This document shows, one piece after another, positions 1 through 64,000 of a stretch of 64,000 nucleotides of DNA (its first letter is position 1; each line of letters opens with the position of its first letter). The position numbers and the translations under genes were made by a program. The notes beneath the pieces are model-generated. The model searched no databases, was not told the origin of the DNA, and was given only the letters and a program-made list of their open reading frames with translations. This DNA is from an uncultured Lachnospiraceae bacterium (GTDB lineage Bacteria; Bacillota; Clostridia; Lachnospirales; Lachnospiraceae), in NCBI GenBank assembly GCA_947625135.1, contig CANQNE010000004.1:24595-88594 (forward strand), given 5' to 3'.

Positions 1-14
1 TCTTCTTTTTTCAT
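1..14 (-). CDS. possible start of a divergent gene, cut by the window edge
   Basis: Reading leftwards on the minus strand, an ATG at 14-12 opens a frame starting M-K-K-E before the window ends. A purine-rich stretch (AAAGGATGGG on the minus strand) lies upstream but is further from the ATG than ideal. LysR regulators are often divergent from their targets, which makes a gene here plausible. Only four codons are visible, so no function can be given. Confidence 0.3.
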
Positions 15-72
15 GATACGTTTCCCATCCTTTCTGCGTCCGGCTTTTTTCTGACAGCTACAGTGTAGCACA

Positions 73-101
73 TTGACAGGTTTCTCACTAATGGTTATAA
101 T
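73..101 (+). promoter_or_regulatory. consensus sigma-A promoter of the LysR gene
   Basis: TTGACA at 73-78 and TATAAT at 96-101 are separated by exactly 17 bases. Both hexamers match the vegetative consensus perfectly. Transcription should start near 107-109, inside the first palindrome downstream. Confidence 0.8.
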
Positions 102-140
102 GAATATCGTGATATTCGATTTTAGAATATCATGATATTG
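102..140. promoter_or_regulatory. paired palindromic operator-like sites
   Basis: GAATATCGTGATATTC (102-117) is a perfect 7-2-7 inverted repeat. GAATATCATGATATTG (125-140) is the same site with one arm mismatch, 23 bases further on. They start directly after the -10 box and cover the expected start point and 5' leader, where a bound protein would block transcription. The binding protein is unknown; autoregulation by the adjacent LysR is possible but unproven. Confidence 0.6.
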
Positions 141-166
141 AACGGAGGACAACGGAGGACATTGAT

Positions 167-1054
167 ATGGAAATTCGTACTTTAAGATACTTCCTTGCCG
201 TTGCAAGAGAAGAAAACATGACCAAAGCCGCAGAGATCCTGCACGTTACGCAGCCCACTCTTTCCAAGACCCTGCGGGCATTAGAGGACGAACTTGGGAA
301 AAAGCTGTTTATACGGCACAGCTTCAGTATTTCGCTGACCGAGGAAGGAATCCTTCTCAGAAAGCGGGCGGAAGATTTAGTTTCCATGGCGGATAAGATC
401 ATCGGCGAATTTGTGTCACTGGACGATATCACCGGCGGAGATATTTATTTTGGGCTGGCTGAGTCATATCAGATTCGTTACCTTGCACAGGAGATCAAGC
501 GTTTCAAAGAGATTTACCCCGGACTGCGCTATCACATCAGCAGCGGGGATACGGAACAGGTCACGGAAAAGCTGGACAAGGGTATTCTTGACTTTGCCGT
601 GCTTGCGGAGGAGCCGGATACCGCGAAGTATCACTATCTTACTTTCCCGGAGGCGGATGTATGGGGGCTTGTGATGCCGGGTGATTGTCAGCTTGCAAAG
701 AAGAAAAGTATATGCGTCGACGACCTTGTCGGATTACCCTTGTTTTGTTCCGAACAGGGTTGGGAAAAGGACATTTCCCATTGGTGTGGGGAACGGATCA
801 ATGAATTACATCTTGAAGGCTCGTTTCGCCTCTCTTATAACGGCTCTCTTTTTGTACATGAGGGGCTGGGGCTTCTATTGACCTTTGACCACCTTATAAA
901 CACAAGCCCCACAAGCGGTCTCACATTTCGTCCATTGGCGCCTTCGCTGAAAGCAAAAATTTATCTGATCTGGAAAAAGTATCAGGTTTTTACTCCGATT
1001 GCGGAGAAATTTTTAGACGAGGCGAAAAAGCATTTCATCGTAACAACACGGTAA
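167..1054 (+). CDS. LysR-family transcriptional regulator
   Basis: The 295-residue product has the LysR layout. An N-terminal winged helix-turn-helix covers about residues 1-60 (MEIRTLRYFLAVA..., then the recognition helix T-K-A-A-E-I-L-H-V-T-Q-P-T-L-S-K). A linker helix and a periplasmic-binding-protein-like effector domain of about 200 residues follow. Length is normal for the family. The ATG at 167 follows two direct copies of the decamer AACGGAGGAC (141-160), so the gene has two Shine-Dalgarno cores; the proximal one is correctly spaced. The ligand and target genes are not deducible. A gene seems to start divergently at base 14 and could be its target. Confidence 0.9.
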   Translation: MEIRTLRYFLAVAREENMTKAAEILHVTQPTLSKTLRALEDELGKKLFIRHSFSISLTEEGILLRKRAEDLVSMADKIIGEFVSLDDITGGDIYFGLAESYQIRYLAQEIKRFKEIYPGLRYHISSGDTEQVTEKLDKGILDFAVLAEEPDTAKYHYLTFPEADVWGLVMPGDCQLAKKKSICVDDLVGLPLFCSEQGWEKDISHWCGERINELHLEGSFRLSYNGSLFVHEGLGLLLTFDHLINTSPTSGLTFRPLAPSLKAKIYLIWKKYQVFTPIAEKFLDEAKKHFIVTTR

Positions 1055-1448
1055 AAAACGAGGAAAGTAGGGGCGGAAATGAAACTATTGATCAAAGGTA
1101 AGATGCTCGATAATCTGGATAAGATGGCTGTGACCGGAGAAACCGGCCATTCGCTGATACCGCTTATGTACCCGGCGCCGCATAGCGTTAACATCTTTTT
1201 TCTCTTCATTAGCCATAACCATATCTTTTGCAAATTTCAATGTTTCTTTGCGTATATCAGAACGCTTCCTGCTTTCAGCAACACAAATGCAGTTCAAAAC
1301 AATGCGATACTTCTCAAACATCCGGCAAACATAAAAAAGTCATGAAATTTGGAAGAAAAATAACAAAAACAAAAGATTCTATGGTATAATCATTATAATG
1401 CAGAAAATAAAAAGCAAGACTGAAAAATACGGAAACGGAGGGAACTCA
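1055..1448. other. 394-base interval without a supported gene
   Basis: Short overlapping frames exist on both strands (1079-1345 plus, 1085-1321 minus). Neither gives a recognisable domain. The minus frame has no ribosome binding site and the plus frame only a weak one, and both cross sequence that becomes AT-rich at about 1340. The last 90 bases hold a likely promoter for the next operon. Otherwise nothing is identified; decayed coding sequence is possible. Confidence 0.5.
1361..1399 (+). promoter_or_regulatory. weak promoter region of the glycosidase operon
   Basis: Two overlapping -10-like TATAAT hexamers occur at 1385-1390 and 1394-1399 in AT-rich DNA. No good -35 box is at the right distance (best TAACAA, 1361-1366, 18 bases before the first TATAAT). 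The start would lie about 40-50 bases before the GH43-like gene. A weak -35 would fit activator-dependent expression. Confidence 0.35.
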
Positions 1449-2465
1449 ATGATCAGGCTGACAGATCCGAGAATACAGCGTTATCTTACCCCCTATAAAT
1501 ACGGGAAGCCGGTGCTTGCCGGCACGGGGACGCCCGGCGCCTTTGACGAGAAGAGCGTGGACGTGCCGTTTGTGTTCCGGCACAATCACAAATTTTATAT
1601 GGTCTATACCGGCTTTGACGGGAAAGGCTATCAGTCGGCTTTGGCTACAAGCGACGATCTGCTTCACTGGACGCCTCAGGGGATCATGATCCCCAGAGAT
1701 CCGGCGGACAGCGGAAGGTGGGACAAGGTAGGGACCTGCGTCACATGGATCATCAAGGAGAGCGATAATCTGTATGATACGCCGAGACTGAAAAAGATCC
1801 ACGGAAAGTATTGGCTTGTCTATCATTCCTATCCTTCCGACGGTTATGAAGCGGGGCCTGCGGAGATTGGGCTGGCATGGACGGAGGATGAGGAGCTGAA
1901 GGACTGGCACCGGCTGGACGCCCCGGTGTTTTCATGGAAGGACGGCGGAGCGTGGGAGCAGGGCGGGCTCTACAAGGCCTGCATCATCACCTGCGGCGAT
2001 ACCTATTACCTGTTCTATAATGCCAAGGATACCCAGAAGAGATGGATTGAGCAGACGGGAATGGCAAGATCCAAGGATCTGCTTCACTGGGAGCGCTGCG
2101 GGAAAAATCCGGTGCTTCAGGTGACGCCCGGCGCATGGGACGGCAGATTTTTGTCAGATCCCTATATCGTGAAAGACGGCGATACATGGGTGAATTTCTA
2201 TTTCGGCTATAACAGCGGACACGCGCAGGAGGGACTGGCGTTGTCTGAAAATCTGGAAGACTGGGAAAAAGTGGAAGCCCCCATTATCACCAACACCCCC
2301 GGCGGCGTGGACGAGGAACACGCCCATAAGGCGTCTATAGTATACTATCATGGCGTGCTGTATCACTTCTACTGCGCCACCCGGCCTGTCAGGGAAGGGG
2401 ATCCGACGGAAGTATACAACGCCTTCCGCACCATTACCGTGGCTGCGGACAAGCCCGTTTTTTGA
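1449..2465 (+). CDS. GH43-like five-bladed beta-propeller glycosidase
   Basis: The 338-residue protein has the repeated blade signature of GH43/GH32/GH117/GH130-type propellers: successive motifs such as F-Y-M-V-Y-T-G-F-D-G, the pattern S-x-D-L-L-H-W (twice), Y-W-L-V-Y-H, Y-Y-L-F-Y-N-A and F-Y-F-G-Y-N. It has no signal peptide and is probably cytoplasmic, acting on imported oligosaccharides, perhaps arabino- or galacto-oligosaccharides given the neighbours. The start at 1449 is preferred over an in-frame ATG at 1398 because GGAGGG (1437-1442) precedes it at correct spacing. The next gene begins 21 bases later, so they are probably co-transcribed. Family level is likely; the exact GH family and substrate are uncertain. 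Confidence 0.75.
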   Translation: MIRLTDPRIQRYLTPYKYGKPVLAGTGTPGAFDEKSVDVPFVFRHNHKFYMVYTGFDGKGYQSALATSDDLLHWTPQGIMIPRDPADSGRWDKVGTCVTWIIKESDNLYDTPRLKKIHGKYWLVYHSYPSDGYEAGPAEIGLAWTEDEELKDWHRLDAPVFSWKDGGAWEQGGLYKACIITCGDTYYLFYNAKDTQKRWIEQTGMARSKDLLHWERCGKNPVLQVTPGAWDGRFLSDPYIVKDGDTWVNFYFGYNSGHAQEGLALSENLEDWEKVEAPIITNTPGGVDEEHAHKASIVYYHGVLYHFYCATRPVREGDPTEVYNAFRTITVAADKPVF

Positions 2466-2486
2466 CAGCGGCGGAAAGGAACGGAT

Positions 2487-4511
2487 ATGATCAAAAACGC
2501 AGACAGAATCTATTACGGCGGCGATTATAATCCCGACCAGTGGGATGAAGCTACCATCGACGAGGATATGAGACTTTTTAAAAAGGCCGGTGTGAATCTG
2601 GTGACCCTTCCTGTTTTTTCGTGGGCAAAGCTGGAGCCCGAGGAAGGGGTATACGATTTTGCATGGCTGGACAGGCTGATGGATAAATTTCTGGAAAACG
2701 ATATCAAGGTATGTCTGGCCACGCCAACGACGGCTCAGCCTGCGTGGCTTTCCAGAAAATATCCGGAGGTGCTTCCCGTGGACAAACAGGGCCGGAAGCG
2801 CACCCACGGCATGCGGGTATTTTTCTGCGTGAACAGCGAAAAGTACCGGGAAAGGGCGGCGGCCATCGCAGAGAAAATGGCGAAGCGGTACAGGGATTAT
2901 CCCAACCTGGTCCTGTGGCATGTGGCAAATGAATACGGAACCTATTGTTACTGTCCCACCTGCGAGGCGAAGTTCCGGGTCTGGCTGAAAAAGCGTTACG
3001 GCACCATTGAAAATCTGAACGAGCGGTGGCACACCTGCTTCTGGGGCAGGACGGTCTATGATTTTGAGGAGATCATGCTGCCCACGGAGCTGAACGATGA
3101 CTACCGGTTCAATCCGGCTGTCAATCTGGACTATATGCGTTTTATGACCGATTCTACGATAGAATGTTTTGAGAATGAAGCTGCGGTGCTGCGGAAATAT
3201 ACTCCGGATGTGACCATTCAGACCAATATATCCGGCCATATTGAAAAGCTGGATCAGTTTAAGATGACCGCATCCCCCTACATGGATATTGTGGCATGGG
3301 ATAATTATCCCGCTCCCGGCGCAGACCCGGCTTTCGTGGCATACAAGCACGACCTGATGCGGGGCCTGAAGGGCGGAGAGTCCTTCATGATGCAGGAGCA
3401 GTCCCCCAACCAGCAGAACTGGCAGCCTTACAGCAAGCTGAAAAGGCCGGGGGAGGTGCGGATGATCAGCTATCAGGCCATGGCTCACGGATCCGATACC
3501 TGCCTTTATTTCCAGCTCCGTCAGTCCATTGCCGGGGAGGAAATGTACCACGGGGCGCTGATCTCCCATGCGGGACATGAGCATACCCGTACCTTTCGGG
3601 AATGTGCGCAGATCGGACAGGAGCTGCAAAGGATCGGGGACGCGTTTATCGGCGGACAGACCCCGGCCCAGTCGGCCATCATCTTCGACTGGGATAACTG
3701 GTGGATCCTGGAGTTTGCCTCCAAACGCTGCCTGCCTAATGACGACATCAATTATCTGAAGAAAGTAAGTAAATTTTATAAAGCGCTTTTTGATCGGAAT
3801 ATTCCGGTGGATATGATCAGTGTGGATGGAGAGTTTGACCGTTATAAGGTGATCTATGCCCCCTTCCTGTATATGATGAAGCCGGGGCTGGGCGAAAAGC
3901 TGACGGCCTTTGTTGAGGCCGGAGGAACGCTTGTTACTACCACGCTGGCGGGACTGGTGGACGAGAACAACAGGGCAGTATTCGGCGAATATCCCGGGGC
4001 TCTGCGGGAACTGCTGGGAATATGGGTGGAGGAAAGCGACGCCCTGAAAAAGGAAGAGCGGAACAGCATTGTGATGCGGCAGGCGCTTCTGGGAGAGACC
4101 GTCTATTCCTGCATGTATCAGTGCGACATCATCCATCCCCGGGGCGCGCAGGTACTGGCGGACTATGGACAGGATTTTTATGCAGGGACGCCCTGTTTTA
4201 CAGTAAACGAGTATGGAAAAGGAAAGGCATACTATATCGGCACGGAGCCGGATGCCCCTTTCCTTGGGGCTTTTACGGAGAAGCTCTGCGAGGAACTGGA
4301 TATCCGGGCGCCTTATCCTGCGGAAAAAGGCGTGGAGCTGACAAGGCGGATCAACGGGAAGAACGAGATCGTATTTGCCCTGAACCACGGCAGGGAAGAG
4401 GCTTCTGTTGATCTGGGGACAGATGTTTTTACCGATCTGATCACGGACAGACAGCTCACCGGTTCTGTGAGCATTGCGCCAAACGATGTGATGGTATTAA
4501 AAAAGCGTTGA
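2487..4511 (+). CDS. GH42 beta-galactosidase, copy 1
   Basis: The 674-residue product matches full-length family GH42. The N-terminal TIM barrel opens with Y-Y-G-G-D-Y-N-P-D-Q-W. The acid/base glutamate is E149 in H-V-A-N-E-Y-G and the nucleophile E304 in M-M-Q-E-Q-S-P-N. Four cysteines at about 114, 154, 156 and 159 match the structural zinc site of the family. The trimerisation and C-terminal beta domains follow. There is no signal peptide, so it should hydrolyse terminal beta-galactosides in the cytoplasm, such as galacto-oligosaccharides from pectic galactan. It lies 21 bases after the GH43-like gene and 16 before a second GH42. The two copies share the fold and active site but differ widely, so different linkage preference is likely. 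Confidence 0.93.
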   Translation: MIKNADRIYYGGDYNPDQWDEATIDEDMRLFKKAGVNLVTLPVFSWAKLEPEEGVYDFAWLDRLMDKFLENDIKVCLATPTTAQPAWLSRKYPEVLPVDKQGRKRTHGMRVFFCVNSEKYRERAAAIAEKMAKRYRDYPNLVLWHVANEYGTYCYCPTCEAKFRVWLKKRYGTIENLNERWHTCFWGRTVYDFEEIMLPTELNDDYRFNPAVNLDYMRFMTDSTIECFENEAAVLRKYTPDVTIQTNISGHIEKLDQFKMTASPYMDIVAWDNYPAPGADPAFVAYKHDLMRGLKGGESFMMQEQSPNQQNWQPYSKLKRPGEVRMISYQAMAHGSDTCLYFQLRQSIAGEEMYHGALISHAGHEHTRTFRECAQIGQELQRIGDAFIGGQTPAQSAIIFDWDNWWILEFASKRCLPNDDINYLKKVSKFYKALFDRNIPVDMISVDGEFDRYKVIYAPFLYMMKPGLGEKLTAFVEAGGTLVTTTLAGLVDENNRAVFGEYPGALRELLGIWVEESDALKKEERNSIVMRQALLGETVYSCMYQCDIIHPRGAQVLADYGQDFYAGTPCFTVNEYGKGKAYYIGTEPDAPFLGAFTEKLCEELDIRAPYPAEKGVELTRRINGKNEIVFALNHGREEASVDLGTDVFTDLITDRQLTGSVSIAPNDVMVLKKR

Positions 4512-4527
4512 AAGGAATGGAGACAAA

Positions 4528-6573
4528 ATGAAGAGAAGGCCTTTATTTCCTCAGGTAGGCGCCCTGCTCCACGGCGGGGACTATAATCCGGAGCAATGGC
4601 TGGACCGCCCGGACATTTTGGAGGAGGATATCCGTCTGATGAAGCAGGCGGGAGTCAATACTGCCACTCTGGGGGTGTTTTCCTGGTCTGTGTATGAACC
4701 CAGAGAGGGGGAATACCATTTTGAATGGATGCACCGGATCATTGACAATCTGTATGAAAACGGTATCTATACTGTATTGGCCACGCCTTCCGGCGCCCGG
4801 CCCGCATGGCTGGACGAAGCCTATCCGGAGGCACTCCGCACGAATTTAAAGCGCGTCAGGAATCTCCATGGCCAGCGCCACAATCACTGTATCACCTCGC
4901 CGGCTTACAGGAAGCTGGTGCGCAGGATGGATGAAAAACTGGCGGAGGAATTCGGCAGTCATCCCGGCGTGATCCTCTGGCATATTTCCAACGAATTTGG
5001 CGGCGAGTGTGCCTGTGAGCTTTGCAAAGAAAAATTCAGAGAATATTTGAGAGAAAAATATCACAACAATATAGAAGAGCTGAATCAGGAATGGTGGACG
5101 ACCTTCTGGTCTCATCGGTTTCTTGATTTTTCTCAAATCGAGCCCCCGGCTGCCCATGGAGAAAAAAGTATTCACGGGCTGAATCTGGACTGGAAACGGT
5201 TTACCACCGCGAACACCCGTGATTTTATGGAAGCGGAGATGGCGGTGTTCCGGGAAAAGACCCCCCACATTCCCATCACCACCAATTTTATGCACCTGTA
5301 CATGGCGCTGGATTACAATCAGATGGCAAAACCCCTGGATATCATATCATGGGACAGTTATCCAAGATACGGTGATCCGGACAGAAGTCTCTATGACTGT
5401 TCTGTGGAAAATGCCTTTGATCATGTGACTATGCGCTCCTTTAAGAAGGACAGGCCGTTTATGATGATGGAAAGCGTGCCCAGTCTTGTGAACTGGCATG
5501 ATTACAATAAGCCAAAGCGGCCCGGCGTGCATCGGGTCACCGCGCTGCAGGCCATCGCCTGCGGCTCCGACACAGTTCAGTATTTTCAGTGGAGAAAAGG
5601 ACGCGGCTCTTATGAGCAGTATCACGGAGCGGTGCTGGATCATCTTGGGAGAAGCGATACCCGGGTGTTCCGGGATGTGGAGGAAGTGGGCAGGCTCCTT
5701 GCTTCCTTAAAAGAAGTGCAGGGCTCTGTGGTGCAGGCGAAAGCCGCCATCCTTTTTGACTGGGATAATCGCTGGGCCATTGACGACGCGGCGGCCTTTT
5801 CCAACAAGACAAAAAAATACGAGCAGACCTGTATAGATCTGTTCCGGCTGTTTGTGAAAAACGGCGTGGAGGTGGATCTGATCTCCTCCGAAGAACCTTT
5901 TGACGGATATGATTTTCTTGCGGCCCCCATGCTTTATCTGTTGAAGCCCGGTGTGGCCCACCGGCTGAAGGCTTTTACGGAAAGGGGAGGACAGCTGCTT
6001 GCCACCTATATCACCGGGTACGTGAATGAAAACACACTCTGCTATCTGGGAGGGTTTCCCGGCGACGGGCTGACAGAGCTGTTCGGCCTGTATACAGAGG
6101 AGATCGACACGCTCTATCCAAAGGAGAAAAACGGCGCTGACTTCGGAGAGGAAGGCTCCCTTCAGGGCGTCTATGTGCTGAAGGATTACTGCGAACTGGT
6201 GAAGCTTCAGGGGGCCAGACCGCTGGCCGTCTATACCGGGGATTTTTACGCCGGGACTCCTGCCGTCACGGTGAATGATTACGGAAAGGGAAAGGCATAC
6301 TATGTTGCGGCCCGCATGGAAGCGGCAGGAATGGAAGCGCTGCTGAAGGTAATGTGGAAGAACGCGGGCATTGAGGTCAAGGCTCTCCCGGAAGGGGTAG
6401 AATATCACCGGAGAACGGGAGACGGCGCAGCGTATGACTTTTTTATCAATTATACAAACGAAGAACAGGTGATTGAAACGGAAGCAGGTACGGATCTTCT
6501 CACCGGAGAGGCAAAAGAAGGGAAGACGACGCTTGCGCCTCTGGGAGTGATGGTATGTCGTGTACAGGTTTAA
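4528..6573 (+). CDS. GH42 beta-galactosidase, copy 2
   Basis: This 681-residue GH42 protein begins its barrel with H-G-G-D-Y-N-P-E-Q-W. Predicted acid/base is E156 (H-I-S-N-E-F-G-G) and nucleophile E315 (M-M-M-E-S-V-P-S). Cysteines at about 121, 161, 163 and 166 form the GH42 zinc cluster. No signal peptide is present. The next gene starts inside its last codons (19-base overlap), so translation is probably coupled. A tandem pair of divergent GH42 enzymes fits stepwise use of galactans or arabinogalactan side chains. Family assignment is firm; the physiological substrate is inferred from context. Confidence 0.93.
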   Translation: MKRRPLFPQVGALLHGGDYNPEQWLDRPDILEEDIRLMKQAGVNTATLGVFSWSVYEPREGEYHFEWMHRIIDNLYENGIYTVLATPSGARPAWLDEAYPEALRTNLKRVRNLHGQRHNHCITSPAYRKLVRRMDEKLAEEFGSHPGVILWHISNEFGGECACELCKEKFREYLREKYHNNIEELNQEWWTTFWSHRFLDFSQIEPPAAHGEKSIHGLNLDWKRFTTANTRDFMEAEMAVFREKTPHIPITTNFMHLYMALDYNQMAKPLDIISWDSYPRYGDPDRSLYDCSVENAFDHVTMRSFKKDRPFMMMESVPSLVNWHDYNKPKRPGVHRVTALQAIACGSDTVQYFQWRKGRGSYEQYHGAVLDHLGRSDTRVFRDVEEVGRLLASLKEVQGSVVQAKAAILFDWDNRWAIDDAAAFSNKTKKYEQTCIDLFRLFVKNGVEVDLISSEEPFDGYDFLAAPMLYLLKPGVAHRLKAFTERGGQLLATYITGYVNENTLCYLGGFPGDGLTELFGLYTEEIDTLYPKEKNGADFGEEGSLQGVYVLKDYCELVKLQGARPLAVYTGDFYAGTPAVTVNDYGKGKAYYVAARMEAAGMEALLKVMWKNAGIEVKALPEGVEYHRRTGDGAAYDFFINYTNEEQVIETEAGTDLLTGEAKEGKTTLAPLGVMVCRVQV

Positions 6574-7337
6574 AATGGATCGCGTTGGTGGCGATGCTGA
6601 TCGATCATATTGCCGAGTTTATCCCGGATATGCCGGTTTGGATGCACTGGATCGGCAGGATCGCGGCGCCGGTATTCCTGTTTTGTCTTGTATGGGGAAT
6701 GAAGAAGACAAAGAGCCAGTTTCATTACCTGCTGCGGCTTTATCTGACGGGACTTTTCATGGGTGTTTTGGACTTTCTTGTTAATCTGCTCTACAAGAAT
6801 CCCTATACGCCCATGTCCAATAATTTTCTGACTTCGCTGTTTTTGACGGGCATGTTCATCGCTGTTGTTGAGATGTACCGGGATGATAAGGAGTCAGGAA
6901 AGCGTCTGGCGCTGATCCTGCTCATTGAGCAGATCGTGTCCATTATGATATGCTATATGGGTTCCTTCGGATTCGGGGAACTGCATCTGGAATATCTGGT
7001 TGGCGGGCTGCTGCCCAATGTGTTCTATACGGAAGGCGGCTTTTTGGTGGTGGTACTGGGCCTGCTGTTTTACTGGTACCGGGAGGAGCCAAAATGGCTG
7101 GCCGGAACCTTCGCAGTTACCTGCCTGATCTATGCGGTGCTGGTGCTGGTGGAGGGAGGATTCTCTCCGGAAAGAGTATTTTATGAGGATTATCAGTGGA
7201 TGATGGCGCTGGCAATCCCGTTCTTTCTTGCTTATAACGGCAAGCGGGGAGCAGGTTATAAATATTTGTTTTATGTGTTTTACCCGGCACATATCGTGTT
7301 GTTGTTTTTCATCGGAAATCTGATCTACAAAGGCTGA
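6555..7337 (+). CDS. TraX-family integral membrane protein
   Basis: The 260-residue protein opens G-L-K-W-I-A-L-V-A-M-L-I-D-H-I, the typical TraX start with its conserved Asp-His in the first membrane helix. About eight hydrophobic segments follow, ending H-I-V-L-L-F-F-I-G. TraX of F plasmid N-acetylates pilin; chromosomal TraX proteins in Firmicutes are mostly uncharacterised and resemble membrane acyltransferases. The gene overlaps the second GH42 gene by 19 bases and is followed after 31 bases by a GH106-like gene, so it belongs to the glycosidase operon. A role in acylating a cell-surface or carbohydrate substrate is inference only. Confidence 0.8.
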   Translation: MSCTGLKWIALVAMLIDHIAEFIPDMPVWMHWIGRIAAPVFLFCLVWGMKKTKSQFHYLLRLYLTGLFMGVLDFLVNLLYKNPYTPMSNNFLTSLFLTGMFIAVVEMYRDDKESGKRLALILLIEQIVSIMICYMGSFGFGELHLEYLVGGLLPNVFYTEGGFLVVVLGLLFYWYREEPKWLAGTFAVTCLIYAVLVLVEGGFSPERVFYEDYQWMMALAIPFFLAYNGKRGAGYKYLFYVFYPAHIVLLFFIGNLIYKG

Positions 7338-7368
7338 GATAAAATGCAGAATCAGCAGGGGAGGTATT

Positions 7369-10300
7369 ATGCTATATCAAAAAAATGCGGAAAACACGCT
7401 GTCAAAAGAATTGTTTCAAAATCCTGACGCGATATACAGAGGCGCGCCCTTCTGGTCATGGAACTGTGATGTGACGGAGGAGATGGTGGACGAGCAGATC
7501 GAAGTCTACAGAAAGATGGGGATGGGCGGTTTTCACATTCATGCCCGGACAGGCCTGGAAACGCCCTATATGGGAAAACGTTTTATGGAGCTTGTCAAGC
7601 GGGCGGATGAGAACGCGAAGAAAAAAGGAATGTTCTGCTATCTGTACGACGAGGACCGGTATCCGTCCGGCTCCGCAGGGGGACTGGTGACGGAGGATCT
7701 GCGTTACCGGCAGCGTTTTTTGCTGCTGTCACAGGAATGGAACGATAGCTATTGCCCGGACAGGGAGGAATTTGACCGGCAGATCGCAGAAGGACGCAAA
7801 CCGATGGGATATTATATCACATCCTATCAGGTGGAAGTGGATGAAAAGGGATGCCTGCGGCATTATGCCCGCACTGCTCATGACGCGCCGGCCGGAGAAG
7901 GAAAGCGCTGGCATCTGTATCTGCGTCTGGCGGAGGAGAGCCCCTGGTTCAACGATCAGACCTACATCGACGTATTGAATCCGAAAGCGGTGGAGCGTTT
8001 TATAGAACTGACCCATGAGCGCTATTATGAGGCGCTGGGAGAGGAGTTCGGCAGATCGGTGCCCTCCATCTTTACGGATGAGCCGCAGATGGCGGGAAAA
8101 TTTTCCTTTGACACGCCCTTTAGCAATGACAACGCCACGCTGACCTACACAGACGATATGAACGACACTTATGAGGCGGCTTACGGCACGCCGCTTCTGG
8201 ATGTTTTGCCGGAAATTTTGTGGGAGCTGCCTGACGGACAGATCAGCGTGCATCGCTACCATTATCATGATCATCTGGCAGAGCGGTTTGCCTCTGCATT
8301 CTCCGATACCCTGGGAAACTGGTGCGCAGCTCATGATCTGGCGCTTACGGGACATTTTATGTCCGAGCGGTCGCTGTTTTCCCAGACGCTTGCCCTCTCG
8401 GAATCCATGCGCCTTTACCGGAGCTTCCAGATCCCGGGAATCGACATCCTTACCGACGCCAAGGAGTTTACAACGGCGAAGCAGGCGGCCAGCGTGGCCC
8501 GTCAGTACGGCAGGGAAGCGGTGATATGCGAATGTTACGGCTCCATGCACTGGGATATAGATTTTAAAGGACAGAAGCTGCAGGGAGACTGGCTGGCGGC
8601 GCTGGGCATTACCATCCGCTGTCATCATCTTACTTTTATGTCCATGGAGGGAGAGGCGAAGCGGGACTGGCCTGCTTCTATAGGCTATCAGATCCCGTGG
8701 CATACCAGATATGCTTATGTGGAGGATCACTTTGCCCGTGTCAACACAGCGCTGACAAGAGGAAAGGCCTGCGTGAAGGTGGGCGTGATCTATCCTATAG
8801 AATCCTACTGGATCTCTTATGGGCCAAATTCTCAGACCAGGCTCCAGCGGGATCAGCTGGATGAAAACTATGACAATATTGTGAAATGGCTGCTTTACGG
8901 CTCCGTGGATTTTGACCTGATCGACGAGAGCCTGCTTCCGGGCAAATGCAGCATGGAAGAGATCGGCAAAAGCCTGCCGGTGGGGGAGATGCGCTATGAC
9001 GTTGTGCTGGTTCCCGGCCTTTTGACTATCAGGAGTACCACGCTGCAGCGGCTGGAGGCTTTTGCAAAGGCAGGCGGACAGGTGATTTTTGCCGGTCACG
9101 TGCCCCGGCTTGTGGATGCAGTGCCCTGTGACCGGGCGGAAAAACTGGCGGCCGGCTGCGTGGTTACGGAGTTCCAGCGGGCGCAGATCTTAGAGGCGCT
9201 GGCGCCGTACCGTACTGTAGAGCTTCGCCAGAAGCACGGACAATTGACGGAAAATCTGATCTACCAGATGCGGGAGGACGGAGATAACCGCTGGCTGTTT
9301 ATCTGTCATGTGAACAGGAAGCGGACGGTGGTGGATGTGCCCGCCCTTTGCAGGATCCGTATTGCAGGCTGCTGGAAGCCCACCATATATGATACGATCA
9401 CAGGAGAGATCGTTTCCTGTCCGGCCACGCAGAAAGACGGAGATACGTTTGTGGAGCGGAAGATGTACGGAGAGGACAGCCTGCTGCTCTTGCTGGAACC
9501 GGGGGAGCCGGACATCCATGCGCAAAAGCAGGTACTGCCCGATGCGCCCAGACATAAGATCCGAACCCCGGACAGTTATACGCTTTCCGAACCCAACGTG
9601 CTTCTGCTGGATTTTGCGGAGTATGCTTTTGACGGCGGGGCATGGCAGGAAAAGAGAGATATTCTCACCATTGACAATTTATTCCGCAAGCAGCTGGGAC
9701 TGCCGAGGCGGCAGGATAAATATACCCAGCCATGGCGGATTCCAAACGAGCAGCCGGTTCACAGTGTGAAGCTGCGGTTTACATTCGATTCCGAAATTGC
9801 CGTGAAAGGGACAAAGCTGGCCATGGAGCGGCCGGAAAATGCGGTGATCACCCTGAACGGGCAGCAGGTAGCCCATCAGGCGGACGGCTGGTTTACAGAC
9901 CACTGTATTCAGACTGTGCCGTTACCGGAGATCCGAAAAGGTACCAATGAGCTGATTCTGGAGATCCCTTTCTGGAGAAAGACCAATCTGGAGTGGTGTT
10001 ACATACTGGGAGATTTCGGTGTGAGTCTGGAGGGCGATTATGCCTATATTACGGAAAAACCGGAAAAACTTCATTTCGGGGATGTGACGCGGCAGAAGCT
10101 GCCTTTCTATACCGGGAACATTACTTATCTTATGACCATGGAGATTCCCGAAGACAAGGAGCGGGTGATCGTGGAGGTGCCCCATTTCGGAGGCGCCGTC
10201 ATGGAAGTATTTTTGAACGGGGAATCAAAGGGGATCATCGCTTACGCGCCCCACAAGGCGGATTTGGGACCGCTGCCGGCGGGAAGCTACGAGCTGTCTG

Positions 10301-10470
10301 TTGTGGTTTACGGAAATCGCTATAATTCATTTGGCACCCTGCACAATGCCGACGATGAGTACCGCTGGTACGGGCCGGATTCCTACCGGGTGACGGGAAC
10401 GCAGTGGAGCGACAGCTATCTGGTGAAGCCAAACGGTATTTTGTCATCCATTTACATTTTGTACAAATAA
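7369..10470 (+). CDS. large GH106-like glycoside hydrolase (alpha-L-rhamnosidase type)
   Basis: The 1033-residue protein begins with the family signature: Y-R-G-A-P-F-W-S-W-N, then G-M-G-G-F-H-I-H-A-R-T-G-L-E-T-P-Y and Y-L-Y-D-E-D-R-Y-P-S-G. These resemble GH106 alpha-L-rhamnosidases and related uncharacterised Clostridia enzymes. A TIM-barrel-like N-terminal half (to about residue 500) is followed by a Rossmann-like region and C-terminal beta-sandwich domains (from about 780). There is no signal peptide. GGGAGG stands just before the ATG. In this operon it would remove rhamnosyl or related residues from rhamnogalacturonan fragments. It could instead be another clan member with different specificity; catalytic residues were not assigned. 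Confidence 0.75.
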   Translation: MLYQKNAENTLSKELFQNPDAIYRGAPFWSWNCDVTEEMVDEQIEVYRKMGMGGFHIHARTGLETPYMGKRFMELVKRADENAKKKGMFCYLYDEDRYPSGSAGGLVTEDLRYRQRFLLLSQEWNDSYCPDREEFDRQIAEGRKPMGYYITSYQVEVDEKGCLRHYARTAHDAPAGEGKRWHLYLRLAEESPWFNDQTYIDVLNPKAVERFIELTHERYYEALGEEFGRSVPSIFTDEPQMAGKFSFDTPFSNDNATLTYTDDMNDTYEAAYGTPLLDVLPEILWELPDGQISVHRYHYHDHLAERFASAFSDTLGNWCAAHDLALTGHFMSERSLFSQTLALSESMRLYRSFQIPGIDILTDAKEFTTAKQAASVARQYGREAVICECYGSMHWDIDFKGQKLQGDWLAALGITIRCHHLTFMSMEGEAKRDWPASIGYQIPWHTRYAYVEDHFARVNTALTRGKACVKVGVIYPIESYWISYGPNSQTRLQRDQLDENYDNIVKWLLYGSVDFDLIDESLLPGKCSMEEIGKSLPVGEMRYDVVLVPGLLTIRSTTLQRLEAFAKAGGQVIFAGHVPRLVDAVPCDRAEKLAAGCVVTEFQRAQILEALAPYRTVELRQKHGQLTENLIYQMREDGDNRWLFICHVNRKRTVVDVPALCRIRIAGCWKPTIYDTITGEIVSCPATQKDGDTFVERKMYGEDSLLLLLEPGEPDIHAQKQVLPDAPRHKIRTPDSYTLSEPNVLLLDFAEYAFDGGAWQEKRDILTIDNLFRKQLGLPRRQDKYTQPWRIPNEQPVHSVKLRFTFDSEIAVKGTKLAMERPENAVITLNGQQVAHQADGWFTDHCIQTVPLPEIRKGTNELILEIPFWRKTNLEWCYILGDFGVSLEGDYAYITEKPEKLHFGDVTRQKLPFYTGNITYLMTMEIPEDKERVIVEVPHFGGAVMEVFLNGESKGIIAYAPHKADLGPLPAGSYELSVVVYGNRYNSFGTLHNADDEYRWYGPDSYRVTGTQWSDSYLVKPNGILSSIYILYK

Positions 10471-10497
10471 AGAGTTTGAAGAAGGGACGGATCAGAG

Positions 10498-10911
10498 ATG
10501 AAAAAAGCGGCTGCATTGACGGCGGTTCTGGCTGCGCTGTTGTTGTTTGCGGGCTGCGGCGCAAGGCTTGCGGAAGGCTTTGACAAGCAGACGATCATTG
10601 ATACTGCGGAGCAGATCATCACCGATATTCATGTGAAGGGCACCACGGAAGTGCTGACCCCTCTCATGCGGGAGGATTATCTGGAAAAATATCCCATGGA
10701 AAATATGGAGGAGCAGGTACTGGAGCTTTTGAGCGGCAGCGGCAATTTTGTCACATTCGGACAGGAGTCAGTGGTGAGCAAGGCAAACCCGGATAATGAG
10801 GACGAAGAGCTGGCGGTAATTCTTGTGACGGCAGGGTACGAAAAGGGAGAGATCAATTATACCCTGACCTTTGACAAAGATATGAAAGTGATCAGTTTTT
10901 ATGCGCAATGA
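10498..10911 (+). CDS. DUF3887-type lipoprotein
   Basis: The 137-residue product has a lipoprotein signal peptide: K-K-A-A-A-L then a hydrophobic core ending L-F-A-G-C, with the lipidated cysteine at about residue 19. The remaining 115 residues form a small alpha/beta domain ending Y-T-L-T-F-D-K-D-M-K-V-I-S-F-Y-A. This is the DUF3887 pattern, a fold related to NTF2-like domains. The same pattern ends the protein at 34691-35338 (Y-T-I-S-F-D-R-D-M-K-L-Q-G-F-F), so the window holds two paralogues. The next gene may start within its last codons. Function is unknown; location should be the outer face of the membrane. Confidence 0.75.
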   Translation: MKKAAALTAVLAALLLFAGCGARLAEGFDKQTIIDTAEQIITDIHVKGTTEVLTPLMREDYLEKYPMENMEEQVLELLSGSGNFVTFGQESVVSKANPDNEDEELAVILVTAGYEKGEINYTLTFDKDMKVISFYAQ

Positions 10912-10951
10912 TATTTCCGGAAAAGATCCTGACAGTGAAAGAAGAGTACAG

Positions 10952-11845
10952 ATGGAAACGGAATTTAAGAAAGTAACATTGGAGGATAAACAGCGCATCG
11001 ACGCTTATCTGAAGTACAACGACAGCAGGAGCTGTGAACAGACCTTTGCCAATATTTATCTTTGGTCAAGGGAATATCCTATGGAGTTCGGTATCATGGA
11101 GGATTGCCTTGTATACCGCTCGGAGGGAAAAGATCCCTACTATTGTTTCCCCATTGGCCGGGGAGACAAAAGGGCGGCGGTGGAAGCCATTCGGCAGCTT
11201 TGCAGGGAATCCGGGAATTCTTTTCGGATGGCCTGTGTGACGCCGGAGCAGTTTGCGCTTTTGGAACAGTGGTTCCCGGAACAGTTCCAGATCACCTACA
11301 ACCGGGATATTGCGGATTATGTTTACGAAGGGGAAAAACTGCGCACGCTGGCGGGAAAAAAGCTGCACAGCAAGCGCAATCACATTAACCGGTTCCTGAA
11401 CGATTATGAAAACTGGAGTTATGAGCCCATCAGTGAAAGCAACCGGGAGGAGTGTTTTCAGATGGCCCAGCAGTGGCGGAAGGAAAATCAATGTGACGAG
11501 GACGACGAAAAGAACGCGGAAATGTGCGTGAGCCTAAACGCCCTGCGCCTGATGGAGGAGCTTTCCCTCATTGGCGGCTTGCTGCGGCTGGACGGGCGGG
11601 TCATCGCATTTTCCATTGGGGAGCCGGTAACGGAAGATACCTTTGTGGTTCACATTGAGAAGGCATTGGGAGAGATACCGGGTGCCTATCCCATGATCAA
11701 TCAGCAGTTTGCCATTCATGAGGCAGACGGATATGCGTATATCAACCGGGAGGATGATTCCGGGGAAGAAGGGCTCCGCCGTGCGAAGCTCTCTTATAAG
11801 CCGGCGTTTCTGGTGGAAAAGGGGTATGTGACGGAAAAGCCGTAA
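10952..11845 (+). CDS. DUF2156 (phosphatidylglycerol lysyltransferase-like) protein
   Basis: The product of about 297 residues has the DUF2156 pattern seen in many Clostridia: an opening F-K-K-V-T-L-E-D-K, a middle K-K-L-H-S-K-R-N-H-I-N-R-F and a C-terminal I-N-R-E-D-D-S-G-E-E-G-L-R-R-A-K-L-S-Y-K-P. The fold is GNAT-like and related to the MprF aminoacyl-transfer domain. No membrane segment is present. An in-frame ATG at 10901 would overlap the preceding gene but lacks a ribosome binding site; the ATG at 10952 follows GAAAGAAGAG and gives the usual family N-terminus. Substrate is unknown. Confidence 0.8.
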   Translation: METEFKKVTLEDKQRIDAYLKYNDSRSCEQTFANIYLWSREYPMEFGIMEDCLVYRSEGKDPYYCFPIGRGDKRAAVEAIRQLCRESGNSFRMACVTPEQFALLEQWFPEQFQITYNRDIADYVYEGEKLRTLAGKKLHSKRNHINRFLNDYENWSYEPISESNREECFQMAQQWRKENQCDEDDEKNAEMCVSLNALRLMEELSLIGGLLRLDGRVIAFSIGEPVTEDTFVVHIEKALGEIPGAYPMINQQFAIHEADGYAYINREDDSGEEGLRRAKLSYKPAFLVEKGYVTEKP

Positions 11846-11887
11846 GGACGGCGGCAGCGGTCAGAAGACCGGGGAACGGAGGAAAAC

Positions 11888-14800
11888 ATGTCGTTACAGT
11901 TTGTGATCGGCAACAGTGGTTATGGAAAATCTACCTATCTCTATGATCAGGTGATCCGCCAGTCGGTTGCCAGCCCCAACAAAAATTATCTGTTTATCGT
12001 GCCGGAGCAGTTTACCATGCAGACGCAGAAAGAGTTTGTCCGCAGGCATCCCCGTCATGGCATTTTAAATATCGACGTATTGAGCTTTCAGAGACTTGCC
12101 TACCGCGTGTTTGACGAGGTAGGCGGTTTTTGCGTGCCCGTATTGGATGAAACGGGGAAAATGCTGGTGTTAAAGAAGGTGGCGGAAAACTGTAAAAAGC
12201 AGCTGAAGGTGCTTGGAAGCAGTATGAAAAAGCCGGGCACACTCGACGAATTAAAGTCCATCCTTTCAGAATTTACCCAATATCAGGTGACATCCCGGCA
12301 GCTGGAGGAATTGTCCCGGAACACAAAAAGTAAAGGGCTGCAATACAAGCTGCAGGATCTGCAGATTTTGTATGACGGCTTTTTTCAATATCTGGAGGAT
12401 CATTTTATCACCGGCGAGCAGGTACTGCAGGCCCTTTGCCAGGTCATTGACCGATCCCGGCTTGTGAGGGGAAGCGTGATCGTGCTGGACGGTTTTACGG
12501 GCTTTACCCCGCTGCAGAACGCCTTGCTTCATCGTATGATGAGACTGTCTGAGCGGATGCTGGTGGCAGTTACCATAGACCGGAGGGCCGCCGGACGGGG
12601 ACGGCTGCCGGAGCATGAGCTTTTTGCCCTCAGCGCAAAGACGATGGACACCCTGCGCCGGATTGCGGGAGAAGAGAGAGTAGAGATAGAGCCGGTGGTT
12701 TGTCTGGACGACCCGCAAAAAAGCAGGCTGTTTGCGGCTCCGGCTCTTCGCTATATGGAGCAGAACCTGTTCCGCGGCGTTGGAGGAAGCCATTATGCGG
12801 AACCGGCAGACGGGGAGATCCGCATTGTAGAGGCGTCCAATCCCGTCAGGGAGCTGACCTTTGCCGCAAGAGAGATCCGGCGGCTGGTGCGGGAGGAAGG
12901 GTACCGCTATAGTCAGATCGCGGTGGTGAGCGGCGGCATGGCACAGTATGCCGACTATCTGGAACGGATCTTTACCCAATATGAAATCCCGTTCTTTCTG
13001 GACAATACGGCGCCGCTTCTGATGAATCCCATGATCGATATGATACGGGCGCTTCTGCATATCGTGCCGGAACGGTTCTCTTACGAGAGCGTTTTCCGGT
13101 ATTTCCGCTGCGGGCTTTCCGGGACGGAAAGATCGGACGTTGACCGGCTGGAAAATTACGTGCTTGCCCGGGGGATCAGAGGGCTGTCCATGTGGCAGGA
13201 GACATGGGTGCGCAAAACGGAGGGAATGGCGCCGGAGGATCTGGAAAGACTGAACGGACTTCGGCAGCAGTTTGTGGATGATATACAGCCTTTTGCGGAG
13301 GTATGCGGCAAAAAGGCGTCCACAGTGCGAGAAAAGACAGAGGCGCTCTATGCCTTTCTTGTAAAAAAGGACCTGCAGGGACAGCTGGAAAAGCAGCGGC
13401 AAAAGTTTGAAGAGCAGGGCCAGCTTGCCCGGGAAAAGGAATACGGGCAGATATATGAGATCGTGATGGATCTGCTGGATCAGTATGTGACGCTGCTGGG
13501 AGACGAGCAGATCAGTATGGGAGAATATACGGAAATTTTGGAGGCGGGACTGTCGGCGCCAAAGGTAGGTATGCTGCCCCCGGGAACCGACTATGTGACG
13601 GCAGGCGATATTGAGCGTACCCGGCTTACAGATATTTCCCTGTTGTTTTTTGTGGGCGTCAACGACGGCATCGTGCCGAAAGCGGAAGCCGGCGGCGGGA
13701 TCTTGTCTGAGCTGGAGCGGGAGGATCTGCGCAGTGAGGATCTGGAGCTTGCGCCCAATCGGCGGGAAAATTTTTTTATCCAGAAATTTTACCTGTATCT
13801 TTTGATGACAAAGGCTTCAAAAAGGCTGTATCTTTCTTACAGCAGCGGAGGAATGGCGGGAGAGACGCTGCGGCCCTCCTATTTGATCCAGACGATGCTG
13901 CGGTTATTCCCGGCCCTTTCGGTGGAGAAGCTGCCGGATGTGCCGGACGCGGCTAAGCTGGAGACGAAGGGGGAGATGCTGGACTGGCTGCGGACGGAAT
14001 TTGGCAGAGAAAACCGGAGCGGCCTGGCAAGAGCGCTGTTTCAGGAAATGCTGGGGGAGAAGGAGCTGCGCTCTGCCCTGCTGCAGATGGAAAAGGCCCG
14101 AGGGTTTTCCGGCAGAGACGAGTCCATTGGAAGGCCCTTGGCACAAGCGCTTTACGGCGGCCTGAAGCGGGTCAGCGTCACAAGACTGGAAAATTATGCA
14201 GGCTGTCCATACGCCCATTTTCTGCGGTACGGACTGGAGCTGAAGGAGCGGGAGCTGTATCAGTTCACGCCTGTTGACAACGGAAATATTTTTCATGAGG
14301 CGCTGGAGCGCTATGCCGATACCCTGTCTCTGGAAGGGCTTTCCATGGCCGATCAGCTGGGGGAGCGGCAGATGGCGCTGGCGGATGCCTGTATTGAGGA
14401 GAGCCTGAGAAACGCAGGGGGAGAACGGCTGCTCTCCTCGGCAAGAGGACAGTATCACGTTCGGCGGATGAAACGGCTGATGCGGCGCACCGTGTGGGCC
14501 CTTGGCGTCCAGCTTCGGCGGGGCAGGTTTCAGACTGCGGATTTTGAACTGGATTTCTCAGGGGAAGGCGGCATTTATCCGGTGCCTTTATTTGAGGGGA
14601 AACAGATCATGCAGCTGGGGGGACGGATCGACCGCATGGATATATTGGATGAGGAAGATCGACGCTATCTGCGGATTATTGATTATAAAACAGGAAAGCA
14701 GGAGTTTTCCCTGCTGAAATTTTATCACGGATTGCAGCTGCAGCTGGTGGTTTATCTGCAGGCCGCCATGCGGCTGGAAAAGCAGAGACACCCGGAAAAA

Positions 14801-15316
14801 CAGATGATTCCGGCCGGCATGTTTTACTACCGGTTGGAGGATCCACTTTTGAAGGGGAGAGAGTTTCCGGAGGAAGAGCGTCAGGAGCAGCTGCTGAAAA
14901 AACTGCGGCTGGACGGCTATGTGAACGGAGACATGGGTATCGTGGAAAAAATGGACGCCACGATAGAAGGGACTTCCTCGGTGATCCCGGTAACTTATAA
15001 AAAGGACGGCGGCTTTGCAAAGAGCAAGACAAAAGCGGTTACGGACAGCCAGATGAAGATGATGATGGCCCACAGTGACCGGATCCTCCGCCGTCTGGGA
15101 GAGGAAATTTTATCCGGCGGGACGGCGGCGGCGCCTTACCGGCTGGATCAGGAAAACCAATGCGGTTTCTGCCGGTTCCACAGCGTCTGCGGCTTTGACC
15201 GCAAGCTGTCCTGCTATACTTACCGGCGGCTGCCAAAGCTGGATAAAGAAACAATATGGGAAAGAATGGAGGCGGCGCAGTGGAGCGACAATGGACCGAA
15301 AACCAGCGGCAGGTGA
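11888..15316 (+). CDS. addB: AddB subunit of the AddAB helicase-nuclease
   Basis: AddB pairs with AddA to resect double-strand breaks and generate 3' tails for RecA. The 1142 residues match AddB (usual 1100-1170). The N-terminus carries a nucleotide-binding loop G-N-S-G-Y-G-K-S (8-15). The C-terminal RecB-like nuclease contains R-I-I-D-Y-K-T-G-K at about 930. The iron-sulphur-cluster cysteines are at about 773 (Y-A-G-C-P-Y-A) and in C-G-F-C-R-F-H-S-V-C near 1091-1100. The start follows GGAGG. addA begins inside its 3' end in another frame, as expected for coupled subunits. Confidence 0.96.
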   Translation: MSLQFVIGNSGYGKSTYLYDQVIRQSVASPNKNYLFIVPEQFTMQTQKEFVRRHPRHGILNIDVLSFQRLAYRVFDEVGGFCVPVLDETGKMLVLKKVAENCKKQLKVLGSSMKKPGTLDELKSILSEFTQYQVTSRQLEELSRNTKSKGLQYKLQDLQILYDGFFQYLEDHFITGEQVLQALCQVIDRSRLVRGSVIVLDGFTGFTPLQNALLHRMMRLSERMLVAVTIDRRAAGRGRLPEHELFALSAKTMDTLRRIAGEERVEIEPVVCLDDPQKSRLFAAPALRYMEQNLFRGVGGSHYAEPADGEIRIVEASNPVRELTFAAREIRRLVREEGYRYSQIAVVSGGMAQYADYLERIFTQYEIPFFLDNTAPLLMNPMIDMIRALLHIVPERFSYESVFRYFRCGLSGTERSDVDRLENYVLARGIRGLSMWQETWVRKTEGMAPEDLERLNGLRQQFVDDIQPFAEVCGKKASTVREKTEALYAFLVKKDLQGQLEKQRQKFEEQGQLAREKEYGQIYEIVMDLLDQYVTLLGDEQISMGEYTEILEAGLSAPKVGMLPPGTDYVTAGDIERTRLTDISLLFFVGVNDGIVPKAEAGGGILSELEREDLRSEDLELAPNRRENFFIQKFYLYLLMTKASKRLYLSYSSGGMAGETLRPSYLIQTMLRLFPALSVEKLPDVPDAAKLETKGEMLDWLRTEFGRENRSGLARALFQEMLGEKELRSALLQMEKARGFSGRDESIGRPLAQALYGGLKRVSVTRLENYAGCPYAHFLRYGLELKERELYQFTPVDNGNIFHEALERYADTLSLEGLSMADQLGERQMALADACIEESLRNAGGERLLSSARGQYHVRRMKRLMRRTVWALGVQLRRGRFQTADFELDFSGEGGIYPVPLFEGKQIMQLGGRIDRMDILDEEDRRYLRIIDYKTGKQEFSLLKFYHGLQLQLVVYLQAAMRLEKQRHPEKQMIPAGMFYYRLEDPLLKGREFPEEERQEQLLKKLRLDGYVNGDMGIVEKMDATIEGTSSVIPVTYKKDGGFAKSKTKAVTDSQMKMMMAHSDRILRRLGEEILSGGTAAAPYRLDQENQCGFCRFHSVCGFDRKLSCYTYRRLPKLDKETIWERMEAAQWSDNGPKTSGR

Positions 15317-18300
15317 TCGACGCCAGAGACAGGAACCTGCTGGTTTCCGCGGCGGCAGGCTCAGGGAAGACTGCCGTGCTGGTAGAACATATCCTTTCCC
15401 TTGTGCTGGATAAGGACAGACCGGTGGATATTGACCGGATGCTGGTGGTGACATTTACCAAAGCTGCCGCGGCGGAAATGCGGGAGCGGATCGGGCAGGA
15501 GCTGGAGCGCCGGCTGGCGCTGTCGCCGGAAGATGACAATCTCCAAAGGCAGATGACCCTTCTACACCATGGGCAGATCTGCACGATAGACAGCTTCTGC
15601 ACTTACATTCTGCGAAATTATTTTTATGAGATCGACATGGATCCCGGCTTTCGTGTGGCGGACGAGGGGGAGCTTCGCCTGTTGAAGGAAGATGTGGTAA
15701 AGGAGCTTCTGGAAGCCTATTATGAAAAAGCAGACCCCCAGTTTCTGGAATTTATAGAGTATTTTGCTACAGGGCGGGGAGACGAAAATATCGAAGCGCT
15801 GATTCTGAAGCTCTATGGGTTTGCAGACAGTCATCCTGATCCGGAAGGGTGGCTGTTGAAATGCAGGGACGCGTATGAGCCGGAGAATGTGGAACAGATA
15901 CGGGAAACGCCGGTAGGCAGACTGCTGACGGCGCAGGTGTCCGCTGTTCTGGAGGGACTTGCCGGGGACTGCCGGGAGCTTGCGCAGCTGATTTGTCAGG
16001 AGGACGGCCCCGGATATTATCTGGAAGCCTTCCGGATTGAACAGGAGACGGTGGAGAAGATGAGGAAAACCGCCGACTGGGATAAGTGGTATGAGGCGCT
16101 GCGGGATCGAAAGAGCAAGCGTCTGCTCACGCCTAAAAGTGCGGAGGGCAGCGAGGAGAAAAGGCTGCAGGCGGCGGAGAAGATCCGGCAGATCAGAGAG
16201 GCGCTGAAGTCTCTGCAGGCGGATTATTTTGCGGAGCCGCCGGAAAAGATCGGGGAAGAGCTGGCGCTTGCAAAGCCCGCTGTTTCTATGCTTATTGAAT
16301 TGACCCTTGGATTCCGGCAGCGATTTGCAGAGAAGAAAAAAGAAAAAAACATACTGGATTTTTCAGATCTGGAGCATGGCGCGCTTGCGGTGTTTACCGA
16401 TGAAGAAGGGAAACCTACGGAAACGGCGCTGCGCTTCCGGGAATATTTTGAAGAGATCATGATCGACGAATATCAGGACAGCAACCTGCTGCAGGAGCGG
16501 ATCCTTACGGCCATTTCCAGAGGGAACAACCTGTTTATGGTAGGGGATGTCAAGCAGAGCATATACCGGTTTCGAAAGGCCCGGCCGGAGCTGTTCACGG
16601 AAAAACTGGCCCGGTATACGAAGGAAATCTCCCCAAATCAGACAATCGGTCTGGGAAAAAATTTCCGCAGCCGCAGGCAGGTGCTTGACAGCGTCAACCG
16701 GGTTTTTGAGAACCTGATGCAAAAGGAAGTCGGGGGCGTTGCGTATGATGAGGAAGCGGCTCTCTTTTATGGCGCCGGCTATGAGAGAGAAGCAGACGAC
16801 GCTTACCGGACGGAGGTGCTGCATTTTTCGTCGGAAAATCTTTCCGAGGAAGCCCGGCGGCCGGAGGCCATCGACGGGGAGGCAAGTATGATCGCCTCTC
16901 GCATTTTTGCCCTGACGGACAAAAAGACGGGACTTTTGATTCAGGGAGAGGAAGGAGAAAGAATTGCCCGGTACAGGGATATTGTGATCCTGCTCCGCAG
17001 TCAGGAGCAGTGGGCGGAGCGCTTTGTGGACGTGCTGATGGAAGAGGGGATTCCCGCTTACGCGCAGTCCTCCGCAGGCTTTTATGAAACAAGGGAGATC
17101 CAGACGATCTATCAGTATCTTTGCCTTATTGATAATGAACGGCAGGAGATCCCGCTGGCGGCGGCCCTCGCTTCCCCTATCGGGAATATGACTTCTGCGG
17201 AGCTTGCGATGATCAGGATCGCCTTTCCCCACGTTCCCTTTTATGAAGCTGCAAAGGCATACAGTCAGTACGGAACGGAGGAGGGGCTGCGGGATCGCCT
17301 GCAGCTGTTTTATGACCGGCTTGCCCATTTTCGGGATCTGGTTCCCTATACCCAGATCCATGAGCTGCTCTGGAACATTTACGACGAGACCGGATTTTAC
17401 CATTATGCCGCCTCCATGCCGGGCGGGACGCTCAGGCAGGCCAATCTGGATCTGCTGGTAGATCAGGCGATCTCTTTTGAGGCCACCAGCTACAAGGGGC
17501 TGTTCCATTTTCTCCGTTATGTGGAGCAGATCAGAAAATACGAGATCGATATCGGGGAAGCCTCCGCAGTGCAGGAATCCATGGATGCCGTCCGCATTAT
17601 GACGATACACAAGAGTAAGGGACTGGAGTTCCCTATTGTGTTCGTGGCGGGGCTGGGCAAGCAGTTCAACGATCAGGATGAACGGCAGTCGGTGGTGCTG
17701 CACAGTGAAAACGGCATCGGTATCGATATCGTGGATCCTTTGAAGCGGCTGCGGTATGTGTCGGTATTTAAGCAGGTTTTAAAGAGACAGAATCATTTGG
17801 AAAACCGCGGAGAAGAGCTGCGGGTCCTGTATGTGGCGATGACCCGGGCAAAGGAAAAGCTGATCCTCACCGGGGTACACAACGAGAAGGACGTGCTTCC
17901 GGAGGGCCCGGTCAAAAAGCCGGGGGCGCAGGACATCGTAAATGCCGCCGGAATGTGGCAGTGGCTGTGCAAGATTGTGGGGACTGATCCAAATGTATTT
18001 CTTTGCAGGGAGATGACGCCGGATTCCCAAGAGCCGGAGCAGCAGGGAGAACCGGAGAGAGCGCTCCGGGAGGCAGCGCCGAATACAGATTCGGATGCGC
18101 CCGGCGGAGAAAGCGGCGGGACGCAGGGGGAGGCGGCCCGGCTGAAGGAGCTGCTCACATCACGCCTTCGATATGAATATCCATACGGAGGCAGGGCTTA
18201 TCATGCCAAGCTGTCTGTGTCGGAGCTGAAAAAACGATCCGGCCATGAACAGGACGACGGTCAGGGCGGGAAAATCAGCAAACGGCTTTATGAAGATCCC

Positions 18301-18882
18301 GTGCCCGTGCCGTATATCCCCGGCTTTGCGGCGGAGACAAAGGAAAATCGGGGAGCAGAGAGAGGCTCTGCTTATCATAAGCTGCTGGAATGTTTTGATT
18401 ATACGCTGCCGGGAACGAGCCGGCAGATCAAAGCGTTTCTGGAGGATCTTGTGGCAGAAGGAAAAATGACCGCGGAGTGGGCTAAGGCCATCGATCCGGA
18501 AGATATTGTGGGGTTTTTGCAGTCCGGGATTGGAAAGAGGATGAGAAAAGCCGCTCTTGCAGGATGCCTGAAGCGGGAGCAGCCCTTTGTGATCGGCATC
18601 CCGGCCAATGAGATTTACGGGGAGGCGCCAAAGGAGGAGCAGCTGCTGATTCAGGGGATCATTGACGCTTATTTTGTGGAAGACGGGCAGATCGTGATCG
18701 TGGACTATAAGACGGACAGGGTGTCCGGCGAAAAGGGAGAGGAACAGCTTCTGGAGCTGTACCGGGTGCAGCTTGCCAGTTATGCCCGGGCGCTGACGCA
18801 GCTGACCTGTATGCCGGTGAAGGAGGCCTGTATTTATTCCTTTGCACTGGGCCGGGAAATCCCCTGTACGCTTCCAAAATAA
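15280..18882 (+). CDS. addA: AddA subunit (UvrD-like helicase and nuclease) of AddAB
   Basis: The 1200-residue protein is a full AddA. It has Walker A A-A-A-G-S-G-K-T-A-V-L near the N-terminus, motif II I-D-E-Y-Q-D-S-N, the helicase motif I-M-T-I-H-K-S-K-G-L-E-F, V-A-M-T-R-A-K-E-K-L, and a C-terminal nuclease with I-V-D-Y-K-T-D-R. GTG at 15280 is preferred over the in-frame ATG at 15256 because GGAGG (15268-15272) stands seven bases before the GTG and because the protein then opens W-T-E-N-Q-R-Q-V-I close to the start, as in homologues. It overlaps addB by 37 bases. A long inverted repeat follows the stop codon. Confidence 0.95.
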   Translation: MERQWTENQRQVIDARDRNLLVSAAAGSGKTAVLVEHILSLVLDKDRPVDIDRMLVVTFTKAAAAEMRERIGQELERRLALSPEDDNLQRQMTLLHHGQICTIDSFCTYILRNYFYEIDMDPGFRVADEGELRLLKEDVVKELLEAYYEKADPQFLEFIEYFATGRGDENIEALILKLYGFADSHPDPEGWLLKCRDAYEPENVEQIRETPVGRLLTAQVSAVLEGLAGDCRELAQLICQEDGPGYYLEAFRIEQETVEKMRKTADWDKWYEALRDRKSKRLLTPKSAEGSEEKRLQAAEKIRQIREALKSLQADYFAEPPEKIGEELALAKPAVSMLIELTLGFRQRFAEKKKEKNILDFSDLEHGALAVFTDEEGKPTETALRFREYFEEIMIDEYQDSNLLQERILTAISRGNNLFMVGDVKQSIYRFRKARPELFTEKLARYTKEISPNQTIGLGKNFRSRRQVLDSVNRVFENLMQKEVGGVAYDEEAALFYGAGYEREADDAYRTEVLHFSSENLSEEARRPEAIDGEASMIASRIFALTDKKTGLLIQGEEGERIARYRDIVILLRSQEQWAERFVDVLMEEGIPAYAQSSAGFYETREIQTIYQYLCLIDNERQEIPLAAALASPIGNMTSAELAMIRIAFPHVPFYEAAKAYSQYGTEEGLRDRLQLFYDRLAHFRDLVPYTQIHELLWNIYDETGFYHYAASMPGGTLRQANLDLLVDQAISFEATSYKGLFHFLRYVEQIRKYEIDIGEASAVQESMDAVRIMTIHKSKGLEFPIVFVAGLGKQFNDQDERQSVVLHSENGIGIDIVDPLKRLRYVSVFKQVLKRQNHLENRGEELRVLYVAMTRAKEKLILTGVHNEKDVLPEGPVKKPGAQDIVNAAGMWQWLCKIVGTDPNVFLCREMTPDSQEPEQQGEPERALREAAPNTDSDAPGGESGGTQGEAARLKELLTSRLRYEYPYGGRAYHAKLSVSELKKRSGHEQDDGQGGKISKRLYEDPVPVPYIPGFAAETKENRGAERGSAYHKLLECFDYTLPGTSRQIKAFLEDLVAEGKMTAEWAKAIDPEDIVGFLQSGIGKRMRKAALAGCLKREQPFVIGIPANEIYGEAPKEEQLLIQGIIDAYFVEDGQIVIVDYKTDRVSGEKGEEQLLELYRVQLASYARALTQLTCMPVKEACIYSFALGREIPCTLPK

Positions 18883-18884
18883 CA

Positions 18885-18964
18885 GGGCCGTTACAAAATC
18901 CGTCCGGGGAAAGGATATGATCCGCTGTTTGCGGTACTTTCCCCGGGCGTATTTGCAACGGCCC
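18885..18964. terminator. long inverted repeat between convergent addA and argG
   Basis: Arms at 18885-18913 and 18937-18964 pair over nearly 28 bases (GGGCCGTT.CAAAAT... with ...ATTTGCAACGGCCC; CCGGGGAAAG with CTTTCCCCGG). The loop has its own CCGC/GCGG stem. Its place between two convergent stop codons suggests a bidirectional terminator. The T-run at 18980-18986 is some distance from the arm in the addA direction. Confidence 0.7.
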
Positions 18965-18984
18965 CGTCTGTCAGAACGCTTTTT

Positions 18985-20199
18985 TTACTTTTTCTGATTA
19001 TCCAGTAAAGCCCGTACCTTCATGGACAATCCAAACAGATTGATAAAGCCCTCCGCGTCGTGATGATCATACAGCTCTCCCGTTGTAAAGCTGGCGAGAG
19101 ATTCGCTGTAAAGCGAGTTGGGGGAAGTGGTTCCGGCCTTGATGATGTTGCCCTTGTAGAGCTTGAACCTGACTTCGCCTGTAACCCGCTCCTGCGTGGA
19201 AGTTACAAATGCCTGCAGGGCTTCCCGAAGAGGGGTGAACCATTTGCCCTCATAGACAAGGTTGGCAAAGCGGTTGGAAAGCTCCTTCTTCAGAGAAAGG
19301 GTATCCCGATCCAGGATCAGCTCCTCCAGCTGAGTGTGCGCTTCCATGAGAATGGTTCCGCCAGGCGTCTCATAAACACCCCGGGATTTCATACCTACCA
19401 CTCGGTTTTCCACAATATCGATAATGCCGATCCCGTGCTTGCCGCCCAGCTTGTTCAGGGTGCGGATAATATCGGAAGCCTTCATTTTCTCACCGTTGAC
19501 GCTGGTGGGAACACCCTTCTCAAAAGTCAGCGTCACATATTCCGGCTCGTCCGGCGCTTTTTCGGGGGTTACCCCCAGCACCAGCAAATGGTCGTAATTG
19601 GGTTCGTTGGCAGGATCCTCCAGCTCCAGGCCCTCATGGCTGATATGCCACAGGTTGCGGTCACGGCTGTAGCTGTTGTCTGCGGAGAAAGGCAGATCGA
19701 TGCCGTGTTCCCTGCAGTATGCGATCTCATCCTCACGGGACTGCATTTTCCAGGTGTCGTTGCACCGCCAGGGCGCAATGATCTTCAGATCGGGAGCCAG
19801 CGCTTTGATCGTCAGCTCAAAACGGACCTGATCGTTGCCCTTGCCTGTGGCGCCGTGACAGATCGCCACCGCTCCTTCCCTGCGGGCGATCTCCACAAGC
19901 CGTTTTGCAATGACGGGACGTGCAAAGGAAGTGCCAAGGAGATATTTATTCTCATAAACCGCGTTCGCCTGTACCGTCGGGATCACATAATCGTCTACAA
20001 ATTCGTCTACCAGATCTTCGATATACAGCCTGGATGCGCCGGAGAGCTTTGCCCGCTCCTCCAGACCGTCCAGTTCGCTTTCCTGTCCCACATCCGCGCA
20101 GACGCAGATCACATCATAATCGTAGTTTTCCTTCAGCCAGGGAATGATGGCTGTTGTGTCAAGTCCGCCTGAATAGGCGAGAATCACTTTTTCCTTCAT
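18985..20199 (-). CDS. argG: argininosuccinate synthase
   Basis: ArgG joins citrulline and aspartate with ATP to form argininosuccinate, the penultimate arginine step. The 404-residue product starts [16 protein letters not shown], the PP-loop ATP pyrophosphatase motif (S-G-G-L-D-T). Other family motifs include [14 protein letters not shown] and A-P-W-R. The start at 20199 (minus strand) is set by AGGAGG nine bases upstream; the frame continues further upstream but that part is not family-like. The gene is divergent from argC across a 260-base control region containing ARG boxes. argH is not in the window. Confidence 0.96.
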
Positions 20200-20326
20200 C
20201 GTAAAAATCCTCCTATGAAAATATAAAAAAATAAAAAATGGAAATGTATTTCCAAAACTGCTATCAACCAATATACAGCATGTATCGGCAAATATCAAGT
20301 GCAATATAAAAAATAATAAAAAATAC

Positions 20327-20355
20327 TTGCATATTATTCATTATATATGTATAAT
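20327..20355 (+). promoter_or_regulatory. promoter of the argC operon
   Basis: TTGCAT (20327-20332) and TATAAT (20350-20355) are 17 bases apart, a near-consensus vegetative promoter. Both hexamers lie inside the ARG-box pair. The leader to argC is about 100 bases. Confidence 0.8.
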
Positions 20356-20361
20356 TATTCA
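20328..20361. promoter_or_regulatory. tandem ARG boxes (ArgR operator)
   Basis: TGCATATTATTCA (20328-20340) and TGTATAATTATTCA (20348-20361) read on the minus strand as TGAATAATATGCA and TGAATAATTATACA. Both match the Gram-positive ARG-box consensus (TGAATA-AT-rich-ACA type). They are spaced 20 bases centre to centre, as for hexameric ArgR binding. They overlap the -35 and -10 boxes of argC, so arginine-loaded ArgR should repress directly; argG on the other side may share control. Confidence 0.75.
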
Positions 20362-20459
20362 ATCCGGAAAAGAGAAAATTCGCTCTTTACTTCCTGAAAA
20401 ACTTGGAGTATGATACATAAAGTCGAGAACCAAAAACCCAGTGAGAAAGGATTTATAAT

Positions 20460-21500
20460 ATGATAAAAGCGGGAATCATCGGCGCTACCGGATATGCCGG
20501 CGGCGAACTTGTAAAAATATTGATGGGCCACAGAGATGTGAAGATCGTATGGTACGGTTCCAAAAGTTATACGGGACAGCCCTATGGAGATGTGTTTCAG
20601 AATTTTTTTAAGATCGTGGACGGAGCGTGTCTGGACGACGATCTGGAGCGGCTGGCCGGCGAGGCGGACGTGATCTTCACGGCGACCCCCCAGGGATATC
20701 TGGCTTCGGTGCTGAATGAAAAGATTCTCTCCCAGGCAAAAGTCATTGATTTAAGCGCCGATTACCGGATCAAGGATGTGTCGGTCTATGAAAAGTGGTA
20801 CGGCATGACCCACAAAAGTCCTCAGTTTATAGAGGAAGCGGTGTACGGGCTGTGCGAGAAAAACAGACAGCAGATTCAAAATGCCCGGCTCATTGCCAAT
20901 CCGGGGTGTTATCCCACCTGTACCTTCCTGTCCATATATCCTCTGGCAAAAGAAGGCTATCTTGATATGAAGACACTGATCGTGGACGCCAAATCCGGTA
21001 CGTCAGGGGCAGGCAGAGGAGCCAGGGTGCCGAACCTGTACTGCGAGGTCAACGAGAACATCAAGGCTTATGGGGTAACCACCCACAGACATACGCCGGA
21101 AATCGAGGAGCAGCTTTCTTATGCCGCCGGCGAGCCTGTGACGATCAATTTTACGCCCCATTTGGTCCCCATGAATCGGGGCATCCTCATCACCGCTTAT
21201 GCCTCCCTGAAAAAGGAAGCCGGCTATGAGGAGCTGAAGGCGGTTTACGACCGTTATTATAAGGATGAATATTTTGTGAGAGTGCTGAAGGAAAATGTAT
21301 GCCCTGAGACCAGATGGGTAGAGGGCAGCAATTTTGTGGATGTAAATTTCAGGATCGACCCCAGGACCAACCGGGTGATCATGATGGGCGCGATGGATAA
21401 TCTGGTGAAGGGCGCTGCCGGGCAGGCGGTGCAGAATATGAATCTGATGTTCGGACTGGAGGAGAACGAGGGGCTTCGAATGGCGCCGCTGTTCCCGTAA
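20460..21500 (+). CDS. argC: N-acetyl-gamma-glutamyl-phosphate reductase
   Basis: ArgC reduces N-acetylglutamyl phosphate to the semialdehyde with NADPH, the third step of ornithine synthesis. The 346 residues show the nucleotide-binding start G-I-I-G-A-T-G-Y-A-G-G-E-L and catalytic C150 in N-P-G-C-Y-P-T. Length is typical. AGAAAGGAT precedes the ATG. It is the first gene of argC-GNAT-argJ-argB-argD and sits under ArgR-type boxes. Confidence 0.97.
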   Translation: MIKAGIIGATGYAGGELVKILMGHRDVKIVWYGSKSYTGQPYGDVFQNFFKIVDGACLDDDLERLAGEADVIFTATPQGYLASVLNEKILSQAKVIDLSADYRIKDVSVYEKWYGMTHKSPQFIEEAVYGLCEKNRQQIQNARLIANPGCYPTCTFLSIYPLAKEGYLDMKTLIVDAKSGTSGAGRGARVPNLYCEVNENIKAYGVTTHRHTPEIEEQLSYAAGEPVTINFTPHLVPMNRGILITAYASLKKEAGYEELKAVYDRYYKDEYFVRVLKENVCPETRWVEGSNFVDVNFRIDPRTNRVIMMGAMDNLVKGAAGQAVQNMNLMFGLEENEGLRMAPLFP

Positions 21501-21530
21501 GCAAAAGAGAATAGAAAAGGAGTAGATAAT

Positions 21531-21974
21531 TTGATCAGATATATGAAGGCGGAGGATTACCCCCAGGTATACCGGCTGTGGACAGGCATTAAAGGATTTG
21601 TCATGCGGAGCATCGATGATTCGGAAGAAAACATTCTGCGTTTTCTGGAACGGAATCCGAAGATGAGCTATGTAGCCGAGGAGGACGGCCGGATCGTGGG
21701 CGCGGTACTCTGCGGACACGACGGCAGGCGGGGGAGCCTGTATCACGTATGTGTGGACGCCGGGTACAGAAAGCGGGGCATTGGGACCGCGCTGGCAAAG
21801 GCCACCACGGAAGCGCTCCGGCGGGAAGGGATCAACAAGGTGTCTCTTGTGGCTTTTTCTAAGAATGAGATCGGGAACCGGTTCTGGCAGAAGCTGGGAT
21901 GGGAGATGCGGAACGATCTGAATTCTTATGATATGAGCCTCAATGAGGACAACAGATGTACAACTGTGGAATAA
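21531..21974 (+). CDS. GNAT acetyltransferase embedded in the arginine operon
   Basis: The 147-residue product has the GNAT acetyl-CoA loop G-Y-R-K-R-G-I-G-T-A-L-A and the later N-R-F-W-Q-K-L-G-W motif. The start is TTG at 21531, eight bases after AAGGAG; an ATG twelve bases on is less well placed. It lies 30 bases after argC and 79 before argJ on the same strand, so it is almost certainly co-transcribed. An N-acetylglutamate synthase role for priming the pathway is attractive, because short GNAT-type synthases exist, but general GNAT enzymes look the same at this level. No argA or argE is visible here. Confidence 0.85.
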   Translation: MIRYMKAEDYPQVYRLWTGIKGFVMRSIDDSEENILRFLERNPKMSYVAEEDGRIVGAVLCGHDGRRGSLYHVCVDAGYRKRGIGTALAKATTEALRREGINKVSLVAFSKNEIGNRFWQKLGWEMRNDLNSYDMSLNEDNRCTTVE

Positions 21975-22053
21975 AGGCACCGGAGGAAGCCTATAGCCGG
22001 ATCGGGCCGCAGGCGATGACAGAAGGACGGAAAACAGAAAGGACAGAGGCAAT

Positions 22054-23277
22054 ATGGAAAAAATACAGGGAGGCGTTACCGCGGCAAAAGGATTTCTTGC
22101 CGCAGGCGTTGAAGCCCGGATCAAATACAGGGACAGGAAGGATATGGCGCTGGTTTATTCCAGAGAGCCGGCGGTGAGCGCAGGCGTCTTTACCACCAAT
22201 GTGGTGAAGGCGGCGCCGGTAAAATGGGACAGGATGCTTGTGAAGGAGCAGGAGTATGCACGGGCCGTGGTGTTAAACAGCGGAATTGCCAACGCCTGTA
22301 CCGGCGCGGCGGGCATGGCCGCCAATGAGAAGCTGGCAAAAGCCACGGCGGAAGCGCTGGGAATCGAGAAGGAGCAGGTGCTGACCGCTTCTACCGGCGT
22401 GATCGGTATGCAGCTGCCGGAGGAAAAATTCTGCGCGGGAGCAAAGGCGCTGGCAAAGGCGCTGTCTGATACGATAGAAGCGGGAAAAATGGCGGCGGAA
22501 GCCATCATGACTACCGATACCATATCCAAGGAATGTGCGGTACGGTTTTCCGTGGGAGGAAAAACGGCGGTCATCGGCGGTATGGCAAAGGGCTCCGGCA
22601 TGATCCATCCCAATATGGCAACCATGCTTTCCGTTGTGACCACCGATGCGGCCATTTCCAAAGAGCTGCTGCAAAAAGCATTGGAAGCGGATGTAAAGAA
22701 GAGTTTTAACCGGATTTCCGTGGACAGAGATACCTCTACAAACGATACCCTGTTGGTGCTGGCAAACGGACTGGCGGGAAACGCCTGCATTACGGAAGAC
22801 AATGAAGATTACCACAGCTTCTGCAGGGCGCTGCACATGGTGACGGAGACGCTGGCGAAGATGATGGCCGGAGACGGGGAAGGCGCCACGAAGCTTTTGA
22901 CGGCAGAGGTGCGCAATGCGGCCACAGAGGAGGAAGCGCAGATTCTCTCCAAGTCGGTGATCACCTCCAATCTGGTGAAGACAGCCGTGTACGGCAGCGA
23001 CGCGAACTGGGGCAGGATCTTGTGCGCGCTGGGTTACAGCGGGGTGGATTTTGACCCGGAAAAAGTAGATCTGTGGATCGAAAGCGCGGCCGGGCGGCTG
23101 CAGCTGGTAGAAAACGGCATGGCGACGGATTACAGCGAGGAGACGGCTACGGAGATCCTGTCGCAGAAGGAAGTGACCGTGACGGCGGATATGAAGCAGG
23201 GAGAGGCCGGGGCCGTGGCATGGGGCTGCGACCTCACTTATGAATATGTAAAGATCAATGGAGATTATCGCTCATAA
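22054..23277 (+). CDS. argJ: bifunctional ornithine acetyltransferase / N-acetylglutamate synthase
   Basis: ArgJ recycles the acetyl group from N-acetylornithine to glutamate. The 407-residue product has the autocleavage region K-G-S-G-M-I-H-P-N-M-A-T-M-L, where the threonine of A-T-M-L becomes the N-terminal nucleophile of the beta chain. Other motifs are V-L-N-S-G-I-A-N-A-C-T-G and D-A-N-W-G-R-I. Whether it is also a synthase using acetyl-CoA cannot be read from sequence; the GNAT gene just upstream could make that activity unnecessary. Confidence 0.96.
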   Translation: MEKIQGGVTAAKGFLAAGVEARIKYRDRKDMALVYSREPAVSAGVFTTNVVKAAPVKWDRMLVKEQEYARAVVLNSGIANACTGAAGMAANEKLAKATAEALGIEKEQVLTASTGVIGMQLPEEKFCAGAKALAKALSDTIEAGKMAAEAIMTTDTISKECAVRFSVGGKTAVIGGMAKGSGMIHPNMATMLSVVTTDAAISKELLQKALEADVKKSFNRISVDRDTSTNDTLLVLANGLAGNACITEDNEDYHSFCRALHMVTETLAKMMAGDGEGATKLLTAEVRNAATEEEAQILSKSVITSNLVKTAVYGSDANWGRILCALGYSGVDFDPEKVDLWIESAAGRLQLVENGMATDYSEETATEILSQKEVTVTADMKQGEAGAVAWGCDLTYEYVKINGDYRS

Positions 23278-23359
23278 CGGATGAGGGGAACCGGGCGTGG
23301 GGCAGGCGCGGCGGCAGCGGCTGTTTTCCGGCGTCGGATCTGAGATGGAGGAAAAAGAA

Positions 23360-24253
23360 ATGGGAATGGAATTATGGCAGGAAAAGGCGGCGGTGCTGAT
23401 CGAGGCGCTCCCTTACATACGGCGGTTCAGCGGAAAGGTGATCGTGGTAAAATACGGCGGCAGCGCCATGGTAGACGCGCATCTGCAGCAGCAGGTGATC
23501 ACGGATGTGGCGTTGCTGAAGCTGGTGGGCTTTAAGCCCATTATTGTGCATGGCGGCGGCAAGGAGATCAGCAAATGGGTGAAAAAGACGGGGAAGGAGT
23601 CCACATTTGTCAATGGCCTTCGGGTCACCGACGCGGAGACCATGGAGATTGCGGAGATGGTGCTGGGCAAGATCAACAAAGGACTTGTACAGATGATGGA
23701 AAGCCTCGGCGTGAAAGCGGTGGGCATCAGCGGCAAGGATGGCGGTACACTGCGGGTGAATAAAAAGTTGTCCGGCGGACAGGATATCGGTTTTGTGGGA
23801 GAAGTGAAGGAGCTGCATCCGGAGCTGCTGCAGACGCTGATGGACGACGGGTTTATCCCTGTGATCTGCCCCATCGGGCTGGATGACAGCTATCAGACTT
23901 ACAATATCAATGCCGACGACGCGGCATGTGCCATCGCTACGGCGGTGGGCGCGGAGAAACTTGCGTTCCTCACGGATATCGAGGGCGTTTACCGGGATCC
24001 CATGGATCCGGATACCCTTATTTCCGAGCTGACCCTGGGAGAGGCAAAGGAGCTGATCCAAAACGGCAATATCGGCGGCGGTATGCTGCCGAAGCTGCAG
24101 AACTGCATTGACGCCGTGGAGAGCGGCGTGTCCAGAGTGCATATTCTGGACGGAAGGATCGAGCATTGCCTGCTGTTGGAATTTTTCACCAACAAGGGAA
24201 TCGGCACTGCCATACTAAGCAGTCAGGAGGGAAAGTATTATCATGAAGACTGA
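23360..24253 (+). CDS. argB: acetylglutamate kinase
   Basis: ArgB phosphorylates N-acetylglutamate, the usual feedback-controlled step. The 297-residue protein shows [19 protein letters not shown] and [12 protein letters not shown] typical of the amino-acid kinase fold. The frame stays open upstream to a GTG at 23297, but ATG 23360 is eight bases after GGAGG (23347-23351) and gives a normal N-terminus. It overlaps argD by 11 bases, so translation is likely coupled. Confidence 0.96.
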
Positions 24254-25439
24254 GCAGATCATAAAAGAGGCGGAACAGGTGCTTTTGCACACTTATAATC
24301 GATATCCCATCGTGCTGGATCACGGGGAAGGCATGTACCTGTACGATACCGACGGAAAGGAATATCTGGATTTTGCAGCGGGGATCGCGGTGTGCGCCCT
24401 CGGTTACGGAAATAAAGAGTACGAAGGGGCCCTGACGGAACAGATCGGCAGACTGCTGCACACGTCCAATTACTATTACAGCGAACCGGTGATGGAGGCC
24501 GGGAAAAAATTTATCAAAGCGTCCGGGATGGACAGGGTTTTTTTCACAAACAGCGGAACGGAAGCCATTGAGGGCGCTGTGAAGTCGGCAAAGAAATATG
24601 CCTACACAAGGGACGGCCACGCGGGATTTGAGATCGTGGCTATGGAACAGTCCTTTCACGGGCGGAGCATAGGGGCGCTGTCCGTTACGGGAAACGCCCA
24701 TTACCGGGAGGCTTTCGAGCCCTTGATGGACGGCGTGCGTTTTGCCCGGTTCAATGATTATGACAGCGTGGCGGCGCAGGTAAACGAAAAAACCTGCGCG
24801 ATCCTTTTGGAGCCGATACAGGGAGAGGGCGGCATTTATCCGGCCGATCCTGAATTTCTGCGGAAAGTGCGGGCGCTTTGCGACGAGAAGGATATTCTGC
24901 TGATCTTTGATGAGATCCAGTGCGGCATGGGCCGCACCGGCAGCATGTTCGCATGGCAGCATTACGGCGTGAAGCCGGATATCCTCACATCCGCCAAGGC
25001 GCTGGGCTGCGGCGTCCCCATCGGCGCCTTTGCTCTGACGGAGCGGGTCGCGGAAAAATCTCTGGCGCCGGGAGATCACGGCACCACTTACGGAGGGAAT
25101 CCCTTTGTCTGCAAGGCGGCGGCAAAGGTTTTCGACCTGTTTGAATCCATGAAGATACTGGATAATGTGGCGGAGACAGGAGCCTATCTCACCAGGGTGC
25201 TGGACGAGATGGCAGCTTCTTATGAGTTTGTGAAAGCCCGCAGGGGCGTGGGCCTGATGCAGGGACTGGAATTCACCGTGCCGGTTGGGGATCTGATCTG
25301 CAAATGTCAGGAGCAGGGACTGCTGCTGATCAATGCAGGGACCAATATTCTGCGCATGGTGCCGCCGTTGATCGCGGAGAAAAAGCACGTGGACCGCATG
25401 GCTGAAATTTTGAAAAATAGTTTCAAAATCCTATTGTAA
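24243..25439 (+). CDS. argD: acetylornithine aminotransferase
   Basis: ArgD is a class III PLP-dependent aminotransferase converting N-acetylglutamate semialdehyde to N-acetylornithine. The 398 residues include [23 protein letters not shown] and the PLP lysine in [13 protein letters not shown]. The start lies within argB and follows GGAGG. It is the last gene of the operon; argF and argH are absent from the window. Confidence 0.95.
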
Positions 25440-25462
25440 TCAATTGGAAAATTAGTTAAAAT
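25434..25462 (+). promoter_or_regulatory. promoter overlapping the argD stop codon
   Basis: TTGTAA (25434-25439) and TAAAAT (25457-25462) are 17 bases apart and could start transcription of the ComEA-like gene near 25469. The leader would be only a few bases if translation starts at 25474, but about 50 bases with the start at 25519. Confidence 0.45.
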
Positions 25463-25473
25463 ATTAGCAGGGT

Positions 25474-26211
25474 TTGTATGATATGCTGCGGCGCCGAAAA
25501 GGGATCGTCCCCATCGGTATGAGAGGCATAGATAAGAAAATAATAACCGGATGTCTGATGATCGCTTTGGCGGCGGGGCTTGCAGGCTGCGGGCAGAAGG
25601 AACCGCTGGTGACCGTTTCCATGGCAAAGGAAACCGACGGCGGCGATGCGTCCGGCCAGGAAACAGAGCAGGGCAAAGATGCCGCAGTCGAAGGAACAGA
25701 GACGAAAGTCCCGGAGGAGTTCGGAAAAGAAGAAGCCGGGGATCCCGGCTTTGCTGCGGAGACGGTGTTCGTGCATGTGTGCGGCGCGGTGGCGGCTCCG
25801 GGCGTCTATGAGCTCCCGGCCGGCGCGCGGATCTTCGATGCTGTTGCCAAAGCAGGAGGATGCAGGGAGGACGGCGCTTCAGACAGCCTGAACCTGGCGG
25901 CGTCTGTAAACGACGGGCAGCGGATTTATGTGCCCACCCAGGAGGAGGCCGGGGCAGAGAGCCTTTCGGGCCTGCAGTCAGGGTTTTCTTCCGGGGACGG
26001 CGTCGTGGGTCAGGAAGATGCAAAGGTGAATCTGAACACCGCCTCAAAGGAAGAACTGATGACGCTCACAGGGATAGGAGCGGCCAAGGCGGAGAGCATC
26101 ATACAGTACCGGGAGGAAAGGGGCGCGTTTGACAGCCCGGAGCAGATTATGGAGATCGACGGTATCAAAAACAGCATCTACGAGAAGATTAAAACACATA
26201 TCTGCGTATAA
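25474..26211 (+). CDS. ComEA-like DNA-binding lipoprotein (SLBB plus helix-hairpin-helix)
   Basis: The product (up to 245 residues) has a lipoprotein signal ending L-A-A-G-L-A-G-C, so it should be lipid-anchored outside the membrane. An acidic Gly/Glu-rich stretch is followed by an SLBB-type domain (V-F-V-H-V-C-G-A-V, then P-G-V-Y-E-L) and a C-terminal helix-hairpin-helix pair (V-N-L-N-T-A-S-K-E-E-L-M, then G-I-G-A-A-K-A-E-S-I-I). This matches ComEA, the DNA receptor of transformation, except that classical ComEA uses a membrane helix. The start is uncertain: TTG 25474, ATG 25483 or ATG 25519; the last gives the most typical signal peptide. ComEC lies four genes downstream. Confidence 0.85.
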   Translation: MYDMLRRRKGIVPIGMRGIDKKIITGCLMIALAAGLAGCGQKEPLVTVSMAKETDGGDASGQETEQGKDAAVEGTETKVPEEFGKEEAGDPGFAAETVFVHVCGAVAAPGVYELPAGARIFDAVAKAGGCREDGASDSLNLAASVNDGQRIYVPTQEEAGAESLSGLQSGFSSGDGVVGQEDAKVNLNTASKEELMTLTGIGAAKAESIIQYREERGAFDSPEQIMEIDGIKNSIYEKIKTHICV

Positions 26212-26236
26212 ATGTGTGAATTGAGAAGGAGGAGCT

Positions 26237-26926
26237 ATGGCACAGAGAGTATTGGTGGTCGATGACGAAAAATTGATCGTAAAAGGAATTCGGTTCAGTC
26301 TTGAGCAGGACGGCTTTGAAGTGGACTGCGCCTATGACGGAGAAGAGGCATTGACGCTGGCAAAGGAAAACGAATACGACATTATTCTGCTGGATGTGAT
26401 GCTTCCTAAGATGGACGGTTTTGAGGTTTGCCAGCAGATTCGTGATTTTTCCTCTGTACCTATCATCATGCTGACGGCCAAGGGAGACGATATGGATAAG
26501 ATCCTGGGACTGGAATACGGCGCCGATGATTATGTGACAAAGCCCTTCAATATTCTGGAAGTAAAAGCCCGCCTGAAAGCCATTATCCGACGCACAAAGA
26601 GCAAGGACGCACAGGAGGATAAGGCAAAGGTCATTGAGGTCGGTGATCTGAAAATGGACTGCGAGAGCAGAAGAGTGCATATCGGCGGCAAAGAGATCAA
26701 TCTGACCGCAAAGGAATTCGATGTGCTGGAGCTTCTCGTGTTCAATCCCAACAAGGTGTACAGCCGGGAAAATCTGCTGAACATTGTGTGGGGCTATGAA
26801 TATCCGGGAGATGTGCGTACCGTTGACGTACATATCCGCCGCCTGAGAGAAAAGATCGAGGCCAATCCGAGCGAGCCGAAGTATGTGCATACGAAATGGG
26901 GCGTTGGTTATTATTTCCAAAAGTAA
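26237..26926 (+). CDS. OmpR/PhoB-family response regulator
   Basis: The 229-residue protein has a receiver domain (residues 1-118) with acidic pair D9-D10, phospho-acceptor D53 in L-L-D-V-M-L-P, T80 and K102 in T-K-P-F. A winged-helix DNA-binding domain ends V-D-V-H-I-R-R-L-R-E-K-I-E and Y-V-H-T-K-W-G-V-G-Y-Y. AAGGAGGAG precedes the ATG. The sensor-kinase gene overlaps its end by about 44 bases, so the pair form one two-component system. The signal is unknown. Confidence 0.95.
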   Translation: MAQRVLVVDDEKLIVKGIRFSLEQDGFEVDCAYDGEEALTLAKENEYDIILLDVMLPKMDGFEVCQQIRDFSSVPIIMLTAKGDDMDKILGLEYGADDYVTKPFNILEVKARLKAIIRRTKSKDAQEDKAKVIEVGDLKMDCESRRVHIGGKEINLTAKEFDVLELLVFNPNKVYSRENLLNIVWGYEYPGDVRTVDVHIRRLREKIEANPSEPKYVHTKWGVGYYFQK

Positions 26927-28364
26927 GACGATTTTGAACCTGTTTAAAAGCGTAAGATTTCTGTTTATCATTTTGTTCATTCTGATTGGCATCATACCCT
27001 GCATCATTGTGGGGAACGGAATCCTGGGCAACTACGAGGAACGCGCTGTGTCCGTGCGTACTATGGAAGTGCGGACACAGTGTGAGATGATCGCCAACCG
27101 CATCAGCAACTCCGGTTATATGGAGGATCCTTCGTCCGAGATCATCAACGGACAAATCACACAGCTTGCCAATTTTTATAACGGGCGTATCCTTGTGATC
27201 GATCAGTATTTCAAAGTCATTCAGGATACGTATTCTATGAGTATCGGGAAAACGATGGTTTCTGAGGAAGTGCTGCAGTGCTTTAAAAGCGGCGGCAGCT
27301 CCGGAGAGAACCGGGAGAGCCACTATATCGAAATGACCGTGCCGGTGAAAGTGCTGGACGAGGAAAACGGACAGGAGGCGTCAGACACGGTGGGGGTGAT
27401 TCTGGCTTCCGTTTCCACAGAAGGCATCCGGGACAGTATGCGCGTGCTGCAGCAGAAAACGCTGGTCATGACGGTGGTTATCTTTGTCATTCTGATCGGC
27501 CTGTCCGTGATTCTCAGTACCCGCATCGTGCGTCCCTTCCGTCGGATCACGGAGCAGATCGGGGAGCGGTTCGAGGGCTATGGCAAGGAAGAGATCGACG
27601 TTCCCGATTACACGGAAACCCAGCAGATCGCGGAGGCGTTTAACCGCACCATCAGCCGGATGAAGATGCTGGATGATTCCCGGCAGGAGTTTGTGTCCAA
27701 TGTGTCCCACGAGCTGAAGACGCCCATCACATCTATGAAGGTGCTGGCGGATTCGCTGCTGCAGCAGGAAGATGTCCCGGTGGAGCTTTACAAGGATTTT
27801 ATGAGCGATATCACTGCGGAGATCGACAGAGAGAGCAAGATCATCGACGACCTGCTGTCTCTGGTGAAGATGGATAAGACTTCTGCGGATTTAAATATTG
27901 TTCCGGTGAACGTCAATGAACTGCTGGAGCTGATCCTGAAGCGGCTGGGACCTATCGCAAAGCAGCGGAATATCGAGCTTGTGCTTGTCTGTGAACGGCA
28001 GGTCATTGCGGACGCGGACGAGGTGAAGCTGACGCTGGCGTTGTCCAATTTTGTGGAAAACGCCATCAAATATAATAAGGATAACGGCTGGGTCAATGTG
28101 AACCTGGATGCGGATCACAAGAACTTTACCGTTACAGTGGAGGATTCCGGGATCGGAATTCCAAAGGAGGATTTCGAGCATATATTTGAACGGTTCTACC
28201 GGGTGGATAAATCCCATTCCCGCAAGATCGGCGGTACGGGTCTTGGACTTGCCATTGCCCGGAGCGCCGTCCTGATGCACAGAGGCGCGGTGGAAGTAGA
28301 AAGCGTTGTGGGAGAGGGTACCAAATTTACCATCCGCATACCGCTGATCTATATTATCGGATAG
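26883..28364 (+). CDS. membrane sensor histidine kinase
   Basis: The protein of about 493 residues has two membrane helices (about 26-46 and 193-213) flanking an extracellular sensor domain of about 145 residues. A HAMP linker follows, then HisKA with the phospho-acceptor H276 in V-S-H-E-L-K-T-P, and an ATPase domain with N-box F-V-E-N-A-I-K-Y-N, D-S-G-I-G-I-P and G-T-G-L-G-L-A-I. It is the partner of the upstream regulator. The start is uncertain: ATG 26883 has only a weak ribosome binding site, and TTG codons at 26904 or 26934 are alternatives. Confidence 0.93.
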   Translation: MCIRNGALVIISKSKTILNLFKSVRFLFIILFILIGIIPCIIVGNGILGNYEERAVSVRTMEVRTQCEMIANRISNSGYMEDPSSEIINGQITQLANFYNGRILVIDQYFKVIQDTYSMSIGKTMVSEEVLQCFKSGGSSGENRESHYIEMTVPVKVLDEENGQEASDTVGVILASVSTEGIRDSMRVLQQKTLVMTVVIFVILIGLSVILSTRIVRPFRRITEQIGERFEGYGKEEIDVPDYTETQQIAEAFNRTISRMKMLDDSRQEFVSNVSHELKTPITSMKVLADSLLQQEDVPVELYKDFMSDITAEIDRESKIIDDLLSLVKMDKTSADLNIVPVNVNELLELILKRLGPIAKQRNIELVLVCERQVIADADEVKLTLALSNFVENAIKYNKDNGWVNVNLDADHKNFTVTVEDSGIGIPKEDFEHIFERFYRVDKSHSRKIGGTGLGLAIARSAVLMHRGAVEVESVVGEGTKFTIRIPLIYIIG

Positions 28365-28384
28365 CAGGAAGAATGGAGAGTGCC

Positions 28385-29338
28385 ATGAAACGGAAAATGA
28401 TCTGCCTGTGCGGCATGCTGCTGCTGTGCGGGATGTTCTGGGGCTGTAATAATCATGAAAAAGAAGAGTCCGGGTCCGGCTATCAGATCTATTACACCAA
28501 TATTGAAGCCACGAAAGTGACTGCAACGGCGTACGATCCGAAGGCGAAAACGGCGGAGGATCTGGTAAACGAGCTGCTGATGCAGCTGGCCACGCCGCCC
28601 ACGGCCACTGATCAGAAGGTTGCGAAGCCGGAGAATGTGTCCATTGAGCGTGCGGAGCTGGACGAGCATCGGCTGAATCTGCAGTTCTCCGAAAAATATC
28701 TGGATATGGATCGGATCACGGAGGTACTGTGCAGGGCGGCTTATGTGCGCACGCTGACTCAGATACCGGACGTGGACGAGGTGGAGTTCTTCGTGGGAGA
28801 GGAGCCGCTCACGGACGCAAAGGGCAGCAGGGTCGGCGCCATGACCGCCGACAGCTTTATCGACAACGTTGATAAGGAGCTGGGCGCTTATGAGGTGGGC
28901 AGTGTCACCCTTTATTTTGCGGATAAGTCCGGCTCCCGTCTGGTGCCTGTGGAGGAGGAAGCGGTTCTTGGAACGAGCGTCTCTACAGAGAGGATCGTTG
29001 TAGAAAAACTGTTCAAAGGGCCGGACAGCACCCGGCGGGGCGTATATGCCACGATCCCTGACGGGACCCAGCTGCTGAGCATCTCAACTGACAACGGGGT
29101 CTGCTATGTGAATCTGAGCGCTGACTTTTTGAAACCCCTGCCGGATGTGACGGAGATGGTATCGCTGTATTCCATTGTAAATTCCCTCTGCCAGCTGCCA
29201 AACGTGGATAAAGTGCAGTTTGCCATTGACGGGGACACAGAGAAGACGTTCATTGAAGATATCACATTTTCCCTCCCCTTTGAATACAACGGGGAGCTGA
29301 TCGGAGCGGACGGCGCCAGGCAAGAAAAGGCAAAATGA
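28385..29338 (+). CDS. GerMN-domain lipoprotein
   Basis: The product of about 317 residues begins M-K-R-K-M-I-C-L-C and has a lipobox G-M-F-W-G-C. Two GerMN domains follow: one ends near A-A-Y-V-R-T-L-T-Q-I-P-D-V-D-E-V-E-F, the second has V-E-K-L-F-K-G-P and then L-P-N-V-D-K-V-Q-F-A-I-D-G. GerM proteins act in sporulation and germination of Bacillus, and GerMN domains are common in cell-envelope lipoproteins. ATG 28385 has better Shine-Dalgarno spacing (GGAG) than ATG 28373. It follows the kinase gene by 20 bases and so may belong to its signalling output. Confidence 0.88.
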   Translation: MKRKMICLCGMLLLCGMFWGCNNHEKEESGSGYQIYYTNIEATKVTATAYDPKAKTAEDLVNELLMQLATPPTATDQKVAKPENVSIERAELDEHRLNLQFSEKYLDMDRITEVLCRAAYVRTLTQIPDVDEVEFFVGEEPLTDAKGSRVGAMTADSFIDNVDKELGAYEVGSVTLYFADKSGSRLVPVEEEAVLGTSVSTERIVVEKLFKGPDSTRRGVYATIPDGTQLLSISTDNGVCYVNLSADFLKPLPDVTEMVSLYSIVNSLCQLPNVDKVQFAIDGDTEKTFIEDITFSLPFEYNGELIGADGARQEKAK

Positions 29339-29365
29339 GAAACAGGGTCGTGAAAAGGAGAAAGG

Positions 29366-31822
29366 ATGAAAAAACGACCTGTATGCCGGATCACGGTTCC
29401 GGCGCTTTTGGGACTGGTTTTGTGCGGCATCGGTGCGGTGCGCTGGGTCATTCCCGTATTCGCGGTGCTTCTGGCAGACGCCGCAGGAAGAAAAAGATCA
29501 TGGCCCCGGGCAGGAAGGATCTGCCTGGGGTTCATCTGTTTTTTGGCCGGGGCGCTGCTTTTTCAGGCGGCCCGGAGCGTTTCGCCGGAGGAGGGCAGTC
29601 TAGTCACAGTCACCGGAAAGATCGATCAGTATGAGTACAAAAACAATACCATTATCTATTACGTCAGAGGGAACTCCCCTTATCATCGGGTGATGATAAA
29701 AGGGACGGATCAAACTTACATTTCTCATCCCCTTTCCCCGGGCATAAAGATCCGGGCGGAGGGTATCGTTGAAAATTTTCAGGAACCTGCCAACAAAGGA
29801 CAATTTCATCAGAAGTTATACTACAAAAGCCAGAATGTGGATTTTCAGATAAAGGATGCGGTTATTACGGTGACAGGCGGGCGTGGCAGCATTTGGGCTG
29901 AAGGCTGCAAGGCGCTGCAGGGCACGCTGGCGGATTGTTTTTACAGGATTGCGGACGAAAAGACTGCCTCGCTGCTGGCAGCGATGGTAGCCGGAGATAA
30001 AACCGGGCTCGACCCAGAGCTGCGCGCCCTGTACCAGCGAAATGGGATCGCCCATATACTGGCCATATCCGGTCTGCATATCTCTATTCTCGGCATGGGC
30101 GTGTACAGACTGATCAGAAAGCTGGGCTGTCCCCTTTTGCCGGCCTGCCTGTCTGGCGCGGGCTTTACCCTGTGCTTTGGCGCAATGACAGGGATGTCCG
30201 TCTCCACCCTCCGGGCGGTGACAATGTATACGGTTTCCATGGGCGCGCAGATCACGGGCCGTACTTATGACGGGCCCTCCGCCCTTTCGCTGGCTGCGCT
30301 GCTTGTCGTTCTGGAACGTCCCTTTGCTGTCTTTCAGCCATCCATGCAGTATTCCTTCGGCGCGGTGGGCGCGCTGCTGGCGCTGACTATGGGCCCGCCC
30401 TTATTGCCCTCTGAAAAGGCCGGCTTTGAACATGCAAAGAAAAAAAGGGTTCATGACGGGAAAACAGGAAGAGCCGGGAAGCTGGCGGGGATAGTCAGAA
30501 AAGGGGCGGCGGGACTGGCGGCATCTGCAGCCATTCAGCTGGTTACTATGCCCGTTCAGCTGTATCATTCCTATTCTGTGCCGGTTTACGGGGTGCTTTT
30601 GAATCTGTTTGTAGTGCCTACGGTGGGCGTGATATTGATCATGGCTGTTTTGGCTGCTGTGTTCAGCCTTCTCTTCGGGGGCGGCCTGCTTCCCCTGGCA
30701 AAGCTGCTCTTGCTTCCCTGCCGCTGGCTGTTTTCCTGCTATACGTTTTTATGCGAAACGGCGGAACGGATTCCCTGCAGCCGCCTGACGCCGGGTCAGC
30801 CCGGCGTGGTGCAGATCCTGTTGTTTTACGGGCTGTTGTTTTTGGCGGCGGCATGCCTGTACCGGGCAAAGGGACGGCTGCGGCTGATGGCGCTGATCTT
30901 GCCGCTGTGCGGGGTGCTTCTGCTGCAGTGCCATCCCTTCCGGACGCTGGAAATCACCATGCTGGATGTGGGGCAGGGAGAAGCCATCTGTATCCGGACG
31001 CCGGAGGGGGCGACGGTTCTTTCAGACAGCGGAAGCACAAGCGTGGGAAAAGTCGGAGCCTACCGGGTAAAGCCGTTTCTGCTTGCCAGCGGCGTGTCGG
31101 TGGTGGACGCCGTGCTGGTAAGCCACTGTGATCTGGATCATATTTCCGGGATCGAAGAGCTTCTGGAGGAAAACGGAAGAGAGATTACCATCAGGACGCT
31201 GATCCTGCCGGATGTAAGCGGGGCGTCCCGGGAGCAGGAGGGCTCTGGGGCCGGCAGGGACGAAGCCACAGAGCAGCTGGCAGCCAAAGCCGCTCTGGCC
31301 GGAGTGGAGGTACAGTATGCAAAAGCAGGAGACGCGCTGCAGGTGCAGGGCGGCACATTTACCTGTCTTGCGCCGGAAGAAGGCAGCTTGTCCGCGGACA
31401 GAAATGAAAACAGCGCCGTTTATGTATTTTCAAGGGGAAAATTCCGTTTATTGCTGACGGGAGATCTGCCTGCGGAAAGAGAAGATCCGCTGCTCGGGCA
31501 GCAGGAGTTGTCCTGTCAGGTACTGAAAGTGGCGCACCACGGATCAAAAAATTCTACTTCTGAGGCGCTCCTGCAGAAGACGTCGCCAAAGACGGCCCTG
31601 ATCTCCTGCGGGAAAAACAACCGTTACGGGCATCCTGACAAAGAGCTTCTGGAAAGGCTGGAGGCCGCCGGGATCAGGTGGTACTGCACGTCTGAGGTGG
31701 GCGCCGTCTGCCTGAAAGTGGGAGAGGACGGCGGATATGAGATCAGGCTGGGTTATGATTCCCCCTTCAGTACTTTGTTTAATATGTCTGCCAGAACGTC
31801 CATGGCATTTAGCTCTTCCTGA
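29366..31822 (+). CDS. comEC: ComEC/Rec2-type DNA uptake channel protein
   Basis: The 818-residue protein has the full ComEC layout. An N-terminal hydrophobic segment and soluble OB-like domain cover about residues 1-190. The competence domain with multiple membrane helices follows (G-D-K-T-G-L, then H-I-L-A-I-S-G-L-H-I-S at about 235). A C-terminal metallo-beta-lactamase-like domain from about 530 has M-L-D-V-G-Q-G-E-A, S-H-C-D-L-D-H-I-S-G, T-G-D-L and A-H-H-G-S-K-N-S-T-S. It would pass single-stranded DNA into the cell. Its last 70 bases overlap the 3' end of the opposite-strand spoIIP. Confidence 0.95.
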   Translation: MKKRPVCRITVPALLGLVLCGIGAVRWVIPVFAVLLADAAGRKRSWPRAGRICLGFICFLAGALLFQAARSVSPEEGSLVTVTGKIDQYEYKNNTIIYYVRGNSPYHRVMIKGTDQTYISHPLSPGIKIRAEGIVENFQEPANKGQFHQKLYYKSQNVDFQIKDAVITVTGGRGSIWAEGCKALQGTLADCFYRIADEKTASLLAAMVAGDKTGLDPELRALYQRNGIAHILAISGLHISILGMGVYRLIRKLGCPLLPACLSGAGFTLCFGAMTGMSVSTLRAVTMYTVSMGAQITGRTYDGPSALSLAALLVVLERPFAVFQPSMQYSFGAVGALLALTMGPPLLPSEKAGFEHAKKKRVHDGKTGRAGKLAGIVRKGAAGLAASAAIQLVTMPVQLYHSYSVPVYGVLLNLFVVPTVGVILIMAVLAAVFSLLFGGGLLPLAKLLLLPCRWLFSCYTFLCETAERIPCSRLTPGQPGVVQILLFYGLLFLAAACLYRAKGRLRLMALILPLCGVLLLQCHPFRTLEITMLDVGQGEAICIRTPEGATVLSDSGSTSVGKVGAYRVKPFLLASGVSVVDAVLVSHCDLDHISGIEELLEENGREITIRTLILPDVSGASREQEGSGAGRDEATEQLAAKAALAGVEVQYAKAGDALQVQGGTFTCLAPEEGSLSADRNENSAVYVFSRGKFRLLLTGDLPAEREDPLLGQQELSCQVLKVAHHGSKNSTSEALLQKTSPKTALISCGKNNRYGHPDKELLERLEAAGIRWYCTSEVGAVCLKVGEDGGYEIRLGYDSPFSTLFNMSARTSMAFSSS

Positions 31823-33057
31823 AAGGTATTTTTCTGGGAGCCGGCCTCCACCAGAAGGCTGCGGGGACGCAGGTGCAGATTGTACCGGTAGCATTTCAGA
31901 TAAATGGGCCGGGTCACGTCGGGATAATACAGGGCGGCCTTTAGCTGCATCTGCAGGCTGAAAGCCAGATTATCCTGTATGTAAGGATTATAAAGATAGC
32001 TGATCTCTCCGTTTTTGGCGGTGCGGCTGAGACCGTTGAAAAACATAAATTTTGCGGTTTCCTTTCCGTTGACCATGGTAGTCATCTTGTTGCCGTTGAT
32101 GCCGTCCCGGTGCAGGTCGATCACGATCTGAACGGAGGGATTCTCCTCCAGGATCCGGCTGACGTCTTCCAGTGCAAGAGAGTAGGCTTTGTTTCGATCC
32201 AGTACGCCGTTGATCATGTCGTAGATTTCCCTGTCGTGGATCACGTTGTAGCCGTACTGCTCCGTAAGCAGTTTGGTGAGATAATCGCCGACGCCGATGA
32301 TACTTGTGGCGGGATCCCCCGGCGTGCTGTCGGCAAATTCCTCCTGAGAATGGGTATGATAGATCAAAATCTGGGGCTGGCTGTTGTCCTCCTGAAGACG
32401 GAGATCCTTTGCCAGAAGGGCTTCGGCGTTCAGCAGCGATTCATCGATGACGGTGGTGGGGTCCAGCGTAAAAAAGGTATTCAAAAGGAAAGAAAAATCT
32501 GAAAGCTGGGCGGCGGAGTAAGAGACGCCGGAAGGCGGGACGGCGGCTCCTGAGCCGGCAGTCAGAGCGTCCTCGCCGGCAGTGGGGACATCCTCTCCGG
32601 CAGCCGTGGGTTCCTCATTGGGGCCGGACGCCTGCGCCCCGTCCTTTTCAGGCTGGACGCTGTTTCCCTCCGACAACAGATCGCTGCCGGACGTGGCCCC
32701 CTCCTGCTCTTTTTCTGTCCCGTCGGCGAGCAGAGAGTCAGAGAAGGCGCTCTCTGCGGAAGGGACGATCACCTGCAGCTGCGCCGCATAATCCATCAGC
32801 GGCTGCCACTGGGAAAAACAGAGGGAGGCCAGAGAAAGAGAGACAGTGTTTTGCCGGTCGTCTTTCGCGCTCTGACAGATGCCGGGCACATAATTTTGAA
32901 CCACCAGTCTGGCAACGGCAGTTTTCAGTCCGAAGGAGGAGAACTGGATCCCCGGAAAATGCAGGGCCGGGAAGGCGCGCAGGAAAAAAACCAGAGAGCC
33001 TGTACAGATAAAGATCCAGAGAAAAGAAAACAGTTTTGCAGATCTGGTTGGTCTCAT
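31753..33057 (-). CDS. spoIIP: stage II sporulation protein P
   Basis: SpoIIP is a cell-wall amidase/endopeptidase of the DMP complex that drives engulfment in sporulating cells. The 434-residue product has an N-terminal membrane helix (about 10-28) and a low-complexity Glu/Ala/Gly linker (about 110-165). The catalytic domain shows L-I-Y-H-T-H-S-Q-E-E-F, V-I-D-L-H-R-D-G-I and L-L-V-E-A-G, carrying the zinc histidines and glutamate. GGGAGGG precedes the minus-strand ATG. It follows gpr by 51 bases. Its 3' end overlaps comEC by 70 bases, so the two mRNAs would be complementary there. Confidence 0.95.
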   Translation of the reverse strand: MRPTRSAKLFSFLWIFICTGSLVFFLRAFPALHFPGIQFSSFGLKTAVARLVVQNYVPGICQSAKDDRQNTVSLSLASLCFSQWQPLMDYAAQLQVIVPSAESAFSDSLLADGTEKEQEGATSGSDLLSEGNSVQPEKDGAQASGPNEEPTAAGEDVPTAGEDALTAGSGAAVPPSGVSYSAAQLSDFSFLLNTFFTLDPTTVIDESLLNAEALLAKDLRLQEDNSQPQILIYHTHSQEEFADSTPGDPATSIIGVGDYLTKLLTEQYGYNVIHDREIYDMINGVLDRNKAYSLALEDVSRILEENPSVQIVIDLHRDGINGNKMTTMVNGKETAKFMFFNGLSRTAKNGEISYLYNPYIQDNLAFSLQMQLKAALYYPDVTRPIYLKCYRYNLHLRPRSLLVEAGSQKNTFQEELNAMDVLADILNKVLKGES

Positions 33058-33108
33058 GGCGTGCCCTCCCTTTTGTCATGACACCATTATATTCTGCGGA
33101 AAAGAGTT

Positions 33109-33990
33109 TTATGAAGCCTGCAGGGCCATATTCAATCCTTCGGAAATGGTGAAGGAAAGACGTTTCACCGCTTCATCGATATCCTTGGGCGTCACGTACA
33201 TGCCGTTTAAATGCGGGGCGATCTGCACGTCCCCTTTTGTGTCGTGGACAATGGTGGTGGCTTCCACCACGGTGGGCACCCCTACCGCAATGACGGGAAC
33301 GCCAAGGCTTTCCCTGCAGAGAGAACAGCGGTGATTGCCTACCCCGGAGCCGGGATGGATGCCGGTGTCCGCGATCTGGATAGTGCGGTTCAGCCGCTTA
33401 GTGCTGCGGGCGGCCAGAGCATCCACGGCGATCACATAATCCGGCTCCGTCTCCTTGACGATCCCCTGGAGGATCTCCAGCGTTTCCATACCCGTCTGTG
33501 CCATGACGCCGGGAACAATGCTGCTGATCTGGCTGGCATGCTCCTCACCCATGGCGGCTTTTCCGTATTCCCGTACAATGTGTCTGGTAATCAGCAGGTT
33601 GTCCGCCACCTGCGGGCCAAGGGCGTCTGCGGTGACCATACGGTTGCCCAGACCTACCACCAGCACGGAGGCATCCTGCTTCTTATCCGCAGGGATCAGT
33701 TCCCGGATGATCCTGGAGAGTTTTTTCGAGACTTCCCGGTGATAATCCTCGTCAGGGACGGACAGGTTGGGCGCTTCCAGCGTGATATAGGTTCCTTTGG
33801 GCTTGCCCATGGCCCGGGCGCCCTTTTCAGATTCGATCACCACCTTGGTAATGGTGATCTCTCTTTTTTTGTCATAGTTTTCCTCAATGATGACGCCGTT
33901 AATTTCCACGTTGTCCTGAGTAAACCGTTCTCCGGCCTCCATCGCCAGATCCGTCCGGATCGGAAAAGAAGTCATAGTGTGTTCCAACAT
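33109..33990 (-). CDS. gpr: spore (germination) protease GPR
   Basis: GPR degrades the small acid-soluble DNA-binding proteins at germination. The 293-residue product carries I-R-T-D-L-A-M-E-A-G-E near its N-terminus, matching the autoprocessing site where the zymogen loses its propeptide. Conserved blocks V-V-G-L-G-N-R, P-G-V-M-A-Q-T-G-M-E and D-A-L-A-A-R-S follow. It is the first gene of gpr-spoIIP and is read away from the PadR region. The forespore regulators normally driving gpr could not be assigned to a clear promoter here. Confidence 0.95.
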   Translation of the reverse strand: MLEHTMTSFPIRTDLAMEAGERFTQDNVEINGVIIEENYDKKREITITKVVIESEKGARAMGKPKGTYITLEAPNLSVPDEDYHREVSKKLSRIIRELIPADKKQDASVLVVGLGNRMVTADALGPQVADNLLITRHIVREYGKAAMGEEHASQISSIVPGVMAQTGMETLEILQGIVKETEPDYVIAVDALAARSTKRLNRTIQIADTGIHPGSGVGNHRCSLCRESLGVPVIAVGVPTVVEATTIVHDTKGDVQIAPHLNGMYVTPKDIDEAVKRLSFTISEGLNMALQAS

Positions 33991-34074
33991 GGTAACTTTC
34001 CACCTTTCTACTGTTTATAGATAGACTGCCGCATACATGCTCTGGCCGTACTGCGGCAATTTGCTGTTGTTACA

Positions 34075-34102
34075 GTTTTTGCGTTTTTTTGTAAATTATG
34101 TA
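34075..34102 (+). repeat. dispersed direct repeat, copy 1
   Basis: GTTTTTGCGTTTTTT is followed by AAATTATGTA after a 3-base variable core. The same arrangement occurs at 35395-35421 with a 2-base core. Copy 1 lies upstream of the padR promoter. Confidence 0.6.
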
Positions 34103-34145
34103 GGATGACCAGATATGTGTTGCAGTTGAAAATTTTTAAAAGATA

Positions 34146-34175
34146 TTGACAGAAAGCACGGTCCTGTAATAGAAT
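34146..34175 (+). promoter_or_regulatory. padR promoter
   Basis: TTGACA (34146-34151) and TAGAAT (34170-34175) are separated by 18 bases. The expected start lies beside the palindrome at 34180-34192. Confidence 0.6.
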
Positions 34176-34179
34176 GTAC

Positions 34180-34192
34180 TTAGTAATACTAA
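34180..34192. promoter_or_regulatory. probable PadR operator
   Basis: TTAGTAATACTAA is a perfect inverted repeat (TTAGTA/TACTAA around one base), located at the likely transcription start of padR. It has the AT-rich dyad form usual for PadR sites, so autorepression is expected. Confidence 0.55.
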
Positions 34193-34210
34193 ATATAGTT
34201 GAGGAATATG

Positions 34211-34546
34211 ATGGATCAGAAATACCAACGGCAGATGAAAAAGGGCGTTTACGAGATGCTGGTGCTGTATCTTTTGGGTGAAGGAGAAAAATACGGATAC
34301 CAGCTTCTCAGTGAGATGAAGGAAAAAAGCGGCGGTATGTTTGCCATGAAGGAGGGCACCCTGTACCCGATCCTGTACCGGCTGGAGGAGGACGGCTGCA
34401 TCAGCAGCCGCTGGAGCATGCCAAAGGACCGGGAGGTGTCCCGGAAATATTATGTCATTACTGAGAAAGGCCGGCATACCCTTTCGGAGATGATCGCATT
34501 TTGGGGAGAGTTTTCCGGCGGAGTTAGCCGGATGCTTGTCAGGTGA
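34211..34546 (+). CDS. PadR-family transcriptional repressor
   Basis: The product of about 111 residues is a compact winged-helix protein of PadR subfamily 2. Features are G-V-Y-E-M-L-V-L-Y-L-L, G-Y-Q-L-L-S-E-M, K-E-G-T-L-Y-P-I-L-Y-R-L-E-E-D-G and a dimerisation helix at the C-terminus. GAGG (34201-34204) sets the start at 34211; ATG 34208 is also possible. Such regulators commonly precede a DUF1700-like membrane partner, as here, and typically control membrane or efflux functions. Confidence 0.92.
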   Translation: MDQKYQRQMKKGVYEMLVLYLLGEGEKYGYQLLSEMKEKSGGMFAMKEGTLYPILYRLEEDGCISSRWSMPKDREVSRKYYVITEKGRHTLSEMIAFWGEFSGGVSRMLVR

Positions 34547-34562
34547 CCTGTCGGGGGGCGTG

Positions 34563-34631
34563 ATGAAAATGATTGTGGGATTTGCGGCGTGCAGTGCAGT
34601 GGCGGTAGTATTTTTGTGGATCGCCAAATAA
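34563..34631 (+). CDS. 22-residue hydrophobic small protein
   Basis: Between padR and the DUF1700-like gene an ATG preceded by GGGGGG opens a 22-codon frame encoding M-K-M-I-V-G-F-A-A-C-S-A-V-A-V-V-F-L-W-I-A-K. It is one predicted membrane helix with a positive residue at each end. The spacing from the G-run is short but adequate. Small single-helix proteins are common near PadR and two-component systems, so it may be real, although short frames arise by chance. Confidence 0.4.
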   Translation: MKMIVGFAACSAVAVVFLWIAK

Positions 34632-34690
34632 TCTTTTGCCCGGTATCACAGATTTCATACAGCAAATAACAGGAAAGGAACAGAGCAGGT

Positions 34691-35338
34691 ATGGATGAGC
34701 GTAAATATGTGAAGCAGGTAGTAAAGCATTTAAAGTGCTCCGGGGCAAAGCGGGAAGAGGTGCGAAGGGAGCTTCTGGCAGACATTGCTTCCGCGGTGGA
34801 AGCGGGGGAGTCATGGGATCAGGTTCGGGCCCGCATGGGAATGCCGAAGGAAGCCGCCAGAGAGTTTAATGACAATTTTTCGGCGGAGGAAAGAAAAAAG
34901 TACAGAAACAAAAGGATTCTGATTATTTCGGGGATCGTTGCTGCGCTGCTGGCTGTGCTTGCAGCTGTAGGCTACTGGATGTTCCCCAAGGTGTCGGCGC
35001 TGGATGAAAAATCAGGATTCAATGAAGCCCTGGTAGTGGAAAAGGCAAAAGAGATCATTGATCTTTTTGACAGAGGAGATTATGCGGCGATAATCGCCGG
35101 AGGCAGCGAAAAGATGCAGGCAGGTCTGAATGAAGAGATCCTTTCTCAGGCGAAGGATACGATCTGTGACGACTGGGGCAGCTTTCGCTCTTACGGTACG
35201 CCCTATACGGCCTTTGTGAACCAGATGGGCGCAGAAGGGGCGCTGGTGCAGATCAATGTTGCCTATGAAAATATCAGTGTCACCTACACGATCTCCTTTG
35301 ACCGGGATATGAAGCTGCAGGGATTTTTCATCAAATAG
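34691..35338 (+). CDS. DUF1700-like/DUF3887 membrane protein of the PadR module
   Basis: The 215-residue product has three parts. Residues 1-65 resemble the helical N-terminus of DUF1700/HAAS proteins (V-K-H-L-K-C, then R-R-E-L-L-A-D-I and M-G-M-P-K-E-A-A-R-E-F), which usually accompany PadR regulators. One membrane helix follows (about 76-98). The extracellular C-terminal domain, about 115 residues, matches DUF3887 and ends Y-T-I-S-F-D-R-D-M-K-L-Q-G-F-F. The DUF3887 part is paralogous to the lipoprotein at 10498-10911. Function is unknown; expression is presumably controlled by the PadR protein. Confidence 0.75.
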   Translation: MDERKYVKQVVKHLKCSGAKREEVRRELLADIASAVEAGESWDQVRARMGMPKEAAREFNDNFSAEERKKYRNKRILIISGIVAALLAVLAAVGYWMFPKVSALDEKSGFNEALVVEKAKEIIDLFDRGDYAAIIAGGSEKMQAGLNEEILSQAKDTICDDWGSFRSYGTPYTAFVNQMGAEGALVQINVAYENISVTYTISFDRDMKLQGFFIK

Positions 35339-35394
35339 AACGACAGAGTCCCCTTGTCATGGAGCTTGGGATAAAAAACGTTGGGTGCAGAAGA

Positions 35395-35421
35395 GTTTTT
35401 GCGTTTTTTACAAATTATGTA
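35395..35421 (+). repeat. dispersed direct repeat, copy 2
   Basis: The GTTTTTGCGTTTTTT...AAATTATGTA sequence found at 34075-34102 recurs here and ends next to the -35 box of rpsT. The downstream sequences then diverge. Confidence 0.6.
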
Positions 35422-35450
35422 TTGACAGAATCAAGGGCATCTACTAAAAT
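35422..35450 (+). promoter_or_regulatory. rpsT promoter
   Basis: TTGACA (35422-35427) and TAAAAT (35445-35450) with a 17-base spacer form a strong vegetative promoter, as expected for a ribosomal protein gene. The leader is about 77 bases. Confidence 0.8.
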
Positions 35451-35533
35451 ACAAGAGTATGTTTCCGTCAGTACGTCCGTGTCCGGCTTGACGGAGGCAA
35501 AACACAAGAATGAAAGATCAGGAGGTGGAGATC

Positions 35534-35797
35534 TTGGCAAATATCAAATCGGCAAAAAAGCGAATTCTGGTAAACCGAAACAGAGCTGAGAGAAATAAAT
35601 CGATCAGGTCTAAGGTGAAGACATCCGTGAAAAAGGTAGATGCCGCTATCGCAGCAAACGATGTGGAGGCCGCAAAGGCCGCGCTGTTGGCAGCAACGGC
35701 TGAGCTGGACAAGGCTGCTTCCAAAGGCGTTTATCATAAAAATACAGCTTCAAGAAAGATTTCTCGTTTGGCAAAGGCTGTAAATAAAATCGCATAA
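35534..35797 (+). CDS. rpsT: 30S ribosomal protein S20
   Basis: The 87-residue basic protein starts A-N-I-K-S-A-K-K-R-I after the initiator and ends N-K-I-A, with the helical S20 pattern (N-R-A-E-R-N-K-S-I-R-S-K-V-K-T). The start is TTG 35534, preceded by GGAGGTGG (35521-35528); the in-frame ATG at 35510 would add eight residues not found in S20. TTG starts are common for rpsT and are thought to aid autoregulation. An intrinsic terminator follows directly, so it is monocistronic. Confidence 0.96.
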   Translation: MANIKSAKKRILVNRNRAERNKSIRSKVKTSVKKVDAAIAANDVEAAKAALLAATAELDKAASKGVYHKNTASRKISRLAKAVNKIA

Positions 35798-35804
35798 GCA
35801 AAAG

Positions 35805-35838
35805 GACAACCAATACCGTCAGTTGGTTGTCTTTTTTT
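35805..35838 (+). terminator. intrinsic terminator of rpsT
   Basis: GACAACCAA (35805-35813) pairs perfectly with TTGGTTGTC (35823-35831), followed by seven T residues. Confidence 0.92.
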
Positions 35839-35930
35839 GGATTGCTTTACTTTGGGGCGCACTTATGGTATATTTTGTGTAGGTGATTCTGAAAAACGAA
35901 GGTGTTTCTTTGAAAAAAGGGGGTTTTTAC

Positions 35931-36575
35931 ATGAAAACAAAAAAGGTGAAGGCCAGATATATCGCCACTCCGCTTGTGATTCTGGCGCTGATCGTGATAT
36001 GGTTTTTGATTCCGGAAAGCTGGATCAGCATTGACGGGGAACAACCGAAGGTGACGGCAACCCCCGAGGTGATCGAGATCGACGAGAACGTCCGGTTCAC
36101 AGGCGAAGATGTAGCGGCCTACCGCACCCTTCCGAAAACCCTCAGCACCGCTGACGAAGAGCAGGTGAACGCGCTTTTGGAAAAGCTGCAGAAAGCGGCA
36201 AACAGGGAAGAGTATCCGGCTGTGCTGAAGGGACTGCAGGATGCTGCCGGAGAGATCAAGTCGCTCAAGAGAGAGATCAATGAGATCAATATGATCATTT
36301 ATTCCCATTATTCCACGGAGGAGGCCGCCTCAAAAATGGACGCGGAGTATTCCATGCAGCTGCTGGATCGGATTCATGCACTGAGCGATTATGACGAGGC
36401 GCAGATTGATAATGTGGAAGCGGTGGAGAAGGTCGCGAAAGAGCAGATCAAAGAAAAACGGACTTCCGTATGGGTGATGCTGATTGTGTTCGCAGTTGTA
36501 GTGGCTGCCCTGTGGATCTTTCTGGATCTGCGGCACCACCGCAAAGTCCGCAGAGAAAAGGAGGGCGGTATATGA
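35931..36575 (+). CDS. membrane-anchored protein with coiled-coil region, unknown function
   Basis: The 214-residue product has a membrane helix near the N-terminus (about 12-30, Y-I-A-T-P-L-V-I-L-A-L-I-V-I-W-F) and another near the C-terminus (about 182-203), ending in a basic tail. The 150 residues between, probably extracellular, are charged and largely helical, with possible coiled coil around K-S-L-K-R-E-I-N-E-I-N. ATG 35931 follows AAGGGGG at seven bases and is preferred over GTG 35883. The stop overlaps the xylulokinase ATG (ATGA), so the genes are coupled. No family recognised. Confidence 0.75.
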   Translation: MKTKKVKARYIATPLVILALIVIWFLIPESWISIDGEQPKVTATPEVIEIDENVRFTGEDVAAYRTLPKTLSTADEEQVNALLEKLQKAANREEYPAVLKGLQDAAGEIKSLKREINEINMIIYSHYSTEEAASKMDAEYSMQLLDRIHALSDYDEAQIDNVEAVEKVAKEQIKEKRTSVWVMLIVFAVVVAALWIFLDLRHHRKVRREKEGGI

Positions 36576-38041
36576 AACTCTATATAGGGATTGATCTGGG
36601 CACTTCGGCTGTAAAGCTGTTGCTGATGGATGAAAAGGGCCGGATCAAAAAAATCGTGTCAAAAGAATACCCGATCTTTTTTCCGCAGCCGGGTTGGTCG
36701 GAGCAGAATCCGGAGGACTGGTATGCCCAGACGATGGCGGGGCTGAAGGAGCTGCTGGCGGACTGTGACAGGTCAAAGGTGGCGGGGCTCAGCTTCGGCG
36801 GCCAGATGCACGGACTGGTGATCCTGGACGAGGAGGATCAGGTGATCCGTCCCGCGATCCTGTGGAACGACGGACGAACCACGGAGGAATGTGATTATCT
36901 CAACGAGACGATAGGAAGGAAAAAGCTGTCCGCCTGTACCGCCAATATTTCCTTTACCGGGTTTACGGCGCCCAAGATCCTGTGGGTCAGGAACAAGGAG
37001 CCGGAAAACTTCGCAAGGATCAAAAAGATCATGCTGCCCAAGGATTATCTGGCATATAAACTGACCGGCGTTCACTGCACCGATGTGTCAGACGCTTCCG
37101 GTATGCTGATTTTTGACGTGAAAAACCGCTGCTGGTCGGAGGAGATGCTGCAGATCTGCGGTATCCGCAGAGAACAGCTGGCAAAGGTCTATGAGAGTTA
37201 TGAGACGGTGGGCACGCTGCTGCCTGAGACGGCGGCAAAGCTGGGACTTTCGGCCAAAGTAAAGGTAGCCGCAGGCGCAGGCGACAATGCTGCCGCCGCG
37301 GTGGGGACCGGTACGGTAGGAGAAGGCATGTGCAACATTTCTCTGGGCACCAGCGGGACGATCTTTATTTCCTCCGAAAAGTTCGGGGTGGATCCCCACA
37401 ATGCGCTCCACGCGTTCGCCCATAGTGACGGGCATTATCATCTGATGGGCTGCATGCTCAGCGCGGCATCCTGCAATAAATGGTGGATGGAGGATATTCT
37501 GCAAACGTCGGATTACGGGGCGGAGCAGGCCCTGATCGGGGAACTGGGAGAAAACCATGTCTACTTCCTTCCTTACCTTATGGGAGAGCGTTCCCCTCAC
37601 AACGATCCCAACGCCAGAGGGTGCTTCATTGGTATGACCATGGATACCACCCGGGCGGACCTTACGCAGGCGGTGCTGGAGGGCGTTGCCTTTGCGCTCC
37701 GGGATTCGCTGGAGGTGGCAAAGTCGCTGGGAATCAAAATTTCCCGTACAAAGATCTGCGGCGGCGGCGCGAAAAGTCCCCTGTGGAAAAAAATCATCGC
37801 AAATGTCATGAATCTAAAGGTGGATGTGATCGAGAGCGAGGAGGGACCCGCGATGGGAGGCGCCATGCTGGCCGCCGTTGCCTGCGGAGAATACGAAAGC
37901 GTAGCGGATGCGGCGGCAAAGATCGTGAAGATTGTTGATACGGTGGAGCCGGAGCCTGCCCTTGCCGCAAAATATGAGGAACGGTATGCCAGATTTAAGG
38001 CGATTTATCCCACCTGCAGGACGCTGTTCCCCAATTTGTAA
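36572..38041 (+). CDS. xylB: FGGY-family xylulokinase
   Basis: The 489-residue protein has the two-domain FGGY kinase fold: Y-I-G-I-D-L-G-T-S-A-V-K-L at the N-terminus, F-G-G-Q-M-H-G-L, I-L-W-N-D-G-R-T, the Y-L-M-G-E-R-S-P-H motif and the C-terminal ATP-binding I-C-G-G-G-A-K-S. The G-Q-M-H-G motif and W-N-D-G-R-T favour D-xylulose as substrate. The start at 36572 follows AAAGGAGGG. It phosphorylates xylulose to xylulose 5-phosphate for the pentose phosphate route, and pairs with the isomerase gene downstream. A terminator and a new promoter separate the two. Confidence 0.93.
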   Translation: MKLYIGIDLGTSAVKLLLMDEKGRIKKIVSKEYPIFFPQPGWSEQNPEDWYAQTMAGLKELLADCDRSKVAGLSFGGQMHGLVILDEEDQVIRPAILWNDGRTTEECDYLNETIGRKKLSACTANISFTGFTAPKILWVRNKEPENFARIKKIMLPKDYLAYKLTGVHCTDVSDASGMLIFDVKNRCWSEEMLQICGIRREQLAKVYESYETVGTLLPETAAKLGLSAKVKVAAGAGDNAAAAVGTGTVGEGMCNISLGTSGTIFISSEKFGVDPHNALHAFAHSDGHYHLMGCMLSAASCNKWWMEDILQTSDYGAEQALIGELGENHVYFLPYLMGERSPHNDPNARGCFIGMTMDTTRADLTQAVLEGVAFALRDSLEVAKSLGIKISRTKICGGGAKSPLWKKIIANVMNLKVDVIESEEGPAMGGAMLAAVACGEYESVADAAAKIVKIVDTVEPEPALAAKYEERYARFKAIYPTCRTLFPNL

Positions 38042-38092
38042 GATCCGTTCGATCAGAAACACAAAGCAGAAAATATGCAAGCACAGAAGGAC

Positions 38093-38135
38093 AGGGCTGC
38101 TGTACCGGCAAAGTCACCGGGCGGCGGCCCTTTTT
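38093..38135 (+). terminator. intrinsic terminator after xylB
   Basis: GGGCTGCTG (38094-38102) pairs with CGGCGGCCC (38122-38130), including two G-U pairs, followed by five T residues. Confidence 0.8.
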
Positions 38136-38146
38136 GGCAGAATCTA

Positions 38147-38176
38147 TTGACAGAAGCTGATACAATTTTGTAAAAT
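38147..38176 (+). promoter_or_regulatory. promoter of the sugar isomerase-pectate lyase unit
   Basis: TTGACA (38147-38152) and TAAAAT (38171-38176) have an 18-base spacer. This lies directly after the xylB terminator and about 35 bases before the isomerase start codon. Confidence 0.7.
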
Positions 38177-38210
38177 AGAAGAAATAAAAAATATCAAGGA
38201 GGAACCCAAA

Positions 38211-39689
38211 ATGAACAATATTCCCAAAGTAAAAATTGGTATTGTTGCCGTAAGCCGCGACTGTTTTCCGGAGTCTCTTTCCGTAAACAGAAGAAAAGCG
38301 CTGATGGATGCTTACAGGGCAAAATATGACGAAACAGATGTTTATGAATGTCCGGTCTGTATTGTAGAGAGTGAGATCCACATGGTGCAGGCTTTAGAGG
38401 ATATTAAGAAAGTGGGCTGCAACGCGCTGGTGGTATATCTTGGCAATTTCGGACCGGAGATTTCCGAGACGCTGCTGGCAAAGCATTTTGACGGCCCGGC
38501 GATGTTTGTGGCGGCTGCCGAGGAGTCCAGCACGGATCTCTGTCAGGGCAGAGGCGACGCTTACTGCGGTATGCTCAACGCCAGCTACAATCTGAAGCTG
38601 CGCAACATCAAGGCCTACATACCCGAATATCCGGTGGGAACCGCTGAAGAGTGTGCGGACATGATCCATGAATTTCTTCCCATTGCCCGGGCGATCATTG
38701 GACTGAAGAGTTTAAAGATCATCAGCTTCGGACCCCGTCCCCTCAACTTCCTTGCCTGCAACGCGCCCATCAAGGCGCTCTATGATCTGGGTGTTGAGAT
38801 TGAAGAAAATTCAGAGCTGGATCTGTTTGAAGCATTCAAAAAGCACGAGGGAGATCCCCGGATCCCCGATGTGGTAAAGGATATGGAGAAGGAACTGGGC
38901 GAAGGCAACAAAAAGCCCGAGGTACTGCCCAAGCTCGCTCAGTATGAGCTGACACTCCTTGACTGGATCGAGGAGCATAAAGGTTACAGAGAGTATGTAA
39001 CCCTTACCGGCAAGTGCTGGCCCGCGTTCCAGACGCAGTTCGGCTTCGTGCCCTGCTATGTGAACAGCCGTCTTGCCTCAAGGGGCATCCCCGTATCCTG
39101 TGAGGTGGATATTTACGGCACGCTCAGCGAATATATCGGCGCCTGCGTCAGCGAGGACGCAGTGACCCTTCTGGACATCAACAATTCCGTACCTGCGGAT
39201 ATGTATGAGGACGATATCAAGGGCAAGTTCAACTATACCCATCATGATACGTTCATGGGCTTCCACTGCGGGAATACCGCTTCCAGCAAGCTGACATCCT
39301 GTTCCATGAAGTACCAGATGATCATGGCGAGAAATCTGCCTGAGGAAGTGACGCAGGGTACGCTGGAGGGCGATATCATTCCCGGCGACATTACCTTCTT
39401 CCGTCTGCAGAGCACGGCGGACACGCAGCTGCGGGCTTATGTGGCGCAGGGCGAGGTGCTTCCGGTGGCTACAAAATCCTTTGGCTCCATCGGCGTATTT
39501 GCCATCCCTGAGATGGGAAGGTTCTATCGCCATGTATTGATCCAGAAAAACTTCCCCCACCACGGCGCGGTGGCCTTCGGCCATCACGGAAAAGCGCTGG
39601 TGGAGGTATTCCGTTATTTAGGCGTTGAGGATATCGGCTTCAATCAGCCGAAGGGGATGCTTTATCCTTCTGAAAATCCATTTGCGTAA
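38211..39689 (+). CDS. L-fucose/L-arabinose isomerase family protein
   Basis: The 492-residue product has the layout of the FucI/AraA superfamily: an N-terminal alpha/beta region (K-I-G-I-V-A-V-S-R-D-C-F-P), a middle region and a C-terminal domain with D-I-N-N-S-V-P-A-D-M, H-C-G-N-T-A and H-H-G-A-V-A-F-G-H-H-G-K, which would include the metal ligands. It may interconvert an aldose and ketose released from pectin, such as arabinose or fucose, but the exact substrate cannot be assigned. It sits between xylulokinase and a pectate lyase. GGAGG precedes the ATG, and the lyase follows 18 bases later. Confidence 0.85.
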   Translation: MNNIPKVKIGIVAVSRDCFPESLSVNRRKALMDAYRAKYDETDVYECPVCIVESEIHMVQALEDIKKVGCNALVVYLGNFGPEISETLLAKHFDGPAMFVAAAEESSTDLCQGRGDAYCGMLNASYNLKLRNIKAYIPEYPVGTAEECADMIHEFLPIARAIIGLKSLKIISFGPRPLNFLACNAPIKALYDLGVEIEENSELDLFEAFKKHEGDPRIPDVVKDMEKELGEGNKKPEVLPKLAQYELTLLDWIEEHKGYREYVTLTGKCWPAFQTQFGFVPCYVNSRLASRGIPVSCEVDIYGTLSEYIGACVSEDAVTLLDINNSVPADMYEDDIKGKFNYTHHDTFMGFHCGNTASSKLTSCSMKYQMIMARNLPEEVTQGTLEGDIIPGDITFFRLQSTADTQLRAYVAQGEVLPVATKSFGSIGVFAIPEMGRFYRHVLIQKNFPHHGAVAFGHHGKALVEVFRYLGVEDIGFNQPKGMLYPSENPFA

Positions 39690-39707
39690 GGAAAGAAAGG
39701 AGCGTTT

Positions 39708-42380
39708 ATGAGTCATCAGTTTTGGAAAAAGACCATTGCGCTGGCGCTGGCGGCAGTACTGGCCGCCGGCGGGGCGCAGCTTGATCGGGCAGGCACTTCG
39801 GCAGCAGAGACGGAGCGGACAGGAGAGTGGAAAGAGCTTCCCGGAACAACCAGTACCATGTCATCCTTTGATCCCAGCTTTTTATCTGTGACCGGCTTTG
39901 CAAAAGGCGCTGTCCATGACAGAACCGATGCCATAAACACAGAGAGATATCGGGTGGTGAAAACAGAGGAGGAATTCCTGAAAGCGCTTGCGGACGCCAA
40001 AACCGATATCGTAGATGTGATCGAGATCGCGGCGGATCTGGATCTGGGCTGGGATGCCCTTTCAGAGGAGGCTAAGCGTTACGGCGTGGTTTCCCAGTAT
40101 GGGTGGGATATGAGAGGAACCATCACCAATCCCTCTATACTGGCAAGCGGCGTCTCTCAGCTGACGATTTCCGACACCAAAGGACTGACTATTTTTTCCC
40201 AGGCCGGGAATACGGTGAAGCATGCGGAGTGGAAGCTGCAGGGCAGCAGTTCGGACATTGTGATCCGCAATCTGACCATCGACGAGATGTGGATGTACAA
40301 CGATGAAAAAGAAGGCGACACCAAATCCGGCGGATGGACGCTGATGAAGCTCAACGGTGTAAAAGGCGTGTGGATCGATCACTGCACCTTTACCCTTGGC
40401 TATGACGGCAATATGGATTCTGAAAATGGCGCTTCCGACATGACTGCATCATGGTGTAAGTTCAGTCTGGAAGCCGATGAAGACCCGGATAAGAACAGCA
40501 TGATCTACAAGACGGTCACTTATATGGAAGAACTGTATCAATCCGGTCAGCTGGGTTCGGACAGCGTCTATGCTTCCCTGCGGGAGACTGCCGGCGGCGA
40601 TCTCGGCAAGATTATGGCTTATGAGGCTTATCATACCAAATTTAACTTAAACGGATCCGGAGACAAGGATTTTAAGGACGGCAGGGATCAGCAGGACGGC
40701 AACCAGCGCCTGCACCTGACTATGGCCTACAACAAGGTGAACAACATCACCGTGAGATTTCCGCTGATCCGCCAGGGAACCGCCCATTATTTTAACTGTG
40801 TTCTGGACAATTCCGGCCACAAGAAGATCGCGGAGGAACTGGGCAAGGAATATGACACAGTGGCGATCAGTGCAAGGGACGGCGCCTGCGTAGGCGCGGA
40901 CACCTGTGTGTACAGGGAAGTCAAGACTGTTGTGGACTGTGAAGAACGGCAGACATCCAGCGCGGAGCATAGCAATGCTTTCGGCATTGACGAAGAATGG
41001 CGCTATGCCTTTGCCGGTGTGAAGAGTCATGTGCTGGTGGTGAATTCCACTGTGGAGACAGACGGAGAGACCTATACCGGCAGCAGCTGGGACAACCAGG
41101 GCGAAAATCTGTTTACAAGAAATTATAAATGGAACGACGGCAAGACAAGCATCGGCAATTTCCAGTGGTTTTCTCATCTGGTGGACGAGGACAAATATAC
41201 CCGTGGCGAAGCGCCCAAGGATGAAAACGGCAATTATACGTCCTTTACCATGACGTATGACAACAAGCTGACTTATGATTATCAGGTGCTTCCCCTTGCA
41301 CAGGTAGAAAAAACAGTAGACACTTACGGGGGAGCATATACGCTGAGAGAGAAGCCTGAATTTTGGCTCCGCACAGCGTATGATCCGTCTGAGAAGATCC
41401 TCACGGCAAAGGAAAAGAATGAAAAGGTGCCGGTGGAGGATCTGAAGCTGAACGTGGGAGAGGAAATACATGTGAGCGTGGGAAGTCCTCTCCAGATTTC
41501 CGCAGACGTGGTTCCGTCCCATGCGGACAATAAGGAACTGACATGGACCTCTTCCGATCCTGATATCGTGGAGGTAAAGGATTCCGGACTTGTGGCGGCA
41601 AGAAAGACAGGAACCGCCGTGATTACTGTGACCACAAAGGGTACGGACAAGGACGGAGGCGTGATCTCCAGGAGCTTTACGGTCAATACAGATACCCCTG
41701 TGCAAAAGATCATCATTGAAAATGCGCCTGCCCAGATTTATCTGGGAGATGAGACTACCCCGGCGGAGCAGGTGCAGCTTCAGGCTAAGGTGATCCCTTC
41801 CCATGCGGATAATCCCGCGGTTGTGTGGAGCTCCAGAAATGCCAGTGCGCTGCAGGTAGGGGAAGACGGGCTGCTGACCCCCTTAAAGCGTGCGGGAAAC
41901 GTCCGGATCACCTGTACTTCCGTGTCTGATCCCTCTGTTTTTGCCACGGTGACCATTTCGGTCAAAGAAGGGGTACGCCCGGCAGACACCAATACGCCGG
42001 AACCTTCTTTGGAGCCTTCCGACGCGCCTGTGCCTTCCGTGGAGCCTTCCGATGCGCCTGTGCCTTCCGTGGAGCCTTCCGATGCGCCTGTGCCTTCCGT
42101 GGAACCGTCGGAAACGCCAAAGCCTTCCGACACGCCTGTGCCTTCTTCAGGGCCGTCAGAATCCCCGAAGCCGGTGCTTTACGGCGATGTGAACGAGGAC
42201 GGCAGCGTGACGGCAACGGATGCGCTGCTGGTGCTGCAAAAGACGGTAAAACTCACAGACCTTACAGAGCGGGAGGCAAAAGCGGCAAATGTCAACGGAG
42301 ACAAGGAGATCAATACCGACGACGCGCTGCTGATCCTGCAGAAGGCGGTAAAGCTGATCCGAAAGTTTTCTGTGGAATAA
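39708..42380 (+). CDS. secreted PL1-type pectate lyase with Ig-like repeats and dockerin
   Basis: The 890-residue protein has a signal peptide (about 1-31). A parallel beta-helix PL1 domain (about 50-560) carries V-W-I-D-H-C-T-F, D-G-N-M-D-S-E-N-G and the substrate-binding R-F-P-L-I-R-Q-G-T-A-H. Two bacterial Ig-like (Big2) domains follow (about 575-760), then a Pro/Ser/Glu linker with three perfect ten-residue repeats. The C-terminus (about 824-890) is a dockerin-type pair of calcium loops (D-V-N-E-D-G-S-V-T-A-T-D and N-V-N-G-D-K-E-I-N-T-D-D). It should cleave polygalacturonate by beta-elimination outside the cell. It shares its architecture with the protein at 50500-53004. Confidence 0.93.
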   Translation: MSHQFWKKTIALALAAVLAAGGAQLDRAGTSAAETERTGEWKELPGTTSTMSSFDPSFLSVTGFAKGAVHDRTDAINTERYRVVKTEEEFLKALADAKTDIVDVIEIAADLDLGWDALSEEAKRYGVVSQYGWDMRGTITNPSILASGVSQLTISDTKGLTIFSQAGNTVKHAEWKLQGSSSDIVIRNLTIDEMWMYNDEKEGDTKSGGWTLMKLNGVKGVWIDHCTFTLGYDGNMDSENGASDMTASWCKFSLEADEDPDKNSMIYKTVTYMEELYQSGQLGSDSVYASLRETAGGDLGKIMAYEAYHTKFNLNGSGDKDFKDGRDQQDGNQRLHLTMAYNKVNNITVRFPLIRQGTAHYFNCVLDNSGHKKIAEELGKEYDTVAISARDGACVGADTCVYREVKTVVDCEERQTSSAEHSNAFGIDEEWRYAFAGVKSHVLVVNSTVETDGETYTGSSWDNQGENLFTRNYKWNDGKTSIGNFQWFSHLVDEDKYTRGEAPKDENGNYTSFTMTYDNKLTYDYQVLPLAQVEKTVDTYGGAYTLREKPEFWLRTAYDPSEKILTAKEKNEKVPVEDLKLNVGEEIHVSVGSPLQISADVVPSHADNKELTWTSSDPDIVEVKDSGLVAARKTGTAVITVTTKGTDKDGGVISRSFTVNTDTPVQKIIIENAPAQIYLGDETTPAEQVQLQAKVIPSHADNPAVVWSSRNASALQVGEDGLLTPLKRAGNVRITCTSVSDPSVFATVTISVKEGVRPADTNTPEPSLEPSDAPVPSVEPSDAPVPSVEPSDAPVPSVEPSETPKPSDTPVPSSGPSESPKPVLYGDVNEDGSVTATDALLVLQKTVKLTDLTEREAKAANVNGDKEINTDDALLILQKAVKLIRKFSVE
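42011..42100 (+). repeat. three tandem 30-base repeats in the linker of a pectate lyase gene
   Basis: A 30-base unit starting GGAGCCTTCCGA and ending CCTTCCGT occurs at 42011, 42041 and 42071; copies 2 and 3 are identical and copy 1 differs at one base. It encodes S-D-A-P-V-P-S-V-E-P units. Such near-identical units can change copy number by slippage or recombination. Confidence 0.85.
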
Positions 42381-42430
42381 ACAGCGAGAAATCCTTCGGG
42401 ATACAATGACCTAATAAAAAATACGAGATG

Positions 42431-42470
42431 AAAAAGAAGCCGGCGCAGGCCATGCGTCGGCTTCTAATTT
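42431..42470. terminator. bidirectional terminator between the pectate lyase gene and holA
   Basis: GAAGCCGGCGCA (42436-42447) pairs with TGCGTCGGCTTC (42453-42464) over a five-base loop. Five A residues precede the left arm and T-rich sequence follows the right arm, so it works in both directions. It overlaps the holA stop codon. Confidence 0.85.
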
Positions 42471-43447
42471 TTCTGGCTGTAGGTGACGATGAGAAGCTCT
42501 ACTCCCATCCGGTCTGAGATCTGCCCGGTTTTGATGTCCTCTTCGGTTCGGGCGCAGGCGGCAAGGGCGTTTTTCAGATCTTCCATGGAGAAACTGCCGG
42601 CCTGCTGCAGGCTGCGCCGTACCACAAACCCGGGAAGCCCGGCCTTCTGCTGGATCACATTGGAAGGAAAGCCCAGCGCCTGCATATCCTTCAGCCTGAG
42701 AAGAATGTGAAACTGGCGTACCAGAAGAGCCAGAATACGAAGAGGCGGTTCCCGGTTCACCAGCAGATCATAGTAAAGGGTAATGGCCCGTTGGGTCTGG
42801 CGGGCAGACAGGGCATTGATCATTTCAAAGATCTGATCCGGGGTCTGGGCAGTGCAGACGGATTCCACATCCTCCTCTGTCACCCTGTCCCGGTCAAGGC
42901 AATAGGACAACAGTTTTTCCAGCTCCTGATGGATGATCTCCATGTCCAGTCCGGTTTTGGAAAAAAACAGCTGCAGGGTGCCGCGGGTGATCTGCTTGCC
43001 TTCTTTTTTTAGTATGCCCAGGACCCAGCGCTCCAGCACATCCTCCTTCTGCCTGTCAAGAGTGACGATCTGCCCCAGTTCCTTGACGGTCTTATACAGC
43101 TTGCTGCGCTTATCTACCTCTTCCTCCACAAAGACAAAGACGGTAGTTTCCGGGGCGGAGGGCAGATATTCCGCCAGCTGTGTGCCTGCGTTTTTGAAAA
43201 ATCCGCTGTTTTCCACAAGGATCAGGCGCCGGGGGGCAAAGAAGGGCAGGGTTTCCGCCAGATCGATCAGCTGCGCCACATCGATGTTCTTTCCCTCAAA
43301 ACCTGCGCTGTTCATAGAATTTCCGTCGGGGACAAGCGCCCTGGCGAGCCGGTTTTTGTACTGGCGTTTCAGGTAAGTTTCCTCACCGCAGAGGAGATAG
43401 CATCTTTTAAATTGTCCGGTTTCGATGTCTTTTTTCAAATGTTCCAT
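42464..43447 (-). CDS. holA: DNA polymerase III delta subunit
   Basis: HolA is the clamp-loader wrench that opens the sliding clamp. The 327-residue protein shows the typical start L-K-K-D-I-E-T-G-Q-F-K-R-C-Y-L-L-C-G-E-E-T-Y-L and a domain organisation ending in the helical collar region (S-M-E-D-L-K-N-A-L). The likely start is the ATG at 43447. The frame extends to a GTG at 43483, but that region is the promoter: a -35/-10 pair ends six bases before the ATG. No Shine-Dalgarno sequence is present, which suggests a leaderless message. Confidence 0.92.
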   Translation of the reverse strand: MEHLKKDIETGQFKRCYLLCGEETYLKRQYKNRLARALVPDGNSMNSAGFEGKNIDVAQLIDLAETLPFFAPRRLILVENSGFFKNAGTQLAEYLPSAPETTVFVFVEEEVDKRSKLYKTVKELGQIVTLDRQKEDVLERWVLGILKKEGKQITRGTLQLFFSKTGLDMEIIHQELEKLLSYCLDRDRVTEEDVESVCTAQTPDQIFEMINALSARQTQRAITLYYDLLVNREPPLRILALLVRQFHILLRLKDMQALGFPSNVIQQKAGLPGFVVRRSLQQAGSFSMEDLKNALAACARTEEDIKTGQISDRMGVELLIVTYSQKN

Positions 43448-43453
43448 AAATTC

Positions 43454-43482
43454 AGTATAGCATAAAGAAATTCTGCTGTCCA
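43454..43482 (-). promoter_or_regulatory. holA promoter directly abutting the start codon
   Basis: On the minus strand TGGACA (43482-43477) and TATACT (43459-43454) are separated by 17 bases. Only six bases (GAATTT) separate the -10 box from ATG at 43447, so transcription should start at or near the A of the start codon. Confidence 0.65.
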
Positions 43483-43605
43483 CGAGGCGTTTTTCATATT
43501 TTCATTTTCAGCGGAATGTGGTATGATAACCTGTAAATGACCGATAGCAGAGTGCGGACAAGAAAGAGGCAAGATCGCGTTGGCGCTCGGGAAAGGTTTC
43601 TGTGA

Positions 43606-44580
43606 ATGAAGAACAAGATCAAAAAAATATGCCGGGCAGCGCTGCTGCCGGTGATCTGCGCCTGCCTGCTGGCAGGCTGCGGCAGCGGGAAAACGAAGTC
43701 CGGCGCAACCGAAAAACTGCAGATTGTCACCACGGCTTTTCCGCCTTATGATTTTGTGCGGCAGCTGGCGGGAGACAGAGCCGAACTCACCATGCTGCTG
43801 AAACCCGGCGGGGAGGCGCATACCTATGAGCCCACGCCATGGGATATTCTTGCGGTGGAAAACTGCGATCTGTTTGTATACATCGGCGGAGAGTCCGAGA
43901 ACTGGGCGGATCAGCTTCTGGACGGCACGGACAATAGGGAGATGGAAACGCTGAAGCTGCTGGACTGTGTGGAAGGCCTGAAGGAAGAGATTGTGGAGGG
44001 CATGTACCTGCGGGGAAAGGCCGGGCATGAAGAAGAGGAAAGCGGCAGGGAGGAGACGGACGAGCATGTGTGGACGGATCCCCGGAATGTGATTGCCATC
44101 AGCCGCCGTATACATGACCGGCTCTGCGAACTGGATCCCATGGGAAAGGCAGAGTATGACCGCAGACTGGAGGAGTATATCCAAAAGCTGGAGGAATTGG
44201 ACCGGCAGTTTTCCCAGATCGTGGCCCAGGGCAGCAGGAAAACAGTGGTGTTCGGGGATCGATTCCCTTTCCGGTATTTTGCAAAGGCCTATGGCCTGAC
44301 TTATTTCGCCGCTTTTCCCGGCTGCAGCAGCGAGAGCGAGCCTTCTGTGGCAACGATGATCTTTCTGACGGAGCAGATCCGAAAGCAGAAGATCCCGGTT
44401 GTATTTACGCTGGAGATGAGCAGCGGGAAGATCGGAGATGCGCTCTGTGAGGAGACGGGCGCGAAGCGGCTGACCTTTCATTCCTGTCACAATGTGAGCA
44501 GGCAGGAGTTTGAGTCGGGAGAGACTTACGTTTCCCTGATGGAAAAAAATGCGGAAAGCCTGCGGGAGGCTTTGAAATAA
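43606..44580 (+). CDS. zinc/manganese-type ABC transporter substrate-binding lipoprotein
   Basis: The 324-residue protein has a lipobox (C-L-L-A-G-C) and the cluster A-I metal-binding fold. Ligand motifs include G-G-E-A-H-T-Y-E-P-T-P and D-E-H-V-W-T-D-P. A charged loop G-H-E-E-E-E-S-G-R-E-E-T-D-E-H lies before the second, in place of the usual His-rich loop. The region that normally carries the third His reads G-D-R-F-P-F-R-Y-F-A-K-A-Y-G-L, with no His. It should bind zinc or manganese and deliver it to a permease, but no permease or ATPase gene is adjacent. Confidence 0.9.
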   Translation: MKNKIKKICRAALLPVICACLLAGCGSGKTKSGATEKLQIVTTAFPPYDFVRQLAGDRAELTMLLKPGGEAHTYEPTPWDILAVENCDLFVYIGGESENWADQLLDGTDNREMETLKLLDCVEGLKEEIVEGMYLRGKAGHEEEESGREETDEHVWTDPRNVIAISRRIHDRLCELDPMGKAEYDRRLEEYIQKLEELDRQFSQIVAQGSRKTVVFGDRFPFRYFAKAYGLTYFAAFPGCSSESEPSVATMIFLTEQIRKQKIPVVFTLEMSSGKIGDALCEETGAKRLTFHSCHNVSRQEFESGETYVSLMEKNAESLREALK

Positions 44581-44597
44581 ACGAAGGAGGAGAAAAT

Positions 44598-45512
44598 ATG
44601 AAGCGGATTGGCGTTTATCTGGGCGTAACCTTTGCCACGGCATGGTTTATGGAGTATGCGCTTATTGCAAACGGGGGGCTGGAATCCAGATGGGCACAGG
44701 TAGCCATGGTGGTGGTGCTGTTTATGCCCGCGCTGGGAAATGCCCTTGCCAGGATCATCACAAAGGAAGGATTTTCAGATATGTACCTGCGGCTGGAACG
44801 TGCCGACAGCCAGAGCCTGCGCACGCTGGGAGCCGCATGGCTTCTGACGGTTGGAGCGGCGGTTCTGGGGATCCTGCTCTATTTTGCCCTGCATCCCTCC
44901 ATGCTGGATCTGAACATGGACTATTATACGAAGATCTACCGGGAGGCGTATCAGACGATCGGGAAAGAATACAGCGACGGCCAGATTCATCAGGCGCTGA
45001 TCACCCAGCTGCTGCTGAGCCTGTTTTTCCTGCCGGTGCTGAATCTGATCCCGGCGCTGGCCAGCGAGCTTGGATGGCGGGGCTATCTGTTCCCGAAGCT
45101 GATGGAAAAATTTAAAGCGCCCACAGCGATCCTCCTTGGGGGTGTGGCATGGACGTTCTGGTATGGGCCGCTGATCGAGATGGGCCAGTATTACGGCACG
45201 GATTACCCCGGCTATCCCTTTACCGGCATGGGCGCCATGCTGATCCTGTTTCTGGCGCTGGGCTCCTTTTTTTCATGGCTTACCTACCGAACAAAAAGCT
45301 GCCTCCCCTCGGCCATCGCGTTTTCCCTGTTCAATTCTTTTTCCACGGCAGGCATCTATTTTTGCGGCAGCGACGCTTACTCTCCCTTTGTGGGACCGGC
45401 GGCCACAGGAATCTTAGGGGGCATGGGCTTTTTGATCTTAGGCGTATTTTCCATGGTGAAACTGCGGAAAATGACAGAGGAAACGAAGGAAAAAAAGAAA
45501 AAGCATGATTAA
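44598..45512 (+). CDS. CPBP-family membrane protein with altered catalytic motifs
   Basis: The 304-residue protein has about seven hydrophobic segments and the CPBP (Abi, Rce1-like) core. Motif 1 reads A-S-E-L-G-W-R-G (residues 155-162) instead of E-E-x-x-x-R, so the first Glu is Ser156. Motif 2 reads W-T-F-W-Y-G-P with Tyr189 at the usual His. Motif 3 near 242-246 (F-S-L-F-N) also lacks His. CPBP members are usually intramembrane proteases, but this one is predicted inactive and may be a binding protein. It follows the metal-binding lipoprotein by 17 bases and probably shares its transcript. Confidence 0.82.
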   Translation: MKRIGVYLGVTFATAWFMEYALIANGGLESRWAQVAMVVVLFMPALGNALARIITKEGFSDMYLRLERADSQSLRTLGAAWLLTVGAAVLGILLYFALHPSMLDLNMDYYTKIYREAYQTIGKEYSDGQIHQALITQLLLSLFFLPVLNLIPALASELGWRGYLFPKLMEKFKAPTAILLGGVAWTFWYGPLIEMGQYYGTDYPGYPFTGMGAMLILFLALGSFFSWLTYRTKSCLPSAIAFSLFNSFSTAGIYFCGSDAYSPFVGPAATGILGGMGFLILGVFSMVKLRKMTEETKEKKKKHD

Positions 45513-45540
45513 AATATCCGGAAAAAACTGCAAAATAGCA

Positions 45541-45570
45541 TTGACTTCCCACTAGATAATGTTGTATTAT
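45541..45570 (+). promoter_or_regulatory. nrdDG-dut promoter
   Basis: TTGACT (45541-45546) and TATTAT (45565-45570) with an 18-base spacer precede nrdD. Two NrdR-type boxes overlap it. Confidence 0.7.
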
Positions 45571-45596
45571 TGGACATAGACAGCAAGATATTGTGT
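45549..45596. promoter_or_regulatory. tandem NrdR boxes
   Basis: CCACTAGATAATGTTG (45549-45564) and CAGCAAGATATTGTGT (45581-45596) resemble the 16-base NrdR consensus ACACAATATATTGTGT (about 10 and 12 matches). Their centres are 32 bases apart, three helical turns, the usual NrdR spacing. One lies within the promoter spacer and one just downstream of the -10 box, a repressing position. Confidence 0.7.
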
Positions 45597-45635
45597 TTTG
45601 CGCATATACATAAGATTAGGAAGGAAGGAACCGGT

Positions 45636-47765
45636 ATGTTAAAAGACGTGAAGGTCATCAAGAAGGACGGGACGAAAGAAGACTTCAATGTACAGAAGGT
45701 TGTTGTTGCCGTAAACAAGTCGGCCTATCGGGCGCTGATCGAGTTTACCCAGCAGGATCTGGACTATATCTGTCAGTTTGTGGAAGAAAAGATAGAAGAG
45801 ATGGGACTGAAGGAGGTCAAGATCGCCCAGATGCACAACATTGTGGAGGGCGCGCTGGAAAAAGTAGATCCGCTGGTAGCCAAGAGCTACCGGGATTACC
45901 GCAACTACAAGCAGGACTTTGTGAAAATGCTGGACGAAGTCTATACAAAGAGCCAGTCTATCATGTACATCGGGGACAAGGAAAACTCCAACAGCGACAG
46001 CGCCCTTGTTTCCACCAAGCGAAGCCTGATTTTCAACCAGCTGAACAAGGAGCTGTATCAGAAGTTTTTCCTGACTACGGAAGAACTGCAGGCGGCGCGG
46101 GACGGCTATATCTACATTCACGATATGTCCGCCAGAAGGGACACCATGAACTGCTGTCTCTTTGATGTGGAAAACGTGCTGCGGGGCGGTTTTGAGATGG
46201 GAAACCTGTGGTACAACGAGCCCAAGACGCTGGCGGTTGCCTTCGACGTTATCGGCGACATTGTGCTGAGCGCGGCCAGCCAGCAGTATGGCGGATTCAC
46301 CGTGCCGAGCGCTGAGAAGATACTGGAGCCTTACGCGGAAAAATCCTACAAAAAATATATTCAGAAATATATGGACATGGGCGTCAGCCGGGAGACTGCG
46401 GAAAAAGAGGCGGAGAAGGATGTACGGATCGATTTTGAGCAGGGCTTTCAGGGATGGGAGTATAAGTTCAATACCGTTGCCTCCAGCCGCGGGGACTATC
46501 CTTTTATCACAGTGACGATCGGTACGGGGACAGGCCGCTTTGCCCAGATGGCTTCCATCGCCATGCTGAAGGTGCGCAAGAACGGACAGGGCAAGAAGGA
46601 CTGCAAGAAGCCCGTGCTGTTTCCGAAGATTGTATTTTTATATGACGAAAATCTCCACGGCCCGGGAAAGGAGCTGGAGCATGTGTTTGAGGCGGGCATT
46701 GCCTGTTCTGCAAAGACCATGTATCCCGACTGGCTCAGCCTCACGGGCAAGGGCTATATCGCCAGCATGTACAAGCAGTACGGGGAGATCATCAGCCCGA
46801 TGGGCTGCCGGGCCTTCCTTTCTCCCTGGTACCGGGAGGGCGGTATGCACCCTAAGGATGAAAATGACAAACCTGTGTTCATCGGCCGTTTCAATATCGG
46901 CGTGGTGAGTCTCCATCTGCCCATGATCTATGCAAAGGCAAAGCAGGAGAGCAGAGATTTCCACGAAGTGCTGGACTATTACCTGAATCTGATCCGGCAG
47001 CTGCATATCCGCACTTACGCATACTTAGGAGAGATGCGGGCCTCCACCAATCCCCTTGCTTACTGCGAGGGCGGCTTCTATGGGGGACATCTGGGCATCC
47101 ATGACAAGATCAAGCCGCTGTTAAAGACGGCCACCGCCTCCTTCGGCATCACGGCTCTGAATGAGCTGCAGCAGCTGTATAACGGCAAATCTCTTGTGGA
47201 GGACGGTCAGTTTGCAGTGGAGACGCTGGAATATATCAACAAGAAGATCAATGAATACAAGGAAGAAGACGGCAACCTGTACGCCATTTACGGCACGCCC
47301 GCGGAGAGCCTCTGCGGCCTGCAGGTGAAGCAGTTCCGGAAAAAATATGGGATTATTGAGAATGTGTCCGACCGGGAGTATGTGAGCAACAGCTTCCACT
47401 GCCATGTGACAGAGGACATCACGCCCATCAAAAAGCAGGATCTGGAATACCGGTTCTGGGAGCTGTCCAACGGCGGCAAGATCCAGTATGTAAAATATCC
47501 TATCGACTACAATACGGACGCCATCAAGACGCTGGTGCGCCGGGCCATGGACATGGGCTTTTATGAGGGCGTCAATCTGTCCCTTGCCTACTGCGACGAC
47601 TGCGGTCATCAGGAGCTGGAGATGGATGTCTGCCCCAAGTGCGGAAGCCGGAACCTGACAAAGATCGAACGGATGAACGGTTATCTGTCCTATTCCAGAG
47701 TGAAGGGCGACACCCGTCTCAATGACGCCAAGATGGCGGAGATCAAAGAAAGAAAGAGCATGTAG
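45636..47765 (+). CDS. nrdD: anaerobic ribonucleoside-triphosphate reductase, large subunit
   Basis: NrdD makes deoxynucleoside triphosphates without oxygen, using a glycyl radical. The 709-residue protein starts with an ATP-cone (V-I-K-K-D-G-T-K-E-D-F-N-V-Q-K-V) for allosteric control. Near the C-terminus a zinc site C-D-D-C-G-H...C-P-K-C-G precedes R-M-N-G-Y-L-S, whose glycine is the probable radical site. ATG 45636 follows AAGGAAGGA and is preferred over the in-frame ATG at 45570 inside the promoter. It heads nrdD-nrdG-dut under NrdR boxes. Confidence 0.95.
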   Translation: MLKDVKVIKKDGTKEDFNVQKVVVAVNKSAYRALIEFTQQDLDYICQFVEEKIEEMGLKEVKIAQMHNIVEGALEKVDPLVAKSYRDYRNYKQDFVKMLDEVYTKSQSIMYIGDKENSNSDSALVSTKRSLIFNQLNKELYQKFFLTTEELQAARDGYIYIHDMSARRDTMNCCLFDVENVLRGGFEMGNLWYNEPKTLAVAFDVIGDIVLSAASQQYGGFTVPSAEKILEPYAEKSYKKYIQKYMDMGVSRETAEKEAEKDVRIDFEQGFQGWEYKFNTVASSRGDYPFITVTIGTGTGRFAQMASIAMLKVRKNGQGKKDCKKPVLFPKIVFLYDENLHGPGKELEHVFEAGIACSAKTMYPDWLSLTGKGYIASMYKQYGEIISPMGCRAFLSPWYREGGMHPKDENDKPVFIGRFNIGVVSLHLPMIYAKAKQESRDFHEVLDYYLNLIRQLHIRTYAYLGEMRASTNPLAYCEGGFYGGHLGIHDKIKPLLKTATASFGITALNELQQLYNGKSLVEDGQFAVETLEYINKKINEYKEEDGNLYAIYGTPAESLCGLQVKQFRKKYGIIENVSDREYVSNSFHCHVTEDITPIKKQDLEYRFWELSNGGKIQYVKYPIDYNTDAIKTLVRRAMDMGFYEGVNLSLAYCDDCGHQELEMDVCPKCGSRNLTKIERMNGYLSYSRVKGDTRLNDAKMAEIKERKSM

Positions 47766-47780
47766 GCAGAGGAAAGAAAC

Positions 47781-48269
47781 ATGAGGTATCACAATATTAC
47801 CAAAGATGATATGCTGAACGGAGACGGGCTCCGGGTAGTGCTTTGGGTATCCGGCTGCTCCCACTGCTGCCGGGATTGCCAGAATCCCATAACATGGGAT
47901 CCAAACGGCGGGCTGCTCTTTGACAAAGCGGCCAAAGAGGAGCTGTTTCAGGAGCTGGCTAAGCCTTACATTTCCGGCGTGACATTCAGCGGCGGCGATC
48001 CGCTGCATTTTGCCAACATCAATGACGTGACGGAGCTGGCAAAGGAGATCCGGGAAGTCTTTCCGGATAAGACTATATGGCTGTATACAGGCTCTCTGTG
48101 GGAGAACATAGCGGATCTGGAGATCGTCCGCTACGTGGATGTGGTAGTGGACGGAGAATTCGAGGCGGACAAGAAAGATAATCAGCTCCATTGGAAGGGG
48201 AGCGAGAACCAGCGGGTCATCGATGTGCCAGGGACATTGCGGGAGCATAAGGTGATCCTGCACGCCTGA
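47781..48269 (+). CDS. nrdG: anaerobic ribonucleotide reductase activating protein
   Basis: NrdG is a small radical-SAM enzyme that creates the glycyl radical on NrdD. The 162 residues include the cluster motif C-S-H-C-C-R-D-C (Cx3Cx2C, with one extra Cys inside), preceded by G-D-G-L-R-V-V-L-W-V-S-G, and the later F-S-G-G-D-P-L. It starts 15 bases after nrdD and is certainly co-transcribed. Confidence 0.95.
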   Translation: MRYHNITKDDMLNGDGLRVVLWVSGCSHCCRDCQNPITWDPNGGLLFDKAAKEELFQELAKPYISGVTFSGGDPLHFANINDVTELAKEIREVFPDKTIWLYTGSLWENIADLEIVRYVDVVVDGEFEADKKDNQLHWKGSENQRVIDVPGTLREHKVILHA

Positions 48270-48325
48270 CCGGAGGCGTCGTCTGGCAGACGCCATGAGG
48301 AACGGACACCCGGAGGGAGGAGACC

Positions 48326-48841
48326 ATGAAAAGAATCGCGAAATTTGAAAAGGTAAGCTATGTCCGGTTTCTGGAGGGCTGGAAGGACTGCTTTCCCGAC
48401 AGTGGAGAAGAGGAGGCAAGCGCAGCTTATCAGAATATCAGGATGCCCCGCAGAGCCACAAGCGGCAGCGCCGGTTATGATTTCTTTGCCCCAAAGGGTT
48501 TTTCCCTTTCACCCGGAGAGACGATCAAGATCCCTACGGGTATACGGGTGTATATGGAGAAGGAATGGGTGCTGCAGTGTTATCCCAGAAGCGGGCTGGG
48601 GTTCAAATACCGGCTGCAGTTAAATAATACGGTGGGCATCATTGACAGCGACTACTATTACAGTGACAATGAAGGCCACATTTTTGTGAAGCTCACCAAC
48701 GATTCCAAGGAAGGGAAAACCGCAGTCCTGGAGGCGGGAGATGGATTTATGCAGGGCATCTTTCTGGAATACGGCATTACCCGGGACGATGACGCCGATG
48801 CGGTGCGAAACGGCGGATTCGGCAGCACCTCCCGCAAATGA
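48326..48841 (+). CDS. dut: dUTP diphosphatase (trimeric dUTPase)
   Basis: The 171-residue protein has the five trimeric dUTPase motifs: A-G-Y-D-F-F, P-R-S-G-L-G-F-K, N-T-V-G-I-I-D-S-D-Y, G-D-G-F-M-Q-G-I-F and the C-terminal R-N-G-G-F-G-S-T. It hydrolyses dUTP to dUMP, limiting uracil in DNA and feeding dTMP synthesis. An N-terminal extension of about 35 residues precedes the first motif. Its place after nrdDG links it to dNTP supply. GGAGGGAGGAG precedes the ATG and a terminator follows. Confidence 0.94.
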   Translation: MKRIAKFEKVSYVRFLEGWKDCFPDSGEEEASAAYQNIRMPRRATSGSAGYDFFAPKGFSLSPGETIKIPTGIRVYMEKEWVLQCYPRSGLGFKYRLQLNNTVGIIDSDYYYSDNEGHIFVKLTNDSKEGKTAVLEAGDGFMQGIFLEYGITRDDDADAVRNGGFGSTSRK

Positions 48842-48914
48842 CGGCATGATCCGGTTTTCAAAGGAATTTGCCTCTCTGACATGTATAATTTTACAATTTC
48901 ATCAGATACTAGAA

Positions 48915-48950
48915 AAAAGCCTGTAAGAGTAGCCTTACAGGCTTTTCATT
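48915..48950 (+). terminator. intrinsic terminator of nrdDG-dut
   Basis: AAAAGCCTGTAAG (48915-48927) pairs perfectly with CTTACAGGCTTTT (48934-48946); the T-rich arm continues into CATTTT. Confidence 0.9.
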
Positions 48951-49008
48951 TTACCGGGCGCTCCTGCGGCGGCATATTTGCCAAAGAGCCCCTGAAACGG
49001 AGGTAGCT

Positions 49009-50397
49009 ATGAAATCCTTTGAACAGATCGTGCAGGAATTTAACCAAAAATATGCAATCGATGTCAGCTTTGACCTTGTCTACCGCACCATCACCATCGG
49101 CGGGCGGCAGGCGGTGCTTTACTTTACCGACGGCATGATCAAAGACGACATTATGGAAAAGCTGATGGAGGGCTTTTTCGCGGTGAAGGAAGAAGACTTC
49201 CCGGAGAACGCCCACGAATTTTCCAAACGGGTGATCTCCTATGTGGAGGCAAATCTGGAGACGGATGAGGAAAAGCTGATTACCGGGCTGCTGACCGGTA
49301 TTGTGCTGCTGTATGTGGAAGGGTACAGCCAGTGGCTGATGATCGACTGCCGCACCTATCCGGCCAGAGGGGTGCAGGAGCCGGAAAAGGATAAAGTGCT
49401 CCGGGGCTCCCGGGACGGTTTTGTGGAAACCTTAAACTTTAACTCCGCGCTGATCCGCCGCAGGATCAGAAGCCCGGAGCTTCGCATGGAAATGCTCAGC
49501 GCGGGGAAAAGCTCCCACACGGATATTATCGTTTGCTATATGGAAAACCGTGTAGATCAGGCATTTTTAAAGAGCATCAAAAAGCGGATCCGGGAGATCG
49601 ACGTGGATGCGCTGACGATGAACCAGCAGAGCCTTGCGGAAGCGCTGTACAAATCCCCGTGGATCAATCCCTTTCCGAAAGTGAAATATTCCGAACGGCC
49701 GGACACCGCGGCGGCATCGGTGCTGGAAGGCAATATCGTAGTGATGGTGGACAATTCTCCTTCGGTGATGATCATGCCCACTTCCCTGTTCGATGTGACG
49801 GAGGAGGCCAACGACTATTATTTTCCTCCCATTACCGGTACCTATCTGCGTTTTTCCAGATTCCTGATCACGCTGACTACGTTGTTTCTGACCCCGCTGT
49901 TTCTTTTGTTCATGCAGAATCCCCAGTGGATCCCGGAGCAGTTTTCTTTTATCGTGGTGAAGGATACCATGAACATCCCTCTGCTGGCGCAGCTGCTCTT
50001 ACTGGAGCTGGCGATCGACGGCATGCGGCTGGCGGCGCTGAACACGCCCAATATCCTGAATACGCCCCTCAGTGTGATCACCGCGCTGGTGCTGGGAGAA
50101 TTCTCCGTCAAATCCGGATGGTTCAACGCGGAGGTAATGCTCTATATGGCATTTGTGGCGGTGGCAAACTACAGCCAGGCCAGCTATGAGTTCGGTTATG
50201 CCCTGAAATTTATGAGAATCATCCTGCTGATCGCGGTAGCGCTGTTTAATCTCTGGGGATTCATTCTGGGCACTGCCTTTATTTTCTGCTGTATCGCCTT
50301 TAACCGGACGATCTCAGGAAAAAGCTATCTGTATCCGCTGATCCCCTTTAAATGGGAAAAATTAAAGTCGAGAATTTTCCGGACCCATCTTCGGTGA
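49009..50397 (+). CDS. GerA/SpoVAF-family spore germination protein
   Basis: The 462-residue protein has the GerA-subunit layout: a cytoplasmic N-terminal domain of about 275 residues (G-L-L-T-G-I-V-L-L-Y-V-E-G near 110, V-R-G-S-R-D-G-type L-R-G-S-R-D-G-F-V-E-T-L near 145, I-R-R-R-I-R) and about five membrane helices with P-S-V-M-I-M-P-T-S-L-F-D. The closest type appears to be SpoVAF, the GerA-like protein of the dipicolinate channel complex, but the partners (SpoVAC, SpoVAD, SpoVAE or GerB/GerC) are not adjacent. It likely acts in the spore inner membrane. Confidence 0.88.
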   Translation: MKSFEQIVQEFNQKYAIDVSFDLVYRTITIGGRQAVLYFTDGMIKDDIMEKLMEGFFAVKEEDFPENAHEFSKRVISYVEANLETDEEKLITGLLTGIVLLYVEGYSQWLMIDCRTYPARGVQEPEKDKVLRGSRDGFVETLNFNSALIRRRIRSPELRMEMLSAGKSSHTDIIVCYMENRVDQAFLKSIKKRIREIDVDALTMNQQSLAEALYKSPWINPFPKVKYSERPDTAAASVLEGNIVVMVDNSPSVMIMPTSLFDVTEEANDYYFPPITGTYLRFSRFLITLTTLFLTPLFLLFMQNPQWIPEQFSFIVVKDTMNIPLLAQLLLLELAIDGMRLAALNTPNILNTPLSVITALVLGEFSVKSGWFNAEVMLYMAFVAVANYSQASYEFGYALKFMRIILLIAVALFNLWGFILGTAFIFCCIAFNRTISGKSYLYPLIPFKWEKLKSRIFRTHLR

Positions 50398-50438
50398 ATG
50401 TGCAGAGCGTTTCAAGTGACTGAAAAAATATAAAATCA

Positions 50439-50468
50439 TTGTCATATTTTCTGAATCTATGCTATACT
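50439..50468 (+). promoter_or_regulatory. promoter of the second pectate lyase gene
   Basis: TTGTCA (50439-50444) and TATACT (50463-50468) are 18 bases apart, about 25 bases before the ribosome binding site AGGAGG. Confidence 0.6.
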
Positions 50469-50499
50469 GTTTGTAAAAGACGGAGAAGGAGGAATGACT

Positions 50500-53004
50500 A
50501 TGAGGAGAAGAAAGCAAATCGCATGGGTGGCGGCGCTGGCTGTTGCGGCGGCTCTGTTCGGCCAGATACCGGTCCTGGGGGAAGCGGGAGGCATACAGAC
50601 CCGGGAAGCGCAGCCGGCGGTGACCCAGATCCCGGGGACGACAAGGGAGATCAGGGAATTTGACGCCAGCTTCCTGTCCCTGACCGGCTATGCGCTGTCA
50701 GGGGGAGAGATCCATGACCGCAGCCAGTATGTGGATTCCGACAGCTACCGGAAAGTGACGGATGAGACGCAGTTTCTGAGAGCGCTGATGGATGCGAGAG
50801 ACGGAAGCGTAAAGGTGATCGAGGTGGCCGCAGACATGAATCTGGGCTGGCACGAGATCGGAGAGGAAGGACAGCAATACTCCTGTATCCAGCCTTATGC
50901 CAATTCGCTGACCTCCGCCATCCCTGTGGGAAATCCCATGCTGATCGAGACGGGGATTTCTGAGTTGCTCATCAGCAATACCCACGGGCTGACGATTTTT
51001 TCCACGGAAGGCTACCATATCCGCCACGTGGAACTGAAGCTGCAGGAAAGCAGCAGCGATATCGTCATCCGCAATCTGGATTTTGACGAGACTTATGAAT
51101 GGGACGACTGGAGAGACAGCACCGGCGGCGGCAACGGCTATGCCAAGCGCACCGGGTGGAGCTATGTGAAGATCAACGGCGCCAAAAACGTGTGGATCGA
51201 CCACTGTAATTTCAGCATCGCTTATGACGGCATGATCGACGTGGAAAACGGCTCCAACGGCGTTACGGTCTCCTGGTGTAAATTCGGCGTACAGGATTTT
51301 TCCAATGAGAGTATGATCTATAAGACCATGACTTATCTGGAAAAACTCTATCAGGAAAACTATAACGACTCTTTCCATATTTACCGGATCATGCGGGACA
51401 ATGGGATGTCCATGGAGGATGTGATGGCCTATGGCGCTTATCACAAGAAGGTGCATCTGATGGGTGGCGGCGATAAAGATTATGAGACCAACGTGGATCT
51501 GCGGCTCACCATGGCCTATAATACATACAAGAATATGGGCTCCCGCCTGCCTATGCTGCGGGCCGGAAGCGCCCACCTGATGAACTGCTGGTTTGACAAT
51601 ACGGCCTTTTCCAAAATCGCTGAGAAAATGCAGCGGCTGGACGTGCGCAGCAAGATTGAAGCCGACGGCGGGTACGTACATTTTCTGGCAAGGGGGATCA
51701 ATCCGCTGCAGGGCGGCTCCGTGGGTGCGGACACCTGCGTTTATGAGGACTTCCACAGCTGTATGTACGGCAGCAACAGCGGCGGCAACGGGATCATCGT
51801 CAACAGCAGCTTTTCGTGCGGCGAGTACGACGAAGAGGAAAATCTGAAGGAATTGGTGACTTATGAGGGAAGCAGCTGGGACAACGGCGGAAAGAACTAC
51901 TTTACCTATTATGATGATCTGGGCTTTGATTATGATAACGGCCTGAACTACAAATGGAACGATCCGGGCGGCACCCTGCCCTATGAATATCAGGTGGTGC
52001 CGCTGGACGAGACAAAGACGGTCCTGGAAACTTACGGCGGCGCCGGCGTGGTGGATATGACTGCGGCGGAGTGGCTGAAGACTTCTTATGACCGATCCGT
52101 CGGCGTAACTGTATATGACAAGAACGAAAAAGTGGCGGTGACGGGCCTTTCCCTGAGCGCGGAAGAAAAAACCATGGAAGTGGGGGATCTGTTCCAGCTG
52201 ACCGGGACGGTTTCTCCAGCCAGAGCCACGGATCAGAGCCTGCTCTGGGAAAGCAGCGATCCTTCTGTAGCGGAAGTGGGAAAGACAGGGCTGGTATATT
52301 GTAAAGATGGAGGAAGCGCGGTGATCACAGCCAGAACTGCGGACGGCGGATTTGCCGCCTCCTGCCAGATCACTGCCATCGTCAGTGTCAAGGGGATCCA
52401 GCTTCCGGAAAAGCTGACCATATCGGTGGGCGACCAGTATCAGTTAGAGCCTGTTCTGACGCCAGGTCAGGCTGACAGTTCCATGGTAGTGTGGGCTTCC
52501 TCTAATACAGGCGTGGTGTCGGTGGACGAAAATGGCATGCTCACCGCCCATAAGACAGGCAGGGCTACCATTTCCTGCAGATCGGCGGAGGACAGGAGCA
52601 TACGGGATACCTGCTCTGTGACAGTAGAAGAAAAGACGGCGGGGCCCAGCGAAAGTCCCATGCCCAGCGAAGCACCGGAACCCAGCAAAGAGCCGGAGCC
52701 CAGCGAAAGCGCTAAGCCCAGTGAAGGGCCGGAGCCCAGCAAAGGGCCGGAGCCCAGTGAAAGCCCCATGCCCAGTCAGGAGCCGGCGGGAATCCCCGGC
52801 GATGCGGACGGCAGCGGCACCGTGAACGCGGACGACGCCCTGAGGGTACTTCAGCATGTGGTGAAGCTGCATATTCTGGATGAAAAAGGACAGAGAGCGG
52901 CGGATGTGGACGGCAGAGCCGGCATCACCGCAGACGATGCGCTCACGATCCTGCGGTATGTGGTAAAGCTCGTGGGCACGCTTTCCAATGAAACAAAAAT
53001 ATGA
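50500..53004 (+). CDS. secreted PL1-type pectate lyase with Ig-like repeats and dockerin, second copy
   Basis: The 834-residue product has a signal peptide and a PL1 beta-helix domain (about 45-545) with V-W-I-D-H-C-N-F, D-G-M-I-D-V-E-N-G and R-L-P-M-L-R-A-G-S-A-H. Two Big2 domains (about 550-715) and a Pro/Ser/Glu linker rich in P-E-P-S-x units follow. The dockerin-type C-terminus contains D-A-D-G-S-G-T-V-N-A-D-D and D-V-D-G-R-A-G-I-T-A-D-D. ATG 50500 lies seven bases after AGGAGG; the in-frame ATG at 50494 is too close. It is clearly paralogous to the lyase at 39708, and three LamG-dockerin genes follow it. Confidence 0.92.
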   Translation: MRRRKQIAWVAALAVAAALFGQIPVLGEAGGIQTREAQPAVTQIPGTTREIREFDASFLSLTGYALSGGEIHDRSQYVDSDSYRKVTDETQFLRALMDARDGSVKVIEVAADMNLGWHEIGEEGQQYSCIQPYANSLTSAIPVGNPMLIETGISELLISNTHGLTIFSTEGYHIRHVELKLQESSSDIVIRNLDFDETYEWDDWRDSTGGGNGYAKRTGWSYVKINGAKNVWIDHCNFSIAYDGMIDVENGSNGVTVSWCKFGVQDFSNESMIYKTMTYLEKLYQENYNDSFHIYRIMRDNGMSMEDVMAYGAYHKKVHLMGGGDKDYETNVDLRLTMAYNTYKNMGSRLPMLRAGSAHLMNCWFDNTAFSKIAEKMQRLDVRSKIEADGGYVHFLARGINPLQGGSVGADTCVYEDFHSCMYGSNSGGNGIIVNSSFSCGEYDEEENLKELVTYEGSSWDNGGKNYFTYYDDLGFDYDNGLNYKWNDPGGTLPYEYQVVPLDETKTVLETYGGAGVVDMTAAEWLKTSYDRSVGVTVYDKNEKVAVTGLSLSAEEKTMEVGDLFQLTGTVSPARATDQSLLWESSDPSVAEVGKTGLVYCKDGGSAVITARTADGGFAASCQITAIVSVKGIQLPEKLTISVGDQYQLEPVLTPGQADSSMVVWASSNTGVVSVDENGMLTAHKTGRATISCRSAEDRSIRDTCSVTVEEKTAGPSESPMPSEAPEPSKEPEPSESAKPSEGPEPSKGPEPSESPMPSQEPAGIPGDADGSGTVNADDALRVLQHVVKLHILDEKGQRAADVDGRAGITADDALTILRYVVKLVGTLSNETKI

Positions 53005-53079
53005 GAAGATTTATTATGAAATTTTTTTCAAAATAAGTCAGAAATATAAAAATTCATAGTGCAAATTGTTATGTTTGAA

Positions 53080-53107
53080 TTGACATTCAATGAAAATGGT
53101 GTAAAAT
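53080..53107 (+). promoter_or_regulatory. promoter of the first LamG-dockerin gene
   Basis: TTGACA (53080-53085) and TAAAAT (53102-53107) with a 16-base spacer lie about 50 bases before the start codon, so the LamG group need not depend on the lyase promoter. Confidence 0.6.
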
Positions 53108-53159
53108 ATATACATAACCATGTAGTATAGTGGCATGAGTATGAAAAGGAGAAGAGCGT

Positions 53160-55298
53160 ATGAGGAAAAAACAAAAATTCACAGCAATTGTGAAGCCCGC
53201 GCTTGCGGCAGCCCTTTCTCTTGCAATGGCGGTTTCGGGCATTGCAGTGATACCGGGCGCGGCCCATGCGGACGATGCGGAACCTGTTCTTTCACTGGAT
53301 TTTGAGAGAGGTCTGAACTGGTTCCATGATACTTATGGAAACGATTTTGATATCGTGACCAGCGATACCGTGATCGTAAAGAAGGTAGGCGATCAGGTTG
53401 AGTCCGGCGATAAGGTAGACGCAAACGGTTTTGTGTATACCGGAGACGGCAAGGATGCCAAGTACAATAAGACATCCGTTTCCAATCAGCCCGGCACCGT
53501 TTATGACGAGGAGACAAAGAGTACGGCGTTCCTGTACGGCGATACCGTGCAGCTGCCCCAGCTGGTGAAGGAAACATCAGCGGCAATCGCCGGCGATGAC
53601 GCGGCTACAGCGGCGCTGGATACCTCAGGCGGATCCGGCGTAGGCATTGGCGAGGTAGCTCGCGAGGCTATGGTATGCCAGTCCGCAGTGACGCTGCCGA
53701 ACCCTCTTGCCGATAAGAATCCTGCTGCGGTCACCATTACATACTGGGCTTATGTACCCGCTGATGCAGACAAGGATCTTTCTCTGATCGCGTTTGAGGG
53801 AACAGATGCGGCAGCAGCGCTTTACGCGGCCAATGACAGCGCAGCGGCGGCAAAGGGCAAATGGAATCAGTACGCGGCTGTATTTGGCGCTGACGGCGCG
53901 ACCTTCTATGTAAATGGCGAAGCCGTGGAAGAAAACTTCTTAAAGGTTTCCGGCACCTATGATCTGTCTCTGATCTCCGGCGGGAAGCTCTTCCTGGGCA
54001 GTTCTGCAAAGCTGGATCTGGAGACTCTTTACGGACAGAAGCTGGATGATGTGAAGTTCTATACCACAGCGCTGACAGCAGATCAGATCAAGGCGGCGTA
54101 TGATGCCGAGGCTGTGATCCCCGTTGCGGATGTTGCAAAGCCTGACGTAGTTTACAGCCTGAGCGACATGTCACAGATGACGGATATCACTACCGGTACC
54201 GACGCCAGAAGGAACCCCAACCAGCCTCTTGAGGTTGTGGATGATACCGTGAACGGCAAATCCGTTAAGGTTGCAAAAGTAAGCGCCCACACTGCCGGCT
54301 CCAGATATAAGATCGGTTTCTCCGTGGAGAATCCTTTCAAGGGTCAGACCCTGGAAGGCGCGACCATCGGTTTCTGGGCAAAGCAGGGAACAGAGAATAC
54401 ATACGTGAACATGATGTTCGTAGACGGTGACAAGCATGTGTTCAATCCCAAGGAGACAGAATTCAGCGGCACCGCGAGATCTTATCTCTACATCACCAGC
54501 GACTTTACCACCCTGTTCAAGGAAGGCGCCAGCAATCCCGATACAGCCAACCTGAAGAACACCTACCGTTCTGACGTAACTACAGAAGAAGTGACGGCGG
54601 CGAGAGCGGCGGCAGACACCTGGAGATATTTCACGGTGACCATGACCAATGCCGGCATCAATCTCTATGTGAACGGTGTGAAGCAGGTGAACTCTACTGC
54701 AGATATTTACGGTACCCGTTTCCTGGACGGTTACTTTGCAGCGGTGGCTGACCGGGCGAATGTAGGCAAGCTGAATGGTGTGTTCGGCGGTACCAACAAC
54801 CAGATGGCCACGACGATGATGGATTTCGTTACCTATGAGGATACGGATCTTTACTTCGGATGGAACATTTCTCCTTCCAGCTTTTCACAGACAGAGGGAA
54901 CAGACAGTCCTTCTTACTTCTATAATGTAAGCTTCTACAAGGCTGCAATGACGGACGAACAGGTGAAGGAGCTGTATACGAAGGAAACGTCAGGGGAGGA
55001 TCCCGGTCCGAAACCTTCACAGGGTCCCGAACCTTCACAGGGTCCTGAACCTTCACAGGGTCCCGAACCTTCAAAGAACCCTGAACCCGTTATCACACTG
55101 GGTGATGTGGACGGTAAGAACGGCGTGACTGCAGACGATGCGCTTGCAACGCTGCAGGGGGTTGTAAAGTTGAGAAAACTGAACGCCGACGAAACGAAGG
55201 CTGCAGACGTGGACGGCAAGAACGGCGTGACTGCAGACGACGCGCTGCTGATTCTGCAGAAGGTTGTGAAGCTGATCAGCAAATTCCCTGCAGAATAA
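53160..55298 (+). CDS. secreted protein with two LamG-like domains and C-terminal dockerin
   Basis: The 712-residue protein has a signal peptide ending near A-H-A-D. Two concanavalin/LamG-like domains follow: the first (about 40-320) shows I-T-Y-W-A-Y-V-P, A-T-F-Y-V-N-G-E and L-D-D-V-K-F-Y-T-T-A-L-T-A-D-Q-I; the second (about 325-625) shows G-F-W-A-K, I-N-L-Y-V-N-G-V and Y-N-V-S-F-Y-K-A-A-M-T-D-E-Q-V. A linker of P-E-P-S-Q-G repeats leads to the dockerin (about 647-712), both of whose loops read D-V-D-G-K-N-G-V-T-A-D-D. No catalytic module is recognised. A carbohydrate- or surface-binding role is inferred from the fold. Confidence 0.85.
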   Translation: MRKKQKFTAIVKPALAAALSLAMAVSGIAVIPGAAHADDAEPVLSLDFERGLNWFHDTYGNDFDIVTSDTVIVKKVGDQVESGDKVDANGFVYTGDGKDAKYNKTSVSNQPGTVYDEETKSTAFLYGDTVQLPQLVKETSAAIAGDDAATAALDTSGGSGVGIGEVAREAMVCQSAVTLPNPLADKNPAAVTITYWAYVPADADKDLSLIAFEGTDAAAALYAANDSAAAAKGKWNQYAAVFGADGATFYVNGEAVEENFLKVSGTYDLSLISGGKLFLGSSAKLDLETLYGQKLDDVKFYTTALTADQIKAAYDAEAVIPVADVAKPDVVYSLSDMSQMTDITTGTDARRNPNQPLEVVDDTVNGKSVKVAKVSAHTAGSRYKIGFSVENPFKGQTLEGATIGFWAKQGTENTYVNMMFVDGDKHVFNPKETEFSGTARSYLYITSDFTTLFKEGASNPDTANLKNTYRSDVTTEEVTAARAAADTWRYFTVTMTNAGINLYVNGVKQVNSTADIYGTRFLDGYFAAVADRANVGKLNGVFGGTNNQMATTMMDFVTYEDTDLYFGWNISPSSFSQTEGTDSPSYFYNVSFYKAAMTDEQVKELYTKETSGEDPGPKPSQGPEPSQGPEPSQGPEPSKNPEPVITLGDVDGKNGVTADDALATLQGVVKLRKLNADETKAADVDGKNGVTADDALLILQKVVKLISKFPAE
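55014..55073 (+). repeat. short tandem 18-base repeats in a dockerin linker
   Basis: An 18-base unit of the form CTTCACAGGGTCCYGAAC is repeated three times and then decays, encoding P-S-Q-G-P-E units between the LamG region and the dockerin. Confidence 0.7.
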
Positions 55299-55340
55299 AG
55301 CATTGAAGGAATGAGATACCCTATATAACATTGTATTTTG

Positions 55341-55380
55341 GCAGGACACTGCAGAAGGGCTTTTGAATGTGGTGTCCTGC
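55341..55380 (+). terminator. hairpin after the first LamG-dockerin gene
   Basis: GCAGGACAC (55341-55349) pairs perfectly with GTGTCCTGC (55372-55380) over a 22-base loop. No strong T-run follows (TTAAATAAT), so termination may be partial, or it may act as a processing or stability element. Confidence 0.55.
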
Positions 55381-55417
55381 TTAAATAATAAAATATTATA
55401 AAGGAGGAAGAAAAACT

Positions 55418-58408
55418 ATGAGTATTAGAAAATGGTTTGGTCGCACGGGCAAAACCGTGGCTGCGGTTGTTCTTTCCGTTGCGATGGCAGTGCCTGCGAT
55501 GCCGTATGCAGCAGCCACCGGGGCAGCGGAAGCGGCAACGATCTACTATGGCGACCTGGACCAGAACGGTGAAGTAGATGCAAACGATGCTCTGCGCATT
55601 TTGCAGCATGTGGTAAAGCTCAGCCCGATCACTGACGAAACTGTGTTGGCGCTTGCCGATGTAAACAATGACGGCAAGGTTAATGCTGACGATGCTTTGA
55701 GAGGTCTTCAGGTTGCGGTGAAGCTTGTGAAAGCTACAGAGTATACAGCGGAAACTCCTTCGGAGAATCCGACAAGTGCTCCCACGCCTTCTGCTTCCAC
55801 GGCTCCCAAGCCGACTCCCAGCCCGACTCCCAGTCCGACTCCCAAGCCTACTCTGACGCCGGTACCGCCGTTGCCTACGGTAACGCCCAATCCGGATCTG
55901 GTAGTGACCGGCGAGCCCATCGTAGTGGAGGAGCTGAACGGCGCCGCTTATGATGAGGAATCAGGCATATACACATTCCTTGACGGAGAGAACGGTATGT
56001 ATGCCGCTTATCCTTTCGCAGGCGCTTCCGAGCTGCGTGAGGTCGCATCGGAATGTCTGACTGCAACTGCAGAGCCGGGCTATGATCTGGTATGGGATCT
56101 GCCGGGCGCAAGCAAGACCGCGGTAGGAAGCGGCGACATCCAGTGGGATGTTATAGACAGGCGTGTCGCGTTCTTCCCAGTACCCAGACCTGGTATGCAG
56201 GATCCTGAGACCGGCCTGGTATACGAAAAAGGCGTTACATATCCAAGACCCGAATATACCAAGGGCATGAGTTTCAGCTTCTGGGCAAAATCCGCTGATC
56301 CCGACGGCAATGACGTGGCGCCTGTGCTGACCATTATCGGCAGCGGTTTCTACGCCACCGTGAAGCTGAATGGTACTGTTCAGTTTGCGGATACAAGCGA
56401 TATCTACAACCATCTGGACAATGGCAGCCGTATCAACCTGCCCAACCAGTGGGTTTACTACACCGTGACTATCGCAAACGACTGGATCACCGTTTATGTA
56501 AACGGTCAGGAGAATCTGTTCACCCGTCTTGATATTACCCGCGACAATATCTCTCATTTCAACGACGGATTCCTGACAAGGTATAATTCCGCAGCAGGTA
56601 TGACGGAAGAAGATCACGCCGCAGATATCCGCGGTTATCATACGCTGTCTACAGAGTGGTACTATAACACTCAGTATGATCAGTGGATGAGCCATGACCG
56701 GTGCAGCATCTTCGGCAATGCCCGCTACCGCGGCTCGAACGCCGGACGTACGCTGTTGATGGATTTCCTGACCCGGTCAAGCGCCGAGCTTTATATCGGC
56801 GGCGTTGACGAGTCCTGGTCTGTGAGCAATGCGACCCACAGGATGACTTACGGTACGCAGGTGGCACAGATCACTGCTTATGCGAAAGAACTGACTGCGG
56901 CAGAGGTGGCTTCCAACTATGATGCAGCAAAGGCAAATGTGCCTGCGGACATCCCTGTTCCCACCGCTACGCCGGAGCCGACTCCTACGCCGACTCCTAC
57001 TGTAGATCCCAGCGCAACGCCGACTCCTACGCCGGAGCCGACTCCTACGCCGGATCTTACCAAGCCGGTTGAGGGTACCAAGTTAAATCTTTCTTCTACA
57101 AGCAGAGATAAGAAGTACAATGCCACAGGTACCTTTACCATGGACGAGACAAGCGGCATCATTACCTTTAATCAACCGGTATCGGTGGATACGGACGGCG
57201 CCAATTACGTAGGTCCGATTTTCGAAGATCTGATGAAGAACAACACCAAGATCACCCAGAGCTTTGCCTCCGCCTTTGAGGGACAGGAGATGCTGCCGGA
57301 GACCACAAAGGATGAAAACGGTGTGGACCGCCAGACAGTGGCAAACAACCGTTATGCTGTGCAGTCTCCCCGAAACAACTGGGATGACGTATACTATGGC
57401 CCTCTGTACAACTGGGGCGTGACGCTGGATGCAAGCAATATTCTGGGCTATAAGGATCCCATTGACTGGAAAGCGCCCGGTATGCAGATCACCAAATTCC
57501 CCAGACCCAAGTGGACCACAGGCGCAAGCTACAGCTTCTGGTATAAGCCTACGGCGGATGAGAGTACGGAGGACGCAATCCTGACGCTGTACGCAACGAA
57601 CAACTACCTCTTCTATATGAACGTGGAGGGCGGTGTGTTCTTTACTTCGCTGCAGGGCGGCAGCGGTAAGGATTGGCAGAATAATAAGGAGCCCTTCTCC
57701 GATACTTCTGTACAGCCTTACAATGCTTTTGTAGCGCTGGGCGATCCCAATGCTGTGAAGCTGGGCGAGTGGAATTACTACACCGTTACTTTTGCCAACG
57801 ATATGATCACCACCTATATCAACGGCAAGGAAGTAGAGTATTCCAGACTGAACATGAACAGAGGTTATCTGAAGAACTTCAACGGCGGTTTCCTGACCCG
57901 GTATAATCCTATCGGCCTGCGTTTTGAGTCCATCCCCTATGATGATCCTCATGGATATATCAAGAAGAGCGGACATCTGCAGGATGCGCCGGAGACGAAT
58001 CTCTCTACCTTCCATAATGAAGCAGCTGATGTGATTTCTATCCGTGCAAACGCCGCCTATGAAGGTGAATTTTCGGATGGCATCTATCACGTGCTTGATC
58101 CTGCGAAGAAGAAGATCGGTACGCTTTTGACAGACTTCCTGTCCAACAGCAGCACCAGCAAGGTTGTGCTGGGCGGTTATTTTGAGGCGCCTCTGACGGA
58201 TGAATTTACCGCGGATATGGATGCAGACGGCAACTTTATCGAAGGCAGCGGCTGGAAGTTTGAGGAGTTCAAGAACGTGAAGTTCTCTACCACTCATAAG
58301 ATCCCCGCAGGCGCACAGGCTTACGACCTTGAGTTCTATGAGTGCGAGCTGGCGGCGACACAGGTAGCTGCGAACTATGAGGCTGCACAGGCAAATGCGC
58401 CGCAATAA
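55418..58408 (+). CDS. secreted protein with N-terminal dockerin and two LamG-like domains
   Basis: The 996-residue protein has a signal peptide (about 1-40) followed at once by a dockerin-type module (about 44-107) with loops D-L-D-Q-N-G-E-V-D-A-N-D and D-V-N-N-D-G-K-V-N-A-D-D. A Pro/Thr/Ser linker leads to a LamG-like domain (about 165-500), a second Pro/Thr linker and a second LamG-like domain (about 545-990). Both contain N-D-[WM]-I-T-[VT]-Y-[VI]-N-G and a D-F-L-[TS] then G-G motif shared with the neighbours. No catalytic module is seen. AAGGAGGAAG precedes the ATG. Confidence 0.85.
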   Translation: MSIRKWFGRTGKTVAAVVLSVAMAVPAMPYAAATGAAEAATIYYGDLDQNGEVDANDALRILQHVVKLSPITDETVLALADVNNDGKVNADDALRGLQVAVKLVKATEYTAETPSENPTSAPTPSASTAPKPTPSPTPSPTPKPTLTPVPPLPTVTPNPDLVVTGEPIVVEELNGAAYDEESGIYTFLDGENGMYAAYPFAGASELREVASECLTATAEPGYDLVWDLPGASKTAVGSGDIQWDVIDRRVAFFPVPRPGMQDPETGLVYEKGVTYPRPEYTKGMSFSFWAKSADPDGNDVAPVLTIIGSGFYATVKLNGTVQFADTSDIYNHLDNGSRINLPNQWVYYTVTIANDWITVYVNGQENLFTRLDITRDNISHFNDGFLTRYNSAAGMTEEDHAADIRGYHTLSTEWYYNTQYDQWMSHDRCSIFGNARYRGSNAGRTLLMDFLTRSSAELYIGGVDESWSVSNATHRMTYGTQVAQITAYAKELTAAEVASNYDAAKANVPADIPVPTATPEPTPTPTPTVDPSATPTPTPEPTPTPDLTKPVEGTKLNLSSTSRDKKYNATGTFTMDETSGIITFNQPVSVDTDGANYVGPIFEDLMKNNTKITQSFASAFEGQEMLPETTKDENGVDRQTVANNRYAVQSPRNNWDDVYYGPLYNWGVTLDASNILGYKDPIDWKAPGMQITKFPRPKWTTGASYSFWYKPTADESTEDAILTLYATNNYLFYMNVEGGVFFTSLQGGSGKDWQNNKEPFSDTSVQPYNAFVALGDPNAVKLGEWNYYTVTFANDMITTYINGKEVEYSRLNMNRGYLKNFNGGFLTRYNPIGLRFESIPYDDPHGYIKKSGHLQDAPETNLSTFHNEAADVISIRANAAYEGEFSDGIYHVLDPAKKKIGTLLTDFLSNSSTSKVVLGGYFEAPLTDEFTADMDADGNFIEGSGWKFEEFKNVKFSTTHKIPAGAQAYDLEFYECELAATQVAANYEAAQANAPQ

Positions 58409-58421
58409 GTTCATAGGGATT

Positions 58422-58472
58422 TGCTGTTTCCCTGGCGGAGCCGTATAGGCTCCGCCGGGACAGCAGTCTTTT
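58422..58472 (+). terminator. strong hairpin between LamG-dockerin genes 2 and 3
   Basis: GGCGGAGCC and GGCTCCGCC form a perfect inner stem around GTATA, extended by GCTGT and ACAGC arms to about 58423-58465, followed by a short T-run (58467-58472). It ends gene 2 or limits read-through into gene 3. Confidence 0.75.
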
Positions 58473-58506
58473 ATGATAAAAAATTATAAAGGAGAGATAA
58501 GACAAA

Positions 58507-60417
58507 ATGCGAAACATGAAATTTTTCAAGTCATCATTGGCAGCGACGCTTTCTCTGGCAATGACGCTCACAAGTTTTGCAGGGGCAGCGCCCGTTGCGC
58601 TGGCGGCGGAAGATGACGCCGCGGCAGCACCCAAGGCTTTTCTGACCTTGGATTTTAACAATGGGTATGACGACATTGCTGCTTTTGACGCAGATTACGA
58701 GGTTGTGAAGAACGGCGCCGAGCCTAAGCTTGTGAAGGAAAATTATGACGGCGAAGACATTCAGGTGCTGGAGCTGCAGCCGTCTACCGGCGAAGATGTG
58801 TACACAATGGACTACTACAACCGTGATCAGGTTTATGCAGGCAAGACCGAGAACTCTACGATCAAGATGAAAAACCCCTTTGCAACCCTGGGCGCTGATT
58901 ATTACAAAGAGTACGAAGAGACAGATATCCCCGGCGACGGCAGTCTGAAGCAGGAGGTTTATGATACCAGATATCAGCCTGTATGGACAAAGGGCGCTGT
59001 TATGAATTACTGGATCAAGGTTCCCACAGCAGAAGCACAGGATGCAAAGGGACGTACCGTTGGTATCAATTCCAGTATCTTCACATGGGATCTGGTTGAC
59101 TATCAGTTCCAGGCGGACGATTATGCAAAATATCTGGTAAGGCATAAATTTGATGTGGATGTTGCCAAGCAGGATCCCAGCATTGAAGTCAATGAGTCCG
59201 GCGTTCCCGAGGACAGCGATTTCTGGTTTGCCTATGCAAAGGATGAGGACGGACAGGTGAAGATGTTTGAGGGCGACGACGGTACAGTAGCGCCTGTTCT
59301 GGATGCGAAGTCCAGCGACGAAGCGAAAAACAAGTTCGGTCGTTATTTCGCTGCAAATCCTAACTATGTACAGGGTTATATTGGAAACGACGAGTCCGAC
59401 TATACATTGATCTTCAATGAGTCCATCGCGTCTTATAACACCCTTCCGGAAATTACGGATCAGGTAGATGCAGCCGGCGAGACGGTAATTAACTTTGGTA
59501 CTTCTAAGGTTCGTGTTGCAAAGACCCACGGCGCAATGCAGATCGACTCCGACAGTTCTTTCCTGTGGAACAACGACAGTGAGTTCGGCGTGAACCTGAA
59601 CCCCAACCTGATAGCTTCTCATGGAACGAGAGGCGATGTTCAGAACGGCGACCGTATGTTCATGAATTCATGGAAGGGCAACACCGGCGATGATGAGGCT
59701 CCGGACAATGCGCCTAAGCTGGCGGATTCTCCTTATTCACTGCCCGGCGAATGGCACATGGTTACTGTAACGCTGCAGAATGACTGGGTAGAGTTCTATC
59801 TGGACGGCGAAACAGTAGACGTGAGATCAAATTATGCAACCCGCGGCGGCACAGGCCTTGGCGGCGGCAGAACCTTTAAGCGTCTCAACAAAGGTACTGG
59901 TATGAGATATGGTTACGGTAGTGAGAAAGGCATGATCGATGCTTCTTATGGTAACTATGTATGCCGTCTGATGCTTGACTGGCTGACCAATCCGGAGACC
60001 ACCTTTGCAATCGGCGGCGTAACCGGTATTGAAGGCGGCGTAAACCGCAACAGCGTGACCCATCCGGCACTGCAGTCTGATGCGGACGCTGCGCTGTTCA
60101 ATATGAGCACAAAGACTGACACAGTTAAGATCGCGAAGGTTGAGTTCTTTGCCGATATGATGACAGAAGATCAGATCGCTGATCTCTATGCGGCAGGCAT
60201 GCATCCTACGGCAGCTGAGAAGGGTGATGTAAACGGCAAGAACGGTATCACCGCTGATGATGCACTGGCAACGCTGCAGATCGTTGTAAAGCTGATCACA
60301 CCTACTGATGAGCAGACTGCGGCAGCTGACGTAGACGGCAAGAACGGCGTTACTGCTGACGATGCACTGATGATCCTGCAGAAGGTTGTAAAGCTGATCA
60401 AGGAATTTCCCGCATAA
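58507..60417 (+). CDS. secreted protein with LamG-like region and C-terminal dockerin
   Basis: The 636-residue protein has a signal peptide (about 1-34) and a long LamG-like region (about 40-570) with V-M-N-Y-W-I-K-V, E-W-H-M-V-T-V-T-L-Q-N-D-W-V-E-F-Y-L-D-G, then L-M-L-D-W-L-T and F-A-I-G-G, and K-V-E-F-F-A-D-M-M-T-E-D-Q-I-A. The dockerin (about 572-636) has loops D-V-N-G-K-N-G-I-T-A-D-D and D-V-D-G-K-N-G-V-T-A-D-D. It is homologous to the two genes before it, so the cluster arose by tandem duplication. No catalytic residues were recognised. AAAGGAGAG precedes the ATG. Confidence 0.85.
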   Translation: MRNMKFFKSSLAATLSLAMTLTSFAGAAPVALAAEDDAAAAPKAFLTLDFNNGYDDIAAFDADYEVVKNGAEPKLVKENYDGEDIQVLELQPSTGEDVYTMDYYNRDQVYAGKTENSTIKMKNPFATLGADYYKEYEETDIPGDGSLKQEVYDTRYQPVWTKGAVMNYWIKVPTAEAQDAKGRTVGINSSIFTWDLVDYQFQADDYAKYLVRHKFDVDVAKQDPSIEVNESGVPEDSDFWFAYAKDEDGQVKMFEGDDGTVAPVLDAKSSDEAKNKFGRYFAANPNYVQGYIGNDESDYTLIFNESIASYNTLPEITDQVDAAGETVINFGTSKVRVAKTHGAMQIDSDSSFLWNNDSEFGVNLNPNLIASHGTRGDVQNGDRMFMNSWKGNTGDDEAPDNAPKLADSPYSLPGEWHMVTVTLQNDWVEFYLDGETVDVRSNYATRGGTGLGGGRTFKRLNKGTGMRYGYGSEKGMIDASYGNYVCRLMLDWLTNPETTFAIGGVTGIEGGVNRNSVTHPALQSDADAALFNMSTKTDTVKIAKVEFFADMMTEDQIADLYAAGMHPTAAEKGDVNGKNGITADDALATLQIVVKLITPTDEQTAAADVDGKNGVTADDALMILQKVVKLIKEFPA

Positions 60418-60466
60418 TCAACAAAGGGTATTTTCAGAAAAGTCAGTTTTGATGTAATGTATCATG

Positions 60467-60512
60467 AGGGCGTTCCAAAGGTCAATGAGATTGACCGGAG
60501 GGGCGCCCTTTA
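60467..60512 (+). terminator. terminator after the LamG-dockerin cluster
   Basis: AGGGCG (60467-60472) pairs with CGCCCT (60504-60509), and an inner stem GGTCAAT/ATTGACC (60480-60486, 60490-60496) closes a GAG loop. T residues follow. Confidence 0.75.
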
Positions 60513-60553
60513 AAATTTACAATGAGAAAAGCCGGAAAAAAATAAAAAAAAGC

Positions 60554-60582
60554 TTGCATTTTGCATGACTTTGTTATATGAT
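60554..60582 (+). promoter_or_regulatory. tRNA-Glu promoter
   Basis: TTGCAT (60554-60559) and TATGAT (60577-60582) have a 17-base spacer; the start would be near 60589, about 25 bases before the mature tRNA. Confidence 0.7.
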
Positions 60583-60613
60583 ATCTAAGCAGTCAGGCAA
60601 GACTGCCGGGTAT

Positions 60614-60685
60614 GGCTCGTTGGTCAAGGGGTTAAGACGTCGCCCTCTCACGGCGAAAACAGGGGTTCGATTCCCCTACGAGCTG
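60614..60685 (+). tRNA. tRNA-Glu (anticodon CUC)
   Basis: The 72-base sequence folds as a cloverleaf. Acceptor arms are GGCTCGT and ACGAGCT (with a terminal G-U pair), discriminator G. The anticodon loop reads CCTCTCA with anticodon CTC, and the T arm is AGGGG-TTCGATT-CCCCT. CCA is not encoded. CUC is the rarer glutamate isoacceptor next to UUC. A poly-T run follows immediately. Confidence 0.95.
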
Positions 60686-60720
60686 TTTTTTTAAGAGAAT
60701 ATCATAAAATCCTTGAAAGT

Positions 60721-60759
60721 GCTGAAAACGTTGTATTTTAGGCGTTTCCGGCATTTTTT
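60721..60759 (+). terminator. second terminator downstream of the tRNA
   Basis: GCTG-A-AAACG (60721-60730) pairs with CGTTT-C-CGGC (60743-60752), followed by six T residues. It lies about 35 bases after the tRNA end. Confidence 0.65.
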
Positions 60760-60884
60760 AGTTCGCTGAAGTGAATTCAAAATCGATGAAATAGCTATTG
60801 CTCTTTTTCATCCGGCTGATTCAAAGGGATAATCATTTATGGATTAAATGGGAATGGATGTCCAAAATTCGGAGGTTTACCACT

Positions 60885-61298
60885 ATGATCATACTTATAA
60901 TTGACGCGCAGGGCGGCGGAATCGGTCGTCAGCTTGTTTCTTCCATCAAACAGGAACTGCCCGATGTGGAGCTGCTGGCTGTCGGAACCAATGCGGCGGC
61001 GACTGCCGCAATGTTAAAGGCCGGTGCTTCTTCTGCCGCAACCGGCGAGAACGCAGTCATTGTCTGCTCAGGAAAAGCGGATATTATCGTCGGTCCTATT
61101 GGGATTGTCATAGCAGATTCCATGCTTGGAGAGATCACTCCCAAAATGGCTCTCGCCGTGGCGCAGAGCAGAGCAAAGCGCATACTTATCCCGTTCTGCT
61201 ATTGTGACAATATCATCGTGGGAGCAGAAACGGCAAGCACGACGGAACTGATCCAAAAAGCTGTTGCAAAAGTACAAGAGCTATGCGGGGCATCTTGA
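60885..61298 (+). CDS. DUF3842 family protein
   Basis: The 137-residue soluble protein begins M-I-I-L-I-I-D-A-Q-G-G-G-I-G-R-Q-L, a Rossmann-like glycine loop, and continues with G-T-N-A-A-A-T-A-A-M-L-K-A-G-A and V-G-P-I-G-I-V-I-A-D-S-M-L-G-E. This matches the uncharacterised DUF3842 family. ATG 60885 lies nine bases after GGAGG; upstream in-frame codons are not supported. Its position ahead of larB and larC suggests a link to nickel-pincer cofactor or lactate-racemase biology, which is inference from neighbourhood only. Confidence 0.8.
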   Translation: MIILIIDAQGGGIGRQLVSSIKQELPDVELLAVGTNAAATAAMLKAGASSAATGENAVIVCSGKADIIVGPIGIVIADSMLGEITPKMALAVAQSRAKRILIPFCYCDNIIVGAETASTTELIQKAVAKVQELCGAS

Positions 61299-61323
61299 CA
61301 AATCCGCACAAGTGTGTTATCTT
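61295..61323 (+). promoter_or_regulatory. promoter overlapping the DUF3842 stop codon
   Basis: TTGACA (61295-61300) and TATCTT (61318-61323) have a 17-base spacer. The -35 is perfect and the -10 is weak. The transcript would start near 61330 with a leader of about 160 bases before the next gene. Confidence 0.55.
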
Positions 61324-61329
61324 GTAAAA

Positions 61330-61452
61330 GGTTCAGCAGAAGCTGACCATCGGCACAGAAGTGCTTTGAAGATTTTCTTTTTGAATGGCGTACTCTGAAG
61401 GTATGCGTTTTCTCTGAAGAGAGACAACGTATGCCTTTTTTGTTTGGCATAC
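61330..61452 (+). promoter_or_regulatory. structured leader with mutually exclusive terminator and antiterminator
   Basis: Two small hairpins with identical AGAA loops come first: GGTTCAGC/GCTGACC (61330-61348) and GCAC/GTGC (61353-61364). Four related segments follow: S1 GCGTAC (61388-61393), S2 GGTATGCGTT (61400-61409), S3 AACGTATGCC (61426-61435) and S4 GGCATAC (61446-61452). S2 pairs with S3 to give a terminator with six T residues (61436-61441). Alternatively S1 pairs with S2 and S3 with S4, which removes the terminator. This is the logic of an attenuator or riboswitch. It may instead be an ordinary terminator of the DUF3842 gene. Confidence 0.55.
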
Positions 61453-61488
61453 AAAGCAATAAAATTTATCGTTGAGGAGGATAAAACA

Positions 61489-61899
61489 ATGGCATGTTTT
61501 CTTGTTCCGGCAGCGGAAGCTGTCGTTACCACGATCGCTGCAAAAGCGATGAAATCCAAAGAGGCGAATCCCGAAACCGTAAAAATACAGCTTGATGGAG
61601 CGGAGCTTGTCGAAGCGGAGAAGATCCCCTTTTCCAGGAAGCTCAGTTGGCTCAACAAGCTGCTTTGGGGCGGTTCTGTTCTTCTGGCTTTTGAGCATGT
61701 CTGGCATGGGGAGGTCGCGCCCTGGTTCCCGTTCCTTACAGCAGCGTCCAATTCCGCCGATGTGGCAGAGATGCTGCATGAAATGTCAACTGTAGGCATT
61801 ACCATGGCAGTTTTGGTAACTGCTGTTTGGGCAGGGATGCTGGCAGTAAGCTCGATGATTGAAAAAAGAGCAAAAAAGGCACTGCCTGATGAAAGTTAA
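61489..61899 (+). CDS. small membrane protein of the lar locus, unknown function
   Basis: The 136-residue protein begins M-A-C-F-L-V-P-A-A-E-A-V-V and has two or three hydrophobic segments (about 55-72 and 100-122). The charged, aromatic stretch F-E-H-V-W-H-G-E-V-A-P-W lies between them, and its paired histidines and glutamates could bind a metal. ATG 61489 is eight bases after GAGGAGG. It is followed after 18 bases by a second small membrane protein. No family recognised. The context of larB and larC suggests a cofactor or nickel role, unproven. Confidence 0.75.
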   Translation: MACFLVPAAEAVVTTIAAKAMKSKEANPETVKIQLDGAELVEAEKIPFSRKLSWLNKLLWGGSVLLAFEHVWHGEVAPWFPFLTAASNSADVAEMLHEMSTVGITMAVLVTAVWAGMLAVSSMIEKRAKKALPDES

Positions 61900-61917
61900 G
61901 GGCAGGAGGATCATAGG

Positions 61918-62235
61918 ATGACATTACTTACTACCGTTTTTGCTGCCGTTATCTGCACCGTTATCTGGTACAGGGGCGCACCGAAAAGCGAGATGAAGGT
62001 CGGTGTGCTCTGTTGGATGTATTGGGGCGCTTCTCTGATGTGGCTGGCCGATGCAATCTTCGAGTATGCAAAGCTTCACGCAGAATACTTTACCCCGGCT
62101 CCGGCGGATATGCTCAATGATTTCTATCTTGGACTTTCCGTGGTTGCCCTCGGCCTCGTTATCTGGCTGATTATTCTTTTGGTGAAGGACCCGAAGGGCG
62201 TTGTAAAGGCGGCGCTTTTCCGCAGGAAAAATTGA
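61918..62235 (+). CDS. small three-helix membrane protein of the lar locus, unknown function
   Basis: The 105-residue protein has three predicted membrane helices (about 2-18, 27-47 and 70-90). The loop between helices 2 and 3 contains D-A-I-F-E-Y-A-K-L-H-A-E-Y-F, and the tail is basic. AGGAGG lies eight bases before the ATG. With the preceding protein it may form a small membrane complex. It does not resemble known nickel permeases or ECF components. A perfect 15-bp hairpin follows before larB. Confidence 0.72.
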   Translation: MTLLTTVFAAVICTVIWYRGAPKSEMKVGVLCWMYWGASLMWLADAIFEYAKLHAEYFTPAPADMLNDFYLGLSVVALGLVIWLIILLVKDPKGVVKAALFRRKN

Positions 62236-62241
62236 CAGAGA

Positions 62242-62283
62242 GCAGAAAGCGGTTCTGCCGGATTTGGTAGAACCGCTTTCTGC
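62242..62283 (+). promoter_or_regulatory. perfect 15-bp hairpin just upstream of the larB ribosome binding site
   Basis: GCAGAAAGCGGTTCT (62242-62256) is perfectly complementary to AGAACCGCTTTCTGC (62269-62283), with a 12-base loop. There is no T-run, and GGAGAG of larB starts five bases later. It may be an mRNA stability or processing element, or a weak terminator. Confidence 0.65.
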
Positions 62284-62301
62284 CGTTTGGAGAGAATTGA
62301 A

Positions 62302-63057
62302 ATGCAGAATGAAACAAAGAAACTTTTAGAGTCCGTTCAAAATGGCTCTATTTCGGTGGACGAGGCGCTCGTCCGCTTAAAAGCACAGCCGTTTGACGAT
62401 CTTGGTTATGCAAAGGTTGATCTCCACCGTGAAGTCAGGCAAGGCGTTCCCGAGGTCATTTACGGCGCAGGTAAAACGCCGGAGCAGATCGTTGGAATTA
62501 TGGACGCCATGCTGCAAAACGGGCAAAAACAGATTCTGATCACACGGCTTACGAAGGAATCTGCCAATATCATTTCAAAATTCCGCCCTCTTACCTACCG
62601 GGAAAACGCGCGGATCGGATATTATGGCTCCATCCCGGATCCTGACGGGATTGGAACGGTGGTCGTCGCCACAGGAGGCACAAGCGATATTCCTGTTGCG
62701 GAAGAGGCCGCACTCACGGCGGAATTTTTCGGGAACAGGGTGGTCCGTCTTTTTGATGTTGGCGTGGCGGGACTTCACAGGCTGCTCGCACATAAAGATG
62801 AAATCATGAGCGCCAGCGTGATCATCGCCATCGCCGGAATGGAGGGCGCGCTTGCCAGCGTGATCGGCGGTCTTGCCGACTGTCCTGTGATCGCTGTTCC
62901 CACCAGCGTGGGATATGGAGCGGCCTTTGGCGGATTATCCGCCCTGCTGTCAATGCTCAATTCCTGTGCCAGCGGCGTATCCGTCGTCAATATCGACAAC
63001 GGCTTTGGCGCAGGGTATTTTGCAAACATGATCAATCACATGGAGGCGAAAAAATGA
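62302..63057 (+). CDS. larB: nickel pincer cofactor biosynthesis protein LarB
   Basis: LarB carboxylates and hydrolyses nicotinic acid adenine dinucleotide to begin the nickel-pincer nucleotide used by lactate racemase (LarA). The 251-residue protein has an N-terminal helical part and a C-terminal PurE-like domain with V-V-V-A-T-G-G-T-S-D-I-P-V-A-E-E-A, I-A-I-A-G-M-E-G-A-L-A-S-V-I-G-G and V-P-T-S-V-G-Y-G. ATG 62302 is seven bases after GGAGAG and is preferred over TTG 62287. Its stop overlaps larC (ATGA). larA and larE are not in the window. Confidence 0.94.
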   Translation: MQNETKKLLESVQNGSISVDEALVRLKAQPFDDLGYAKVDLHREVRQGVPEVIYGAGKTPEQIVGIMDAMLQNGQKQILITRLTKESANIISKFRPLTYRENARIGYYGSIPDPDGIGTVVVATGGTSDIPVAEEAALTAEFFGNRVVRLFDVGVAGLHRLLAHKDEIMSASVIIAIAGMEGALASVIGGLADCPVIAVPTSVGYGAAFGGLSALLSMLNSCASGVSVVNIDNGFGAGYFANMINHMEAKK

Positions 63058-64000
63058 GGACACTATATCTGGATTGCGGAATGGGCGCTGGGGGAGATAT
63101 GCTGACTGCCGCGCTTTTGGAGCTTTTGCCTGAACCGGATCAATTTGTGGACAGGCTGAATGCGCTCGGAATCCCCGGCGTGGTATTCCGCAAAGAAAAA
63201 ACGGTCAAATGTGGCATCACCGGCACACATATATCTGTTCTCATTCAGGGCGCGGAAGAAGGAACGGAGGATCACCGTCACGAACACGACCATGGACACG
63301 ACCATACGCATGAACATGAGCATGAACATACGCACGAGCATGAACATACGCACGAACATGAGCATGAACACGGACACCACCATCACAGCGGGATGCACGA
63401 AATAGAACATATCGTTGCGGATTTGAAGCTCCCGGAAAAAGTTGAAAAAGATGTCCTTGCGGTTTACAGACTGATCGCTGAGGCGGAAAGTCACGCCCAC
63501 GGCGTGCCCGTTTCCGATATTCATTTCCACGAAGTCGGCACAATGGACGCGGTTGCGGACATTACGGCTGTCTGTCTCCTGATGAATGAGCTTGCGCCGG
63601 ATGAAGTGATATGCTCTCCCGTTCACGTCGGAAGCGGTCATGTCAGATGCGCCCACGGGATCCTGCCTGTTCCGGCGCCCGCGACAGCATTCATTTTACA
63701 AGGCGTACCCACTTATGGAGGCGGCGTCGAGGGGGAACTGTGCACCCCAACGGGAGCGGCTCTGCTCAAACACTTTGTCGATCGTTTCGGCGATATGCCC
63801 GTGATGAAGACACAGGCCATCGGCTATGGAATGGGGAGAAAGGATTTTGAAAGGGCGAATTGCGTCCGCACCATGTTCGGTGAAGGCGGGGACAAAACGG
63901 ACGTCGTTTTAGAGCTTTCCTGCAATGTGGACGATATGACGGCTGAGGAGATCGGCTTTGCAATGGATCGCCTTTTTGAAGGCGGCGCAAACGAGGTCTT
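63054..64000 (+). CDS. larC: nickel insertion protein LarC, truncated by the window edge
   Basis: LarC inserts nickel into the pincer nucleotide in a CTP-dependent reaction. About 315 residues are visible, starting R-T-L-Y-L-D-C-G-M-G-A-G-G-D-M-L. A strikingly His-rich segment (about residues 77-120, mainly E-H and T-H-E-H repeats, then H-H-H-H) should bind or buffer nickel. Later motifs include H-F-H-E-V-G-T-M-D-A, G-R-K-D-F-E-R-A-N and N-V-D-D-M-T-A-E-E-I-G. In Lactiplantibacillus plantarum the protein is split into LarC1 and LarC2 joined by ribosomal frameshifting. Here a single frame already reaches the NVDDMT region, so no shift is needed up to the edge. Confidence 0.94.
   Translation, partial: MRTLYLDCGMGAGGDMLTAALLELLPEPDQFVDRLNALGIPGVVFRKEKTVKCGITGTHISVLIQGAEEGTEDHRHEHDHGHDHTHEHEHEHTHEHEHTHEHEHEHGHHHHSGMHEIEHIVADLKLPEKVEKDVLAVYRLIAEAESHAHGVPVSDIHFHEVGTMDAVADITAVCLLMNELAPDEVICSPVHVGSGHVRCAHGILPVPAPATAFILQGVPTYGGGVEGELCTPTGAALLKHFVDRFGDMPVMKTQAIGYGMGRKDFERANCVRTMFGEGGDKTDVVLELSCNVDDMTAEEIGFAMDRLFEGGANEV

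Follow-up and report, generated by a model that had tools for sequence, protein, structure and literature searches.

The genes and their modules

The window analysed, a stretch of 64,000 nucleotides, sits on contig C4 of a draft genome of an uncultured Lachnospiraceae bacterium (2.29 Mb, 75 contigs, 97% complete). Between positions 53160 and 60417 it contains three consecutive genes, A, B and C, all on the plus strand. Their products have N-termini that resemble signal peptides (by eye), and together they carry five LamG units, with one dockerin per protein. The genes, their modules and the surrounding features are as follows.

50494..53004, plus strand: PL1 pectate lyase with Big_2 and dockerin; neighbour, outside the conserved cassette
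53080..53107, plus strand: promoter-like site TTGACA-16-TAAAAT upstream of A; 11/12 matches
53160..55298, plus strand: gene A, 712 aa; signal-like N-terminus, two LamG units, proline-rich linker, C-terminal dockerin
53265..54119, plus strand: LamG unit A1, lacking the D-F-L motif
54120..55019, plus strand: LamG unit A2
55092..55289, plus strand: dockerin of A, under the Pfam cut-off; 74% identical to the dockerin of C
55340..55381, plus strand: RNA hairpin in the A-B gap; 14-pair stem, no T run; z -4.1
55418..58408, plus strand: gene B, 996 aa; signal-like N-terminus, N-terminal dockerin, two long LamG units
55541..55732, plus strand: dockerin of B; Pfam 35.9 bits against a cut-off of 22.9
55880..56947, plus strand: LamG unit B1
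57050..58405, plus strand: LamG unit B2, with long insertions
58422..58465, plus strand: RNA hairpin in the B-C gap; z -7.8
58507..60417, plus strand: gene C, 636 aa; signal-like N-terminus, one large LamG unit with insertions, C-terminal dockerin
58624..60210, plus strand: LamG unit C1; in other genomes this type occurs fused to PL1 pectate lyases
60217..60411, plus strand: dockerin of C
60466..60510, plus strand: RNA hairpin 3' of C, possible 3' end of the unit; z -4.1

The original prediction had described three consecutive LamG-dockerin proteins without a recognisable enzyme. This description holds: in A, B and C, Pfam analysis revealed Laminin_G_3 and dockerin, without any convincing sign of an enzyme domain. 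Laminin_G_3 scored over its cut-off in A and B; in C it stayed under the cut-off, but the unit is homologous by profile comparison. The LamG units of all three proteins are mutually homologous. For B and C, comparison of the whole-protein profiles aligned the dockerin only, and the homology was revealed with the excised LamG units. The three shared LamG motifs noted earlier are present in the units, except that A1 lacks the third one. Structure prediction, which had been suggested as a check, gave models of B and C that match LamG-fold chains; by the profile matches and these models, the units fall in the LamG / concanavalin A-like lectin superfamily of beta-sandwiches. The same genome contains further B-type LamG units on contigs C1, C13 (three in one protein) and C15, and further C-type units on C7, C64 and C72.

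One alternative is that at least one LamG unit is an unrecognised enzyme, for example of the 3-keto-disaccharide hydrolase kind. In its favour, A (27.8 bits) and B (33.2 bits) match PF06439 over the Pfam cut-off of 26.8 bits. However, these matches span 45 and 35 residues, which also lie under Laminin_G_3 with higher bits. A sequence search of the PDB with B returned dockerins, chance matches and, through the B2 unit, the solved 'putative secreted glycosylhydrolase' 3imm at a non-significant E value of 0.72. The D, R and W residues that are invariant in B and C would also be in line with an enzyme. In contrast, a GH16-type acid motif is absent from the LamG units, and the A2-type units of L145 and L142 have T where the D-F-L motif has its D. 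Matches to NCBIfam were all far under their cut-offs. We regard an enzymatic LamG unit as very unlikely.

Conservation of the cassette and its transcription signals

At the level of sequence, the gene order A-B-C is conserved. In genome G245, from another genus of the same family, the three genes follow each other in the same order on one strand of L163 (A 3649-5733, with the layout of A described above, B 5913-10205, C 10236-12131), and B has a third LamG unit. In the sister species G002, an A relative with the same layout (L143:1066-3240) and the start of B are located on contig L143; the end of B and gene C are located on L090 (the place of G002:C148). G280 encodes strong relatives of B and C on different contigs. 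B relatives were found in these three genomes, and G001, of the same genus as the source genome, has a C-type relative and no strong B relative. A protein search with A yielded one relative, so A is sparsely sampled.

The C profile detected relatives in three genomes of a single genus among 61 related genomes (E up to 1e-15) and in 6/299 genomes of the family (E up to 1e-30; 5/298 genera), two of which were already among the three. Named public-genome relatives of gene C all come from uncultured Lachnospiraceae (8/8 loci). We counted 48, 16 and 31 dockerin matches in the three C-bearing genomes of the 61-genome set, compared to 0 to 10 in the other 58. Four further C-bearing genomes had 17, 29, 36 and 26 matches. 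Thus, C-type LamG modules accompany dockerin expansions in this sample, in which dockerins were counted for the 61 genomes and these four.

The promoter-like site upstream of A is the best of 16 sites in the region 50200-60900, where shuffled sequences yield 9.7 sites, and it is aligned and kept in G002. In this species A begins about 180 bases past a GerA-like gene with no lyase between them. In G245 the cassette comes after a CNNM/CorC-type gene, and again no lyase is found at that place. Since the lyase is missing there in both relatives and a promoter-like site of its own is conserved in front of A, the position behind the pectate lyase was rejected as a sign of an operon, and A-B-C is the unit with the lyase as a local neighbour. 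For the same reasons, placement after a dockerin pectate lyase, which had been used to argue for a role in pectin binding, is a weak argument.

Hairpins between the genes had been predicted as well, and stable stems were indeed found in both gaps. By eye, G002 has a similar hairpin at the same place in the A-B gap, and G245 has a hairpin with a T run there instead. The hairpin 3' of C was not flagged by a pattern scan for terminators. In the cip-cel operon of Ruminiclostridium cellulolyticum, stem-loops set subunit stoichiometry (PMC4423207, PMC10311766, in the parts available). By analogy, the hairpins in the A-B and B-C gaps might also set stoichiometry here.

Dockerins, cohesin-like proteins and their neighbourhoods

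The dockerins of A, B and C are of type I, with a duplicated calcium-loop/helix module of about 60 residues. Those of A and C carry Lys at a usual calcium-ligand place in both loops, a point against the proposed reading. Scanning the source genome gave 49 dockerin matches and two cohesin-like proteins with one module each (PF00963 and a wider cohesin profile). The first, on C29, scored 26.3 bits against a cut-off of 24.1 and has a transmembrane-like segment. The second (C7:54788-55768) scored 20.8 bits, under the same cut-off, and ends in a PKTGD-type tail (by eye). The wider profile was built from both proteins, and their re-finding therefore shows only that it detected no others. A multi-cohesin protein was not detected by the two profiles in this 75-contig, 97% complete draft; divergent cohesins escape profiles (PMC11557425, in part). 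At the level of detectable matches, the genomes studied have many dockerins and few cohesins.

Profiles of both cohesin-like types found no cohesin among solved structures. Using hhalign against the Pfam-positive cohesins of relatives, the C7 type aligned with a probability of 84.5% (E 6.2e-5) and the cohesin-like module of G206 at E 0.22. Support for cohesin identity from this comparison is moderate to weak, which also counts against the proposed reading. The C7 and C29 types hardly match each other (probability 1.7%). The C7-type profile matched 6/7 dockerin-rich genomes, including G002, G245 and G280, which lie outside its building set; G001 had no match.

We also scanned 49 dockerin candidates of the source genome (45 plus 4; four listed ORFs, on C13, C15 (two) and C64, lay outside the scan). 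Some of them show no Pfam dockerin at E 0.001, and the dockerin match at C6:78883 has no ORF of 130 aa. BspA-type leucine-rich repeats form the largest group (n=10). Four candidates match the pectate lyase family PF00544, one of these under the cut-off; one candidate is a GH5-amidase fusion and another a GH95 protein. The rest are peptidases, amidases, transglutaminases, esterases, lipases, a flavodoxin, others, or proteins of no family. Because this set is broad, a dockerin alone is uninformative on pectin. Cellulases and hemicellulases are not the main dockerin clients among the 49 candidates. With few cellulase clients and no multi-cohesin protein by the two profiles, the system was not assigned to the classical cellulosomes.

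Next to the gene of the C7 cohesin-like protein are a PMT gene and a gene of the same LamG family (C7:47867-51424), whose product has a sorting-signal-like tail. G206 has a row of seven genes: a LamG protein with a tail of this kind (called by our own profiles; Pfam finds nothing at E 0.001), PMT, a LamG-dockerin protein, a cohesin-dockerin protein (30.0 bits), a cohesin-like protein that is likewise tailed, dockerin-PL1 and dockerin-CE8. In G183, a LamG-dockerin protein neighbours a PL1-dockerin protein and two cohesin-like proteins, one scoring 20.2 bits and the other without a Pfam match. G001 and G002 each combine cohesin, dockerin and a pectinesterase-like region in one protein (the G001 cohesin stays under the cut-off when the whole protein is scored, and the pectinesterase part of G002 was recognised by eye), and P0054, a C-family relative, unites LamG, dockerin and cohesin in one chain. 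These neighbourhoods and fusions support docking of A, B and C, short of proof.

The PMT neighbourhood would also suit a surface coat, in which the ligands of the LamG modules would be envelope glycans of the cell itself or PMT-glycosylated proteins, and the modules would serve to structure the surface and not to catch food. A tailed LamG protein lies beside a PMT gene in the source genome, G001 and G206, and most of the 49 candidates scanned for dockerin partners fall outside the carbohydrate-active enzymes. A surface-structuring role has been proposed for some group 4 dockerin proteins of Ruminococcus flavefaciens (PMC2930009, in part). However, the fusions of LamG to PL1 lyases point to an external substrate, and we consider such a coat unlikely.

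Ligand and proposed mode of action

Pectin is a main dietary fibre, and how it is held is less well understood in Gram-positive gut bacteria than in Bacteroides with their SusCD systems. PL1 pectate lyases fused to the C-type LamG module occur in four species of three genera. For the models of B and C, the best structural match was domain 4 of AbnA, with 12-14% identity over the aligned part and nearly tied with other sugar-binding LamG domains. This domain of the Geobacillus stearothermophilus enzyme is a LamG/ConA-like beta-sandwich that binds arabinan (PMC9110388, as far as available). It differs from the A-B-C units in being one module of a GH43 arabinanase, whereas the latter have long insertions and are part of dockerin proteins. 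When Foldseek was used without realignment, the top rank went to clostridial neurotoxin binding domains, which was taken as a shared lectin fold only. The lectin fold is common to many specificities, which weighs against reading the ligand from the fold; both the fold and an AbnA-like lectin surface are predicted from models. Pectin capture or adhesion by A, B and C, as originally proposed, is still favoured, now on the PL1-LamG fusions and the AbnA match, which are better grounds than the placement argument.

A further alternative is that the LamG modules bind host mucin or other host glycans, which would make the three proteins mucosal adhesins. Arguing against it are the first rank of AbnA for both models, the PL1 fusions of the C-type module in four species, and the lack of any sialidase family among the proteins scanned. 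We give this reading a low probability.

The features evident in the DNA include the LamG and dockerin modules, the conserved gene order, a separate conserved promoter-like site and PL1-LamG fusions in relatives. With somewhat less than even confidence, we propose that A, B and C are exported binding subunits docked on single cohesins at the surface. The three proteins would be exported, their dockerins would plug into the single-cohesin proteins at the cell surface, and the LamG modules would hold pectin, probably by arabinan-type side chains. The pectin would thereby be kept beside dockerin-bearing pectate lyases, which would cut it.

This mode of action would resemble that of CttA held by ScaE in R. 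flavefaciens. CttA consists of carbohydrate-binding modules and a dockerin, is bound to the single-cohesin protein ScaE that sortase fixes to the wall, and is proposed to act in substrate targeting and adhesion (PMC5301203, in part). The likeness would lie in a binding-module and dockerin protein with a single-cohesin holder, for which the C7 protein is a candidate here. CttA differs in targeting cellulose and in using an X-dockerin dyad within a full cellulosome, whereas the A-B-C proteins combine LamG modules with a type I-like dockerin, and the search for a multi-cohesin scaffoldin found none. R. flavefaciens FD-1 also has UNK-LamGL(CBM?)-Doc and UNK(LbetaH-LamGL)-Doc proteins, listed in 2010 and 2017; one is marked as a possible CBM, and both carry a '+' in an interaction table whose column heads are missing from the passage (PMC2930009, PMC5301203). 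Compared by description only, they share with A-B-C a LamG-like module, a dockerin and no known enzyme. They differ in coming from a cellulolytic species with a full cellulosome, and the A-B-C cassette is not mentioned in the available parts of these sources. Lachnoclostridium sp. MSJ-17, described as 'scaffoldin-containing' and presumably non-cellulolytic, has up to 39 dockerin proteins and few cohesins (PMC11557425, in part). It resembles the genomes studied here in these numbers and in single cohesins with C-terminal transmembrane helices, but differs in having one two-cohesin scaffoldin.

In the literature searched, the A-B-C genes were not found described, nothing was found that combines LamG, dockerin and pectin, and LamG with dockerin was found only for R. 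flavefaciens. Neither the conserved LamG cassette of three genes nor its association with dockerin-rich Lachnospiraceae was met there, and the same holds for the recurrent PL1-LamG fusions and for the neighbourhoods of LamG, PMT and cohesin genes. The earlier label 'undescribed' is thus only partly right: it fits the cassette as far as this literature goes, but a dockerin-borne binding protein on a wall-anchored single cohesin (CttA-ScaE) and LamGL-dockerin proteins are of a known kind.

A broader reading, possible but more doubtful, is a pectin system without a scaffoldin. Here, wall-anchored single cohesins would display a conserved A-B-C coat of a new arabinan/pectin-binding LamG family in several dockerin-rich, cohesin-poor Lachnospiraceae, as a separate architecture of cohesin-dockerin display. 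If this is true, it would mean cohesin-dockerin display without a multi-cohesin scaffoldin and a candidate new family of pectin-binding modules, and surveys that require multi-cohesin scaffoldins would overlook such display.

Flanking features and a second pectate lyase

The LamG-dockerin genes A, B and C are followed immediately by a tRNA gene, and further downstream by two ORFs that we take to be LarB-like and LarC-like, respectively. The window also holds two PL1/Big_2/dockerin pectate lyases, the second of which is included here.

39708-42380, second dockerin-bearing PL1 pectate lyase, which also contains Big_2 domains
60613-60686, tRNA-Glu (CTC), immediately 3' of the A-B-C cassette
62287-63057, presumed LarB-like ORF, preceding the next
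63054-63998, presumed LarC-like ORF, containing a long His/Glu-rich stretch

LamG and dockerin ORFs at contig ends

In the same draft genome, LamG or dockerin ORFs stop within VEPS-type repeats at the start of contig C13 and at the ends of C15 and C64. Thus, there are probably additional LamG-dockerin proteins whose coding sequences the assembly has broken.

Other dockerin fusions

In two relatives of the same genus, one polypeptide joins a cohesin, a dockerin and a pectinesterase-like region (loci L137 in G001, where the cohesin fell below the cut-off on the whole protein, and L138 in G002, where the pectinesterase part was recognized by eye). In the source genome, a single protein combines an N-acetylmuramoyl-L-alanine amidase, a dockerin and a GH5 cellulase-type domain (C27, L070:3125-5230). 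On C6, a flavodoxin and a DUF362 domain are each fused to a dockerin (L064:3597-4469 and 13499-14965), and two dockerin-esterases share this stretch. For a dockerin system that is secreted, flavodoxin and DUF362 are atypical clients.
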